Assembly: GCA_019745975.1 (NCBI GenBank)
Contig: JAIESQ010000141.1
Span: 1-55,307 of the forward strand
Direction: 5' to 3'
DNA from: Pirellulales bacterium
GTDB lineage: Bacteria; Planctomycetota; Planctomycetia; Pirellulales; JAEUIK01
DNA: 55,307 nucleotides
Part shown: positions 1-55,307 of the stretch, one piece after another
Layout: every line of letters begins with the position of its first letter
Position numbering within the stretch: the first letter of the stretch is position 1
The notes under the pieces: generated by a model
What the model saw: the letters and a program-made list of their open reading frames with translations, nothing else
Database searches by the model: none
Told to the model about the DNA's origin: nothing
Made by a program: the position numbers and the translations under genes

Positions 1-110
1 CCCGCCCGGAGCGACTCTCCAGCCAGCGATGCTACCACCAAGCCGCCTGAAAAGTACAAACCGCGGGATGCACCCGATGCGGGTTCGCGCTAACCATCTG
101 GCCGACCGTC

Positions 111-285
111 GCCACCCGGACGCAAACGGGTCGCCCGGACGCAAACCGGACGATCACCCGGACGCAAAATGCGGAGTGTTACATTCGCCCTAAGGTTTGC
201 CCTCAATTTGAGTTCGGGTGCATATTGAAGCCACCCGGACGCACCCGGACGCAAAATCCCGGGCAATCTTAAAAGGGGGGGCCCC
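111..285 (-). repeat. Dispersed GCGTCCGG-motif repeat, copy A
   Basis: Read on the minus strand this stretch begins with a G/C run, then TTAAGATTGCCCGGGA, then repeated TTGCGTCCGGGT units. Five CCCGGACGCA units (plus strand) and one CCGGACGATC variant lie at about 115-170 and 232-256. A near-identical arrangement is at 55211-55307 in the opposite orientation, and a diverged copy is at 18437-18589. I see no convincing gene in 1-418; the stretch before 111 holds nothing recognisable. The role is unknown: it could be a REP-like element, a MITE or an array of protein-binding sites. Confidence 0.75.
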
Positions 286-418
286 TGGCTCGCCTGCCAA
301 AGCGACCTTGTGAGCCTGACAGGCCGCAAGTAACATCGCACACCCCTGCTATCCGCCAAGGATGGTCCGCCACGCTGCCACTGCGCGCTCGACCCCATGC
401 CGTTGTTCTGGTCCACGC

Positions 419-1891
419 ATGACGCATCGGACTGCTAGCACTGCTGATTCGGCCGCTACGGAGCCATCGCTGGCCTCACAATTCGAGCGCCCGCGACCGG
501 GCGCGCCTCGTCTGATCATCGTCAACAATGGGCTGAAAGACTGCCGTGGCCACCACTTTGAAACGGCGGTTGCGGTAGCCGAGTCGGCGGTGCGCTTCGA
601 TCTGGCGCCGGTGATGGCGACCCACCGCGATTGTCCCGCGGACTTAGTTCCGGATTGGTTGCCGAGCTATCCGGCGTTTCGGACTGAGTATTGGGCGCGC
701 CCCGCTGGCGTTCGCGCCCAGGTTCGCACGCTGCTCGATGCGACACTCCCGCGGTTGCCGGCCTTCGCCGCTGATCTGGTTGGCATGGCCCTCGATCTGC
801 GCTCCGCCTGGCGTCGCTCGCGGACTCAACGCTCGGCCATCGATACATCAAGTCGTGTGCTTGCGCAAATCGGCGCCGAACAAGCGGCGTTGCAGGCATT
901 TCAAGATGATCTGCGAGCTTTGCTACGGCAACTCGATGTCGATGCGTCGGATCATATCTATCTGCCCACGGCACACGGTCGCGAAGTGGTCGCCGTTCGG
1001 CGATTGGTTGACGAATTCCCTGCGGCCCGTTGCCCCGTGTTTCACCTCGAGTTTCGCAATCCACTGTTTCTTGGCGATTCTGGTTCGGACGATGCCTGCC
1101 GGTGGTCGCCAGCGGCACTAGAGTGCCAGGCGTGGTTTCAGCGATACCGTGAACTGGGTGTATCGAGCCGCATCGCGTTGTATACCGACGCTGAATTGCT
1201 CGCGGCCGAGTACCAGCGCATCGCGCAGTTACCCTTCGAGGTGCTGCCGATCCCCTTTCGGTCGAGGCTACTGCAACCACACGTACGCATCGAGCGGACG
1301 CCGTTGCGCTTGACGTTCTTGGGCGCGCCGCGCGACGACAAAGGCTTTCATTGGTTGCCCTTGCTGGCCAGGCGGTTGTGGCAAGACCAACGCCTTCGCG
1401 ACCAGGTCGAGCTGCACTTTCAGGCTTCGATCGCCTCTCCGAGCATCAACCCCAAGAGCGTCGCCGCGCTCCGCCGGCTGCGCAGGTACCCCGCGAAGTT
1501 CGTCCGTTTGATAGGCAGGAAGGGTCCGCTGCTTGCCGAACAATACTATGTCTCCCTGTCGCAAGCCGACGTCGTCCTATTTCCCTACGAGCCGTCGCGT
1601 TACCGAGCCGCTACGTCGGGCACTTTGACCGAAGCATTGGCTGCCGGAAAGCCGTGCGTTGTCCCAGCCGGCACCTGGCTCGCGGATCAGGTACCTGCCG
1701 GCAGCGGTGCGACCTTTACCGACTGTCCGTCGTTTGTCGAGGCGGTCTGCGACGTCGTCGAAAACTACGACAGCTACCGACGTCGCGCGGCAGAGTCCGC
1801 TCGCCTAGTGCTAGCGACGCACACACCAGACCGGCTCGTCGAGCAATTCTTGCAGCGCGCGCACGGAACAAAGAGGCGCGGGGCAGCATAG
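419..1891 (+). CDS. Glycosyltransferase, GT-B fold (family 4-like)
   Basis: Encodes about 490 residues. The C-terminal half reads like a GT-B donor-binding domain: a LTFLGAPRDDKGF stretch, then SQADVVLFPYEPSRY, then a SGTLTEALAAGKPCVVP segment that matches the nucleotide-sugar-binding region of family 4 enzymes. The N-terminal half opens with RLIIVNNGLKDCRGHHFE, a plausible acceptor-domain start. No signal peptide or membrane span is seen, so it is probably a cytoplasmic or membrane-associated sugar transferase in surface-polysaccharide synthesis. The next gene, another glycosyltransferase, starts 10 bases downstream, which indicates one operon. The start is uncertain: ATG at 419 was chosen, and ATG at 362 is also open; neither has a strong ribosome-binding site. 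Donor and acceptor cannot be told from sequence. Confidence 0.8.
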   Translation: MTHRTASTADSAATEPSLASQFERPRPGAPRLIIVNNGLKDCRGHHFETAVAVAESAVRFDLAPVMATHRDCPADLVPDWLPSYPAFRTEYWARPAGVRAQVRTLLDATLPRLPAFAADLVGMALDLRSAWRRSRTQRSAIDTSSRVLAQIGAEQAALQAFQDDLRALLRQLDVDASDHIYLPTAHGREVVAVRRLVDEFPAARCPVFHLEFRNPLFLGDSGSDDACRWSPAALECQAWFQRYRELGVSSRIALYTDAELLAAEYQRIAQLPFEVLPIPFRSRLLQPHVRIERTPLRLTFLGAPRDDKGFHWLPLLARRLWQDQRLRDQVELHFQASIASPSINPKSVAALRRLRRYPAKFVRLIGRKGPLLAEQYYVSLSQADVVLFPYEPSRYRAATSGTLTEALAAGKPCVVPAGTWLADQVPAGSGATFTDCPSFVEAVCDVVENYDSYRRRAAESARLVLATHTPDRLVEQFLQRAHGTKRRGAA

Positions 1892-1901
1892 GGCAACGAG
1901 G

Positions 1902-4055
1902 ATGTCATTTGCACGACGATTGCGACGCCGCGGCCGCGACCTTTGGCACTTAGGCCGATACGTCGGGCGACGAGTATCAACTCGCCGCAAGAACGACCTC
2001 AGCAATGCCACACGGCCGACAGCAGGTGCGCGAATCCTGTTCATCGACAGCGCGGTGCCGCAGTTTGACCGCGACGCCGGCAGCCGGATGACCTTTCAGT
2101 ATCTCGAGCTGCTGGTCGAAATGGGCTACCAAGTCCAGTTTCTGCCCGACGACGGACAACGCGTCGAACCGTATGCCACGCTGCTCGAATCGCGCGGTGT
2201 CGAGGTGCTGGCCGGACCCAAGCACCAGGGCTGCTGGCCCAAAATCTTGAACGCGCCGGACGACTTGGCCTGTGTCTGGCTTTCGCGGCCGCTGGTGGCG
2301 ATGAAGTATCTCGACGAGGTTCGCACCCAGAGCCGCGTCGCGGTGCTCTATTCGCTAATCGATCTCCATTACGTGCGCGAAGCACGGCGCGGAGAACTGA
2401 CAGGCAACCCGCTGTTTCGCTTACGATCACGGTTGTGGCGTCAGCTCGAATTGTCGCTCGTCGAGCAAGCCGACTTGTCACTATCGGTGAGTGAGACCGA
2501 AATTGCCGAACTGAGACGCCTGTTGCCGGCAGCTCGCGTCGAATGGTTGCCCCTGTACCTGCTATCGGCCGATGATCCATGCGGCAAGGTATCGATCGCC
2601 GAGTCACCTGAAGTGCTCTTTGTCGGTAGTTTTCGGCACGCACCGAACCTAGACGCCGCGCGCTGGCTGCTTGATGAGCTGTGGCCTCGCATCACGCGAG
2701 AAGTATGCGACGCCCGCTTGCATGTGGCGGGCGCCTCGGCGCCAGGCTGGCTGTCGGCGCGTCGACAACACAACGTCGAGATTCATGACTCGATTAGCGA
2801 TGAAAGGTTACATGCGCTGTACCGGCGCTGCCGTGTGGCCATCGTCCCCTTGCGGTTCGGCGCCGGTGCGAAAGGCAAGACCATCGAGGCCATGCAGCGG
2901 GACGTGCCGTTGGTGAGCACGAGTTTCGGTATCGAAGGGTTGCCGTACGACGAGAATCTCCCTGCAGCGCGCGACGATGCCAATGAATTCGTGGCGCGGG
3001 TCGTGCAGCTCTGCCGCGATCCTCGTGCCTGCCAACGCGCCGTCACAAGTCAAAGGCAGTACTTGCGCAATCATTTCTCGAGAGCGAGCGCGAAGCTACG
3101 TCTCGAAGAGATCCTGCATTCCGCGACCGGCGGAGTCTCGGCCGGAACGCTCGCTTCAGGTTTCAGTAGCCGCTCACCGAACACCGTCAAGTGGGGCGAA
3201 ACGGGCGATGCCGTTGCCATCACTCGAGAAGCGCACCCCATGGACCTCGATATCGGGGTGATTTACACGCACGAGCGCGAATTCATCGGGCCCTTGCTCA
3301 AGTCAATGGCCGAATCGGGTCCGGGCCTGCGGATGCGCTTATGGCTTATCGATAATCGGAGTGACGACGGGGCCGAGCAGTGGGTATCCTTATTTGCGCA
3401 CACGCAAGTCCTACACAACTCGCGACGACTGAACTATGCCGAGAACCTCAATCGCGTGCTCGAAGCGGCCACCGCTCGTTACGTGCTGCTGTTGAACACC
3501 GACATGGTTTTTGATCCGCAAGACTGCTGCCTCGCGCGCATGGTGGCCTTCATGGATCGTCATCCGCGATGCGGCCTATCAACCTGTCGGCTGGTGCATC
3601 CCGATGGCAGTGAAGCCCACGCTGGCCGACGAACCCAGTCGTTGAGCGTGATTGCCGCACGGCGGTTCGGGTTGGGGCGATTATCGCGCCAAACGATCGA
3701 TCATTACCTATGCCGCGACCATGATGCCAGCGAATCGCACGAATGCGATTGGGTGTCGGGGTGTTTCATGATGCTGCGGCGCGAAGTCAGTCACGAAGTT
3801 GGCCCCTTCGATACCAGGTTCGGCAAGTATTTTGAGGACGTCGACATGGCGCTGCGTGTTCGCCGTGCCGGCTGGAGCGTGATGCAGAATCGCGCTACGA
3901 AATGCATGCACTGGGAGCAGCGCGGCAGTGCCCGAATTTGGTCGCGCGACGCCTGGCGACACTTGCGAGCCTACGCGATCTGGCTGAGAAAATGGGGCCG
4001 AGCACCGCGCTGGAGTGCAATGGATTCGACGAAACCTTCGAAGCTCGCAGCGTAA
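1902..4055 (+). CDS. Two-domain glycosyltransferase (GT4-GT2 fusion)
   Basis: 717 residues carrying two glycosyltransferase modules. Residues about 40-410 are a GT-B enzyme: ILFIDSAVPQFDRDAGSR opens the fold, VLFVGSFRHAPNLDAARWL begins the C-terminal lobe, and PLRFGAGAKGKTIEAM is the donor-site segment. From about residue 446 a GT-A family 2 module follows: DIGVIYTHERE, LLLNTDMVF (DxD-like acidic motif) and DWVSGCFMMLRR, then GKYFEDVDMALRVRRAGW with the ED motif. The second half resembles WbbL-type rhamnosyltransferases. A single polypeptide that adds two sugars is consistent with polysaccharide assembly. ATG at 1902 follows the previous stop by 10 bases with an AGGG upstream. The convergent HNH gene ends the cluster. 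Confidence 0.87.
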   Translation: MSFARRLRRRGRDLWHLGRYVGRRVSTRRKNDLSNATRPTAGARILFIDSAVPQFDRDAGSRMTFQYLELLVEMGYQVQFLPDDGQRVEPYATLLESRGVEVLAGPKHQGCWPKILNAPDDLACVWLSRPLVAMKYLDEVRTQSRVAVLYSLIDLHYVREARRGELTGNPLFRLRSRLWRQLELSLVEQADLSLSVSETEIAELRRLLPAARVEWLPLYLLSADDPCGKVSIAESPEVLFVGSFRHAPNLDAARWLLDELWPRITREVCDARLHVAGASAPGWLSARRQHNVEIHDSISDERLHALYRRCRVAIVPLRFGAGAKGKTIEAMQRDVPLVSTSFGIEGLPYDENLPAARDDANEFVARVVQLCRDPRACQRAVTSQRQYLRNHFSRASAKLRLEEILHSATGGVSAGTLASGFSSRSPNTVKWGETGDAVAITREAHPMDLDIGVIYTHEREFIGPLLKSMAESGPGLRMRLWLIDNRSDDGAEQWVSLFAHTQVLHNSRRLNYAENLNRVLEAATARYVLLLNTDMVFDPQDCCLARMVAFMDRHPRCGLSTCRLVHPDGSEAHAGRRTQSLSVIAARRFGLGRLSRQTIDHYLCRDHDASESHECDWVSGCFMMLRREVSHEVGPFDTRFGKYFEDVDMALRVRRAGWSVMQNRATKCMHWEQRGSARIWSRDAWRHLRAYAIWLRKWGRAPRWSAMDSTKPSKLAA

Positions 4056-4065
4056 TGGATGCCGA

Positions 4066-4704
4066 TCACTTCAGATCGACCGACCAGTACGCGTTGTCGA
4101 GGAACGACTTCCAGCTCTCGTATTTTGGATTGCCCAATTTGATCGTTAGCAAGGGACTGCGCTTGGGGCGATACGGCGGGCGGACCAATCGCATGTTGGC
4201 CTCGGTCGGGGTACGGCCTCCCTTGCGGACGTTACACTTCACACAACTGCAAACAATGTTCTCCCAAGTGGTGTCGCCGCCGCGGCTGCGCGGCACCACG
4301 TGATCCAAGCTCAGCTCGCTTGTCGGAAACCGCCGCCCACAATACTGACAGCGATTGCCGTCGCGGGCGAAGATGTTTCGACGGTTGAACCGCACCGTCT
4401 GCTTCGGCAGCCGATCATACACCAATAGCCGAATGACGCGCGGCACCTGGATCTCGAAGTTGACCGACCGAATCCAGTCCTGATCGGGCTCTTTGAAGCC
4501 TGCCCGCAGTTCACTGATCTCGCGCCAACTGGCAAAATCATAGTTGGCGTACTGACCGTCTTCGATGTGGACGACTTCGGCCAGGTCGCGGCACAACAGC
4601 GAGAATGCGCGGCGCACGTTGACCACGTGCACGGCCAAATACACCCGATTCAGGACTAAGACGCTAGCGCCCAACGGGTCATGATTGGCCGCAACGGTCA
4701 ACAT
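4066..4704 (-). CDS. HNH endonuclease family protein
   Basis: 212 residues from ATG at 4704, which is preceded by GGAGAG at good spacing. An open frame continues upstream to 5052 but looks non-coding in composition. The N-terminus (VLVLNRVYLAVHVVNVRRAF) is the conserved lead-in of the stand-alone HNH proteins common in planctomycetes and cyanobacteria. The nuclease core has CQYC (residues 119-122), the LSLDHVVPRSRGG histidine motif (134-142), N149 and a second CVKC pair (154-157), so the zinc finger and catalytic ββα-metal elements are complete. Its cellular role (restriction, repair or recombination) is not established. It is convergent with the glycosyltransferase operon and has no phage or restriction neighbours. 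Confidence 0.88.
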   Translation of the reverse strand: MLTVAANHDPLGASVLVLNRVYLAVHVVNVRRAFSLLCRDLAEVVHIEDGQYANYDFASWREISELRAGFKEPDQDWIRSVNFEIQVPRVIRLLVYDRLPKQTVRFNRRNIFARDGNRCQYCGRRFPTSELSLDHVVPRSRGGDTTWENIVCSCVKCNVRKGGRTPTEANMRLVRPPYRPKRSPLLTIKLGNPKYESWKSFLDNAYWSVDLK

Positions 4705-5128
4705 ACGGCGAGCTCTCCGAAACCAGACGTGCACATCACTCTTGCAATTGTCGCCACCGCCGGTAGCGATCGTCCAGGCCCCCACGCACACGCCGTGACA
4801 CCAGGCAGGCAAGCCCATCCTTGGCAAGGGCTTGTGCTGGCACCGACGAGGTTTGCGACATTCTACCGGCTGCCCCCACGTCCGACCAGCAAATCTAGCG
4901 GTTGTCGGGCGGGATGCAGACCTTCGCGACAACCGATTCCTCAGCGCCAAAGTGCGACCGTTGTCAAGATCGAGTCGCCGTTTTGGCCTGTCAACCCCAC
5001 CAAAACGAAAAAGTGTCACCAAGCCGACTTGCTCGCGTTTCCACGTTGTCATTAGGATGAACTAGCGCAACGATCGGTCGACGTTCTCACCGACGATTGC
5101 CCGCCGCCAGGCAAAGGAACCAGGGCCT
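4705..5128. other. Intergenic region, divergent promoters expected
   Basis: 424 bases between the divergent HNH gene and the small Cys-pair gene. Open frames here have no domain resemblance. One 9-bp inverted repeat, CGGTTGTCG/CGACAACCG, lies at about 4900-4937, and a small AAGCCC/GGGCTT stem at about 4811-4833. No clear promoter hexamers could be assigned. Confidence 0.5.
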
Positions 5129-5437
5129 ATGATTCACTACTCGTGCGACTGCTGCAAACGGGAGTTGGATCCCGAAGATAACGTGCGCTACGTCGTCAAA
5201 ATGGAGATCGCGCAGGAGGTGCAGCCGCTAGGGGTGGACGAGCTGGACGACGATCGCGACTATCTCGACGAGATCCAGGACGCGCTCGAAAGGCTCGACG
5301 AAGACGAGCTGATCGACCTGGGCAGCGCCGGAGCGCGGACCATGCGGTTCGATCTTTGCGCCGACTGCGCCAAGCGCTTTTTGAAGAATCCGTTAGGGCG
5401 CGACCTCGCCAAGCAGCTCAACTTCAGCGAGAACTGA
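5129..5437 (+). CDS. Small Cys-pair (zinc-ribbon-like) hypothetical protein
   Basis: 102 residues. It has two cysteine pairs: CDCC near residues 6-9 and CADC near 77-80, followed by KRFLKNPLGR. These could form one zinc-binding knuckle bridging the ends of the protein. The middle is very acidic (DELDDDRDYLDEIQDALERLDEDELIDL), predicted helical. The AAAGGAA upstream of ATG 5129 is a usable ribosome-binding site. There is no signal peptide or membrane span. I recognise the pattern as one of small conserved planctomycete proteins of unknown function, but cannot assign a role. It stands alone, followed by a decayed transposase. Confidence 0.75.
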   Translation: MIHYSCDCCKRELDPEDNVRYVVKMEIAQEVQPLGVDELDDDRDYLDEIQDALERLDEDELIDLGSAGARTMRFDLCADCAKRFLKNPLGRDLAKQLNFSEN

Positions 5438-5592
5438 CGACAGCAGTTCGATCGCTGCCATGCCTACGACCGCGTCGCGTGCCGTTGTCATACGGCGGCA
5501 GGCCGAACTGGTTGACTTTGCCATCGTATCAGTCCCAGCGAACGCTGGGCGCACCATGACGTTGCGGAACCACTCGAAGCCGATACCCGACC

Positions 5593-6034
5593 AATCAGGC
5601 GGTTCAGTTGCTCGCCGATCATGGCTTCGCGGCCTGGCGCAGGCCATGCAACTGCTCATCAACGAGTGCGCCAAGATCGAGCGGCAGGAGGCCCTCGGCG
5701 TCGGTCCCTACGAGTGACGCGCGCAGCGTAACGTGCAGGCCAACGGTTTCAAGCCGAAGACCGTCAAGACGCGGATCGGCCCGCTGCAATTGGCGGTACC
5801 TCAGGTCCACGGCGCGAAGTTCTATCCGCAAGCCCTGGAGCGCGGTACGCGGAGCGAAAAAGCCCTGCTCGCGGCCTTGGCCGAGATGTACTTCCAAGGT
5901 GTTTCGACCGTCAAGGTGTCCAAGATCGCCGAAGAATTGTGCGGCTGCGAGATTTCTTCGCGCGACGTCCGCCGCGCCACCGCGTTCTTGGACGAAGAGT
6001 TCGAGAAATGGCGCAACCGGCCGTTGGGGCAAGT
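5593..6034 (+). pseudogene. Broken IS256/Mutator-type transposase fragment
   Basis: The reading runs NQAVQLLADHGF from 5593, then must shift frame near 5630 to continue GLAQAMQLLINECAKIERQ and EALGVGPYE. A TGA at 5715-5717 interrupts the same frame before QANGFKPKTVKTRIGPLQL and VPQVHGAKFYPQALERG. The TGA stands where IS256-family proteins usually have arginine in the PYER motif, so a CGA-to-TGA change is the simplest explanation. Homology stops at RPLGQ near 6034, so the DDE catalytic domain is absent. The fragment therefore has a frameshift, a nonsense codon and a 3' truncation, and is dead. It is probably the first of several insertions that accumulated up to about 6850. Confidence 0.85.
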
Positions 6035-6123
6035 GTCAGGTAGAGAGATTTGAGTTTGCCGCGGGCGTCTTTGGCTTTCATTTGCCAGTCGACGCCTCGC
6101 TGTGTCGTGTTGACGTCGATCGA
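6035..6123 (-). pseudogene. Possible C-terminal transposase scrap
   Basis: Read on the minus strand, this short piece gives TTQRGVDWQMKAKDARGKL and KSLYLT. That resembles the conserved tail of IS630-type transposases (a W-F/M-T-x-x-D-A-R-x-K-L-x-x-L-Y-P pattern). It has no start codon and is only about 30 codons, wedged between the IS256 fragment and MITE copy A. The resemblance rests on memory of the family pattern and is weak. Confidence 0.3.
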
Positions 6124-6307
6124 CTAGCCCGCATTTCGCACCAGCCATCTGCTACGCGGAGCCCAAGTCCTTGGATGGTGGCGTCGCCGGGTGCGTCTCG
6201 ATCCTCAACGTATGAGCCAATACGCTTCCGGTCGATCCACACCCTGCTTCTTGCCATCCAAGCACTTAACTCCGCTCGCGACGAAGTTGGTGAGAAATGC
6301 GGGCCAG
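6124..6307 (+). mobile_element. 184-bp MITE, copy A
   Basis: This 184-bp segment is flanked by inverted ends: CTAGCCCGCATTTCGCACCA on the left and TGGTGAGAAATGCGGGCCAG on the right. An element of the same length and nearly the same sequence lies in reverse orientation at 18590-18773. It is too short to encode a transposase. If CTAG is the target duplication, this copy has decayed at the right end (CCAG). CTAG-type targets are known for IS5-group elements, so mobilisation by such an element is an inference. Confidence 0.85.
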
Positions 6308-6627
6308 GCGGCCAGCTCCGAATGAAGTTTGAGCCGAACCGCCGTCCCGAAACGCGCTGCCGGGTGCGCGAGCTCAGCTCGTTCTCGGCGAAGTTCAGCC
6401 AACTACCGCTCGACGCGCCTGCTGGTCGCTGGCGGCAGCGGCGCCGAACCGAAAAGCAGACGCTCTTGAAACTGGAGTTTCGCACCTTCGTCAACCACTG
6501 GCTGCGGATCCCTTGTCAGGTGCTCCGTAGCGGGCGCAAAGTGATCTTGCGACTGCTGGCCTACCACGATTGGCAGCCGGTGTTCTTTCGGCTGGCCGGG
6601 CAACTCCGCCATCCACTACGGTGCTGA
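6308..6627 (+). pseudogene. C-terminal transposase remnant (possibly IS1380/IS4-like)
   Basis: This frame ends at TGA 6625-6627 and carries LKLEFRTFVNHWLRIPCQV, then LRSGRKVILRLLAYHDWQP. The basic, aromatic-rich tail resembles the C-terminus of IS1380/IS4-type transposases. No upstream catalytic portion remains, because MITE copy A and other scraps occupy that position. A longer open frame running through from 5608 is a chance fusion of unrelated remnants. The family assignment is tentative. Confidence 0.45.
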
Positions 6628-6783
6628 AGTCACGGCGCGCCGGAGTCGTGCGGCCGATCTCCGGCGTGTCCATCACTGCAGGTCCAGCCGTGGACCATGT
6701 GTGCCGCCACGCCTCACCCACGAAAGGAGCCCGACCGCATGCCAGACGCACAACCCGACGCTCCAAGAGCCGCCCAACGGCGG

Positions 6784-6818
6784 CGCGATGGCGGCTGCGC
6801 TCCGCGCCGCCGCCATCG
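6784..6818. repeat. 11-bp stem-loop downstream of porin gene
   Basis: GCGATGGCGGC pairs with GCCGCCATCGC around a 13-base loop, just after the porin stop codon on the minus strand. It could help end porin transcription, but no T-run follows. The surrounding 6628-6846 also holds a 39-codon frame at 6739-6858 with an AAAGGAG upstream, which I do not believe is a gene. Confidence 0.5.
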
Positions 6819-6846
6819 CACGACTCGGCCTACGCTTGTTTACGGA

Positions 6847-8214
6847 CTAGTATGTTAAAACCGTATCGATGCCAAATATGGTTGACCTACCATACACGTC
6901 AAACACATTTTGAGCGATCGTGCCCGGTGCATTTGGGTTTGGAACGCCAGGCGCCCAAAGGTATCGCATCTCCGGACGAATGATGAGGTTCCTGCTTGGT
7001 ATGATATTGATGCCATACGTGAACGTGTAATAGGAGGTTCCGTCCATCTTCATCCATTCGGCGCGGGCACCGAGCCTAAGCTTCTCCGTCAGATCGTAGA
7101 AGATGTAGTTTGCGGTGCCGATGCTGTTTCTGGTGATGCCGTTGATGATGAAAGTAGTGGGGTTATTGGTGCTAAGGGTGTCAAATTGGTGCACGGACAT
7201 TATTCTATCCGTCCACTTCTGCGACAAGATGACGCCGTTGGTGAAGCCCTGTCCGCGCCAACCGAAGTTGCCGAACATGGACCAGTACGCGATGCTGGTC
7301 TCTTCAGTCGGGTTCCACGCAAACCCCGCCATTCCGTTGTTACCGCCTCGAATTTGGTCGAAGCCGGTATCCCAGCCAAGAAACCAGCCGCCGATCAGCG
7401 TGAATGTATCGTTGACTTTATAGTTCCCCAAAGCGCCCGTGTGAGTGAACGCTTCGCCGTTGTACCACAACATTTGGCGACTGAAGAAGAAATTACCCAT
7501 CGGCGGAATTACTTCGTAGCCGGTTGGCGTAAAGAAGTGGCCAACCTTTACGCTCAACTTTTCATTGAACGCCACCTGCCCGTAGAGCTGAGGGATGGCC
7601 CAATTGTAGACGCCCCTGTCAAAGCCACTGAGGTAGTCCCACCGGCCCGGTCGGTTACCGAACGACTGCGCGTCGTTGCCGTCGACACCGTAGAGAAAGT
7701 CTGCGCGAAATCCCAAGCCAGGTCCCTTGCTCCCGTCGGCGATACGCTCCGCGTATAACCACTGCTGGTTTAGATTAGGCCGCAACCATTCTCCAGTCGC
7801 GGGGATGCCAGTGGGTTCCGTCAAGAAGGGTCCGTTGCCGGTAAACGCGCCGTCCGGCCGGTTTTGATAACCAATTTCGGTCCACCCACCGATCACGATG
7901 TCGTTCCTCGCAAGCCAACCGTTCGGGCGAAGCGACATGATGCTCCAGGGCGCTTCGGCTGCGTCGTCGTCGTCGTCTGCCGCATACCCATTCGCGGGCC
8001 CAGTCGGACCTTGGTCAGGGGCCTCATCACCGCCGGGCTCCTCTTCCTTGGCGGTGGCCGCAGGCTCCTGCGCATAGTAGTCGCTGTACTCGTAGGCCGT
8101 CTGCCGCACCGAGCTCGGCTGCCGCAGACTGGCCGACGCTCCCCACTGCGCCCAGACCGTGCCCGGAAGCACGCTGGCGAGCGCGGCGGCAAGCGCCCAG
8201 TGTGTTGGTTTCAT
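6847..8214 (-). CDS. Outer-membrane beta-barrel porin (BBP2/OmpL-like)
   Basis: 455 residues from ATG at 8214, chosen because GGAG lies nine bases upstream and a signal peptide follows directly (MKPTHWALAAALASVLPG, cleavage likely after VWA-Q). After an acidic, low-complexity spacer (AADDDDDAAEAPW) come alternating aromatic/polar strands typical of the planctomycete putative beta-barrel porin-2 family: GYQNRPDGAFTG, LNQQWLYAERI, FRADFLYGVDGNDAQSFGN, VKVGHFFTPTGYEVIPP. The C-terminus ends in an aromatic-rich strand, as expected for barrel insertion. It probably forms an outer-membrane pore or adhesin; substrate unknown. It lies downstream of two secreted-protein genes on the same strand but with a 379-base gap, so it probably has its own promoter. 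Confidence 0.85.
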   Translation of the reverse strand: MKPTHWALAAALASVLPGTVWAQWGASASLRQPSSVRQTAYEYSDYYAQEPAATAKEEEPGGDEAPDQGPTGPANGYAADDDDDAAEAPWSIMSLRPNGWLARNDIVIGGWTEIGYQNRPDGAFTGNGPFLTEPTGIPATGEWLRPNLNQQWLYAERIADGSKGPGLGFRADFLYGVDGNDAQSFGNRPGRWDYLSGFDRGVYNWAIPQLYGQVAFNEKLSVKVGHFFTPTGYEVIPPMGNFFFSRQMLWYNGEAFTHTGALGNYKVNDTFTLIGGWFLGWDTGFDQIRGGNNGMAGFAWNPTEETSIAYWSMFGNFGWRGQGFTNGVILSQKWTDRIMSVHQFDTLSTNNPTTFIINGITRNSIGTANYIFYDLTEKLRLGARAEWMKMDGTSYYTFTYGINIIPSRNLIIRPEMRYLWAPGVPNPNAPGTIAQNVFDVYGRSTIFGIDTVLTY

Positions 8215-8593
8215 GACAAAGGCTCCAATCGGTGGAGAAATGTGGCTGGCGTGGCCTTTTGACCACGTACCCGTGTTTGGGGCGGGTGAGCTAGGTTCGT
8301 GCGTTCTGCTCGGCGCAGGTGTGTAGGCAGGCCCGCGCGTCGCGGCCACGTCGGCCAATTCTCGTATCGACGCTGGCACTACCGGAATCGAGTGCTCGCA
8401 GCCCGTAAAACCAGCAATTTGAGCGAGATGCGGCAGCAAATGTAAAACGTTGCCGGTCGTACGGAACGCGCGCGATACGTGTCGAACGCGCGGCGCCTGC
8501 AAAGTTTCGCGCGCTTGCCTCGTCGTGCTGGCGCGATCGCTTGTGTGTTAACAAGCCTTGATCCGAGCGCGCGGTGACGAGAATGGTCCCGCG
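8215..8593. other. Upstream region of porin gene
   Basis: 379 bases between two minus-strand genes. It should hold the porin promoter and leader. No confident -35/-10 pair, riboswitch or repeat family member was identified. Confidence 0.4.
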
Positions 8594-9259
8594 CTAGAGC
8601 TCGCGCACTCGGCGCGAAGGAACCCGCGACCGCGGCTGCGTGGTGGGCGCCGCTTGTGCTTGCTTCGCCGCACGACGTGCCGCCGCCGTGGCTGCATCGC
8701 TCGCGTAAACGGGCTCGTAAGCGTAGCCGCGCGCTGGATCGCCCCTCTTCGCGGTCAACTTGCTCCCCAGCGGCTGTTCGATCGGATCGATGAACGGATA
8801 GCCGTAGATATAGCCCGGCCAAAAGGGAGTTGGCTCAAATGGACCGCGCCAATAGGGACTATATGGATCGTTTGAACCCGGCCAATCTCGCAGCGGTGGC
8901 GAAGGCATTCCCGGCGTGCTCCACGGCGGACCAGCAGGCGAGGCAGCCACGATGCCGGAGCGCCACTGCACGAGTGCTTCGAGACCCAACTGGCGCCGGA
9001 TCGCTTCTTGACGCTTGGATTCGGCACGCCGGTACGCATACTCGCTCGATGTGACCCGGATCTTGGCGCGCTTGAAGGCGCGGTCTTGCAGACGCTGGGT
9101 TGGCGTCGCGTCAGGAGTTGCTCGCGGCGTCCGGTGCTCGCCGACTTGCTGAGCGCGACAGGTGTCGCTCGTCGTCATCCAGCCAATGACCAGCAACGTT
9201 GCGAGCCTAATCAAGGTCAGCTCGTCGGCTCGCCCACTTCGGCATGTTGTGGAACGCAT
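8594..9259 (-). CDS. Secreted hypothetical protein, Pro/Tyr-rich
   Basis: 221 residues from ATG at 9259 (two extra upstream starts are possible, to 9277). The N-terminus has basic residues, then a hydrophobic stretch ending TSDTCRA-Q, a plausible export signal. The centre carries an aromatic, proline-rich segment (PYSPYWRGPFEPTPFWPGY then IYGYPFIDPIEQPLG), and the C-terminus is Ala/Arg-rich and probably disordered. A basic helical stretch (RLQDRAFKRAKIRVTSSEY) precedes it. No known family is recognised. It follows the large TPR gene by about 106 bases on the same strand. It may be an envelope protein, as its neighbours are exported. Confidence 0.6.
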   Translation of the reverse strand: MRSTTCRSGRADELTLIRLATLLVIGWMTTSDTCRAQQVGEHRTPRATPDATPTQRLQDRAFKRAKIRVTSSEYAYRRAESKRQEAIRRQLGLEALVQWRSGIVAASPAGPPWSTPGMPSPPLRDWPGSNDPYSPYWRGPFEPTPFWPGYIYGYPFIDPIEQPLGSKLTAKRGDPARGYAYEPVYASDAATAAARRAAKQAQAAPTTQPRSRVPSRRVREL

Positions 9260-9365
9260 CGTCGGCACCTCGAGCAATCGCCCCGTTTCCAGCGCCAGGC
9301 CATCACGTGGCGACGCCTATGATTCTAGCGGAGTCGTTCGACGGCGTCACGCAACGGGCACGGCG

Positions 9366-12300
9366 CTAGCGGTCGCCAGGACGAGCACGCCGACCGCGGT
9401 CAGATGCCCCCGACAAATCGCGCTCGAGGTCGGCCGCCGGATAGCCGCGCGAGACCGCCAGCGCTCTGAGCAGGCCCAGCGCCGTGTCGATCCGCGACAA
9501 GGTTACTTCAGGGTTACCCAATCGTGGGTCGGGCGCGCCGCGCGGATTGCGTCGATCCGGGCGCGACGGTTGCGGTCGGGAGCGCGCGAAACTCGCGCGA
9601 CGCTCGACTTCTTGCCGCACCGATCCCAACAGTGAGATGCCCGTGACCACATCCTGCCGCCAGAGCGTCGACTTGGGCGACACGATCAGCATCACGGCTT
9701 GGGTCACCGCTGCACAGAGCTGCGCTTCGCCGGCATCGCCGTTGAACCGCCGCCGACCGTCCCCTAGCTCCGGATGGCCAATCTTCGGACCGATCTGCCT
9801 GAGCGCTTGGTTGACGCGTTCCTCGTCGGGCATTCCGACTTCGTCGGACTCTTCACTTCCCTCGGCGCGGAAACCTTGCCGGCGCTGGGCGATCAGTTCC
9901 TGCAGACGGCTTCCTGCTTCCTCCAATTCGGGGAATTGTCCGAGCGAGGGCCCGACGCCGTGCCGCTTGCGCGGCAACAGCATCGCGTAGCGCTGGGCGC
10001 TTTCGAAATCGCCCTTCGCGATGTAGGCTCGGGCTAAATAGAGCGAAGCGTACAGCGTTGGCGCGCGCAGCCGCGTGACCCCGACACCATTTTGCATCAA
10101 CGGCTCGAACGCGTGCACGCGTGCCAACAACTCGATCGCCGCGTCGTTCTGCTTCAAGTCGACGAGCGCCCGACCTGCCGCCACGTGCAGCCAGGCAAAC
10201 AGCGACAACACGTTCTCGGCTTCGGGTACGGTGTTGGGATCGAGCGTGGGATCGGGCAACAACGCGCCTGGTACATCGACCGTCAAATCGCGGCGTGAAA
10301 CGCGCTTGGCCAAGGGGAGGCAGGCCAACATGACGTCGCGTGCCGGCTCCGGTTTTTCTTGAGCGAGATACGTTTCCGCCAGTCGACGCGCGATACCTAG
10401 ATAGAGTGCGTAGTCGTCGGGTGCCAGCGGACCGCTCGCCTGGGCGTCGAGCGACTTGCCGGCGAGTTGTTGCTTCGCCCGTTCGATAGCCAGGGCCACG
10501 CGGAACCAGGCGATGGCTTCGTCGGGGTTTTCTTCGGCGGCAGCGACCACGCCCAGGTACGCCGGCACACGACTGTCGGCGACGTCGATGTCGCCGGAGC
10601 GCACCAGCGCCTCGTGGGCGGTGCGGAACTTCGTTTGGTTGATCAGATCCCAGGTGCCCGCCAAGAGCGGACCGGCCGTGGTCTCAATCAGGTTGACGGC
10701 CATGAGCCGCTCCTGGAACGATTCGGCACTTCGCCCCAGGGCATCGTACAGCGCCGCCAGATTGTAGCGCCACTGCACCTGGTTGGGAGCCAAACGCACG
10801 GCTTCGGCGAATTGACTCGCGGCCTCGTCGAGCTCCCCCTTGCGCCAATCGTAGAGCCCTTGCAGTTGAAAGCCCTCGGGCTTGCCGGCGCTGGCCTTGG
10901 CGGCCGCGGCGATCTGCTCGAGGGCCATCTCGACAAGCTGCTGCGCCTGCGCGTCGAGGCTGTCGGCCGCTTGCAACTCGGCCTGCGACGGATAGCGCCA
11001 GCGTGTGTAGGTATAGATGTAGTCGCCGACGTGCTCGTCGTGCGAGCCGAGATACGTCGGCCGCCGCAGCGCGGCCGCTTCAGCCGATTTCTCGAGCGAA
11101 GCCACCTCGAGCACGCGGGCAAACAGCTCGAGCGCGCGCGGCGCGCGCGGAGCCACGGCCAGCGCCCGACGCAAGAGCGTCTCGGCGTCGCCGTATTCCT
11201 GATTCCAGATCAAGGCGGCGGCTTTCAAGCACAAGCCATCGACCTGGTTGGGATCGAGCGACAACGCTCGATCGGCGAGCTCCGCGGCGCGCGCCACCTC
11301 GCGCGATTCCATGTCGGGAGTCTGATAGCGGAACTTGCGGAACTGCCCGCGCGGCTCGACGCGCTCGCGGCGGACCGACGCTTCGTCCAGCAGGAACTGC
11401 CCGAGCGCGACCAGGCGCGCGGCGCTGCGCGGTTCGCTTCGCACGGCCTCTTCGCGTTGGCGCAGTCCATCTTGATAGTTTTCGTCGTAGCGGCGGCGAT
11501 GATTGTTGAAGCGCTCGACCAGTCGTAGCGCCGCGGCGTTGCGCTCGGCGTGGCTGAGATCGGCGTGCGCCAGTTGGTCGAGGGCGGCAAAGTTGGGCGC
11601 GGCGCTAGGGTCCGCGTGGGTGGCAATCTCGCGCTCGATTTCGGCCTGTTGCGACGCAGTCAACTTAGCATCCAATCGCGCGGCCGTGGCCAGATCGGCC
11701 TTCGCCCGGCGCACGTCACCTAGCCCCGCCGCGGCGCGCGACCGAACCAGGTATGCCCCGGCCCAATCGGTATGGGCCGTGAGCACGCGCGTGCAATCGG
11801 CGCGGGCGGCCGAATAATCGCCCAGCGCCACGGCGCAGCGGGCACGCAAAAACATGGCATCGAAATCCTCTGGCGACGCGAGCAGCACGCGATCGAGCTG
11901 TGTGCGCGCTCCGGCATAGTCGTGGTTGTCGACGAGCGATTGAGCGCGGGCCACGAGCGCTGCTTCCATGCCAGGTTGCGCCTGGGCCTGACCGGCGAAC
12001 AACGCTACCGCCTGCGAGATCCGCTTTTTGGCGACTTCGCGCTTGTCGAGCAGGTCTTGCGTGACTTCATCGCGCGCCGAGCGGAACGCCACTTCGCCAT
12101 AGTCGTGCGAAGCCTGGCGGACGAATGATTCGTCGAGATCGTGCGTGGCAAATGGGTAGATCGTTGAGTCGCGCGCGAAGTCGCCCGTCATGCCAACGGC
12201 CACCGCCAGCCAGAGCTTCGATTTCTGGTGATTGGGGCGCAAACGCAGTGCGCGCTCGAGGTCCTTGATCGCGGGCGGAAGCTTCTCGCCGAGGATGTTC

Positions 12301-12617
12301 GCCACGCCGCGCGCCAGGTAGTAGTCGGCATTCTCGCTGTCGACTTGCACCGCGCGGGTGAGGGCGACGAGAGCATCGGTCGCTTGCGATCGCTCCAGTG
12401 CGTCGAGGCCTGCCAGGTAGTCGGCCAGCCCCAGCGCGGGGGCATCAGCGGTTGGTTTTTTTGAAGGAACAGGTAGCCCAAGCTGCGCCAGCGCTTCTGG
12501 CGGCAGCCAGAACGCGGTGGCGATCAGCAGCGGTATCAGCCGATGGGGAGCACGGACGCCCGCCGCGCGGCGATACGGTGATAACCGGATATCGGGCTGC
12601 CTCTGGGGGTGTTTCAT
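9366..12617 (-). CDS. Exported TPR-repeat protein, 1083 residues
   Basis: ATG at 12617 is preceded by AAAGGTGG and followed by a signal-type sequence (RLIPLLIATAFWLPPEALAQ). The open frame extends to 12962, but that part lacks coding character. The protein is built largely of tetratricopeptide repeats: for example DALVALTRAVQVDSENADYY, then LARGVANILGEKLPPAIKDL, VALGDYSAARADCTRVLTA and ALYDALGRSAESFQERLM. It also has several degenerate repeats and an aromatic insert (DYIYTYTRWRYPSQ). The last 150 residues are charged and Pro/Arg-rich. TPR arrays hold partner proteins, so a periplasmic scaffold role is likely. No enzymatic domain was seen. It probably heads a transcript with the next secreted protein. 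Confidence 0.85.
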   Translation of the reverse strand: MKHPQRQPDIRLSPYRRAAGVRAPHRLIPLLIATAFWLPPEALAQLGLPVPSKKPTADAPALGLADYLAGLDALERSQATDALVALTRAVQVDSENADYYLARGVANILGEKLPPAIKDLERALRLRPNHQKSKLWLAVAVGMTGDFARDSTIYPFATHDLDESFVRQASHDYGEVAFRSARDEVTQDLLDKREVAKKRISQAVALFAGQAQAQPGMEAALVARAQSLVDNHDYAGARTQLDRVLLASPEDFDAMFLRARCAVALGDYSAARADCTRVLTAHTDWAGAYLVRSRAAAGLGDVRRAKADLATAARLDAKLTASQQAEIEREIATHADPSAAPNFAALDQLAHADLSHAERNAAALRLVERFNNHRRRYDENYQDGLRQREEAVRSEPRSAARLVALGQFLLDEASVRRERVEPRGQFRKFRYQTPDMESREVARAAELADRALSLDPNQVDGLCLKAAALIWNQEYGDAETLLRRALAVAPRAPRALELFARVLEVASLEKSAEAAALRRPTYLGSHDEHVGDYIYTYTRWRYPSQAELQAADSLDAQAQQLVEMALEQIAAAAKASAGKPEGFQLQGLYDWRKGELDEAASQFAEAVRLAPNQVQWRYNLAALYDALGRSAESFQERLMAVNLIETTAGPLLAGTWDLINQTKFRTAHEALVRSGDIDVADSRVPAYLGVVAAAEENPDEAIAWFRVALAIERAKQQLAGKSLDAQASGPLAPDDYALYLGIARRLAETYLAQEKPEPARDVMLACLPLAKRVSRRDLTVDVPGALLPDPTLDPNTVPEAENVLSLFAWLHVAAGRALVDLKQNDAAIELLARVHAFEPLMQNGVGVTRLRAPTLYASLYLARAYIAKGDFESAQRYAMLLPRKRHGVGPSLGQFPELEEAGSRLQELIAQRRQGFRAEGSEESDEVGMPDEERVNQALRQIGPKIGHPELGDGRRRFNGDAGEAQLCAAVTQAVMLIVSPKSTLWRQDVVTGISLLGSVRQEVERRASFARSRPQPSRPDRRNPRGAPDPRLGNPEVTLSRIDTALGLLRALAVSRGYPAADLERDLSGASDRGRRARPGDR

Positions 12618-13008
12618 CGGACCACCTTTGGGCGTTATTTCGTAGATTCGATAAGCGGAGAATCGCCGCCGGGCGTTCAAAATATCTGCGTCACCCGCAA
12701 GCGGACAAGCAACCGGCCGGCATCGCATCGGCCCCGTCGGGACTGGTTCGGAGTCGTGGGCGCGGACCGAACCCTGACGGCCCCGTCTAGTTCTTGATAC
12801 GCCATTACCTCCGTGATTCTGACGGCCGTTCGTCGATACGGCTCGGATCTCGACCGGTGTGCTGGCTGCAAGGCCCCGGGGGCACCTGGTGCAACGCCCG
12901 ACGGACGGCTTGCCGCCGATCGTTTTCGTGTTAACCTTGCGAACGACCCTCTCGGCGGCCACGAACCTGCACTGGGTGCGATCGTGTCCCTGTCGTAGGG
13001 TTCAATGG
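12618..13008. other. Divergent spacer between TPR gene and tRNA-Phe
   Basis: 391 bases that must hold promoters for the minus-strand TPR gene and the plus-strand tRNA. Open frames here are short and lack family resemblance. A TTGCGA near 12938 could be a -35 element but has no well-spaced -10. Confidence 0.4.
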
Positions 13009-13081
<73 letters not shown>

Positions 13082-13161
13082 CTTCAACTGCGCGCCGCCA
13101 CAACCGCGATCGCCGCGCCACCAGCGACGCGGTCGGCGGACCGTGGCATTGTAACGGGCTA

Positions 13162-16062
13162 CTACGGGCGCACGTGCTCGGTGCGGGGCGCTCGCAAGAG
13201 CGCGAGGATGTCGGCCACATCGGCCACAGACAGTCGCTGTTCCAGCCCATCGGGCATGAGCGACTTGCCCGTCGCCTGCAGCGCCTCGATATCGGCGCGA
13301 CGAACCGTGTCTTCGAGCCCATCACCACGACGTAATGTGATGCTTGCCTGCGTATCGGAAACAAGCAGGCCGGCAAAAATGCGGCCGTCGCTCGTCTGGA
13401 CGGAGTAGTTCATGAAGTCGGGCGAGAGTTGCCGGCTCGGATCAAGCAGATCAACCAGCAATTGGTTGCCGCTGCGCGCCGCCACGCTCGATAGCTCAGG
13501 ACCGATGCGTGTACCGACGCCCAACAACGTATGGCACGTCGCGCAATGTTGGCGGAATAACTTTCCTCCTCGCGCGGGATCCCCCGACAGACTGAGCGCC
13601 GCGGAGTAGCGGGCCAGAGCCGCTTCGCGAGATTCATCGACCACCGCTGCCAACGCTTGCTTGGCACGCGCAGCCGTTTCCTTCTCGGGCCAGGCAATTA
13701 GCCAGGCTCGTTCTTGCGGGTCGAGCTCTGGCGGCAGCACTTGTCCTTCGGCTAAGGCTGAGACTAGTGCACGCGTGATTTGTGGCGACGAACCAGCGCT
13801 TCGTAACAATGCCTGGCGCGCGACCAGCGAGAGCGCGTTCCACTGGCAGAACACTTCTGCCGCAAGTGATTCGTCGCAGAGCGCAGCAAAGGTCTGTGCC
13901 GCCGCCGCTGCGACTTGTCCTTCCGCGCTACCGCCCAGCAGCGGCATCAGGGAGCGCGCCGACGCTGCGTCTCCCAGCGATCGTAAGATCTCCAGCGACA
14001 GGCCCCGGACCTCGGCGCCGGCAGTCGCATCGAGCGCGGTCGGAATGGCGCGGGCCGCTAGATACGGCCTTCGATCTCCGACGATTTCAACCAGCGTGCG
14101 CCCGTCAAGCGAAACTCCCTCAGCCAGACCGGCCAGCGCGGCTAGGCCGCCATTACGCAACGGCTCGTTGTCCCCACTATCGCCTAACACCTGAGCGATG
14201 CACCAAGAGGCCTGCGGGCCCTCCGCCCGACCTGCTTGAGCGCACAGAGCACGTAAGAGCCGCAGTTGCTCGCGATCGGTCGAGCTCCACAAGTCTGTGC
14301 CGGTACTAATGTCGCGCAGCACTTGGGCGGCGGCTTGGGGCGTCAGGCAAGCCGCGGCCAGCGCTGTCCATTCGTCGATGCGGCCAGCAGCCACTTCCGT
14401 TCGCAAAAGCGAAGTCAAAAACTTCACGGCTTTGGGAGATTCGCTAGCGGCCACGGCTCGCAGCACGGTGAATCGCAGTGCCACGTCCGTCGAGTTGCCG
14501 GTTTGCTCGAGCCAGGCTAGCCACGTCGATTCAGTCGCCAGGCGCGGCGCGAGCAACTTCACCGTCAATCGTTCGAGCTGCGGCTCGCCGCGCTGCGAGA
14601 CGTCGGCGAGCAAGTCCGCATCGAGCACACCCAGCGCGTCGAGCGTCGCGAGCGCATGGCCGGCTGCCACAGGCTTGCCCTTGGCGACAAGTTGCCGCAA
14701 TTCTGCCAGCACGCCACGATCGCGACGATCGACCAACAACCGCTGGGCCGTGTCGCGTTGCCAACCGTTGGAATGCGAGAGAAGTTCGACGATCGCTGCT
14801 GACTCGACCTCGGCAAGATTCTCAGCATGCGGTGGCCGCCAGCCATCGCGCGGACGGATGCGCCAAATCCGACCGCGCGGTGCCCCCTCGCGCCAATCGA
14901 CCGAACCGCGCTGACTTTCCGGAACAAACTGTGGGTGTTCGACGAAGCGGCGATAGAAATCGACGACGTACAGTGCGCCATCGGGGCCGGTCGTGCAAAA
15001 CACAGGATGAAACCAGCCATCGCGCGCCGCGAGAAACTCGCACCCGGATTCGCCGCGCCGCGATACGAACGTCGGGCCCTGGGGCTCGAGCACGCGGCGA
15101 TGAACCACGCTACTGAGTGACTCGCCCACAAACGCATTGCCGCGATATTCGTCCGGCAGGGCGTCGCCACGATAGATCGTCAACCCGCACAGGGCGTTGT
15201 AGAAAAGCGCTGATTCGCGGTTGAACTGCAGGGGCCGCGGCGCAATTGGAAAGATCTGCCCCGTGTCATCGGCGGCCGCGATGTTGCGCACTGCCAACGC
15301 CGCCAAGCGTGGGTTGCGCTGCACTTCGCCATAGTCGAGCAGGGCGTGACGGATGGCAATCGTGTTCCACGAAAGAAAGCGCTCTCCCCAATCGTCGTGC
15401 GCCTGGCCAAATTGGCTCTGTCCTGCCACAAGTGCGAAGCTGCCATCGAGGCGAAAGCGGAAATCCTGTCCGCGAATCGAAATCGCCAGCTTGGCAGGGT
15501 CGTCGGGATGGTGCACGGCGCCATCGCTGCGGCCGTTGGCACCGTAGATCCAGTTGTCGATGCCCCAAGTCAGCCCGTTGACCCGCAGTTGCTGATTCCC
15601 TTCGGCGAACCCTGTGAGCACAACGCGGCGCTCGTCGGCCACGCCATCGCCATCGCGGTCGGTCAGCAGCCAGATGTCGGGGGCCGAGGTCACCAGTAGC
15701 CCTTGGCTAGTCCACAGCACGCCGCTGGGAAATGCCAGCCCCTCGGCGAAAACCCGAGACGATTCATAGCGTCCGTCACCATCGCGATCGAGCAGCTGGC
15801 GGATCCTTCCGGCGGCGGGGCCGGTCGGGTAGTCGCGCATTTCGGCAACGTACATCCGCCAGGCATCATCCCAGCAGATGGCCACCGGGCTTTCGACGTC
15901 CGGCTCGGCTGCCACGAGATCGACGGTCAATCTCGGATCCACCAGTTCGAACGTCGCCAACTCGGCGTGAGGATCGAGCGGCGCGGCGCATGCTGGTACA
16001 CAAAAAAAGAAGCAGGCCGCCAGGAACGCAGCGCAACCAGGCGTGGCAACACGATGCGACAC
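13162..16062 (-). CDS. PVC-type membrane-bound dehydrogenase with cytochrome c domain
   Basis: 966 residues starting at GTG 16062, with AAGAGGA upstream inside the end of the preceding gene. A signal peptide (GCAAFLAACFFFCVPACA) is followed by a beta-propeller dehydrogenase module of the planctomycete/Verrucomicrobia family: AEPDVESPVAICWD, MYVAEMRDYPTGP, LLDRDGDGRYESS and a second DRDGDG motif, then NGLTWGIDNWIYGANG. The middle is helical and HEAT-like. The C-terminus has one heme site, CATCH (near residue 841), within the heme-binding domain (GVGTRIGPELSS, LDPSRQLSPDFMNY). Such proteins are thought to oxidise sugars or alcohols in the periplasm; the substrate is unknown. Only one base separates it from the ceramidase-like stop codon, so translation is probably coupled. 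Confidence 0.92.
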   Translation of the reverse strand: MSHRVATPGCAAFLAACFFFCVPACAAPLDPHAELATFELVDPRLTVDLVAAEPDVESPVAICWDDAWRMYVAEMRDYPTGPAAGRIRQLLDRDGDGRYESSRVFAEGLAFPSGVLWTSQGLLVTSAPDIWLLTDRDGDGVADERRVVLTGFAEGNQQLRVNGLTWGIDNWIYGANGRSDGAVHHPDDPAKLAISIRGQDFRFRLDGSFALVAGQSQFGQAHDDWGERFLSWNTIAIRHALLDYGEVQRNPRLAALAVRNIAAADDTGQIFPIAPRPLQFNRESALFYNALCGLTIYRGDALPDEYRGNAFVGESLSSVVHRRVLEPQGPTFVSRRGESGCEFLAARDGWFHPVFCTTGPDGALYVVDFYRRFVEHPQFVPESQRGSVDWREGAPRGRIWRIRPRDGWRPPHAENLAEVESAAIVELLSHSNGWQRDTAQRLLVDRRDRGVLAELRQLVAKGKPVAAGHALATLDALGVLDADLLADVSQRGEPQLERLTVKLLAPRLATESTWLAWLEQTGNSTDVALRFTVLRAVAASESPKAVKFLTSLLRTEVAAGRIDEWTALAAACLTPQAAAQVLRDISTGTDLWSSTDREQLRLLRALCAQAGRAEGPQASWCIAQVLGDSGDNEPLRNGGLAALAGLAEGVSLDGRTLVEIVGDRRPYLAARAIPTALDATAGAEVRGLSLEILRSLGDAASARSLMPLLGGSAEGQVAAAAAQTFAALCDESLAAEVFCQWNALSLVARQALLRSAGSSPQITRALVSALAEGQVLPPELDPQERAWLIAWPEKETAARAKQALAAVVDESREAALARYSAALSLSGDPARGGKLFRQHCATCHTLLGVGTRIGPELSSVAARSGNQLLVDLLDPSRQLSPDFMNYSVQTSDGRIFAGLLVSDTQASITLRRGDGLEDTVRRADIEALQATGKSLMPDGLEQRLSVADVADILALLRAPRTEHVRP

Positions 16063-16063
16063 G

Positions 16064-17443
16064 TCAGTCCTCTTGGTGCGCTGGCTTGAGCTCGTCGAGC
16101 ATCTTGAGTACCTGGTCCACCATGCGCTCCCCCGTTCCCGGCTCGGCGTAGCTGTGATGCCCCATCCAAGTCTGGTAGCCGCCGAGGTCGTAGGCCTCGC
16201 GATCGGGGATGTACCCGATCCAATCGTTCGCCAGTTCGGCGATATACGTGTGCGGAAACGGCGAGCGCTCTTTGATATCCAGGCCCAACTTCGTGAAGAA
16301 CTCGGCGGGCACGCCGACCAAGGCCACGTCGCCGACGAGGATCACTTGCAGCGAAGTCTTACGCTCCTGCCCCATTTTCGCGCGCAGCTCCCGCCGCTGC
16401 GTGCGAAATATGGCGATGACATCGTCGGCGTTCTGCGGAATGCGCTTGCGGCAATAGTCGGCCACCTTGCCGTCTTCGGCCGTTTCGTCGATCGTACGGA
16501 TGGCAAAGCTGAACGGCCGCAACAGCGCGCGAACTTGCGGCACTTCTTGCCGCTCCGCCTGGCTCAAAGCCTGACGCACGGCGTTCTTCATGCGCACGAC
16601 AGCCTCGGCCGGCTTGATGTCGCCGTAGTTGTGGGTCGATCCCGAGGCGCCTTCAAGGAAGCTCACCGCGCAGCCGAGTTCGGATTCCAGCTCTTGCGCG
16701 GCCAGCCCATAAAAGGCGGGCGACCGCACATTAGGTTTGACGCCGCCAATGGTGTGCGTCGAGTGGTTGTAAATGAGCGCCAGCAGCTTGTCGTCCGCAC
16801 CCTTGAACGCCCAGATGGGCAATTCGGGATCGAACGGCCCGGTCGGTCGCACCGCGTCGTCGCGCGGACCGACCCAATAAATCGTGCCGTCCGACATCAG
16901 CAACCGGCTGTTCATGCCGACGGTTTCTTCCTCGCCCTGCGCGAAGTAGAACCGGCAGTTGTCGACAAGATTCTTGGTCGCCCGCTCGACCGCCTCGACG
17001 ATCCCGGCCACGACGCGCTCGATAAACACCGGCTCCGGACCGTAGCCGTGCACTCGGACCGTGCTGGGCGCCGAATGCGTATGGGTGGCGTTAATCAACA
17101 CGTGCTCTGGCGGAATTCCCAGGCGCTCTCCAATCGCGGACTTGGTCCGGTCGACCATCTCGCCGGTCACGAACAGCACGTCGCAGGCAACGATCGCAAA
17201 TCGCCCGTCGGTGGGGTGGGCGAGCACGATGGCCACGGCCCGGAGTTGCCCCTCCTGTCCGACCGGCTTCCAGGGCCCGATACCGCCGGCAATCACCATG
17301 CTGTCGTCGGCCTCAAAGTTCACGGCCGCGGCGCCAACCTGCAGGCCGGCCGCCGCGACGTCGCTGGCCGCAAGGCCCAGCGCGACCAGCAACAGTGCAG
17401 ACGAAAGCGCTAGTCGAAGTGTGGATGTGCTTCCGATTCGCAT
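16064..17443 (-). CDS. Neutral/alkaline ceramidase-like hydrolase, exported
   Basis: 459 residues from ATG 17443, where a signal sequence begins (LRLALSSALLLVALGLAAS). Conserved features of the non-lysosomal ceramidase N-terminal superfamily are present: LQVGAAAVNFE at the mature N-terminus, IVACDVLFV, and the zinc-ligand motif INATHTHSAPS. The region that carries the catalytic serine in true ceramidases reads FLEGASGSTHNYGD here, not the classical GDVSPN form, and the C-terminal immunoglobulin-like domain is missing. It is therefore better called ceramidase-like; the substrate may not be a sphingolipid. It is translationally coupled to the downstream cytochrome-dehydrogenase, a pairing that suggests joint degradation of an external compound. 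Confidence 0.85.
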   Translation of the reverse strand: MRIGSTSTLRLALSSALLLVALGLAASDVAAAGLQVGAAAVNFEADDSMVIAGGIGPWKPVGQEGQLRAVAIVLAHPTDGRFAIVACDVLFVTGEMVDRTKSAIGERLGIPPEHVLINATHTHSAPSTVRVHGYGPEPVFIERVVAGIVEAVERATKNLVDNCRFYFAQGEEETVGMNSRLLMSDGTIYWVGPRDDAVRPTGPFDPELPIWAFKGADDKLLALIYNHSTHTIGGVKPNVRSPAFYGLAAQELESELGCAVSFLEGASGSTHNYGDIKPAEAVVRMKNAVRQALSQAERQEVPQVRALLRPFSFAIRTIDETAEDGKVADYCRKRIPQNADDVIAIFRTQRRELRAKMGQERKTSLQVILVGDVALVGVPAEFFTKLGLDIKERSPFPHTYIAELANDWIGYIPDREAYDLGGYQTWMGHHSYAEPGTGERMVDQVLKMLDELKPAHQED

Positions 17444-17480
17444 TGGTAAGGGTCGCTCTGTCGGACGATGAGTACGACGA

Positions 17481-18368
17481 CTAGCCGAGTGCTTTGTTCG
17501 TTGAAGACACCTCTGACTCGAGCTCAAGCATCCACTGGATCGCCTGGGCGAGTCCGTCGTCGTCGAGCGCGGGGGCGACTCGATCGGCGGCGCGGCGCAC
17601 TTCCTCGGGAGCGTTCCCCATCGCGATTCCCAGCCCGGCCCCTTCGATCATCGGCACGTCGTTGACGTCGTCGCCAACGGCGCAGATTTGTTCCGGCGCA
17701 ATGCCCCACTGGTGTGCCATGCGGAGCACCGCCGCCCACTTGGTGGCCCCGGCCGGCGCGATCTCGCACATGAAGCCGGTGTATTTCGGACTCCGTAGCA
17801 CGTGGGTGTAGAGCACGCCGGGGACAAGGCGGTTGAGCTCGTCGGCCAGGGCCTGCATCTGGTCGCGGGTGCCCATCGCGAAACCGGCGAAGATGCCAGG
17901 CGGCGGCTCGTCGACCAAGCGCGGCCAAACGTGCGCAAAGGGCGCGTTACGGACCATGAACTCGGCCAAGAGCGGACAGGCGACATCGACCGTGCGGCAG
18001 TACAAGTCGTAGCCTTCGTGAAAGGTATCGGCGTAAAAGATTGGCTCAAAACCGGCGGCGTCGATCGCGGCCAGAATTTTGAGCAGCTCCGGCCGGGGCA
18101 GCTCAGCGCGATAGAGCGTGCGATGATCGGCCGGGTCCTTGACCAGCGCTCCTGACGAGCTGACCAACGGGCAGGTTTGGCCGACCAGTTCGGTGAGTGT
18201 GTGGGCCAGATGGACGGCGCGGCCGTAGCGGCGACCCGTGGCCAACACGATGCGCGTGCCTGCCAGCGCGACACGCTGGAGCGCCGCGCGGGTGGCGGGC
18301 GAGATTTCGTCGTCGAGATTGACCAGCGTGCCGTCGATATCGAGTGCCAAGAGCCGAAAGCGGGCCAT
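17481..18368 (-). CDS. Cof-type HAD-IIB phosphatase
   Basis: 295 residues. All four haloacid dehalogenase motifs are visible: LDIDGTLV (nucleophile and acid Asp, residues 8-15), a threonine-containing ATGRR, the lysine of PAGATKWAAV, and the metal-binding GDDVNDVPMIEGAG. The cap between motifs 2 and 3 is the α/β type IIB of Cof/YidA proteins, which dephosphorylate sugar phosphates and cofactors with low specificity. It is cytoplasmic with no signal sequence. It lies 37 bases upstream of the ceramidase-like gene on the same strand, so it may share its transcript, although the products work in different compartments. Confidence 0.92.
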   Translation of the reverse strand: MARFRLLALDIDGTLVNLDDEISPATRAALQRVALAGTRIVLATGRRYGRAVHLAHTLTELVGQTCPLVSSSGALVKDPADHRTLYRAELPRPELLKILAAIDAAGFEPIFYADTFHEGYDLYCRTVDVACPLLAEFMVRNAPFAHVWPRLVDEPPPGIFAGFAMGTRDQMQALADELNRLVPGVLYTHVLRSPKYTGFMCEIAPAGATKWAAVLRMAHQWGIAPEQICAVGDDVNDVPMIEGAGLGIAMGNAPEEVRRAADRVAPALDDDGLAQAIQWMLELESEVSSTNKALG

Positions 18369-18436
18369 AGGGGGCCATCATAGCCGAATCGGGAGTGCGG
18401 CCACGACACACGGGGTCGCGGGACGTTCTGCGACTG

Positions 18437-18589
18437 CCCCCCCCAGAATAAGATTGTCCCGGAATTTGCGTCCTAACCGTCCTAAGCGGCTGTCAAAAGT
18501 AGTTAAGTCTTGTCTCAGCAACGAGTTATTCTAGGACGCAAAATCAAAAAACGTTGCGTCCTAGATCGTCCTAAGCGCGGTTTTGCGTC
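18437..18589 (+). repeat. Dispersed GCGTCC repeat, copy B (CCTA variant)
   Basis: Starts with a C-run and AGAATAAGATTGTCCCGGAA like the copies at the two window ends, but every unit here reads GCGTCCTA where the other copies read GCGTCCGG. Units occur near 18467, 18531 (inverted), 18555 and 18583. MITE copy B begins exactly in the final GTCCTAG. Between 18369 and 18436 I see nothing. Confidence 0.7.
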
Positions 18590-18773
18590 CTAGCCCGCAT
18601 TTCTCACCAACTTCGTCGCGAGCGGAGTTAAGTGCTTGGATGGCAAGAAGCAGGGTGTGGATCGACCGGAAGCGTATTGGCTCATACGTTGAGGATCGAG
18701 ACGCACCCGGCGACACCGCCATCCAACGACTTGGGCTCCGCGTAGCAGATGGCTGGTGAGAAATGCGGGCTAG
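18590..18773 (-). mobile_element. 184-bp MITE, copy B (intact ends)
   Basis: Perfect 20-bp terminal inverted repeats, CTAGCCCGCATTTCTCACCA, bound 184 bp. The reverse complement matches copy A (6124-6307) over its whole length with few differences. CTAG on both sides may be the target duplication, with the target taken from the last unit of repeat copy B. No protein is encoded. The remaining 18774-18864 holds nothing recognisable. Confidence 0.9.
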
Positions 18774-18864
18774 ACCTCGATCACGCGTAGTCGGGTGGCT
18801 TGGGATGGCAGCGGGCTAGCGTGGCGGAGGAATCCATCGACTTCGGCTGCGTGAGTCGCGCGCG

Positions 18865-19353
18865 TCAACCGAACAACGTGCTCCACGCGGGATACGTCGC
18901 GGCGACGACGATGGCCGCGATGGCCAGCAGCACGAGGATGCCCAGCGCCCGCCAGAACGATCGCTGAGCTTCGAGCACGTCGGCGATCGACGAGAGCGTT
19001 GGCACCTCAACCGCGCGGTGGATGCGATTCCTGGATTGATAAACCCAATACCCCGGCCACATGACGCTTGAGAAAACCATCACTCCAACACTGCCAACGA
19101 TCGCAACCTCGCTATTCCATTCACCCAAACGCACATTCTGCACAGCAGCGGCCACTGTGATCGAGATCCAAATCGTAGTCGATCCTAGGAACAGCGTCAG
19201 CGAGGCGATCATCCAAGGGATACTCGAACCAAGCAATCGTGAGCAATCGAAGATCGCTACAGATTCAGTAGCACCACGAAGTTCAATTCCGCCGAAATCC
19301 TCCGAGTATGCGAAGGGATTGGCAACCGGCGATGGATTCTGGGAATTTGGCAT
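18865..19353 (-). CDS. Small membrane protein of unknown function (paralogue 1)
   Basis: 162 residues with three predicted membrane spans: about 45-70 (MIASLTLFLGSTTIWISIT), 83-102 (VAIVGSVGVMVFSSVMWPG) and 138-158 (ALGILVLLAIAAIVVAAT). The GYWVYQSRNRIHRAVE and VLEAQRSFWRALGI segments between spans resemble the architecture of DUF5362-type proteins, though I cannot confirm the family. It lies 15 bases downstream of a gene with similar layout, so the two look like a tandem duplication. Base composition is less GC-rich than in flanking genes. Function unknown. Confidence 0.65.
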   Translation of the reverse strand: MPNSQNPSPVANPFAYSEDFGGIELRGATESVAIFDCSRLLGSSIPWMIASLTLFLGSTTIWISITVAAAVQNVRLGEWNSEVAIVGSVGVMVFSSVMWPGYWVYQSRNRIHRAVEVPTLSSIADVLEAQRSFWRALGILVLLAIAAIVVAATYPAWSTLFG

Positions 19354-19368
19354 TGCACTTCAGAAAAG

Positions 19369-19827
19369 TCACAATCCGAGTGCGATTGCCGCAACCGCAA
19401 ATGCGATCGTCAACATTAGACAGAATACTGCGCCGGCGCAAGCAGCCATTGCGATCCAGACTGCTCGATGGTGCAACAGTACAATCTGCAATGTACGTTG
19501 ATCCCTTTGTCGATATAGTCGGCCAACGCTGAACCACGTCCGTCCCAAGAAAAACGTCAGGGGAAGGAAGGCAACTCCGCACGACAGTACGGAAATCTTG
19601 GCGATCAAGATCAACAGTTCCGTGTCATCTCTGTTCAACTCTTCGAGGATTCCGAGGACGAGCGTAATCGCGGATAGCAGTCCAACCAACATCGCAATTG
19701 TCGCCAAGAACAGCATCCACCAGCGCATGCCGCGCAAGGCCCCTTCGATGCGCAGCCACGCCGCGCGATCGGCTTCGCTCAATTCGGGCGAGGTGTTATG
19801 TGTCGCGGCGTTAGTCATAGTTGACAT
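19369..19827 (-). CDS. Small membrane protein of unknown function (paralogue 2)
   Basis: 152 residues with three predicted spans: MLFLATIAMLVGLLSAITL, AKISVLSCGVAFLPLTFFLG and a C-terminal AVFCLMLTIAFAVAAIA. Between spans two and three it has RTWFSVGRLYRQRDQRTLQ and HHRAVWIAM, matching the GxWxxQSxxR...FW spacing of the following gene. The N-terminus (ELSEADRAAWLRIEGAL) is soluble and helical. ATG 19827 and ATG 19818 are both possible; the sequence GTCAACTATGA at the start recurs at the start of the zinc-ribbon gene at 22595. It lies just downstream of the toxin-antitoxin pair on the same strand. Confidence 0.65.
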   Translation of the reverse strand: MSTMTNAATHNTSPELSEADRAAWLRIEGALRGMRWWMLFLATIAMLVGLLSAITLVLGILEELNRDDTELLILIAKISVLSCGVAFLPLTFFLGRTWFSVGRLYRQRDQRTLQIVLLHHRAVWIAMAACAGAVFCLMLTIAFAVAAIALGL

Positions 19828-19878
19828 TGAGTGCCCCGGTCTAACCGTCGCGCCATGAAGAACACGGATTCTCCTGCA

Positions 19879-20193
19879 TCATGGCGATTTTATTTCGCCA
19901 GCCCTCATCCACCGGCGGGCAGCGTGGCGCACGTGCAGCACGTAGACAGTTGAATCGGTAATGGTGTACAGAACACGATAGTTTCCGTACAGGAGCTGCC
20001 GAACCGGGAAGTTGACCAGTCGCGCCTCAGGAGCAACCGCGCAACGCTCAGGATGGTGTGCGAGGGTGTCGGCCAACTGACGAAACCGCTCTAACCACGA
20101 CAGAGCCCGACCGGGCGCATCGGCGGCAATGTACGCGACAATTGCGTCCAGTTCCGCTTTCGCGTCGGCGGTGAACTCAACGCGATAAGCCAT
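19879..20193 (-). CDS. ParE/RelE-superfamily toxin
   Basis: 104 residues from ATG 20193, overlapping the antitoxin end by 17 bases. The frame is open further upstream, but the toxin fold starts at MAYRVEFTADAKAELDAIV. The pattern YIAADAPGRALSWLERFRQ, then LAHHPERCAVAPEARL, then RQLLYGNYRVLYTITDSTV and VLHVRHAARR, is that of ParE-type plasmid-stabilisation toxins. The basic C-terminal HVRHAARR segment is typical. ParE proteins inhibit DNA gyrase while RelE relatives cleave ribosome-bound mRNA; which applies here cannot be told. Overlap with the upstream antitoxin is the usual arrangement. Confidence 0.88.
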   Translation of the reverse strand: MAYRVEFTADAKAELDAIVAYIAADAPGRALSWLERFRQLADTLAHHPERCAVAPEARLVNFPVRQLLYGNYRVLYTITDSTVYVLHVRHAARRWMRAGEIKSP

Positions 20194-20437
20194 GGCGGGC
20201 CGCGATCTCGTCGAGCACCGTGTCCAACGGCTGGGTGTCACCGCGACGCACCTGCTCCATGGCGGCCTGCAGATGAGCCACCGAGTCGGCCAGGTCTTCG
20301 TCCGATTCGACGCCCGCGAGGCTGCGGTAAGCATCGACCGACATGACGATGTAGGTTGAGCCTTCGGCCTCAACGAACAGGGGACCACCCTGCACGTCGT
20401 CAACGGCGGCTCGCAATTCGGGTGTTAGTTCAGGCAT
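20177..20437 (-). CDS. Antitoxin of ParE-type module (Phd/YefM-like)
   Basis: 86 residues. The N-terminal part (VDDVQGGPLFVEAEGSTYI then VMSVDAYRSLAG) has the Phd/YefM-like pattern of a short β-sheet DNA-binding dimer. The C-terminus (DSVAHLQAAMEQVRRGDTQ then PLDTVLDEIAARHGL) is a helix likely to wrap the toxin. The antitoxin gene comes first, as usual. An imperfect inverted repeat 27 bases upstream (20464-20487) and a -10-like TAGAAT about 15 bases before the ATG fit autoregulation. The leader is very short and lacks a clear ribosome-binding site. Confidence 0.82.
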   Translation of the reverse strand: MPELTPELRAAVDDVQGGPLFVEAEGSTYIVMSVDAYRSLAGVESDEDLADSVAHLQAAMEQVRRGDTQPLDTVLDEIAARHGLSR

Positions 20438-20463
20438 AGTGAATTCATTCTATCAAGGATTTC

Positions 20464-20487
20464 GTGAATGGTGCATTGACCGTTCAC
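20464..20487. promoter_or_regulatory. Candidate operator of the toxin-antitoxin operon
   Basis: GTGAATGGT and ACCGTTCAC form an inverted repeat with 8 of 9 pairs matching and a 6-base spacer, 27 bases upstream of the antitoxin start codon. The position suits binding by the antitoxin or toxin-antitoxin complex. This is an inference; the site nearly abuts the DUF1501 stop codon. Confidence 0.45.
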
Positions 20488-20494
20488 TCGTGCC

Positions 20495-21997
20495 TTACGC
20501 CAGCAGCTTCCCCATTACCTCGCCCGCCACGTCGGTCAGGCGGAAGTCGCGACCCTGGAAGCGGTGCGTCAGCCGCAAATGGTCGAGCCCCAGCAGGTGC
20601 AAGATCGTCGCCTGAATGTCGTGCACGTGGGCACGATCGGCCACGGGGTAGTAGCCCAACTCGTCGGTTTCGCCCAACACCTGGCCTGCCTTGATGCCGG
20701 CGCCCGAGAGCCAGAGCGCGCCGGTTTCGATGTGATGGTCGCGGCCCACCAGATCGCGCGGCTCGCCCATCGGCGTGCGGCCGAACTCGCCCCCCCAAAT
20801 CGTCAGCGTGGTGTCGGCCAGCCCGCGGCGGCGCAAGTCGGTCACCAGCGCCGCGCTCGCCTGATCGGTTTCGCGGCAGACCCGGTCGAGCCCTTCGTCG
20901 AGGTCGACCCCCTTGTTGCCGTGATGGTCCCAATCGGTGTGATACAAAACGACGAACCGCACGCCGCGCTCGACCAGCCGACGCGCGAGCAGACAGTTGA
21001 TGGCGAACGACGCTTGCCCCGGCTCGGCTCCGTAGAGGGCCAAGGTCTCGGCGGTTTCGTTCGAAAAGTCGGCCAACTCCGGAGCGCTGGCCTGCATGCG
21101 GTAGGCCATCTCGTAGGCTTCAATCCGCGTGCTGATCTCCGGATCGCCCGTGGCCGCCAGATGGGCCTGGTTCAAATCGCGCAAGGCATCGAGCGCGCGG
21201 CGCTGGCTGGCGCGGGCCACGCCGGGCGGGCTCGACAGGTTCAAGATCGGATCGCCGCCCGAACGCAAGGGCACCCCCTGGTAAACGCTCGGCAGAAACC
21301 CGCAGCCCCAGTTCGACGTGCCGCCGCGCGGGCCACGCGGGCCCGATTGCAGCACCACGAAGCCGGGCAGGTCTTGCGATTCGCTCCCCAGCCCGTAGGT
21401 GATCCACGATCCCATCGCCGGGCGGCCGAACAGCGGCGAGCCGGTATTGAAGAACACCTTGGCCGGCCCGTGATTGAACACATCGGTCGCCAAGGTGCGC
21501 ACGATCGCCACGTCGTCGACCGTGCGAGCCAGGTGCGGCAGGCACTCGGAAACTTCGACCCCTGACTGACCATGCCGGGCGAACTTACGCCGCGTGCCCA
21601 ACAGCGTCGGCGTCCCTTTCAAGAAGGCGAAGCGTTTGTTCTCGATGTAGCTGGCAGGCACGGGCTGACCGTGCAGCTCTTGCAGCTTCGGTTTGTAGTC
21701 GAATAGCTCGAGCTGGCTCGGCCCGCCGGCCATGAATAAGTGGATGACGCTGGTGGCCTTGGCCGCGTAGTGGGGTGGCCGCGGGGCCATGGGCGCCGTG
21801 CCCGACCGCGGCGGGTTGCGCACGTCCGATGAAGTGGTGCCGGAACTAGTGGCTGCCGCGGCGCGCGAGACCACCCCATCGGCAGCCAGGAGCGAACCGA
21901 GGGCCGCCGCGCCGACCCCCAGCCCGCACTGGCTCAAAAAGAAGCGTCGCGTCTGCTCGGCGAGGAGCTGGTCTGCTTCAAGATTTTCACGCGACAC
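20495..21997 (-). CDS. DUF1501 protein (sulfatase-like fold, Tat-exported)
   Basis: 500 residues from GTG 21997. That start is favoured because AGGGAGAG lies just upstream, immediately after the stop of the preceding gene; ATG codons further upstream (to 22108) would overlap that gene. The N-terminus carries a twin-arginine signal (TRRFFLSQCGLGVGAAALGS). Typical DUF1501 landmarks follow: VIHLFMAGGPSQLELFDYKP, then FNHGPAKVFFNTGSP, FVVLYHTDWDHHGNKG and TLTIWGGEFGRTPMGEP, then GRDHHIETGALWLSGAGIK. The conserved His/Asp residues resemble the metal site of alkaline-phosphatase/sulfatase relatives. The biochemical role is unproven. In planctomycetes it normally pairs with a DUF1549/DUF1553 protein, here encoded at 22932-25754 with two genes between. 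Confidence 0.93.
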   Translation of the reverse strand: MSRENLEADQLLAEQTRRFFLSQCGLGVGAAALGSLLAADGVVSRAAAATSSGTTSSDVRNPPRSGTAPMAPRPPHYAAKATSVIHLFMAGGPSQLELFDYKPKLQELHGQPVPASYIENKRFAFLKGTPTLLGTRRKFARHGQSGVEVSECLPHLARTVDDVAIVRTLATDVFNHGPAKVFFNTGSPLFGRPAMGSWITYGLGSESQDLPGFVVLQSGPRGPRGGTSNWGCGFLPSVYQGVPLRSGGDPILNLSSPPGVARASQRRALDALRDLNQAHLAATGDPEISTRIEAYEMAYRMQASAPELADFSNETAETLALYGAEPGQASFAINCLLARRLVERGVRFVVLYHTDWDHHGNKGVDLDEGLDRVCRETDQASAALVTDLRRRGLADTTLTIWGGEFGRTPMGEPRDLVGRDHHIETGALWLSGAGIKAGQVLGETDELGYYPVADRAHVHDIQATILHLLGLDHLRLTHRFQGRDFRLTDVAGEVMGKLLA

Positions 21998-22016
21998 AGT
22001 TCTCTCCCTCGGCAGT

Positions 22017-22595
22017 TCAACGAACTCCGTATGCGGGATCAAAGGGCTCTCCATAGGAGGCATCCTTGAAACCCTTTTTGAATGCTGCCTTCCATTCTGG
22101 AATCTCACTCTCGTCTCTTGGCAGCACGTGATTTCGACTTATTCTTGGCGTCACAAGTGCCATGTGCGCAAGCGTTTCGAGAAACTCATCGAGGCCCTTC
22201 TCGTCGCCATACCACATTACGAGCCCATTTCCGCTTGCCGTGTTCGGGCTTAGCCCCGATCCACCCTCTCTCCAACCAGCCATGTATCCATGCGCGCTTG
22301 CGCCTTTGTTCACACCCTTTATTCGATCGAGCATCGTCAAGACCACAATGGTCAAAATAAAAAAGCAGATTGCCGTTCCAAGCTTAAGGAATATGTGACT
22401 CGATCGTTTGCGGGGCTTCAGTTTGCGCGAAGTCGAATCAATGACAATTGACGGTGTCACGGCAGCTACTGTGACAGGGGGAGGCACCAAGGGAACTTGC
22501 ATTTGGCCGCCGCAAAACGCACAAGCAACGACTCGACCAGCCAATTCGCCATCGTCTGACAGAGTGCCTTCGCAATGTGGGCAGTTGAAGATCAT
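22017..22595 (-). CDS. Zinc-ribbon, single-span membrane protein
   Basis: 192 residues from ATG 22595 (GTG 22604 is an alternative). The N-terminus has two CxxC pairs, CPHC and CAFC, 21 residues apart, forming a zinc ribbon of the kind found in many planctomycete membrane proteins. A basic stretch (RKLKPRKRSSH) precedes one membrane span (IFLKLGTAICFFILTIVVLT). The C-terminal domain of about 100 residues (HGYMAGWREGGSG, LDEFLETLAHMALVTPR, WKAAFKKGFKDASYGEP) is unknown. The coding sequence is visibly poorer in GC than its neighbours. It sits 19 bases before DUF1501, between two genes that normally adjoin, which suggests an insertion. Confidence 0.7.
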   Translation of the reverse strand: MIFNCPHCEGTLSDDGELAGRVVACAFCGGQMQVPLVPPPVTVAAVTPSIVIDSTSRKLKPRKRSSHIFLKLGTAICFFILTIVVLTMLDRIKGVNKGASAHGYMAGWREGGSGLSPNTASGNGLVMWYGDEKGLDEFLETLAHMALVTPRISRNHVLPRDESEIPEWKAAFKKGFKDASYGEPFDPAYGVR

Positions 22596-22633
22596 AGTTG
22601 ACACTCGAGCGACTCAAAATAGTCCGCGTTTTA

Positions 22634-22885
22634 TCATACTCTCGCGATGACGCGACCAAACAACTCTCGACTTAAGTCGCACGCAATCGGTTGAGCGAAC
22701 GGCTCTGAATGCGCGGGATTGCACCAACGCGAAAGTCGTGCGTACGTCTTGGCGCTGACGGAGCCGCTCGCGAGTTGCGAAAGTATTTCATCTCCAAGCA
22801 TCTTTCCACGGCGACGTCGAATCAGGCGCGTGCTCAAGTTCCGAACCCTTGCGTGATCGCACTCCCCTCGAATCCTGTGCGACAT
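22634..22885 (-). CDS. Small hypothetical protein with strong ribosome-binding site
   Basis: 83 residues from ATG 22885, which has GGAGG six bases upstream, the clearest Shine-Dalgarno in this region. The protein is basic at its N-terminus (VRNLSTRLIRRRRGK) and helical after (MLGDEILSQLASGSVSAKT, YARLSRWCNPAHSEP). No family is recognised. It would be co-transcribed with the zinc-ribbon gene 38 bases downstream. Support is the ribosome-binding site and its position in an otherwise empty 327-base gap; it may still be a chance frame. Confidence 0.4.
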   Translation of the reverse strand: MSHRIRGECDHARVRNLSTRLIRRRRGKMLGDEILSQLASGSVSAKTYARLSRWCNPAHSEPFAQPIACDLSRELFGRVIARV

Positions 22886-22931
22886 TCTCGTCCTCCAAGA
22901 AAGTGGTACATGCACCCAGGGTGTGTAAACT

Positions 22932-25754
22932 TCACTCTCGCGTGATCGTCTCGTCGAGATTCAACAACACGCGGGCGACAGAGGTCCAGGCGGCCAGGTC
23001 CGTCGGGCTGCCGTCGGGCGCCTTTGGCGACGCGTCTGTAGTCTCAACTACCCCCTCACTCCCAACCCCTCTCCCACCAGGGGAGAGGGGAGAATCGGGT
23101 GCCACTGCTGGCTTGTCCAGCAGTGCCGTCGCGCTGTCCGCACCATCCGCGAGCTCCGCGCGATACAGATCCGCAAGCCTGCGCGCTTCGATTTCACTCG
23201 GCTCGCGGGCCAGGCACAGCAGGAACATCTGCCGGACGCGGGCTGCAACTAAATCGGCAGCAAGTGGGACAGGCACCTCGCCGCCATTCGTCGCCGAGCT
23301 GCCGGCCGCAACCTGCTCGGAGCCAGTCCCATTCGGGCGCGGCACTTCTTTCAGCACGCGCGCCGCCAGCGCCTGGGCACATTCATAGAACGCTTCGTCA
23401 TTCAATAACGTGAGCGCCTGGACGGGAGTGTTCGAACGATTGCGGCGCGTGCAGGCGGCGTTGGCATCGGGCGCGTCGAACAACTTCAACAGCGGATGCG
23501 GCGTGCTCCGCCAGAAATAGGTGTACATGCCCCGACGATAACGATCGGCCCCTTCGCTCGGCTTCCAGTCGCGCTTGATCTGCGCCAACTCCATCACGCC
23601 CGGGGGCTGTGGAGGAAAGACGCTCGGTCCGCCGATCTTGTCAGTCAATAGCCCACTGGCGGCCAGCATGACGTCGCGAATGTTCTCCGCTTCGAGCCGT
23701 ACCCGGTTTTGCCGGGCCAGCAGCTTGTTCTCCGGATCAATGTCGACCAGATCGGGCCGGGCGTGCGAACTGCGCCGATACGTGGCCGACGTCACGATCA
23801 ACCGGTGCAGCGCTTTGAGACTCCAGCCGCGGGCGACAAACTCCCCGGCCAGCCAATCGAGCAACTCGGGATGCGTGGGTGCCGTGCCTTGCGTGCCGAA
23901 ATCGTTGTCCGTGTCGACCAGTCCGCGCCCGAAGTAACGCTGCCAGACGCGGTTGACCGCCACGCGAGACGTCAGTGGATTACGCGGATCGACGAGCCAG
24001 CGGGCCAGGTCGAGCCGCGTAAGCCGCGCGCCGGCCGCCGTCGCACTGGCGGCCTCCAACTGCGGCAGCACCGCCGGCACGCCCGGCGAAATGGCCACGC
24101 CACGCCTTAAGAAATCGCCGCGCAGCATCACGTGCGTCTCGCGCGGCTCGCGGCGCTCGGCCACCACCAGGGTCGTCGCCGGTCGCGGCATTTGCTTTTC
24201 AAGCGCTTCGATCTGTTTGACCAGCTCACTGCGGGCAGGGTCGGTGCCGCGGTAGAACGTCTGCAAGGTGCGCGACTGCCGGGCGTCGCGCTTGTCGAGT
24301 GCCAGCGTCAGCAGCGTGCGGATCTCGTCGGGGAGTTTATCCTTGTCCTCGGGCGAAAGCGATTTCTCCCACTTCTCTTGCAAGGCCAGAAACTCGCGGT
24401 CGTGATCTCCTAACTGCGATTCAAGTTGCGCGATTTGAGATTGCAACTCAGCTTCGCGCGCCGCTTCCTCGGGCGTAGGCAGTTCCAGCGTCGGCTCGTC
24501 GCAACTGTTGTAGAAGGCGAAGAGTTGATAGAAGTCGCGCTGCGAGATCGGATCGAACTTGTGGTCGTGACACCGCGCGCAGCCGATCGTCAGGCCGAGG
24601 AACACCTCGCCAGTCGTGCCCACGCGATCGACGACCGCCTCGACGCGGAACTGCTCGTCATCGGTCCCCCCCTCTTCGTTCTTGAGCGTGTTGCGATGAA
24701 AGCCGGTCGCCACGCGCTGGCTGTCGGTCGCGTCGGGCAAGAGGTCGCCGGCCAACTGCTCGGTGATGAACCGGTCGAAGGGCAAATCGCGGTTCACCGC
24801 GTCGATCACCCAATCGCGATACTTCCAGATCGGCCGCGGACCGTCGATCGTGTAGCCGTTCGAGTCGGCGTAGCGCGCCTGATCGAGCCAGTGGCGCCCC
24901 CAACGCTCACCATAGTGTGGGCTGGCCAGCAGCCGGTCGACCAGCCGCTCGTAGGCGTCGGGTCCGCGATCGGCCAGAAACTCGTCGACTTCCGCAGGCG
25001 TCGGCGGCAGCCCCAGCAGATCGAGCTTCAACCGTCGCAACTGCGTGACGCGGTCGGCCTCGGGCGAGGGGGCGATGCCCGCCGCTTCGAGTCGGGCGAC
25101 CACAAACACATCAATCAGATTGCGCACCGCCGATGAATTCTTGACAGCCGGCAGCGCCGGGCGGCGGATCGGTTGAAACGACCAATGAGCGGCGGGCTTG
25201 GCGTCGCCGCCGGTCGCGGTCGCTAGAGCGGGCAGCTTCGCCCCTTCGTCGATCCAGCGTGTCACGATCGCGATTTCGTCGGCGGCCAGCGGTTTCTCAC
25301 CCTCGGGGGGCATCGCGCTGGCGTCGTCGGCGCCGGTGAGCGCCTTGATTAGCAGGCTCTCGGCGCTCTTGCCGGCTGCGACGGCCGGGCCGCTGTAGCC
25401 GCCGGTTTGCAATCCCTGTGCAGTATCGAGTCGTAAGCCCGACTCTTGCTTATCAGGCCCGTGACATTTGAAGCAGTGTCCGGCGAGAATCGGTCGGATT
25501 TCGCGCGTGAAATCGACCGCTTCGGCCACTGGCGCGTTAGCCTCAGCCCCCGGCGCGCGCAGTGCCGACACGGCGACCAACAGGAGAATCGCGACAAACA
25601 GTGAAATTCGTTTCCAGACTTTGAATTCATGCGCGGCGCCGGGTGCCACTGCTAGCTCGTCTAGCAGTGCCGGGTCCAACGTTGCACTGCTGGGCAAGCC
25701 AGCAGTGGCACCCAATCCAGGTCTGGAAACGACTTCGACTCGAGTTCGCGGCAT
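22932..25754 (-). CDS. PSCyt1-DUF1549-DUF1553 cytochrome-like protein
   Basis: 940 residues. After a hydrophobic segment (SLFVAILLLVAVSAL, about residues 50-65) comes the PSCyt1 heme motif CFKCHG (94-98) in DFTREIRPILAGH. DUF1549 follows: YGERWGRHWLDQARYADSNG, DRFITEQLAGDLLPDATD, and a second heme-like motif in CARCHDHKFDPI. Then come a charged helical spacer and DUF1553 (RNPLTSRVAVNRVWQRYFGR, NRSNTPVQALTLLND). It is predicted to be a periplasmic electron-transfer protein partnering DUF1501. Odd features: residues 15-39 and about 876-886 are encoded by palindromic repeats, and a CCCCTCTCCC hairpin repeat sits beside the latter. No in-frame ATG lies between the repeat and the hydrophobic segment, so the original start may have been displaced. 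Confidence 0.9.
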   Translation of the reverse strand: MPRTRVEVVSRPGLGATAGLPSSATLDPALLDELAVAPGAAHEFKVWKRISLFVAILLLVAVSALRAPGAEANAPVAEAVDFTREIRPILAGHCFKCHGPDKQESGLRLDTAQGLQTGGYSGPAVAAGKSAESLLIKALTGADDASAMPPEGEKPLAADEIAIVTRWIDEGAKLPALATATGGDAKPAAHWSFQPIRRPALPAVKNSSAVRNLIDVFVVARLEAAGIAPSPEADRVTQLRRLKLDLLGLPPTPAEVDEFLADRGPDAYERLVDRLLASPHYGERWGRHWLDQARYADSNGYTIDGPRPIWKYRDWVIDAVNRDLPFDRFITEQLAGDLLPDATDSQRVATGFHRNTLKNEEGGTDDEQFRVEAVVDRVGTTGEVFLGLTIGCARCHDHKFDPISQRDFYQLFAFYNSCDEPTLELPTPEEAAREAELQSQIAQLESQLGDHDREFLALQEKWEKSLSPEDKDKLPDEIRTLLTLALDKRDARQSRTLQTFYRGTDPARSELVKQIEALEKQMPRPATTLVVAERREPRETHVMLRGDFLRRGVAISPGVPAVLPQLEAASATAAGARLTRLDLARWLVDPRNPLTSRVAVNRVWQRYFGRGLVDTDNDFGTQGTAPTHPELLDWLAGEFVARGWSLKALHRLIVTSATYRRSSHARPDLVDIDPENKLLARQNRVRLEAENIRDVMLAASGLLTDKIGGPSVFPPQPPGVMELAQIKRDWKPSEGADRYRRGMYTYFWRSTPHPLLKLFDAPDANAACTRRNRSNTPVQALTLLNDEAFYECAQALAARVLKEVPRPNGTGSEQVAAGSSATNGGEVPVPLAADLVAARVRQMFLLCLAREPSEIEARRLADLYRAELADGADSATALLDKPAVAPDSPLSPGGRGVGSEGVVETTDASPKAPDGSPTDLAAWTSVARVLLNLDETITRE
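23066..23127. repeat. Two palindromic repeats inside the DUF1553 gene
   Basis: CCCCTCTCCC/GGGAGAGGGG makes a perfect 10-bp stem with a 5-base loop (23066-23090). Seven bases later GGGTGCCACTGCTGG, CTTGT, CCAGCAGTGCC forms a second hairpin (23097-23127) of the same family as 25641-25713. Read with the gene, they add the low-complexity segment LLDKPAVAPDSPLSPGGRG near the C-terminus. Confidence 0.85.
25641..25713. repeat. 73-bp composite palindrome at DUF1553 5' end
   Basis: The outer ends GGGTGCCACTGCT and AGCAGTGGCACCC are a perfect 13-bp inverted repeat. Inside are two hairpins, CACTGCTAG-CTCGT-CTAGCAGTG and CACTGCTGG-GCAAG-CCAGCAGTG, each with a 9-bp stem and 5-base loop. It is translated in frame as ATAGLPSSATLDPALLDEL then AVAP. 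A 69-base alignable copy (about 59 matches) lies in the ThiE fusion gene. Confidence 0.9.
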
Positions 25755-25863
25755 CGTCGAGCGCCCCGCAAGCGGGCTCGTCCAGGCAGGAAACCTCGAC
25801 GGTTCATGGTAGCCGATGGCCCTGCCGGGGGGAACTTTTGGCCGAAAGACGTCGCGCGAGCTA

Positions 25864-25935
25864 GCGCGCGGGATAAATCCCGCGGCTAACAGATCCCGGC
25901 CGTTCGCTGTTAGCCGCGGAGCTTGCTCCGCGCGC
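25864..25935. repeat. 72-bp composite palindrome between accC and DUF1553
   Basis: It contains hairpins GCGGGATAAATCCCGC and GCGGAGCTTGCTCCGC, inverted arms CCGCGGCTAACAG and CTGTTAGCCGCGG, and outer ends GCGCGCGG/CCGCGCGC. The layout of two hairpins in an outer palindrome equals that of 25641-25713 although the sequence differs. It may also stop transcription from accC. Confidence 0.85.
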
Positions 25936-25971
25936 CAACGCGAGCGATTGAGGCATCCGATTGTGAGCCGA

Positions 25972-27318
25972 CTAGCTCTTCAACAGCACCCGCTCGACCC
26001 AGGTGGTGTCGACCCGCCCGTCGGCAAAGGCCGCGTGATTGAGAATCTTGTCGAGCAGCTCAGAAGTGGTGGGGATGCCGACGACCTTCAGCTCCCGCAG
26101 GCAGCGCCGCATGGCCGTGATCGCTTCGGCCCGCGTCGGGCGATGGACGATCACCTTGCCGATCATCGAATCGTAATACGGCGAGACCTTGTAGCCAGCA
26201 TACACGTGCGAGTCGAATCGCACGTCGACTCCTCCCGGCGCGATGATCTGTTCGATGCGGCCGGGAGCGGGCTGGAAGTTGCGCGTGGGGTCTTCGGCAT
26301 TGATCCGGCACTCGATCGCCACGCCGCGATGGACGATATCCTCCTGGCGAAACGGCAGCGCCTCGCCGGCGGCGACCTTCAACTGCATCTTCACCAGATC
26401 GATGCCGGTCACCATCTCGGTCACGGGGTGTTCGACCTGGATGCGGGCGTTGGCTTCGATGAAGTAGAAGTTTCCCTGGCGATCGGCGATGAACTCGACC
26501 GTGCCGGCGTTCGTGTAGTTGGCGGCCCTGACCAGCCGCACCGCCGCCTCGCACATGGCGCGGCGCGTCTCTTGCGGCAGAAACGGCGCCGGGCTCTCTT
26601 CGATCAACTTTTGATGGCGGCGCTGCGTCGTGCAATCGCGCTCCCACAGGTGCACGGCATTGCCGTGATGATCGGCCAACACCTGCACTTCGACGTGCCG
26701 CGGGTGCTCGACGTACTTCTCCAGGTACACACCCGCATTGCCGAAGGCGGCTTCGGCTTCGGTCTGCGCTTGCTGCAGCGCGCTCTTGAGCGCCAGATCG
26801 TTCGAGGCCACGCGCATGCCGCGGCCACCGCCGCCGGCCGTGGCCTTGATCAGCACCGGAAAGCCGATGCGATGCGCGACCTCGACCGCTTCGTGCTCGT
26901 TGGTCAAGAGGCCGTCGCTCCCCGGCACGACCGGCACTTCGCTAGAGCGGGCCAGCCGGCGGGCCTCGTTCTTGTCTCCCAGCTTGTTCATCGCCTCGTG
27001 CGAAGGGCCGATGAACGTGATGTTGCAGCTCTGACAGATCTCGGCGAAGTGCGCGTTCTCGGACAAGAATCCGTAGCCGGGATGAATCGCCTGCACGTCG
27101 CCGATTTCGGCGGCGCTGATCACGCGGTTGATCTTCAGGTAGCTGTCAGCGGCTTTGGCGGGCCCGACGCAGATCGCCTGATCGGCCAGTTCGAGATAGC
27201 GGGCGCCGCGATCGGCCTCGCTGAAGATGGCGACCGTTTCCACCCCCAGCTCGCGGCACGCGCGAATGATCCGCAGCGCGATTTCTCCGCGGTTGGCGAT
27301 CAGAATGCGCTTGAACAT
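25972..27318 (-). CDS. accC: Biotin carboxylase subunit of acetyl-CoA carboxylase
   Basis: 448 residues, the usual length for AccC. It has the biotin carboxylase N-domain ([19 protein letters not shown]), the glycine-rich ATP-grasp loop ([13 protein letters not shown]), [20 protein letters not shown], and the catalytic [18 protein letters not shown]. It carboxylates biotin on BCCP with ATP and bicarbonate, the first step of fatty-acid synthesis. accB lies 43 bases upstream on the same strand, the standard pairing. The carboxyltransferase subunits are not in the window. The call is secure. Confidence 0.97.
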
Positions 27319-27361
27319 GCGGCGTATCTACCCGTCGGGGCGCGTCGAAGCGGCGAAACGC

Positions 27362-27844
27362 CTACCCGCGCGTGTCGACCTTGAACAGTTGCTGTCCGTA
27401 CTCGACGGGCTCGCCCGATTGACACAGCACGGCGACGATGCGACCGGAAATCCCCGACGCGATTTCGTTAAACACCTTCATCGCCTCGACGAGACAAACC
27501 GTGGTGTCGGAGCTGACCAGGTCGCCCACCTTGACGTAGGGCGCAGCTTCGGGGCTGCTCGCGGCGTAGAACGTGCCGACGACGGGACTGGTGACGTAGG
27601 CCAGGTGCTGGCTCAACTCGGCGGCCGGCGATTCCTTGGCGGCGGGCGCCGCGTCGCGCGGCGCGGCTGGCGCCAAGCTGGCCGGCGCCGCGTAGGCGAT
27701 CGCTTCCGCTCCGCGCCGAATTCGTACGCGCACGTCATTCTGGCGGAGATCGATCTCCCCCAGATCGTGCTCCTTCATCAACTTGACGAGCCCCTTGAGC
27801 CGGCGGAGATCGAAGATATCGCCCGAACCGTCCGTACCCGCCAT
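27362..27844 (-). CDS. accB: Biotin carboxyl carrier protein
   Basis: 160 residues from ATG 27844, which has GGGAG nine bases upstream; ATG 27850 is too close to it. The N-terminal helical segment is followed by an Ala/Pro-rich linker (PASLAPAAPRDAAPAAKE) and the lipoyl/biotinyl fold with VTSPVVGTFYAAS and the biotinylation site EAMKV (Lys123). The ASSPEAAPYVKVGD thumb insertion is typical of acetyl-CoA carboxylase BCCP. It carries carboxyl-biotin between AccC and the carboxyltransferase. Gene order is pepP-accB-accC. Confidence 0.96.
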   Translation of the reverse strand: MAGTDGSGDIFDLRRLKGLVKLMKEHDLGEIDLRQNDVRVRIRRGAEAIAYAAPASLAPAAPRDAAPAAKESPAAELSQHLAYVTSPVVGTFYAASSPEAAPYVKVGDLVSSDTTVCLVEAMKVFNEIASGISGRIVAVLCQSGEPVEYGQQLFKVDTRG

Positions 27845-27965
27845 GCGCATTTACTCCCGTGCCGTGCCCAGGAACCTGCTCGAGCCAGCATTTCGCGCGC
27901 GCGGTGGACCAAGCGAGCGCCGTGCGGAGCACGTGGCCTGAAAACTAGCCGGCGAGCCAATGGGA

Positions 27966-29057
27966 CTAGGCAATGACGGCATCCTCGAACGATTTGGTTA
28001 CGCTGGTGAGCACTTCGTGTCCCCGCTTGGTCACCAGAATATCGTCTTCGATGCGAACCCCGCCCCACCCTGGCAGATAGATTCCCGGTTCGACGGTGAC
28101 GATCATCCCGGGGCGCAGCGGTTTGTGCTGCTCGGGAGCCAGCCGCGGTCCTTCGTGAATATCGAGGCCCAGTCCGTGCCCCAAGCCATGGCCGAAGTAC
28201 TGAGCGAAGCCGGCCTTCGCGATCACGCCGCGAGCGACCGCGTCGACGTCGTGCCCCGATACTCCAGGCCGAATGGCGTCGATCGCCCGTACCTGCGCAT
28301 CGAGCACAACTCTATACACGCGTTCAAGTTTGGGCGGGATTTTACCGGTCACCAAAACACGCGTCAAGTCGCTCTTATACAGCCGGCCGCTCGCGCCCCA
28401 ATCGACGAGCACAAACTCGCTCGACGAGATTCGCTGCTCGGTGGGTCGCGCGTGCGGTAGCGCCGCGCGCGGTCCCACGGCGACGATCGGCGGAAAGCTG
28501 GCCGACTTGGCGCCGAACAGTCGAAGCTGATTCTCCAAATCGTCGGCGACTTGCTTCTCGGTCTGCTCGCCGCGAATCGTCGCGCGCAGCACGCCAAACG
28601 CCTTCTCGGCGAACCGCACTGCTTCTTCGGTGGCGCGGATTTCGTCGGCGTCTTTGACCTCGCGCAGTTCTTCGACGAGTCGCGACGTGCTCGCTAACTC
28701 AATGCCCGGCAACGCGCCGCGCAATTGTTCGGCTAGCGCCACGCTCATCGAGTCGGCTTCGATCCCCAGCCGCTTGATCTTCGCGCTCTTGAGCGCGGTG
28801 GCCACAGCCGCGAGCATCGACACCCCCGGCTTGCGGATCGCCACGTCGAGCCCAGGGCACTCCTCGCCAAGCTGCGTGGTGTAACGCGGATCGCTGATGA
28901 CGACCTGGTCGGATCGGGTCAGCAACAAATAACTGTCGTCGCCAGTGAAACCGGTCAGGTAGGTGACGTTGGTGAAATTGGTGATGAGCAATGCATCGGC
29001 GCCGGTGCCGCGCAGTGCGCGGCGGAGCTTTTCACGGCGCGTTTCGACGTGCGACAT
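27966..29057 (-). CDS. Xaa-Pro aminopeptidase/dipeptidase (M24B)
   Basis: 363 residues. An N-terminal creatinase-like domain (YLTGFTGDDSYLLLTRSDQ) precedes the pita-bread metallopeptidase domain. All five metal ligands are visible: Asp219 in VLVDWGA, Asp230 in YKSDLTR, His294 in GHGLGLDIHEGPR, Glu323 in VTVEPGIYLPG and Glu337 in VRIEDDILVT. It is cytoplasmic and removes N-terminal residues before proline or splits Xaa-Pro dipeptides. It precedes accB as in many Firmicutes and planctomycetes, but the efp gene often found between them is absent. It may be transcribed with accB-accC; the 121-base gap leaves room for a separate promoter. Confidence 0.92.
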   Translation of the reverse strand: MSHVETRREKLRRALRGTGADALLITNFTNVTYLTGFTGDDSYLLLTRSDQVVISDPRYTTQLGEECPGLDVAIRKPGVSMLAAVATALKSAKIKRLGIEADSMSVALAEQLRGALPGIELASTSRLVEELREVKDADEIRATEEAVRFAEKAFGVLRATIRGEQTEKQVADDLENQLRLFGAKSASFPPIVAVGPRAALPHARPTEQRISSSEFVLVDWGASGRLYKSDLTRVLVTGKIPPKLERVYRVVLDAQVRAIDAIRPGVSGHDVDAVARGVIAKAGFAQYFGHGLGHGLGLDIHEGPRLAPEQHKPLRPGMIVTVEPGIYLPGWGGVRIEDDILVTKRGHEVLTSVTKSFEDAVIA

Positions 29058-29139
29058 GGCCTGGTAACTCGCTGGCGGAGGGGTCCCAGATCAATCGAGA
29101 CCGGGAAGTGCAGGTCGCTTATTGGTGCGGCGTTGCGGC

Positions 29140-29185
29140 CCACTCGATTGTGGCGCAACCCGCCACTCGATTGTGGCGCAACCCG
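29140..29185. repeat. Perfect 23-bp tandem duplication upstream of GntR gene
   Basis: Two identical 23-base units (29140-29162 and 29163-29185) each contain CCACTCGATTGTGG, a CCAC/GTGG mini-palindrome, followed by CGCAACCCG. GTTGCG just before the first unit pairs with CGCAAC within it. They lie in the 356-base divergent gap between the peptidase and the GntR regulator, a suitable place for operator sites. The rest of 29058-29413 shows nothing else that I can name. Confidence 0.8.
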
Positions 29186-29413
29186 GCACGGGATCGCCCC
29201 TTGCTATCAAACGGCGGCGGAGCCTGCAAGGGTGGAGTCGGGCGTTACCGGGGGTGTTGTCCGGTGTTCTCCCCGGGCTGTGTGCGTTTTTTCATGGACG
29301 CGCCCGACGCGCGAATTAGAATGGCGCGTACCGCCGATTGGCGGGCCGAGGCGGGCAAAACGGTCGCCCTGGGCGGCCGGTTGAAGGGGTATCCTCGCGG
29401 GAGCTTTGCGAAG

Positions 29414-30133
29414 GTGAGACAGCGCACGTTGCCCAGTCCGACCCCCGTGCGGCGGACCAATCTCACGCAGTTGATTCTCGATCAATTGCGCGACTATGTG
29501 TTGACCCACGGCCTCAAGGAAGAAGACCGCCTGCCTCCGGAGCGCGAGCTGGCAGCACGCTTGAACGTCAGCCGCCCGTCGCTGCGCAACGCGCTCGACT
29601 GGCTTGAAGAGCGCGGGGCGTTGCGCCGCGTGCAGGGTGGCGGCACGTTCTTGCAGGCCGCTTTCTTAAGCGCGATTGTCGAACAACCGGCAGCCCAGCG
29701 CAGCGATGCCCAGCGGTTGATCGAAGTCGTCGAAGCGCGGTTGTTTCTCGAACCGCTGTTGATCGGCCTGGCCGCTGAACGAGCGCGACGCGAAGAAGTC
29801 GACGAGCTCGCGGCTCACGTCACCGACACGCGCTCACGGATCGACGACGCCGAGGCATTCCGCTGGTGCGACCTGCAGTTCCACCTCAAGCTGGCGCGGT
29901 TGGCCGGCAACACCGTGCTCTCCAACGCCGTCGAGTCGATCCTCAACGAAGTGTTCTTGCTGTGGACCAGCCGTCCCGAACACTTCGACAACGCGCAGAT
30001 GCAGGTGCAGCACGAACAACTCGTCGAGGCCCTGGTGAAGCGCGATGGCCAGGAGGCCGTGTCGCGGATGCGCGAGCATCTGAAACCCTGTGGCCAGGCG
30101 GTCGGCATTCCGACGCTTCGCGCGATCGCCTGA
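29414..30133 (+). CDS. GntR-family transcriptional regulator, FCD subfamily
   Basis: 239 residues from GTG 29414, with GGGAGC upstream; the open frame extends to 28991 but the earlier part lacks coding character. The N-terminal winged helix-turn-helix is clear: ILDQLRDYVLTHGLKEEDRL then PPERELAARLNVSRPSLRN, then GALRRVQGGGTFL. The C-terminal all-helical FCD domain has the metal-ligand pattern of this family (WCDLQFHLKLARLAGN, QVQHEQLVEAL, MREHLKP). FadR-type regulators bind organic-acid effectors. The tandem 23-bp repeat upstream might be its operator. It is divergent from the peptidase-accB-accC genes and convergent with glyA. Confidence 0.88.
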   Translation: MRQRTLPSPTPVRRTNLTQLILDQLRDYVLTHGLKEEDRLPPERELAARLNVSRPSLRNALDWLEERGALRRVQGGGTFLQAAFLSAIVEQPAAQRSDAQRLIEVVEARLFLEPLLIGLAAERARREEVDELAAHVTDTRSRIDDAEAFRWCDLQFHLKLARLAGNTVLSNAVESILNEVFLLWTSRPEHFDNAQMQVQHEQLVEALVKRDGQEAVSRMREHLKPCGQAVGIPTLRAIA

Positions 30134-30151
30134 TAGAGTCGGGCTGGATTC

Positions 30152-31396
<1,245 letters not shown>

Positions 31397-31519
31397 AACA
31401 GCGAGTTTTGTGAGAAAACTTTGAATCGTTCGATCGGTTGTGCGCCAGGCGGCGCGCCATCCTCGTCGCGATCCCCATTGTCGATAGTTCCACCCGGTTG
31501 TCGACCGGGGCGCCAGGTC

Positions 31520-31585
31520 GTGGCATGGGCTTCCAGCCCATGTAGTACACCGCCATGACGAACACGGCCAAGATGGCCGTGCCAC
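31520..31585. repeat. 66-bp composite palindrome in glyA upstream region
   Basis: Outer ends GTGGCA/TGCCAC enclose two hairpins: CATGGGCT-TCC-AGCCCATG (31524-31542) and CACGGCC-AAGAT-GGCCGTG (31563-31581). The architecture matches the composite palindromes at 25641, 25864 and 41684. It lies between the divergent glyA and the 80-residue gene, so it could influence both promoters or leaders. Confidence 0.8.
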
Positions 31586-31647
31586 CGGCTGCTGGCTCCG
31601 CGCCGCGCCGCAAGCTATTATGTGGCACCCCTGAGGAGGTCGCCGAC

Positions 31648-31890
31648 GTGGAATCTCATGACATGCAATTCATCGAACTGTCGGGCAAGCAGTTGTTGAA
31701 CATCGTCGAGCCAGACGAGTTGCCGCCGGCCGAACTGGCCGCCGCGGGGGTCAGTCCCGATAGCCTGGTGCGCGTCAACCGTCAGGGAGATATCGAACTA
31801 CGCAAGCGCGCGGGCTGGGAGATCATCGGCGGGCTCTTGGGCGACTTCGACAACCGCCTGCGCCACGAGACGGGGCTCGACTGGGCGTAG
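31648..31890 (+). CDS. Small hypothetical protein (80 residues)
   Basis: GTG 31648 is preceded by GAGGAGG at ideal spacing, so it was preferred over the upstream frame start at 31555, which would translate the repeat. The protein ([19 protein letters not shown], then [19 protein letters not shown] and [19 protein letters not shown]) looks compact with a β-strand/turn pattern and no membrane span. It resembles small conserved planctomycete proteins without assigned function; I cannot name a family. A strong hairpin follows its stop codon. Confidence 0.75.
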
Positions 31891-31904
31891 CCGTCGTGGT
31901 GGAA

Positions 31905-31977
31905 GGGGACGGGAGTCGTTTCCGGGCTGCGGCTTGGCGAATCGGTTCGACGATCGTCGGAAACGACTCCCGTCCCC
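31905..31977. terminator. 20-bp perfect inverted repeat between convergent genes
   Basis: GGGGACGGGAGTCGTTTCCG (31905-31924) pairs perfectly with its complement at 31958-31977 around a 33-base loop. It sits between the convergent 80-residue gene and the ThiE fusion, so it could stop transcription from both sides. There is no T-run, and it may equally be a repeat-family member. Confidence 0.65.
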
Positions 31978-31987
31978 CTCGGAGCAA

Positions 31988-33760
31988 TTATCGGGCGAAC
32001 AATCGTTCTCGAAACGCTTGCGCCGCGGCTGCTGGTTCAGCGGCGCCTGCGATCGCATCGCGCACAGCCACTCGGCGGATCCCTGCCGTCAGCACTTCGT
32101 CGAGGTTGTCGAGCGTGATGCCACCGATGGCGAACGCCGGCAGCGCGACGCGCTGGGCAACTTCACGCAAGAACGTGAGTCCCGGATAGTCGGCGAACTC
32201 CTTGGTCGCCGACGGAAACGTCGGCCCGACGCCGATGTAGTCGGCCCCCGCGCGCACCGCCGCTTCGGCCTGCTCGATCGAATGCGTCGACACGCCGACG
32301 AGCGACTGCGGACCGACGATCGCTCGCGCGTCGGCCACCGAGAGTTCGTCTTGCCCGACATGCACGCCATCGGCATCGCTGGCGGCGGCGATATCCGCGC
32401 GGTCGTTGACGATCGCCAGCGTCGTTGTGCCGCGAGTCAGCGCGCGCAGACGGCGGGCGCGATCCAACAGCGCCACATCGGTGAGCGACTTGTCGCGAAG
32501 CTGCAAGACGTCGACCTGGGCGTCAACTAGCGCGGCGACGAGTCGCTCAAACCGTCGAGTTGCCGCCGCGGCGCCTTCAGCCCCCCGCACGCAGCCGTCG
32601 ATCAGCACATAAAGCCGCGCCTCGGCCAACCGCACCCGCGTTGCGCTAGGCGCGCCGAGCGTCTTGGCCAGCGTATAGACGCGGTAACGCAGCCGCTCGA
32701 ACTCGGTGGCCACGCCGGGATCGACCAGCTTGGTGTATTCTTCGAGGCTGCGCAGCGCCTCGGCCGCGCGATTGCAGTTCGCCGTGACGACCGCCGCCAG
32801 ATCGGCGCGCGTCTGCTCGGCCGCCGTCGAAATCGTCGTGCCGACATCGCCGGGCGTGTCGCGCGCCGCCAGCAGCAGTTGCGCCGGCAAGCGACTAAGA
32901 TTGGCCCTCAGGTCGTGCCGCAACGATTTGAGCTCCGCGACCAGCCGCCGATCCTCGAGGGCGAAGCGGGCAAAGTCTTCGACGACGCGCAAACCTTCCC
33001 CCGCGCGGTTGGCGGCCGCATCCAAGATGCGCCACACCGCCTGCGGCGTCGCGGGGCTTGCCATCGCCTCTAGCGACCGTTGCATTGAGCCGACATCGCG
33101 CGCCGCTGCTATCTCGTCGAGCAGTGTCTGGTCGAGCTGTGCACTGCTGGGCAAGCCAGCAGCGGCACCCACACCAGCTTCCAGATCTGTCTCTAGCGAC
33201 TCGACTCGCAGTTCCGCGACACGATCGGCTTCCGCTGGCTCAGTCGCTTCATCCGCATCGAGCACATCGTCGGTCTCTTGGGTTGGCTCGACGCGCTGAC
33301 TCGTACTGGCCAGCGCCAACCCTTGGCGGCCGGAAATCTCGGCCGCCAGTTGCTTGGTCGCATCGCCCGAGGCGTCGAGCCACTGGGCCAGTGCGCCATC
33401 GCTGGAAAGCAAACCCAACATCAGATGTTCGGTAGCGACAGTCGTCGGGCGAAGTTGCACAGCGAAATTGGATTCGGCCGCACGCACGAGCGAGCGAAGC
33501 CAGGCCGGCGCAATGCTCGCACCTGCGGATACCTCGGCACGACGCTCCAGCCCAGGAAATCGTGCCAGCACTTTCTCCTGGCCGATCTCGCGAGCGCGAA
33601 GCCATTGCGCCGCACGGCATTCCGACTCGGCAATCAGCCCCAGCAGTAGCGCCCCGGCAGCCAGATCGTGGCCGGCGCCGGGAGCCGCCCAACGAGCCGC
33701 CTCGTCCAAGACGCGCTCGGCGGCGGCAGTAAGTTCATAACCCTCGTATCCGGACTGCAT
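31988..33760 (-). CDS. thiE: Clp-N / ThiD2 / ThiE fusion: thiamine phosphate synthase
   Basis: 590 residues from ATG 33760 (a TTG at 33817 is also open). Residues about 10-150 hold two Clp-N repeats: AERVLDEAARWA...DLAAGALLLGLI and TTVATEHLMLGLLSSDGAL. An acidic linker (about 155-195) leads into a segment encoded by a palindromic repeat (196-222). Residues about 243-366 match the ThiD2 domain (RILDAAANRAGEGLRVVED, RHDLRANLSRLPAQLL), known as an HMP-phosphate kinase. Residues 381-588 are ThiE: VLQLRDKSL, IVNDRADIA, GVHVGQDEL, GVSTHSIEQ, GPTFPSATK and FAIGGIT. ThiD2-ThiE would make thiamine phosphate from HMP-P and thiazole phosphate. The Clp-N part is unexpected, and clpC lies about 1 kb away. 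No TPP riboswitch was found upstream. Confidence 0.88.
   Translation of the reverse strand: MQSGYEGYELTAAAERVLDEAARWAAPGAGHDLAAGALLLGLIAESECRAAQWLRAREIGQEKVLARFPGLERRAEVSAGASIAPAWLRSLVRAAESNFAVQLRPTTVATEHLMLGLLSSDGALAQWLDASGDATKQLAAEISGRQGLALASTSQRVEPTQETDDVLDADEATEPAEADRVAELRVESLETDLEAGVGAAAGLPSSAQLDQTLLDEIAAARDVGSMQRSLEAMASPATPQAVWRILDAAANRAGEGLRVVEDFARFALEDRRLVAELKSLRHDLRANLSRLPAQLLLAARDTPGDVGTTISTAAEQTRADLAAVVTANCNRAAEALRSLEEYTKLVDPGVATEFERLRYRVYTLAKTLGAPSATRVRLAEARLYVLIDGCVRGAEGAAAATRRFERLVAALVDAQVDVLQLRDKSLTDVALLDRARRLRALTRGTTTLAIVNDRADIAAASDADGVHVGQDELSVADARAIVGPQSLVGVSTHSIEQAEAAVRAGADYIGVGPTFPSATKEFADYPGLTFLREVAQRVALPAFAIGGITLDNLDEVLTAGIRRVAVRDAIAGAAEPAAAAQAFRERLFAR
33102..33170. repeat. 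Composite palindrome inside the ThiE fusion gene
   Basis: It aligns without gaps to 25645-25713, with about 59 of 69 bases matching. The CACTGCTGG-GCAAG-CCAGCAG hairpin is preserved and the other hairpin is decayed. It is translated in the same frame as the copy in the DUF1553 gene, giving GLPSSAQLDQTLLDEIAAA. It lies between the Clp-N and ThiD2 coding parts. Confidence 0.85.
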
Positions 33761-33922
33761 GCATCCATGTTCGCTTGCGGCCCGGCACGCGGCAAACAGG
33801 CATCCGCTAGAATACAACCTAACTTTAGGTGTGGCCTTTACTTGCCTTGATCCGGATCGTCACGGCGGATAGATTACGGCCGCTCGGCGCGATCCGCCTT
33901 CGGGCCGCCGCGCGCGACAAGG

Positions 33923-34582
33923 ATGTCACTCCAGTCGGTCGGTTGGAAGTACGGCATGCAATGGTCCACGTGCCTTTGGCCAGGGCTGGCCCCGCTGTGG
34001 CTGCGCGGACAATGGTCGGCTTTGACGCTGGCCGCCGGCTTCAGCATGCTCTTTAACGCGGCATTAGCCGTCTCGTTGGTCTGGACCGAACTCGTGTCGC
34101 CAACGGCACGTGCAGCGATCTGGCTAGCGGTTGCCGCGATTTGGACAACTTCGCTGATTGTGTCGGCTCGCTGGCTGGCGCTTGAGCGACGCCGCGAGAA
34201 CTTCGACCGCGCCCAGGACTTGTTACCGCGAATTCAGGGCGAATACTTACAAGGACATTGGATCGAGGCCGAAGCCGGGCTGCTCGACCTGCTCGCCGCT
34301 CGACCCCGAGACGCCGAGGCACGCCTGCTCCTGGCGACCCTCTACCGTCACACGGGTCGAGTCGCGGAAGCAGCCCGCGAGCTCGGTCACTTGGAGCGGC
34401 TCGATACCGCCCTACAATGGCAGTGGGAGATTGCCCGCGAACGCGAGCGATTGCGCGAAGTACCCAACCAAGACGTACCGACCGACCAACCCGCTCCCGA
34501 TGAGGAATCCGATTCGCACGATATTCCGATCTCACAGAACCCTTCGAGTGTGACGGCGGCCCCGCTCAGCGAAGCCGCCTAA
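33923..34582 (+). CDS. Membrane protein with TPR-like cytoplasmic tail
   Basis: 219 residues. Two hydrophobic spans near residues 28-55 (LTLAAGFSMLFNAALAVSL) and 64-82 (AIWLAVAAIWTTSLIVSA) are followed by a helical TPR-like segment (AQDLLPRIQGEYLQGHWIE, then DAEARLLLATLYRHTGRVA) and a Pro/Asp/Ser-rich tail. Such spans plus TPR suggest a small membrane-anchored adaptor. The family is not recognised. ATG 33923 has AAGG very close by, so the start is provisional. It is divergent from the ThiE fusion and 232 bases upstream of clpC, where I saw no CIRCE- or CtsR-like operator. Confidence 0.7.
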   Translation: MSLQSVGWKYGMQWSTCLWPGLAPLWLRGQWSALTLAAGFSMLFNAALAVSLVWTELVSPTARAAIWLAVAAIWTTSLIVSARWLALERRRENFDRAQDLLPRIQGEYLQGHWIEAEAGLLDLLAARPRDAEARLLLATLYRHTGRVAEAARELGHLERLDTALQWQWEIARERERLREVPNQDVPTDQPAPDEESDSHDIPISQNPSSVTAAPLSEAA

Positions 34583-34814
34583 GCCCGCCGACACGTGACG
34601 CCGCCGGCCGCGGCCAACCCAAACCCAACCAACTTCGTAGAATCACAGCACCTTGACGAACTCTCGCCGCGGCAACTCGGCGACTCTTACCTCGAACTAG
34701 ACCACTCAACCAACACAAATCACCGAGTCGTGGGAATCGCCAGGCCGCTAAGGGGAATTGAACCCCAGCCAGCGCCAGGCTTCCCGCGGCTCTCACGACG
34801 GATGGAGGGCTTCG

Positions 34815-37364
<2,550 letters not shown>

Positions 37365-37398
37365 GCGGCGCGCGTGACATTGCCCGGGAGCCGTCCCG

Positions 37399-37514
37399 TT
37401 TTTCGGTGAAACCCGGGTGTGCCACTGCTTGGTAGTCGGACGCTAGGGCGTTGTCTCGGCACATGCGATCCGCCGACGAACAAGCAGTGCCGGGGACTGG
37501 TGCATTTTTCGGTG
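37399..37514. repeat. Palindromic insert flanked by TTTTTCGGTG direct repeats
   Basis: TTTTTCGGTG occurs at 37399-37408 and again at 37505-37514. Between them CACTGCTTG (37423-37431) pairs with CAAGCAGTG (37481-37489), giving a long-armed relative of the CACTGCT palindromes. The 10-bp direct repeats may be a target-site duplication. It lies just after clpC. Confidence 0.6.
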
Positions 37515-37664
37515 CGCGGCGTTGTGCCCATCAGCCCGCGCCGGCCGAAAACATGTACCTGTCCCCCTCAGTAGCTCGCGCGATGACCGACAAGAGGTCT
37601 TTGACCAGCGACGAAGCTGGACAACACGTCGCGATACGAGCAAGTCTCGGAATGAAAACAACTG

Positions 37665-37698
37665 CCCCCGGCGCGGTGAACTCCCGCCGGGGGTTTTT
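37665..37698 (+). terminator. Rho-independent terminator
   Basis: CCCCCGGCG and CGCCGGGGG form a perfect 9-bp stem around an 11-base loop, followed by TTTTT. This is the best intrinsic terminator in the window. It lies 300 bases after clpC, so either the clpC transcript has a long tail or it ends a small RNA encoded at about 37500-37700. The rest of 37365-37828 has no supported gene. Confidence 0.8.
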
Positions 37699-37828
37699 GC
37701 TGCGCGGGGGCATCGCGCGATTACTGTCGCGCGATCGATGATGAGAAGACACGATTCCGTGGGTTTCACCCACGGCTAAGTGATTTCGCCGCGGCGCGGC
37801 TCAATGCCACGCGTCGAAGCGAAGTGCT

Positions 37829-38029
37829 TCAAAGCTCTTTCGTCCTGTGAGCCGCATGCTCGGCAAGGACTTCATCTCGAAACCCGTTGAGCTTCCCGGC
37901 CTTGATGTCGCGTTCGAGCTTTTGGTCCCAAAGTGCCGCATCGTAGGAGGTGAACCATTGGCGGAAGTCGGCGAGCTCGTCTGGCGAGAGTGCCTGAACT
38001 AGTTTCTCGATTCGCTCGACTTTGGACAT
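37829..38029 (-). CDS. Orphan antitoxin-like small protein
   Basis: 66 residues from ATG 38029, with GGAGGGAAG upstream. The sequence (MSKVERIEKLVQALSPDEL, then ADFRQWFTSYDAALWDQKL, then ERDIKAGKLNGFRDEVL) has the pattern of small antitoxins that usually precede a RelE/ParE-type toxin gene in proteobacteria and planctomycetes. No toxin frame follows within the next 450 bases on this strand, so it is either solitary or the toxin has been lost. Alternatively it is a free-standing regulator of unknown target. Confidence 0.65.
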   Translation of the reverse strand: MSKVERIEKLVQALSPDELADFRQWFTSYDAALWDQKLERDIKAGKLNGFRDEVLAEHAAHRTKEL

Positions 38030-38280
38030 GCTTCTTCCCTCCGGTGCCAATTCTACCACGTCTCCACGGCCCTGATGCGTGGGCGATTCGAGATGCGCTA
38101 CCAAACTCGGGGAATCCTCTCGCGCGAAACAACTGGGGCGCAACAACTTCGGGCACAAGCGGCAGCTTGACACCCCCGTTGCGCGGCTATTACGATCGAA
38201 GCGTCGAGAACCAAGCGGAACCGAGAGCTCTCGATCGCACGATTCTTGCGTCCTCAGAGGTACCCAGCGTGATAGTGCGC

Positions 38281-39975
38281 ATGGCAATCGGCTGCGCTCG
38301 CGCTGCGGCCAGAAACTCGCTGCCGCCGCCGCCAGCGTCTCGTCGCGGCACGTGGTTTCGGCAGCGCCTTGCGGCGGGCCTGCTCGTTGCGCTGGCGCTG
38401 GCCAGTTGCCCATCGACTCGCGCGGCTGCTCCCGGCCAAGGCTACACGCCGGAGAGCCCGGAAGTCGTCGCGGCTGTCGGGCGCGCGATCAAGTTCCTGC
38501 AGAAGGACACCACCGAGCGCCGCATTGGCGGCCGGGCACTGATGGGGCTGGCCCTGGTAAAGGGAGGCACCGATCTCAACGACCCGCTCATCAAGGGTGC
38601 GGCTGAAGAACTTGCCAAGGCCGTGGAGACCGGCAACGGTCTCGAAGACGACAACATCCCTTACACACTCGGTCTGTCGATCATTTTTCTCGCGGAGCTC
38701 GATCCCCAGAAACATGGCGAGCAGATCAACGGACTGTTGAAGCGCTTGCTCGCGTGTCAAAAGCCACACGGCGGCTGGGGCTATCTCGGGCGACCGACCG
38801 GCGACACGTCGATGACGCAGTACGGTGTGTTGAGCATGTGGGAAGCATCGCGCGCCGGATTTGCGACGCCAATCGACGCCTGGGAGCGCGTCTGTAACTG
38901 GCTCTTGCGCACGCAAGACCCGACCGGCGGGTTCGGCTATCAGGGGGTAGATCCCGAGAATTTCGAACGCACGCGACAGATTGGCGTGCGGCATAGCTTG
39001 TCGGCGGCCGGTAGCGGCTGCCTTTATATCTGCCAGGATCACTTGGGGCTCGCCAGCCGCCAGTCGCAAGCGGGCTCGCTCCCCTCGAGCCTCCGCCGCG
39101 TCGAAAAACGCGACGCCGAGCAGCGCGGCGTTGTCGTCCGCCGCACGGCGAACGTCGACGCGCAGCGACTGAAGGCCGCCGAGCAGCTCGGCAATGCCTG
39201 GTTCGAGACGAACTACGAAATCAATCCTCCTGGCGGGTACATGCACTATTACCTCTACGCGCTAGAGCGTTATCAGAGCTTTCGCGAAGCGCTGGGTGGT
39301 CCGCCCGAGAAGCGTCCTTGGTACGACGACGGCGTGAATATCCTGTTGGAGAGCCAGGCGGCCGATGGCTCGTGGAGCGGCATGTGTGGCCCGGCGTGCG
39401 ACACGGCGTTTTCGATCCTGTTTTTGGTCCGATCGATGCGTAAGAGCCTCACCCGCGCCGGCTTGCTCGGCGACGGTGCGCTGTTGGCCGGACGCGGCCT
39501 GCCCAGCGACGGCGAGCTGGTGCAAACGCGCGGCGGTGAAGTGGTCGCCAAGCCGTTGGCTGGCCCCGCGGAGCATTTGCTCACGCTGATGGAAGATGCC
39601 GACAACCCCGAGTATCTCAGCGCCGTCGAGGGCTTCGCCGAACTGGCCGGCCAGGCCGATGAAGAGACCTTGAACAAGCATGCCCGCCGCCTGCGCGAAC
39701 TGGCCGATAGCCCGCGACCCGAAGCGCGTGTGGCGGCGGTGCGGGCGCTGGCCCGCACGCGAAACATCGACGAAGTGCCGACGTTGATCTACGCCTTGAG
39801 CGATCCCGACGGTGAAGTGGTGCAGGCGGCGGTCGAGGGCTTGCGCGTTTTGAGTCGCAAGCCGCCCAAATCGCCCGGCACGGTCGTCACCGACGACGCC
39901 AGCCGCCGGGCGGCGATCGAGTTCTGGAAGAGCTGGTATCGTGCGCTACGTCCCGACACAAACTGGGACGACTGA
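38281..39975 (+). CDS. Exported prenyltransferase/squalene-cyclase-repeat protein with HEAT repeats
   Basis: 564 residues from ATG 38281 (GTG 38269, with GAGG nearby, is an alternative). A signal peptide (AAGLLVALALASCPSTRAA) leads to repeats of the prenyltransferase/squalene oxidase type: LLACQKPHGGWGYLGR, RTQDPTGGFGYQG and LLESQAADGSWSG. The α/α-toroid is therefore probably complete, but the DxDD catalytic motif of squalene-hopene cyclases was not seen. The C-terminus carries HEAT-like helices (RPEARVAAVRALARTRNID, DPDGEVVQAAVEGLRVL). It may be a periplasmic binding toroid rather than an enzyme. It is the first gene of the long plus-strand run; the next gene starts two bases after its stop. 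Confidence 0.85.
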   Translation: MAIGCARAAARNSLPPPPASRRGTWFRQRLAAGLLVALALASCPSTRAAAPGQGYTPESPEVVAAVGRAIKFLQKDTTERRIGGRALMGLALVKGGTDLNDPLIKGAAEELAKAVETGNGLEDDNIPYTLGLSIIFLAELDPQKHGEQINGLLKRLLACQKPHGGWGYLGRPTGDTSMTQYGVLSMWEASRAGFATPIDAWERVCNWLLRTQDPTGGFGYQGVDPENFERTRQIGVRHSLSAAGSGCLYICQDHLGLASRQSQAGSLPSSLRRVEKRDAEQRGVVVRRTANVDAQRLKAAEQLGNAWFETNYEINPPGGYMHYYLYALERYQSFREALGGPPEKRPWYDDGVNILLESQAADGSWSGMCGPACDTAFSILFLVRSMRKSLTRAGLLGDGALLAGRGLPSDGELVQTRGGEVVAKPLAGPAEHLLTLMEDADNPEYLSAVEGFAELAGQADEETLNKHARRLRELADSPRPEARVAAVRALARTRNIDEVPTLIYALSDPDGEVVQAAVEGLRVLSRKPPKSPGTVVTDDASRRAAIEFWKSWYRALRPDTNWDD

Positions 39976-39977
39976 CG

Positions 39978-40883
39978 ATGGCCGGCACCGCGACACCTGC
40001 GATCACGAAACCGCGCGGCGACGCGGGTTCGCCGTCGGGGCTCGGAGTTTCTGCATTCGAAAACGTCACCAGCCTGGTGCTGGCGCTGTTGATTCTCGTG
40101 GCCGGCGGCGTGGTCGTGTTGTTCGCGCTTTGGCTGGGGAACCGCATGTTCACGTCGGTGGAAGCCGTGCCGGTCGTGCTGGCCGACGTGGGCGGGGGCC
40201 GCGAGGACGGCGTCGTCGGCGAGAGCATGCAGCTCGACGCGCCTGATGCCGAGGAAATCATCCGCGAAACCGATCTCGCGCCGCCGCAAGCCCCCACGGC
40301 ATTGGCCCTGGTGACGGAAGCGCTCGCCGCGCACGAAGCCGAGCTCGATGATCCGCAACTCGCCGACACGCTGGAAGGGGGCGCCCAAGGCAAGCTCACC
40401 GGCGACGGACGGCAGGTGGCCTACGGGCACGGCCCCGGCGAGCCCGGTGTTCCGCGCTGGAAACGGTGGGAGGTCTATTTCGCCGACGGCAGCACGCTCG
40501 AAGAATACGCCCGTCAGCTCGACTACTTTAAGATCGAATTGGGTGTGACCGCGCCGGGCAACCAGGTGGAGTATGCCGCGGGCCTGAGCCAGCCGACGCC
40601 CGCGCGACGCACCGGCCCGCGCGACGCCGAGAAGCGGCTGTGGATGGCCTGGCGGCAAGGCAGCCTCAAGGCGGCCGACGCCGAGCTGATGCGGCGGGCT
40701 GGCATCGATGTCGGCGGGCGCGTGATCCTGCAGTTCTACCCGCCAGAGCTTGAGAATCGCCTGGTGCAACTCGAAGGCGCATTCGCCGGACGCACGCAAG
40801 GCCAAATTCGCAAGACCCGCTTCGGCATCAAGTCGGAGGGACAGACTTACACGTTTTACGTGATCGAGCAGTTTCCGCTTTAG
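39978..40883 (+). CDS. Single-span envelope protein linked to ExbB/ExbD
   Basis: 301 residues: a short cytoplasmic N-terminus, one membrane span at about residues 29-55 (VTSLVLALLILVAGGVVVL), an acidic linker and a periplasmic C-terminal domain of about 140 residues (RWKRWEVYFADGSTLEEYA, QLDYFKIELGVTAPGNQVE, SEGQTYTFYVIEQFPL). That layout is what TonB or TolA would have next to ExbB/ExbD, although the Pro-rich spacer and TonB C-terminal signature are missing. It could be the force-transmitting partner, which is inference from layout and neighbours. The start codon lies two bases after the previous stop, so coupling is likely. Confidence 0.75.
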   Translation: MAGTATPAITKPRGDAGSPSGLGVSAFENVTSLVLALLILVAGGVVVLFALWLGNRMFTSVEAVPVVLADVGGGREDGVVGESMQLDAPDAEEIIRETDLAPPQAPTALALVTEALAAHEAELDDPQLADTLEGGAQGKLTGDGRQVAYGHGPGEPGVPRWKRWEVYFADGSTLEEYARQLDYFKIELGVTAPGNQVEYAAGLSQPTPARRTGPRDAEKRLWMAWRQGSLKAADAELMRRAGIDVGGRVILQFYPPELENRLVQLEGAFAGRTQGQIRKTRFGIKSEGQTYTFYVIEQFPL

Positions 40884-40944
40884 AATCGTCCCGACGGTGG
40901 CCCTGAGATCAGGCGACGTTTTACCACGAGAAAGCAGACGAACC

Positions 40945-41607
40945 ATGGGTGGAGACGCACTGGGCCGCTTGACCGATATCGCCGGCAATCTGTGCTATGT
41001 GGCGCTGGCGGTGGTGGCCGTCTGGGGGGCGTTCATGGTGATCATTACCTGGCGCCGCGTGGCGCAGGTGCGGTTTCGCAACGAGCGCGATCAGAATGCC
41101 TTTCTCGCGCAGCTCAATGAGAATCTCGATGCGGGCGATTTCGACGCGGCCGCCACGCTGTGCGCCGACGACACGCGGGCGGTGCCGCAACTGATCGGAT
41201 TGGCGCTGGCGCATCGCGACTTGGGGCCGGCCAAGCTGCGTCACCTTGTCGCCGATCGCTTCCAGCGCGATGTGCTCGCCGATCTCGAGTATCGCGTCAC
41301 CTGGGTGCAAACGGTTATCAAGAGCGCGCCGATGCTCGGCCTGCTGGGCACGGTCATTGGCATGATCGGTGCTTTTAGCAAGCTGGCGGCCACGAACAAG
41401 GTCGAACCCACCAAGCTGGCCAACGATATCAGCGTGGCCCTGATCACCACGTTTGATGGCTTGGTGATCGCCATTCCGTTGATCGTGGCCGTGGCCGCCA
41501 TCAACGTGCGGATCCGCAAGATGGAAGACCTGGTGGGGTTGGGTCTGACACAGTTTTTCGATGCCTACAGAGAAGTGGCCGAACGAGAGCCCCAGCTATC
41601 GCGCTAG
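40945..41607 (+). CDS. ExbB/TolQ/MotA-family proton channel subunit
   Basis: 220 residues from ATG 40945. There is one N-terminal span (LCYVALAVVAVWGAFMVII), a cytoplasmic helical region (ENLDAGDFDAAATLCADDT), and two C-terminal spans with the family signature VIKSAPMLGLLGTVIGMIGA, then ALITTFDGLVIAIPLIVAV. This is the three-span ExbB/TolQ topology. With ExbD it forms a proton-conducting stator. It is followed, after a 182-base gap holding a palindrome, by two ExbD genes. Confidence 0.93.
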   Translation: MGGDALGRLTDIAGNLCYVALAVVAVWGAFMVIITWRRVAQVRFRNERDQNAFLAQLNENLDAGDFDAAATLCADDTRAVPQLIGLALAHRDLGPAKLRHLVADRFQRDVLADLEYRVTWVQTVIKSAPMLGLLGTVIGMIGAFSKLAATNKVEPTKLANDISVALITTFDGLVIAIPLIVAVAAINVRIRKMEDLVGLGLTQFFDAYREVAEREPQLSR

Positions 41608-41683
41608 CGACGGACCATGGCAATTGCTCCGCCCACCACCGATAGAGCTGTGCACTTTGCTAATTTGTTTGACCCCGACAGTC

Positions 41684-41768
41684 GGGTGCCATGCCCACTG
41701 AGGTACTCCGAAGTGGGCATGCGGCTACGATTTTGTGCATGCCCACGCAAGCGTGGAGCATGGCACCC
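41684..41768. repeat. 85-bp composite palindrome between exbB- and exbD-like genes
   Basis: The outer ends GGGTGCCATGC and GCATGGCACCC form a perfect 11-bp inverted repeat. Inside are CATGCCCACT/AGTGGGCATG (10-bp stem) and CCACG-CAAG-CGTGG. It shares the GGGTGCCA...TGGCACCC termini with the 25641 element but has different arms. Being inside a likely operon it may attenuate or stabilise the mRNA. Confidence 0.88.
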
Positions 41769-41789
41769 CAATCGATCTAGCGTGAAACA

Positions 41790-42274
41790 GTGAACAGCCC
41801 TGCCACCACCGATACAACGATTAACGATCTTGGCCCGGTCTTTCCGCGGCGGCGGCTGATCGGCGACGGCGAAGCAGACATGACCCCCATGATCGACATG
41901 ACATTCCTGTTGTTGATCTTTTTTCTGGTGACGTTCAAGGCCACGGAATCGGACCTGCTCGAATTGCCTGAAGCACGGCATGGGGGCGCCGTCGGCAAAG
42001 GGGAGAGCGTGATCTTCTCGCTAGACCGCGTTCCAGGGCGGGCGGAAGCTCGAGTCTACCTCGGCGAAGACGAAAAGCATCCTCTGCCCGACGATCACGC
42101 CCGTCAGGCCGCCGAGATCCGTGCCGCCGTGGAAAGTGGCCAGGCTTCTGGTCGCCCGCATGTGTTGATCAAGGCCGATCGCGCGGTGCACTATCGTGAC
42201 GTGTCGCGGGTGGCGGCTGTCGTGGGGGAAGTCGAGGGGGTCCAACTGCACTTTGCCGTCGCGGATCCCGAATA

Positions 42275-42275
<1 letters not shown>
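41790..42275 (+). CDS. ExbD/TolR-family protein (copy 1)
   Basis: 161 residues starting at GTG 41790. After a short cytoplasmic N-terminus comes the hallmark DMTPMIDMTFLLLIFFLV with the proton-relay aspartate at the start of the span. The periplasmic domain has SVIFSLDRVP, ARVYLGEDEK and VLIKADRAVHYRDVSRVAA, matching the ExbD/TolR fold. It should assemble with the ExbB-like protein. No clear ribosome-binding site was found, so the start is provisional. The stop codon overlaps the next ATG (TAATG), coupling the two ExbD genes. Confidence 0.92.
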
Positions 42276-42937
<662 letters not shown>

Positions 42938-42940
42938 GGC

Positions 42941-45900
42941 ATGGCGCCAATCGATGAATTTCTCGATCACCTCGACACCAGCCAATTGGTGCCGGCTGCG
43001 CTCGTGGCGAAGCTCCGTCAGCGCGTGGCCGACGCCCGCCAGGCGGTCGACCCACGCACGGTCGGCAAGTACCTGATCGACCATGGCAAGCTGACCACCT
43101 GGCAGGTCAATCAATTGTTGGCGGGGCGCACCGCGTTCTTCTTGGGGCGCTACCGATTGGTCGATCGCATCGGCCAGGGGGGCATGGGCGTCGTCTTCAA
43201 AGCACAGCATGCCGTGATGGATCGCGTCGTGGCGATCAAGGTGCTCAATCGCTCGTTGTTGAGCAATTCGCAGGCGGTCGCCCGCTTCAATCGCGAAGTC
43301 AAGACTGCCGCCGCGCTCAATCACCCGAATATTATTGGCGCTTACGACGCCGACGCGGTGGGCAACACGCATTTTCTGGTGATGGAATATGCCGAGGGCT
43401 GCGATCTCAACCGCTGGCTCCGCGCGCATGGCCCCTTCGACGCGGCCGCTGGCTGCGAGTGCGTGCGACAAGCAGCCGAGGGCCTGCATCATGCCTGGCG
43501 GCAAGGTCTGGTCCACCGCGATATCAAACCGGTGAATCTGTTGGTCACCTGGAACAAGGAGACCGAGCGCCCCGTCGTCAAGATCCTCGACATGGGGCTG
43601 GCGCGATTCGCCAGTGAATCTTCGGAAGATGGCGGGCTGACGCGCGTCGGCCAGACGATCGGCACGCCCGACTACATCGCTCCCGAAGCCGCCGAGAACT
43701 TTAAGGGAGCAGATATCCGCGCCGATTTGTTCAGTCTCGGCTGCACGCTCTTCAAGTTGTTGACAGGGCGGTTGCCGTTTGCCGGCAACAACACGATGGA
43801 GAAACTGCTGGCGCGCACAAAGGCCGACGCACCGCCGCTGTCGGCGGTTTGTCCGTCGGCGCCGCCGGAGCTCGCGCCAGTGTTGGCGAAAATGCTCGCG
43901 CGCGACCCTGCCGACCGGTATCAGACACCCTCCGAAGTCATCGCCGCGTTGACGCCGTTTGCCGCCTTGAGCACTGGGCAGACGGCCGCGGTCGAGTTCC
44001 TGCGCACCCCGCCCGGCCAGAACGAGCCAGTCGCGCTGACGGACCTCGAGCCCGACGCTGACACCACGTTGGCCGAGTTTTTTCGCGACTGCTCGGCAGC
44101 GCCCGCCCGCGAGGAGATCACGCCGGGCGATCGCCCGGCGCCGCGACAAGCTCCCCCCTCGCCGTCGGCGGCGGGGCAATCAACGTCGGCCGACGAAGAT
44201 CTCGAATTGGCGCCGATCGAGGAGGACGAGAAGGCTGGCAGCCGTCCCACGACCGCGGCGAGTGCTCCTCCTGCAAGCCCGCCGATTGCCACTACGGGAC
44301 CTACGGCTGGCTCTAAGTCAGAAACCACCAAGGCGGGCAAGAGCGAATCGAAATCAAAGTCGAAGAAGCGCGAATCGAGTGGACGTGCCTCGGCACCCGT
44401 CCCAGATCTCGAAGATTTAGGGCCCCTCGGCGGCGGGTTGGTCGACGATGGTTTGGGGTCGCCGGCAGGCGATCTTGCTTCGGATGGCGCGCTCTTGGCC
44501 ACCGTTGGTCCTGCTATCTCGAAGCGGAAGAAGCGTCCCGACAACATCTGGGATTCGCCGCTCTTATTGGGAGCCGGCGGGACGTTGCTCTTCCTGGTAA
44601 TCGCTGGCGCGGCGCTGTGGTGGCTAATCGGGCGTCGCGATAGCGATGCAATGCTCACGAAAGCGATGGCCAGCTATCGAGCCGGGAATTACCCGGCGGC
44701 GATCGAGTGGTACGCCGCTTTCCTGGAGGCATTTCCGAATCACGAGCGGGCCTCTCTGGCTCGTGTGTGGACTTCATTGGCCAGGCTGCGCATGGCCACG
44801 ACCCCCGGCACTGACAAAGGCTCCGTGGCGGCGGCGCGACAGATTGTCCCCGAAATCATCGGCGAGAGCGCAGCCGCCGAAGCGCGCGAAGAGTTGGGCA
44901 GCATCTTGCCAACGCTGGCTGAAACGCTGGCCGCGGCCGCTGCACGCGAACAAAGCACCGAATTGGTCGATGCCGCGCGCGAGGCGCGCACGCTGGTCGA
45001 CGATTACGTTCCCAAGGCGCAGCGCCCGGGCCAGCGACTCGCCGAGATCGATGCTTCGCTCGAATTGACCAGCCGACAAATCGCCCGCGGTAGCGCTTTG
45101 GCGCAGGCAGTCGCCGAGATGCGCGCGGCGGCTGAGAAGGGCAACGCCGAGTCAGCCTACGCGACGCGACGGCAGTTGCTCAAGACTTACCCTGACGCTG
45201 TCAGCGAGGCATCGCTCATCGCAGCGCTCGTGGCCGTGTCGGCGGCCCAGCAGAAGGCCGTCGCGTTCCACGAGGAGCGCAAGCCCGCGGATACGACGCC
45301 GCTCGAGTGGCCCTGGGACGCGGCGGCTATTCTAGTGGCGCCTCCCAAGACATTTGGCACGACCGATGGTACCGCCACGCCGACCAATCGCTTGTCGGGC
45401 GCGGCCGTTGCGGCCCTGGCTGCCGATGCAGTCTACGCACTGGATGCGACAACCGGAGCCGTTCGTTGGCGACGCCAAGTGGGAACAGGTAACGACATCT
45501 GGCCGCAGCCCGTCTCAGCACAACCCGACGCCGACTGGTTGGTCGTCGATCGTCGCCGCCACGAGTTGTGGCGTCTCGCGGCAGCCACCGGCGAATTGCG
45601 CTGGCGGCAGTCGATCGGCACCGCTGCAGCCGCCGAGCCCGTGGTAGTCGGCTCGACAGCTTGGCTGGCTACTCGCGAGGGGCATTTGCTGGCAATCGAT
45701 CTGGAAATGGGCGCGCTCGCGCGGCGGATCGATCTGCCACAGCCCCTCGAGACGGCTCCCGTACTCGATCCCGCCGGTAAGCGCATTTACCAACTTGGCG
45801 AGCACTCGAATTTGTACGTGCTCTCGCCCGACGCCGGTACTTGCGATCAGGTCGTGTATCTGGGGCACGAGCCTGGCGCGATTCGCTCGGCGCCGGTCCT

Positions 45901-47434
45901 GGTGAGCCGCTATCTGTTAATCGCCGAGAATAATCGCCTCGACGACAGCGTGCTCCGCGTGCTGCTCGTTGACGAACAAGGCGCAAACCCCAAGGAGGTG
46001 CAGCAACTCCCGTTGGCGGGCCATGTGCTCGTGTCGCCGGTGATCGTCGATCGAGCCTGTCTGGTGGTGACCGATCTCGGGGCAGTTTACACGTTCGAAG
46101 TCAATCCGCCCGACCAGCCCACCGCACTTACCAAATTGGCCGAAACTGCTCCGACCGATCGTGCGCATGTGACGCGCCAGTTTGCAGTTCGCCCCGGACA
46201 ACTCTGGATCGGCTCCGACCGGCTCACGCGCTGGGATCTCCAGCTAGCGCGCGGCAAGCAAACGCCTGGCCTCGTGCAACTTGAGGACGAGACGTTCGTC
46301 GGGCCAGTGCGCCTCTACGGCAATCTGCTCATCGCAGCCCGGCACGCCGCTGGCGGCCGCGGCATCGCAGTCGCGGCTGTTGATACCGACTCGGGCAAGC
46401 TCCTCTGGGACACGCGACTGGCGATGCCGTTTGTGGGAGGAGCGTTCGCGGAACCGAGCGGAGATCTGCTCGCACTCTCGAACGCTGGTGAGCTGTTCGA
46501 CATCAAACCCGCCGACCTGGCGGATGGCGACCACATCTTCTCGGCACCGGCGACCACGATCGACGCCACGCCACCCCTGACGAGCGCGGCGTCGGTTGTG
46601 CCGATCGGCAAGCAGTTGCGGCTCTACAGCAGTGGCGCCACCGACGGGCGGGTGGTGATCGGCGGCGCCGGCAATACCGGCGCGCAGCGTTTGGCCTGGT
46701 TGTCGCTGCCCGACTCCGCGGCCGCGGTGCCGGCGGTTTTGGGGACGAGCCTGCTGGTGCCAAATATCGCCGGACGGGTCTTGCTACTCGATCCGCGGCG
46801 TGGGCGCGAGCTGGCTTCGCCGTTCCAGCCACCGCTGGAAGCTGGCGCGAAAATGGCCTGGCGAGATCCTGCCGCGTGGGGCGCGGATCGCGCGGTGCTC
46901 AGCGATCAAGGTACGAACGTCTATCTATTGGGGATTGAACAGCAGCCGACGCCCCGCCTGACGTTGCTGCGCGAGGCCAAAGCGCCGGCGGTAATTGCCT
47001 CGCCCTGGGCGGTGCTGGGCGACAAGGCGGTGGCCGTCGACGCCACGCAGCAATTGCTGTCATTCGGCCTGCCAGGGCTAGAGGCCGCCGCACCCGTGCC
47101 CGTCCCTGGCCCTGTCGTGTGGGGCCCGAAGGTCGTGGATGATCGTCTCTTCTTGGCGACTGCGACCGAGCTCGTGTGCTTCGACGCGCAACTCCAGATT
47201 TCCTGGCAATCGCCACTGACGAGCGGAGCACTGGCTGGCACGCCGGCCCCCAGCACACAAGGGCTGTTAATTGCGTCAACCGGAGGGCGTGTAGGGTTGG
47301 TTTCGCCCGAGACAGGCCAGGCGACGTGGACCGTCGAGTTAGGCGTGCCGCTCGCAGGCGGCCCCGTTATTTGGGGTGATCGCTTCGTTGTCGCCGGTGT
47401 CGATGGCACGCTCTACGTCGTTAAGCCAAAATGA
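42941..47434 (+). CDS. Transmembrane Ser/Thr kinase with PQQ-like propeller
   Basis: 1497 residues. The planctomycete lead-in (LTTWQVNQLLAGRTAFFLG) precedes a full PknB-type kinase domain (about 71-340): glycine loop IGQGGMGVV, VAIK Lys100, HRDIKPVN with catalytic Asp194, DMG Asp217 and APE 247-249. A low-complexity Ser/Lys/Pro linker leads to one membrane span (about 540-566, GTLLFLVIAGAALWWLIG). The outer part holds a short TPR-like stretch (MASYRAGNYPAAIEWYAAFL) and a long β-propeller of PQQ/WD40-like repeats (YALDATTGAVRWRRQVG, ETGQATWTVELG). This is a receptor-like kinase sensing through its propeller. It is three bases from the ExbD gene, so it probably controls that module. Confidence 0.93.
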   Translation: MAPIDEFLDHLDTSQLVPAALVAKLRQRVADARQAVDPRTVGKYLIDHGKLTTWQVNQLLAGRTAFFLGRYRLVDRIGQGGMGVVFKAQHAVMDRVVAIKVLNRSLLSNSQAVARFNREVKTAAALNHPNIIGAYDADAVGNTHFLVMEYAEGCDLNRWLRAHGPFDAAAGCECVRQAAEGLHHAWRQGLVHRDIKPVNLLVTWNKETERPVVKILDMGLARFASESSEDGGLTRVGQTIGTPDYIAPEAAENFKGADIRADLFSLGCTLFKLLTGRLPFAGNNTMEKLLARTKADAPPLSAVCPSAPPELAPVLAKMLARDPADRYQTPSEVIAALTPFAALSTGQTAAVEFLRTPPGQNEPVALTDLEPDADTTLAEFFRDCSAAPAREEITPGDRPAPRQAPPSPSAAGQSTSADEDLELAPIEEDEKAGSRPTTAASAPPASPPIATTGPTAGSKSETTKAGKSESKSKSKKRESSGRASAPVPDLEDLGPLGGGLVDDGLGSPAGDLASDGALLATVGPAISKRKKRPDNIWDSPLLLGAGGTLLFLVIAGAALWWLIGRRDSDAMLTKAMASYRAGNYPAAIEWYAAFLEAFPNHERASLARVWTSLARLRMATTPGTDKGSVAAARQIVPEIIGESAAAEAREELGSILPTLAETLAAAAAREQSTELVDAAREARTLVDDYVPKAQRPGQRLAEIDASLELTSRQIARGSALAQAVAEMRAAAEKGNAESAYATRRQLLKTYPDAVSEASLIAALVAVSAAQQKAVAFHEERKPADTTPLEWPWDAAAILVAPPKTFGTTDGTATPTNRLSGAAVAALAADAVYALDATTGAVRWRRQVGTGNDIWPQPVSAQPDADWLVVDRRRHELWRLAAATGELRWRQSIGTAAAAEPVVVGSTAWLATREGHLLAIDLEMGALARRIDLPQPLETAPVLDPAGKRIYQLGEHSNLYVLSPDAGTCDQVVYLGHEPGAIRSAPVLVSRYLLIAENNRLDDSVLRVLLVDEQGANPKEVQQLPLAGHVLVSPVIVDRACLVVTDLGAVYTFEVNPPDQPTALTKLAETAPTDRAHVTRQFAVRPGQLWIGSDRLTRWDLQLARGKQTPGLVQLEDETFVGPVRLYGNLLIAARHAAGGRGIAVAAVDTDSGKLLWDTRLAMPFVGGAFAEPSGDLLALSNAGELFDIKPADLADGDHIFSAPATTIDATPPLTSAASVVPIGKQLRLYSSGATDGRVVIGGAGNTGAQRLAWLSLPDSAAAVPAVLGTSLLVPNIAGRVLLLDPRRGRELASPFQPPLEAGAKMAWRDPAAWGADRAVLSDQGTNVYLLGIEQQPTPRLTLLREAKAPAVIASPWAVLGDKAVAVDATQQLLSFGLPGLEAAAPVPVPGPVVWGPKVVDDRLFLATATELVCFDAQLQISWQSPLTSGALAGTPAPSTQGLLIASTGGRVGLVSPETGQATWTVELGVPLAGGPVIWGDRFVVAGVDGTLYVVKPK

Positions 47435-47555
47435 CATGAGCTCGCCGGTCGTTGATCACCTGGATGGCCGTGTCGATGTAATGCGATGGCCGCCGCGCAA
47501 TTTTGGTTCACGTCGTCCAGAAGCGGCGGTTGCCCAGCAGCATGATGTCGCTCCC

Positions 47556-50120
47556 ATGTCCAGTGCGCCGAACACAATCCGCCGGTGCAGTTGCTTCATG
47601 CCGACCGCGCTGGCTGTTACGTTGCTGCTGGTAGCTCTGTCGTGCCCGTTATGCGATGCGGCCGACCCGGCAGCCGCCGCACCCGCTTCGGCGGCGCCAT
47701 CCTCGCCCACCGATGGCAGTCAGCCAGCAGACAAGCCGGCCCGGCTGATCGAAAAAGATCCCTTCGATCAGCTCGTGTTGAAAGACGGTTCGACGCTTGA
47801 CACCCGGCCGCTCGACTTACCGGAGCGACGCATGCCGACTAATCCCCGTCCTGGGGAGAAGTTGCGATTGCGGCTGGTCAGCGAGCCGGAGCAACTCTAC
47901 GAAGTGCCCTGGCGCGAGGTTGCCGACGTCAAGTTCTTTGAGCAGCTCGTGCTTGCCGAAGCCGAACGCTTGCTGGCCGCCGGCGAACTTGACGAGGCCT
48001 ATGAGTATTACGACTTTCTGGAGCGCAATTACGTCGGTTTCGCCCCGTTGGCCGCGTCGTATCAAAAGTTCCTCTTGGCAGACGCGGCGCGTGAACAGGA
48101 GCGCGGCAATCTCGACTACGCGTTGGTACTGTTCAACGAGCTGGCCGCGCGCAACACGCAAGCCGAAGGGCTCGATGCCGCGCTCGGCCAATTGGTCGAC
48201 CGGATCGTCGCGCGCGATCTCGAGCGACAGGATTACCGCGCCGCGCAGGCAGCATTGGCGGCGCTCGAACGACGCTTCGCCGGGCATGAGGTCGTCGTTC
48301 GTCGGCAACGTGAATTTGCCGACCAGGCCAACACTTTGGCAAACCGAGCCCGACAAGAGTTCGTGGCCAAGCACTTTCCCGAGGCCAACGATCTGGCTCG
48401 CCGCGCCGCCGTGATTTGGCCCGCATCCGAAGCCGCGCAAAGTGTGCTGGCAGAACTAGCCGATCACTATCCCTTGGTGGTCGTGGGCGTCATGCAGCCT
48501 GCGGCCAGCGACACGCCGGACAACTCGCGGCTTAACTCCGGGGCGAGCTCCGCCTTCTCGGCCGACGACTGGTCGGCGCTGCGTGTGCGTCGGCTGCTGG
48601 CACGCGAGCTGTCGGAGTTTCGCGGACCCGGCCCGGATGGCGGAGAATACCTCTGTCCTGTCGGCGAATTCGCCACGCGCGAACTTGGCAAGCAACTGGT
48701 CGTGCAGGTGCGCCCCGGAATTGAATTGTCACCGGCCAGCGGTCCGCTCGATGCCTTCGACATCGTTGAGCTGCTGTTGGCGCGGGCGGACCCGAGGAAT
48801 CGAAGCGGCAACTGGGCCTGGGCCGAGCTCCTTGCCAGGGTCGCCATTATCGACCCTCTGCACGTGCAAGTTGATTTTCAATACGCCCATTTGCGCCCCA
48901 TGGCGCTCTTGAACGTGCCGATCTCGCGACGTCCACAAGCCGGCCGAACGCGCCCCGGGGAGCCACCGATCCTCGCCGGCTATCGGCTCGGTATGCGCGA
49001 AGCGGAGCGCACGCAATTCTTGTCGATCGACGACTATTTTGCCGCCCGCGCGACGTCGCCGCGCGAGATCGTCGAGCGGAACTTCACCAAGTCAGCGGGG
49101 GCTATCGACGCACTTGAGCGCGGCGAGATTGTAGCGCTCGACCGCGTCAATCCGTGGGACTTGCCCCGGCTGCAGGCAATCGAGGGCGTGGTAGTGCAGG
49201 CGTATGCCGTGCCGACCGTGCACTGTCTGGTGGTCAACGCGCGTCGCCCGTTGTTGGGACAACGCACCTTTCGTCGCGGCCTGTCGTACGCGCTGCATCG
49301 CGAAGCGATTCTGAATACACAGCTATTGCGAGGCGCCACGGTCCCTGGCTGCCAAACGCTGAGCGGACCCTTCCCACGAAGCTACGCCTACAACGAGCGC
49401 GTGGCGGTGCGCGGATACGAACCTCGGCTGGCGATGCTTCTGGCGGAAATCGGCCAGAAGGAACTCGAGGCCGCCAAAAGCTCCAACGCCAAGGCAACAA
49501 CTACCGACGACGCGGCGACTAATCCACCCGCTGAAACTGCGAAAGTAGCCGCGTCTCCGGCAACTGAAGCCACAGTGACGGCTTCAACCTCACCGCCGGC
49601 AGCTTCGCCTGCGTCGCCAACGACCGGGGCGACTCAGCCCGCCGCCTCAGCGAAGTTCCCTGAACTGGTGCTGGTCCATCCCGCCGACGAAGTCGCGCGG
49701 TTGGCATGCCGCGCGATCCAGCGCCAGTTGGCACTCATCAAGATTCCCGTGCGACTCGTGGCCTTGGAGGCTGGCGATTTACATCTGCCGGCCGACTTTG
49801 ATCTGGCCTACGTCGAGCTGCAGATATGGGAGCCGCTGGTCGACGCCGAGCGCATTTTTGGCGCCGGGGGACTTGTGCCGCTCAGCAGCCCGCATGTCCA
49901 GAGTGCCCTAGGGCGGCTGCGCTGGGCGACCGATTGGGCGCAAGCTCGCGAGACGCTTTGGGAATTGCACGCCCTGTCGGCTGAAGACGCGGCCTTGATC
50001 CCGCTGTGGCAGCTCACCGAGCACTGCGCGCTGGGGAGCGAATTGTCGGGTGTCGGTATGCGACCGGCGACGCTCTACCAGGACATCGAGGACTGGCGAA
50101 TCCAGCCGAAAGGAAAGTAA
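47556..50120 (+). CDS. Exported TPR and family-5 solute-binding-like protein
   Basis: 854 residues from ATG 47556, just before a signal sequence (FMPTALAVTLLLVALS); an in-frame ATG at 47436, one base after the kinase stop, is an alternative. Residues about 100-310 are helical with TPR-like repeats (ERLLAAGELDEAYEYYDFL, GNLDYALVLFNELAAR). The C-terminal half resembles family 5 peptide/oligopeptide-binding proteins: LERGEIVALDRVNPWDL, VVQAYAVPTVHCLVVNARR, RRGLSYALHREAILNTQLL, and GATVPGCQTLSGPFPRSY. No ABC permease or ATPase genes are nearby, so it may bind a ligand for the kinase/ExbBD system rather than feed a transporter. An Ala/Thr/Pro-rich insert (about 660-730) splits the domain. Confidence 0.82.
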   Translation: MSSAPNTIRRCSCFMPTALAVTLLLVALSCPLCDAADPAAAAPASAAPSSPTDGSQPADKPARLIEKDPFDQLVLKDGSTLDTRPLDLPERRMPTNPRPGEKLRLRLVSEPEQLYEVPWREVADVKFFEQLVLAEAERLLAAGELDEAYEYYDFLERNYVGFAPLAASYQKFLLADAAREQERGNLDYALVLFNELAARNTQAEGLDAALGQLVDRIVARDLERQDYRAAQAALAALERRFAGHEVVVRRQREFADQANTLANRARQEFVAKHFPEANDLARRAAVIWPASEAAQSVLAELADHYPLVVVGVMQPAASDTPDNSRLNSGASSAFSADDWSALRVRRLLARELSEFRGPGPDGGEYLCPVGEFATRELGKQLVVQVRPGIELSPASGPLDAFDIVELLLARADPRNRSGNWAWAELLARVAIIDPLHVQVDFQYAHLRPMALLNVPISRRPQAGRTRPGEPPILAGYRLGMREAERTQFLSIDDYFAARATSPREIVERNFTKSAGAIDALERGEIVALDRVNPWDLPRLQAIEGVVVQAYAVPTVHCLVVNARRPLLGQRTFRRGLSYALHREAILNTQLLRGATVPGCQTLSGPFPRSYAYNERVAVRGYEPRLAMLLAEIGQKELEAAKSSNAKATTTDDAATNPPAETAKVAASPATEATVTASTSPPAASPASPTTGATQPAASAKFPELVLVHPADEVARLACRAIQRQLALIKIPVRLVALEAGDLHLPADFDLAYVELQIWEPLVDAERIFGAGGLVPLSSPHVQSALGRLRWATDWAQARETLWELHALSAEDAALIPLWQLTEHCALGSELSGVGMRPATLYQDIEDWRIQPKGK

Positions 50121-50125
50121 ACGCG

Positions 50126-51757
50126 ATGCTCTGGCCAGTGAGGCAGGCGTGGTGGTGCTCGATTGTCGGCTGCTGGCTGACGATCCTGGCGCCGCGCGCT
50201 ATGCCAGCCGACCAGGTGTGGGGAGCTACGCCCTATCGAATCGAGATTTGGGTCGCCATCGATCCGGCGTGCGGCGACGACGCGTTGTTTGCCGAACTCT
50301 CGGAGGCGCTGGCGACACAGATCGATCGGCTCATCGGCGGCGCATGGGATGCACGCATCAAGCCCGCTCCCGCGCCGCTTTTGCGTGCCGCGTTGGTCGA
50401 TCTGGATCATCTTCCGGTGGAGTCCTGGCCCAAACCTGAGGCGACTTCTACAGCCGAGCCTGTCGAGTCAATCACTAATCGCCCGCCGAGCGAACAAGCG
50501 CACACAGAGTCGGCCGCCATCGACAAACAGATCGTGCTGGCGGTGAGCCGCGCCAGCGCCGGCTGGCAACTGGCGGCACGCGAACTCGACGGCGGTAGCG
50601 GATTGCAGGGATGCACCGTACGCCGCACTGCCAACGACCGACAGGGATTGAGCGAAGCAGCTTTCCGCACGCTATTGGCCGCGTTCGCGCCGCTCGCGCG
50701 GATCGCAACCGTCGAGGGGAAGGCGATCGAACTCGACTGGCGCGCCAGCAAACTCCCGCATCGCGACCCTGGTCTGCAACTGATGCATCCCGGCGATCTC
50801 TTGCTACCCGTTGTCCGTGAATTCGATCGCGCAGGCGCGGTGCGCCGCGTGCAACCACTCGAATGGACGTTTATTCGCGTCGACGACGGTGCAGGATCAC
50901 CCAATCGCGGCACGCTGTTCAGCGGCCTGCGAGCACCACTGGGACGACGACGGCGAGGGCGAGTCGAACAGGTCGCGATCGTCGTTCGCCCCTCCGCTGG
51001 CTCCACGCGGCTTGAGCTTTGTTCTCGCACGCAACCCGAACGGCCGCTCATCGGTTACGAAGTCTACGCGCATGCTCCGGATTCTACCGAGACGCGTTTG
51101 CTCGGCGCGACCGACGGTCGCGGGCAGTTCTTGGTCGCTGCCCGCGCAAGCGAACCGTTGCAAATCCTCATCGTCAAGCATGGCCAAGAGTTTCTGGCGC
51201 GCTTGCCAATCGTGCCCGGATTGTTCGCCCAGCAGCGTGCTCCCGTCGTCGACGACGATCTGCGCATGGCGGTCGAGGGCTATGTTGTCGGTTTGCAAGA
51301 GCGGTTGGTCGACACAATCGTGCGCCGCAAGATCCTGCTGGCCCGCTTGCGAATGCGCATCGAGCAAGGGCGTGCCGGTGAGGCCCAGCCGCTGATGGAC
51401 GAATTGCGCAAGGTCGAAACCAAGGAACGCTTGCTCAACGAACTGGCCGGGCGCGAGCGGGCCACGGTGACCGACGATCCGGTCAGCACGGCCAGAATTC
51501 GCAAACTGTTTGCCGATACCCGCGAGGCCATTGAGCGGTACCTCGATCCGAACGAGATCGACGCCGCCGAACGGGAACTGGCGGCCGCCCGCAGTGGCAC
51601 GTCGCCGACACCGCCGCCAGCGGGCGACTCGGCTGCAGAGCCCAGCGCGCCACCCGCCTCAACGCCGGCGGCAGAAACACCGGCTGCTCAACCGCCCACC
51701 ACACCGCCGCCAATCGCGCCAACGAAAGCTGAACCAGCAGCCGCTGGCGCTTCTTGA
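50126..51757 (+). CDS. Exported hypothetical protein with Pro/Ala-rich tail
   Basis: 543 residues from ATG 50126, with AAGGAAA upstream, six bases after the previous stop. A signal peptide (WWCSIVGCWLTILAPRAM) precedes a β-rich region (PYRIEIWVAIDP, LEWTFIRVDDG, PLIGYEVYAHAPDST) that could include a carboxypeptidase-regulatory-like fold (ATDGRGQFLVAARASEPLQ). A helical charged segment follows (RLRMRIEQGRAGEAQPLMD), then a disordered tail of Pro/Ala/Thr repeats. No family is recognised. It is the last gene of the co-directional run and should act in the periplasm or outer membrane with the preceding binding protein. Confidence 0.72.
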   Translation: MLWPVRQAWWCSIVGCWLTILAPRAMPADQVWGATPYRIEIWVAIDPACGDDALFAELSEALATQIDRLIGGAWDARIKPAPAPLLRAALVDLDHLPVESWPKPEATSTAEPVESITNRPPSEQAHTESAAIDKQIVLAVSRASAGWQLAARELDGGSGLQGCTVRRTANDRQGLSEAAFRTLLAAFAPLARIATVEGKAIELDWRASKLPHRDPGLQLMHPGDLLLPVVREFDRAGAVRRVQPLEWTFIRVDDGAGSPNRGTLFSGLRAPLGRRRRGRVEQVAIVVRPSAGSTRLELCSRTQPERPLIGYEVYAHAPDSTETRLLGATDGRGQFLVAARASEPLQILIVKHGQEFLARLPIVPGLFAQQRAPVVDDDLRMAVEGYVVGLQERLVDTIVRRKILLARLRMRIEQGRAGEAQPLMDELRKVETKERLLNELAGRERATVTDDPVSTARIRKLFADTREAIERYLDPNEIDAAERELAAARSGTSPTPPPAGDSAAEPSAPPASTPAAETPAAQPPTTPPPIAPTKAEPAAAGAS

Positions 51758-51812
51758 GAATGACGGCGGCAGGGGCAACGCAGTTAGCCGGCCGCGAGTA
51801 GCCGACTTGTGC

Positions 51813-53357
51813 CTACTGCAAGTTCGCCAGAATCAGGGCCAGGCAGACGATCACTCCCAGCGCGGCCAGCACCACCATCGTCAAGAGCAGCGGGGGAAGT
51901 CCCGACTTACGCTGCATCGTGCCCAACGACGATAGCGAGCGCCGCGACAACCGCTGCACGCGGCTGTAGATCTCGCGCGAGTCGAACAGCGGGCGAGTCT
52001 CCTCCGATGCCGACGCCAGCGGCACCGTCGCCTGCGAAAGCTGACTCGGACTGTCCCCCGGCGGCTGCTCGGCCGGGGAAAGGAAATCGAACGAGGGCTG
52101 CGTGTCGGGCAAAACCGCCACAGGAGGTGGCGTACCGTAACTTGGCGCTGCGCCGACGCTCGGCGGCAACGGTGGCGGCGCGTTCGGCGGCTTCGTCCCT
52201 GATGAACTCGCCGACAGCAGCGTCGCTTTGGGAAGCGGCGGTGGCAACAGCGTGGCGATCCCAGCCCGCACGCGCACGCTCGAGGTATCGAGCCAGGGGG
52301 CGAGCCGCTCGGCGACTGCTTCGGCGGTCGGTACGCGATGCGCGACTTCTTTGGCCATCATGTCGGCGATCACGTCGACGAACGGATCGGCCAGATCGGG
52401 ATTCAAGCGCCGCGGATCGAGCGGCTGGCGCGTGAGATGGCAGTGGAGCTTGTCGCGGGTTGTGCCGCCAGGGAAGGGCACTTTGCCCGTCACCGCGTAA
52501 TACAAGGTGCAACCCAGGCCGTACACGTCGCTGGCCGGCGTGAGCTGCTCGGGGGTGCGGACCTGCTCGGGCGAGAGGTAGTCGGCCGTGCCAACGATGC
52601 GCCCGCGACGACCTTCATTTTCCATCTCGGCGTCGAGAAAGTCGACCAACCCCAAGTCCGAGACCTTGGCTCGTCCCTCGGGCGTCACCAGGATATTGCC
52701 GGGCTTGACGTCACGATGAATCAGCCCTTTGGCGTGTGCGTGCGCCAAGCCGTGCGCGGCCTGTGCGATGATGCCTGCCGCGGCCGGCATGTCGAGCCGG
52801 CCATGGCGACGCACCAGGCGCCGCAGATCGGTGCCGGGCACATACTCGGTCACCAGGTAGTGCACATTGCCGTCGTGCCCCGCGTCGAGTGCGCGCACTA
52901 GATTCTCGTGGTCGAGTTGCGCCTGGGCGCGGATTTCGCGCATGAAACTGGCGATCGCCTCGGGGGTCGATTTGTGGCGCGGCAAAACCTTGATGGCGAC
53001 GATACGCCCCATGAGCACATGCTCGGCCCTGAAAACCTGGCCCATCCCCCCCTGCCCAATCGAGTCGATGACGCGATAGGGGCCAAGCGTGAACTTCGCG
53101 CGACCAAGCAACAGTTGGTCGGCCTGCCAACGATTTAGCCAGCCCCGTTCGACGAGCGCCGCGGCCAGCTTCTTGTCGGCCAGGTCGCTGGAACTCGGAG
53201 ATTCTTCGATGCCGGGCGTAGACGGAGCGGTGCCGCCCGACGAGGCAGCCAGCGTAGCGCTCGCTTCGTCCAGTTGCGCTTGGGTCACCAACCCACTGGT
53301 CAGCGCCGCAGCGCGAAACGGTGGTTTCGCGGGTATTTGCATCTCGCTTGCGACCAT
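51813..53357 (-). CDS. Tail-anchored Ser/Thr protein kinase
   Basis: 514 residues from ATG 53357 (TTG 53375 and ATG 53342 are alternatives). The lead-in LNRWQADQLLLGRAKFTLG is followed by a PknB-type kinase: IGQGGMGQVF, VAIK (Lys123), HRDVKPGN (Asp216), SDLG (Asp234), and SPEQV in place of APE. A long Pro/Ser-rich linker (PPNAPPPLPPSVG) leads to a single C-terminal span (LLLTMVVLAALGVIVCLAL) that leaves only a few residues outside, so the protein is tail-anchored with no sensor domain. It is convergent with the ExbBD-kinase operon. It may relay or antagonise that kinase; this is inference from location only. Confidence 0.92.
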   Translation of the reverse strand: MVASEMQIPAKPPFRAAALTSGLVTQAQLDEASATLAASSGGTAPSTPGIEESPSSSDLADKKLAAALVERGWLNRWQADQLLLGRAKFTLGPYRVIDSIGQGGMGQVFRAEHVLMGRIVAIKVLPRHKSTPEAIASFMREIRAQAQLDHENLVRALDAGHDGNVHYLVTEYVPGTDLRRLVRRHGRLDMPAAAGIIAQAAHGLAHAHAKGLIHRDVKPGNILVTPEGRAKVSDLGLVDFLDAEMENEGRRGRIVGTADYLSPEQVRTPEQLTPASDVYGLGCTLYYAVTGKVPFPGGTTRDKLHCHLTRQPLDPRRLNPDLADPFVDVIADMMAKEVAHRVPTAEAVAERLAPWLDTSSVRVRAGIATLLPPPLPKATLLSASSSGTKPPNAPPPLPPSVGAAPSYGTPPPVAVLPDTQPSFDFLSPAEQPPGDSPSQLSQATVPLASASEETRPLFDSREIYSRVQRLSRRSLSSLGTMQRKSGLPPLLLTMVVLAALGVIVCLALILANLQ

Positions 53358-53649
53358 CTGGCCCGGTCTGGCCAAATCGAGCGCATGAGCCGCCCGCGGG
53401 CAGCAGCCATGCGGGGATCGAACACCAACGAAGTCAGTCGAAAACGCGGGGCGAATGAGCTGCCAATTTGATGCCTGCGCGCAGGTCCGCGAACCGATCG
53501 CGCCGGCAATTCCAGCCTACCCAAGCCGCAAAGCTTCGCCAAGAGTTGCCGCCGAAACGGACCAGCCGAGTGCCGTCGAATCGCGAGCGAACCCTACGCG
53601 CGGAGCTTGTCAGCAGCCGTACATTCCGTATGGTTGGTGCAACCGCGCT

Positions 53650-54303
53650 ATGAACGAACCACTCATTCCTCCCCGCTTTCTGTTTCGGGTCTCGGCCCCC
53701 TGCCGATACCGCAATCCCCCGTGGCCCCTGGAGAAAGCGCCACTCGACGACCAGTTCCGGCTCCCGGATTTTGAGCTGCTCGATGGCGGCCGAGCCTTGG
53801 CCGACGTCCGCGCCGCCTGGAGCGAAGCGGGACTGGTCTTCGCGGTTCGCGTCGCCGGGAAGCGCACACCGGTGCGCTGCGACGAAGGACGCTACCTGCA
53901 AAGCGATGCCGTCCATTTCTGGATCGACACGCGCCACACCTACGACGTGCACCGAGCCAGCAGGTTTTGTCACCGCTTTTACGTGTTGCCGACCGGCGGT
54001 GGCCGCCGCCGCGACGAGCCGGTTGTCGAGCAGCTCATGATCAATCGCGCACGTGAAGACGCCCGCCGTGTGCGCCCGGGCGAGCTGAAAGCCCGCAGCG
54101 AGCGCCGCGTCGACGGCTACCTGGCCGAAGTGTTTTTTCCGGCGACCGCCTTGGGTGGCTTCGACCCAGTGGAGCACCCACGATTGGGCTTCACCTTCGC
54201 CGTGTTTGACCACGAGCTAGGGACGCAAACGTTTGCCAGCGGCGGACAATTGCCCTACGACGACGACCCCAGCACGTGGGGCACGCTCGAACTGGTGCGC
54301 TAG
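53650..54303 (+). CDS. CBM9-like carbohydrate-binding/DOMON-type protein
   Basis: 217 residues from ATG 53650; the open frame starts earlier, at 53455, without support. The pattern LDDQFRLPDFELLDGGRAL, then VRAAWSEAGLVFAVRVAG, then YLQSDAVHFWIDTRHTYDV, and ARSERRVDGYLAEVFFPAT, is the β-sandwich of family 9 carbohydrate-binding modules and related DOMON proteins. No signal peptide is visible from this start, so it may be cytoplasmic, or the real start may differ. The tail ELGTQTFASGGQLPYDDDP is typical. Ligand unknown. It is divergent from the kinase gene across a 292-base gap in which no promoter could be assigned. Confidence 0.78.
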   Translation: MNEPLIPPRFLFRVSAPCRYRNPPWPLEKAPLDDQFRLPDFELLDGGRALADVRAAWSEAGLVFAVRVAGKRTPVRCDEGRYLQSDAVHFWIDTRHTYDVHRASRFCHRFYVLPTGGGRRRDEPVVEQLMINRAREDARRVRPGELKARSERRVDGYLAEVFFPATALGGFDPVEHPRLGFTFAVFDHELGTQTFASGGQLPYDDDPSTWGTLELVR

Positions 54304-54322
54304 CTGCGCCGGTGGCTCTAGT

Positions 54323-54967
54323 TCACGCCTCGCCTTTGATATAGGTCCAATCGAAACGCTCGATAAACGTCCGGTGAAAGTGGTTCTCGGGCTGCGACAC
54401 CGTGCGATGCATCCGCTTGACCGCCGAGCGAAAGTCGATGTCGAGCGCCCAAGGGTCGACTCTCAAACCGGAAGCGGTTTCCGTAAATAGCCGGTCGCCG
54501 AGCTTCTCGAATCCGCCGTGCTTGACGTAGGCCCCGTGCGCCAAACCATTGCGGAAAGAGTGCCACATCCAGCGCGAATAGGTATCGACGCCCGCCGGTG
54601 GAGATTTCGGGCGTTCGAGCCACGAACGATCCATGAAGGCCGTTACGAAGGTGTGAAAGGCCTGGGCGTTGGTGACCATCGACGAGGTCAGGAAGTGCCC
54701 CAGCGCTTCGATGGCGCACATTAGCGAGTTGCCCCAAAGGATGAGCACCGAGGCGTCGCGATGGGCCTGGTGCTTGGGCAAATCGTGCTCATCCAACAGG
54801 ATCGCCAGCGGCTCGAGCACCACGAGGTCGTAGCGGCGGCGAAAGTAGTCGAATTTGCCGGCGTTCGACAGCTTTTCGAGCCGCGGCCGGTCGTAGTCGA
54901 TGAACAGGCTCAGCGCCTGATCCTCGATCACCGCGCGAATGCCATGATCCTCGGGCAGCTCGCTCAT
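54323..54967 (-). CDS. Hypothetical protein with HEPN-like RNGLAH motif
   Basis: 214 residues, no signal or membrane span. It is mainly helical: LEKLSNAGKFDYFRRRYDL, VLILWGNSLMCAIEALGHF and WMWHSFRNGLAHGAYVKHG. The RNGLAH sequence matches the R-x4-H pattern of HEPN domains, which are often RNases, and lies after hydrophobic helices as in that fold. Without structure prediction the assignment is tentative. The C-terminus (MHRTVSQPENHFHRTFIER) is unusual in histidine content. It is convergent with the CBM9-like gene, 19 bases apart. Confidence 0.65.
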   Translation of the reverse strand: MSELPEDHGIRAVIEDQALSLFIDYDRPRLEKLSNAGKFDYFRRRYDLVVLEPLAILLDEHDLPKHQAHRDASVLILWGNSLMCAIEALGHFLTSSMVTNAQAFHTFVTAFMDRSWLERPKSPPAGVDTYSRWMWHSFRNGLAHGAYVKHGGFEKLGDRLFTETASGLRVDPWALDIDFRSAVKRMHRTVSQPENHFHRTFIERFDWTYIKGEA

Positions 54968-55210
54968 GGGGCGGCCAACGGCGCCGACGGACCGCGCTGG
55001 GCAAGCCGGTGCGCGGAGCAGGCCCCGGTCCGGAAGGCTTGAACAAGAGTTAAGTTTGAGGTCGACAGCGTTCGTAGGTCTAACGCGCGCAGGGGAATCG
55101 TATCACTCGGGGCGAGGGGCGAGCAAGGCAGGCAAAGCCTGGCGCTGCGGCCGTTGGCAACCGTGAGCCTGGCGCCGACAAAGGTGAGCGTGACTGGCAG
55201 CCGGCATTGA

Positions 55211-55307
55211 GGGGGGGGCCCAGAATAAGATTGCCCGGGAATTTGCGTCCGGGTGCGTCCGGGTGGCTTCATATTGCACCCGAACTCGAATAGCAGGCTC
55301 AACTTGG
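55211..55307 (+). repeat. Dispersed GCGTCCGG-motif repeat, copy C (cut by window end)
   Basis: A G-run, AGAATAAGATTGCCCGGGA, two TTGCGTCCGGGT/GCGTCCGGGT units and GGCTTCATATTGCACCCGA match copy A (285 down to about 190) closely, in opposite orientation. The element continues past the window. The preceding 54968-55210 holds the promoter side of the HEPN-like gene and shows nothing else. Confidence 0.8.

What the first reader, a model, noticed from the sequence alone, without database searches (positions are those of the whole stretch)
38281..51757. Kinase-supervised ExbB/ExbD envelope operon with toroid and binding proteins
Eight plus-strand genes appear co-transcribed, with junctions of 2, 61, 182, -1 (overlap), 3, about 1-121 and 5 bases: prenyltransferase-repeat/HEAT protein, single-span TonB/TolA-like protein, ExbB, ExbD, zinc-ribbon ExbD, receptor kinase with propeller, TPR-SBP5 protein, secreted protein. 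The known parts suggest a proton-driven machine whose energised partner is not a recognised TonB, supervised by a kinase that senses the periplasm. I know of no described system with this make-up.
Basis: partly seen in the sequence, partly recalled or inferred. Interest (0 to 1): 0.8.

Follow-up and report, generated by a model that had tools for sequence, protein, structure and literature searches.

The report
Class-wide proton-motor cell-envelope gene cluster

Summary
In detail: eight plus-strand genes, coordinates and junctions as stated. The neighbourhood is conserved: of 117 genomes (own included), 61 carry all seven families I searched and 40 none; in 42 of the 61 all seven lie on one contig within 22 kb, 41 collinear. 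A profile of the 301-residue protein (B) matches 220 of 248 genomes of the class; in a phylum sample only one weak match lies outside it. B has one membrane helix, a linker and a confidently modelled C-terminal domain without a clear solved-structure match. A helix motif is kept in 39 of 45 main-branch B proteins and lost in six of seven genomes that have B but no orthologous ExbB; a divergent sister module joins the same domain to a TonB-like helix with histidine. This supports a motor-driven transducer that is neither TonB nor TolA and whose main branch lacks the histidine (0 of 45). The 'secreted protein' resembles TolB and FlgT in fold. The kinase is not a core part (6 of 47 homologues). 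Contact with the motor, direction of work and purpose are unproven. Verdict: a new variant of the ExbB/TolQ-type proton-motor envelope systems.

The parts
38281..39975 (+). A: secreted toroid (squalene-cyclase/prenyltransferase-like repeats) plus C-terminal HEAT protein
   Evidence: HEAT_2 6.8e-07, SQHop_cyclase below cut-off; best solved match a squalene-cyclase C-terminal-domain protein over residues 152-219, E 1.8e-05; in 71 of 117 genomes; hydrophobic N-terminal segment in 33 of 34 homologues. Start uncertain (frame opens at 37990).
39978..40883 (+). B: 301-residue putative force transducer: one membrane helix (model 26-57), post-helix hydrophobic stretch, low-confidence linker, C-terminal domain about 160-300
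   Evidence: No Pfam or NCBIfam match; AlphaFold2 model, C-terminal domain pLDDT mostly over 90; 75 of 117 genomes, 220 of 248 in the class.
40945..41607 (+). C: ExbB/TolQ-type proton-channel subunit
   Evidence: MotA_ExbB 1.2e-23; invariant GTV and AL..T..GL positions in 25 aligned orthologues.
41608..41789 (+). 182-nt ExbB-ExbD gap with a nested palindrome (about 41684-41768)
   Evidence: RNA fold -50.2 kcal/mol, z -4.93; exact GTGCCATGCCCAC at 41686.
41790..42275 (+). D: ExbD/TolR-type subunit, first copy
   Evidence: ExbD 1.1e-15; membrane-helix Asp in 41 of 41 fetched D homologues.
42275..42937 (+). E: ExbD/TolR-type subunit, second copy, with N-terminal CxxC...CxxC zinc ribbon
   Evidence: ExbD 1.4e-18; helix Asp in 41 of 42 fetched E homologues by pattern and in the last by eye; ribbon variable.
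42941..47434 (+). F: kinase - membrane helix - TPR - PQQ propeller protein
   Evidence: Pkinase 2.2e-48, PQQ_2 3.8e-20; kinase domain in 6 of 47 homologues; membrane helix above a hydropathy cut in 45 of 47.
47436..50120 (+). G: secreted TPR plus SBP5 (family-5 solute-binding) protein; alternative start 47556.
   Evidence: SBP_bac_5 8.1e-15; in 73 of 117 genomes; hydrophobic N-terminal segment in 43 of 46 homologues.
50126..51757 (+). H: secreted TolB-N/FlgT-like protein: alpha/beta domain about 30-205, beta domain about 190-288, Ig/CnaB-like domain about 290-380, helical C-terminus 378-489
   Evidence: AlphaFold2 mean pLDDT 86.5; Foldseek best TolB E 4.4e-06; VIA-align: chain of a flagellar LPHT ring Z 8.5 (199 aligned, rmsd 9.9), FlgT 3w1e Z 7.7 (197 aligned, rmsd 11.1), TolB Z 7.2-7.3 over the N-domain; 71 of 117 genomes.
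51813..53375 (-). convergent Ser/Thr kinase, frequent neighbour but on the other strand
   Evidence: Pkinase 2e-51; a convergent kinase frame within 600 nt of H in 17 of 40 H loci.

Best explanation
The cluster encodes a proton-driven trans-envelope machine of the ExbB/TolQ - ExbD/TolR type whose energised arm is the 301-residue protein B. Proposed working: protons pass an ExbB ring around an axle made of two different ExbDs (D and E); the periplasmic ExbD domains grip the hydrophobic stretch just after B's membrane helix; B is pulled or cycled, and its C-terminal domain acts on a periplasmic assembly of the membrane-anchored TPR/propeller protein F, the TolB/FlgT-like protein H, the TPR-SBP5 protein G and the toroid A. 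Most likely purpose: Tol-like mechanical work on envelope contacts, rather than import through TonB-dependent receptors. Shown here: gene content, conserved order, taxonomic range, conserved motor residues, loss of B's helix motif where the orthologous motor is missing, and a moderate TolB/FlgT fold resemblance of H. Inferred: the physical contact of B with the motor, the D/E heterodimer, the direction of work, and the purpose.
For: Presence nearly all-or-none and collinear. In another family of the class (f21) 13 of 17 fetched loci carry B-C-D-E-F-G-H in the same order. B profile: 220 of 248 genomes of the class; 41 of 392 in a phylum sample, 40 of them in the class. ExbB orthologues (167-307 bits with an alignment) occur in 27 of 55 chosen genomes; none in the 8 tested genomes of the order without B and none in G498, which lacks both. 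Of 75 genomes with B, seven have no ExbB at E 1e-20, confirmed by the alignment search, best 76.5-98.6 bits; in six of them the helix motif is lost, and 0 of 7 motor-less B proteins fit the motif that 39 of 45 main-branch proteins fit. Where C-D-E sit elsewhere in the genome the motif HMM still gives 51-67 bits. The sister module has B with SxxxH helices in 5 of 5 and the same C-terminal domain by HMM, 74-193 bits. Both ExbDs keep the helix Asp, ExbB its Thr positions. H resembles TolB/FlgT.
Against: No contact, transport or motility was measured or modelled. Main-branch B lacks the histidine that TonB and TolA use for motor coupling (0 of 45). The motif pattern was drawn after looking at the sequences, and the motif HMM was trained on 20 of the order loci it then scores at 65-87 bits; f21/f22 proteins, most of them beside an ExbB, score only 3-38, so G005, which has no ExbB but keeps the motif at 37.6 bits, is a real exception. 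Two of the six losses (G034, G054) are a lone B-type domain without the other families. Motor-less clusters A-B-F-G-H exist, so the other genes can persist without the motor. No outer-membrane barrel or Pal-like lipoprotein is in the cluster. The TolB/FlgT resemblance is moderate (Foldseek TM-score 0.15-0.16 over the query; FlgT rmsd 11.1).
Confidence: 0.5

Rival explanations
1. A Ton-like uptake machine: B energises outer-membrane receptors, and the SBP5 protein G and toroid A capture the imported ligand in the periplasm.
For: SBP5 and toroid domains are ligand-binding folds (that they bind ligands is general knowledge); the sister module's B has a TonB-like helix with histidine.
Against: No receptor, porin or ABC permease among the eight genes; B's C-terminal domain gives no TonB or TolA match; main-branch helix lacks the histidine; the best NCBIfam hits of C, D and E are TolQ and TolR, though all far below cut-off and ExbB close behind for C.
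Confidence: 0.2
2. A gliding or surface-motor machine: one ExbB-like and two different ExbD-like subunits drive periplasmic carriers along the envelope.
For: One ExbB with two heterologous ExbDs; [quoted passage not shown] The Agl-Glt and GldLM parallels are recalled.
Against: No vWA domain in the eight proteins by Pfam; no adhesin or gliding family among them; motility of these organisms was not examined.
Confidence: 0.12
3. Two functional units that happen to be neighbours: a generic ExbB/ExbD motor (C-D-E) and a periplasmic complex (A-B-F-G-H) without direct coupling.
For: C-D-E lie elsewhere than B in several genomes (eight flagged, at least two of them at contig ends); A-B-F-G-H occurs without an orthologous motor.
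Against: B sits with C in 59 of 68 genomes holding both; B's helix motif is lost in motor-less clusters but kept where C-D-E merely moved.
Confidence: 0.13
4. Kinase-supervised machine: the kinase part of F senses the periplasm through its propeller and phosphorylates the motor or B. (Not exclusive with the best explanation.)
For: In the window F is kinase - membrane helix - TPR - propeller; a second kinase gene often lies convergently behind H (17 of 40 H loci).
Against: Kinase domain in only 6 of 47 F homologues; the convergent kinase is missing in many loci of the order, and nearly all loci of the other families end too soon to show it.
Confidence: 0.08

Closest known systems
Tol-Pal system (TolQ-TolR-TolA-TolB-Pal-CpoB)
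   Same: ExbB/TolQ and ExbD/TolR motor genes beside a single-helix arm protein, TPR and propeller proteins and a protein with a TolB-N-like domain, in one conserved neighbourhood.
   Different: No TolA, TolB or Pal family match among the eight proteins; two different ExbDs; toroid and SBP5 proteins added. The TolB-like domain and the propeller sit on two different proteins (reading this as a split TolB is speculation).
Ton system (ExbB-ExbD-TonB)
   Same: Motor plus arm protein; the sister module's arm has an SxxxH helix.
   Different: Main-branch helix lacks the histidine (0 of 45); C-terminal domain without TonB match; no receptor gene.
vWA force transducers of PVC bacteria (PMC12204202, section 8)
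   Different: There the C-terminal domain is vWA and many members keep the SHLS motif; here no vWA match, main branch without histidine, and other neighbours (toroid, SBP5, TolB/FlgT-like).
FlgT of the Vibrio flagellar H-ring
   Same: H resembles FlgT over 197 aligned residues and a flagellar LPHT-ring chain over 199; [quoted passage not shown]
   Different: No flagellar family among the eight proteins; H adds Ig/CnaB-like and helical domains; the matches are loose (rmsd 9.9-11.1).

Membership tests
ExbB/TolQ-ExbD/TolR (MotA-type) proton motor | MotA_ExbB domain protein with conserved Thr positions in the pore helices | tested here: met
   (1.2e-23); GTV and AL..T..GL invariant in 25 aligned orthologues
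ExbB/TolQ-ExbD/TolR (MotA-type) proton motor | ExbD-type single-helix partner(s) with the proton-carrying Asp | tested here: met
   Pfam ExbD for both; Asp in 41 of 41 D and 42 of 42 E (one by eye) homologues
ExbB/TolQ-ExbD/TolR (MotA-type) proton motor | Proton conduction and 5:2 assembly | not testable with these tools
   Needs biochemistry or cryo-EM
Tol-Pal system | TolA, TolB and Pal genes with the motor | tested here: not met
   No such family match among the eight proteins. Genome-wide, 109 of 117 genomes have some TolB-profile match but 0 of 117 pass the curated cut-off, which only 2 of 14 control genomes pass; Pal and TolA were not searched genome-wide
Tol-Pal system | TolB-type N-terminal domain protein | tested here: inconclusive
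   H resembles it in fold (Foldseek E 4.4e-06; VIA Z 7.2-7.3) without sequence match
TonB/TolA force transducers | Membrane helix with the SHLS-type histidine | tested here: not met
   0 of 45 main-branch proteins have His in the helix core; 5 of 5 of the sister module do
TonB/TolA force transducers | TonB/TolA C-terminal domain | tested here: inconclusive
   No Pfam/NCBIfam match, no Foldseek PDB match at E 0.001, best VIA Z 3.6, none in a profile search of PDB sequences
TonB/TolA force transducers | D-box: short strand after the helix that binds ExbD | tested here: inconclusive
   The consensus has AVPV after the helix; binding untested; D-box definition from PMC10907165 passages
vWA force transducers of PVC bacteria | vWA C-terminal domain on the arm protein | tested here: not met
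   No vWA Pfam match for B
FlgT (H-ring) | FlgT domain tandem and flagellar neighbourhood | tested here: inconclusive
   Fold resemblance only; no flagellar family among the eight
Receptor-kinase supervision of the system | Kinase domain conserved with the system | tested here: not met
   6 of 47 homologues

The most novel reading that the evidence does not exclude
A class-wide third branch of proton-motor envelope machines, beside Ton and Tol: a new transducer family with its own C-terminal fold, a histidine-free motor-coupling helix in the main branch, a heterodimeric ExbD axle, and a periplasmic assembly in which the two halves of a TolB-like function (alpha/beta domain and propeller) sit on separate proteins. 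It would do the outer-membrane work of Tol-Pal in bacteria that divide without FtsZ.
Probability: 0.3. Interest if true: 0.8.

Novelty: new variant of a known kind. Interest (0 to 1): 0.62.

Why it matters
Planctomycetes lack ftsZ and, by a published gene survey, carry only a largely reduced Tol-Pal system (PMC8871954, passages), so how they energise outer-membrane work is open. This cluster is kept across a class, names a concrete candidate machine and an arm family without a name in the libraries searched, and offers a natural experiment (orthologous motor missing, arm's helix motif lost) that makes motor coupling without the classical histidine directly testable.

Tried and rejected
Kinase supervision as a core feature: rejected. 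Loss of the proton Asp in relocated ExbDs: a first pattern suggested it ('none' rows), but the sequences show the Asp behind a changed neighbour. A lipoprotein signal on A: lipobox-like in only 2 of 34 homologues. Naming B's C-terminal fold: no PDB or viral-library Foldseek match at E 0.001, VIA best Z 3.6, profile search of PDB sequences only weak hits; this does not show a new fold. TonB recognition of the sister-module B by sequence: none in Pfam or, for one of them (L120), PDB sequences, so 'TonB-like' rests on the SxxxH pattern; the SHLS motif is from PMC12204202 (section 8), its spacing recalled. Promoter/terminator scan: at chance level. A guessed repeat pattern: no match. ExbB scan of genome contigs: one distant hit. 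Essentiality screen of Planctopirus limnophila (PMC10632474): main text searched for ExbB, ExbD, TonB, Tol, MotA, kinase, none found, passages on other words seen; supplementary tables could not be read. Papers on such a cluster: the searches listed none that I recognised as describing it; for most hits I saw only the listing. A Rhodopirellula study reports exbB RB12053 and exbD RB12055 induced by salt (PMC2754498, passage); whether they are this cluster was not established. A Tuwongella proteome paper mentions new biopolymer-transport proteins in Gemmataceae (PMC8567305, passage); its source, which I took to be Mahajan et al. 2020 (DOI recalled), is not held.

Rows dropped: L186, L187 (stretches overlapping others) and L128 (B domain on an unrelated enzyme) were left out, L187 out; F homologues of 200 bits or less (such as L122's) were left out; ExbB matches of 140 bits or less were not counted as orthologues. 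G033's ExbB, counted as present, belongs to the sister module.
Full report
What is there. The window is one contig of an unnamed 7-Mb genome in 204 contigs. Pfam supports toroid/HEAT, ExbB, two ExbDs, kinase plus PQQ propeller, and SBP5; the 301-residue protein and the last protein have no family. I call the genes A (toroid), B (301 residues), C (ExbB), D and E (ExbDs), F (kinase-propeller), G (TPR-SBP5), H (secreted).

Is the neighbourhood real? Seven families (all but D) were searched one at a time in the same 117 genomes, the window's own included: A 71, B 75, C 70, E 66, F propeller 70, G 73, H 71, at family-specific thresholds. Combined, 61 genomes have all seven, 40 have none and 16 have some. 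In 42 of the 61 all seven lie on one contig within 22 kb, 41 of these in the same order; the exception, G072, has B moved behind E. B and C are linked in 59 of 68 genomes with both; F, G and H in 64 of 69. Some unlinked cases are contig breaks in draft assemblies, so the counts are lower bounds. I did not compute a probability.

How far does it reach? A profile of B matches 220 of 248 genomes sampled from the class and 41 of 392 from the phylum, 40 of them in the class and one outside at E 6e-4. In two families, labelled f118 and f121, the matches are weaker (about 1e-5 to 1e-24), and none of the 12 such genomes tested has an orthologous ExbB. In family f21, 13 of 17 fetched loci carry B-C-D-E-F-G-H in that order; the one f22 locus fetched carries A-B-F-G-H, with an ExbB orthologue elsewhere in the same genome, as 14 of 14 tested f22 genomes have one.

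B as the arm. AlphaFold2 gives a helix 26-57, a low-confidence linker and a C-terminal domain with pLDDT mostly above 90. Foldseek finds nothing in the PDB at E 0.001 and VIA-align's best is Z 3.6; that does not show the fold is new. Of 45 main-branch proteins 39 fit [YF][DEN]xxx[SG] at the start of the helix, a pattern drawn after looking at them, and none has a histidine in the core. The sister module in four genomes (L119, L120, L126, L127; B-E-F in all, C and D seen in three, G and H in some) has five B proteins; all five have an SxxxH helix, and they match the B profile with 74-193 bits, chiefly over the C-terminal domain. This bridges the family to TonB-type topology, but sequence searches do not recognise them as TonB.

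A natural experiment. Seven of the 75 genomes with B have no ExbB at E 1e-20. An alignment-based search agrees: orthologues score 167-307 bits, these genomes' best matches 76.5-98.6. In six of the seven the helix motif is lost (no or negative HMM score). Two of these six (G034, G054) have B as a short protein of a signal-like start plus the C-terminal domain, without the other families; the other four lie in A-B-F-G-H-type clusters, some with weak or separated members. The seventh, G005, keeps the motif at 37.6 bits. A second, motor-less copy in G015 has lost it too. Where C-D-E merely sit elsewhere in the genome (L110, L112, L114, L116) the motif scores 51-67. Against this: the HMM was trained on the 20 order loci that it scores at 65-87, and f21/f22 proteins, most of them beside an ExbB, score only 3-38, so the HMM is a measure within the order only. 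On trees, A (quick tree; the careful one did not finish) needs three changes for the motor-less label, forced by well-supported branches; G needs two, but well-supported branches do not rule out one. I count this as a few events, not seven. It suggests that the helix is under selection chiefly where the motor exists.

Motor. ExbB keeps the GTV and AL..T..GL positions in 25 orthologues. The helix Asp is present in 41 of 41 D and 42 of 42 E homologues, the last one read by eye; an apparent loss in relocated copies was an artefact of my first pattern. That D and E are kept together suggests a heterodimeric axle (inference).

H, the 'secreted protein'. Its model is good (mean pLDDT 86.5). Foldseek's two matches under E 0.001 are both TolB (4.4e-06 and 1.6e-05). 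VIA-align gives Z 8.5 to a chain of a flagellar LPHT ring (8z5n; 199 aligned, rmsd 9.9), 7.7 to FlgT 3w1e (197 aligned, rmsd 11.1), and 7.2-7.3 to TolB structures over the N-domain (105-119 aligned, rmsd 2.9-3.4). Residues 290-380 resemble Ig/CnaB-like domains (best Z 9.8; a CnaB2 domain 8.6) and 382-492 a helical part of CorA (Z 9.4). The tool warns that Z under 8, or under about 13 for helical parts, may mean only a common arrangement, so I treat 'TolB/FlgT-like' as probable, not shown. It matters because TolB and FlgT both belong with motors of this superfamily (FlgT: PMC7990780, passages; TolB: general knowledge).

F and the kinase. Of 47 fetched F homologues over 200 bits only 6 have a kinase domain: three of the window's family (the window itself is a further case) and three of the sister module, the latter without the HRDxK motif. 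A membrane helix above a hydropathy cut is present in 45 of 47. So the conserved part is a membrane-anchored TPR and propeller protein, and the kinase is a local addition. A separate convergent kinase behind H is found in 17 of 40 H loci, all in the own order but not in all its loci; nearly all loci of the other families end before that place.

What it most likely does. The parts are an inner-membrane proton motor, an arm, and periplasmic proteins with TPR, propeller, TolB/FlgT-like, toroid and SBP5 folds, with no outer-membrane barrel. The best NCBIfam matches of C, D and E are TolQ and TolR, far below cut-off. Of 117 genomes 109 have some match to the TolB profile but none passes its cut-off; only 2 of 14 control genomes pass, so this is weak. 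A published survey states that Tol-Pal is largely reduced in Planctomycetes (PMC8871954, passages). I therefore favour Tol-like work on the envelope over receptor-driven uptake, at low certainty as to purpose.

Comparison with print. [quoted passage not shown] The present arm has no vWA match, and its main branch lacks the histidine stressed there, but the authors' general point, that motor-driven systems remain to be discovered, fits. In my searches I saw no paper describing this cluster; most subscription journals are missing from the library.

Limits. No physical interaction was tested or modelled. Taxonomic labels are codes. D was not searched separately. Co-transcription rests on spacing and conserved order only, and a strong palindrome (z -4.93) lies in the ExbB-ExbD gap.

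Noticed in passing
window 51813-53375 (-): A second Ser/Thr kinase gene lies convergently right behind H; a convergent kinase frame is found within 600 nt of H in 17 of 40 H loci, in 15 of these beside an F without kinase domain.
   Followed up: partly
window 41684-41768: Nested palindromic element in the ExbB-ExbD gap, folding far better than shuffles (z -4.93); looks like a REP-type repeat, with only one exact copy of its arm in the window.
   Followed up: partly
L128:6878-8206 (-): B's C-terminal domain sits at the C-terminus of a 443-residue 3-keto-disaccharide-hydrolase-type protein (PF06439, 1.3e-41), so the domain also occurs on other proteins.
   Followed up: no
L118 (G004): A second B gene next to, and divergent from, an ExbB-ExbD-ExbD set in a genome of the window's own family.
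   Followed up: no
L119, L120, L126, L127: A divergent sister module (B, E and F, in three loci also C and D, in part G and H) whose B has a TonB-like SxxxH helix and whose F has, in three of four, a kinase-like domain without the HRDxK motif.
   Followed up: partly
window 53455-54303 (+): Open frame with a weak CBM9-type carbohydrate-binding match (E 0.0004, below cut-off) downstream of the cluster.
   Followed up: no
window 13009-13082 (+): tRNA-Phe gene, the only tRNA found in the window.
   Followed up: no
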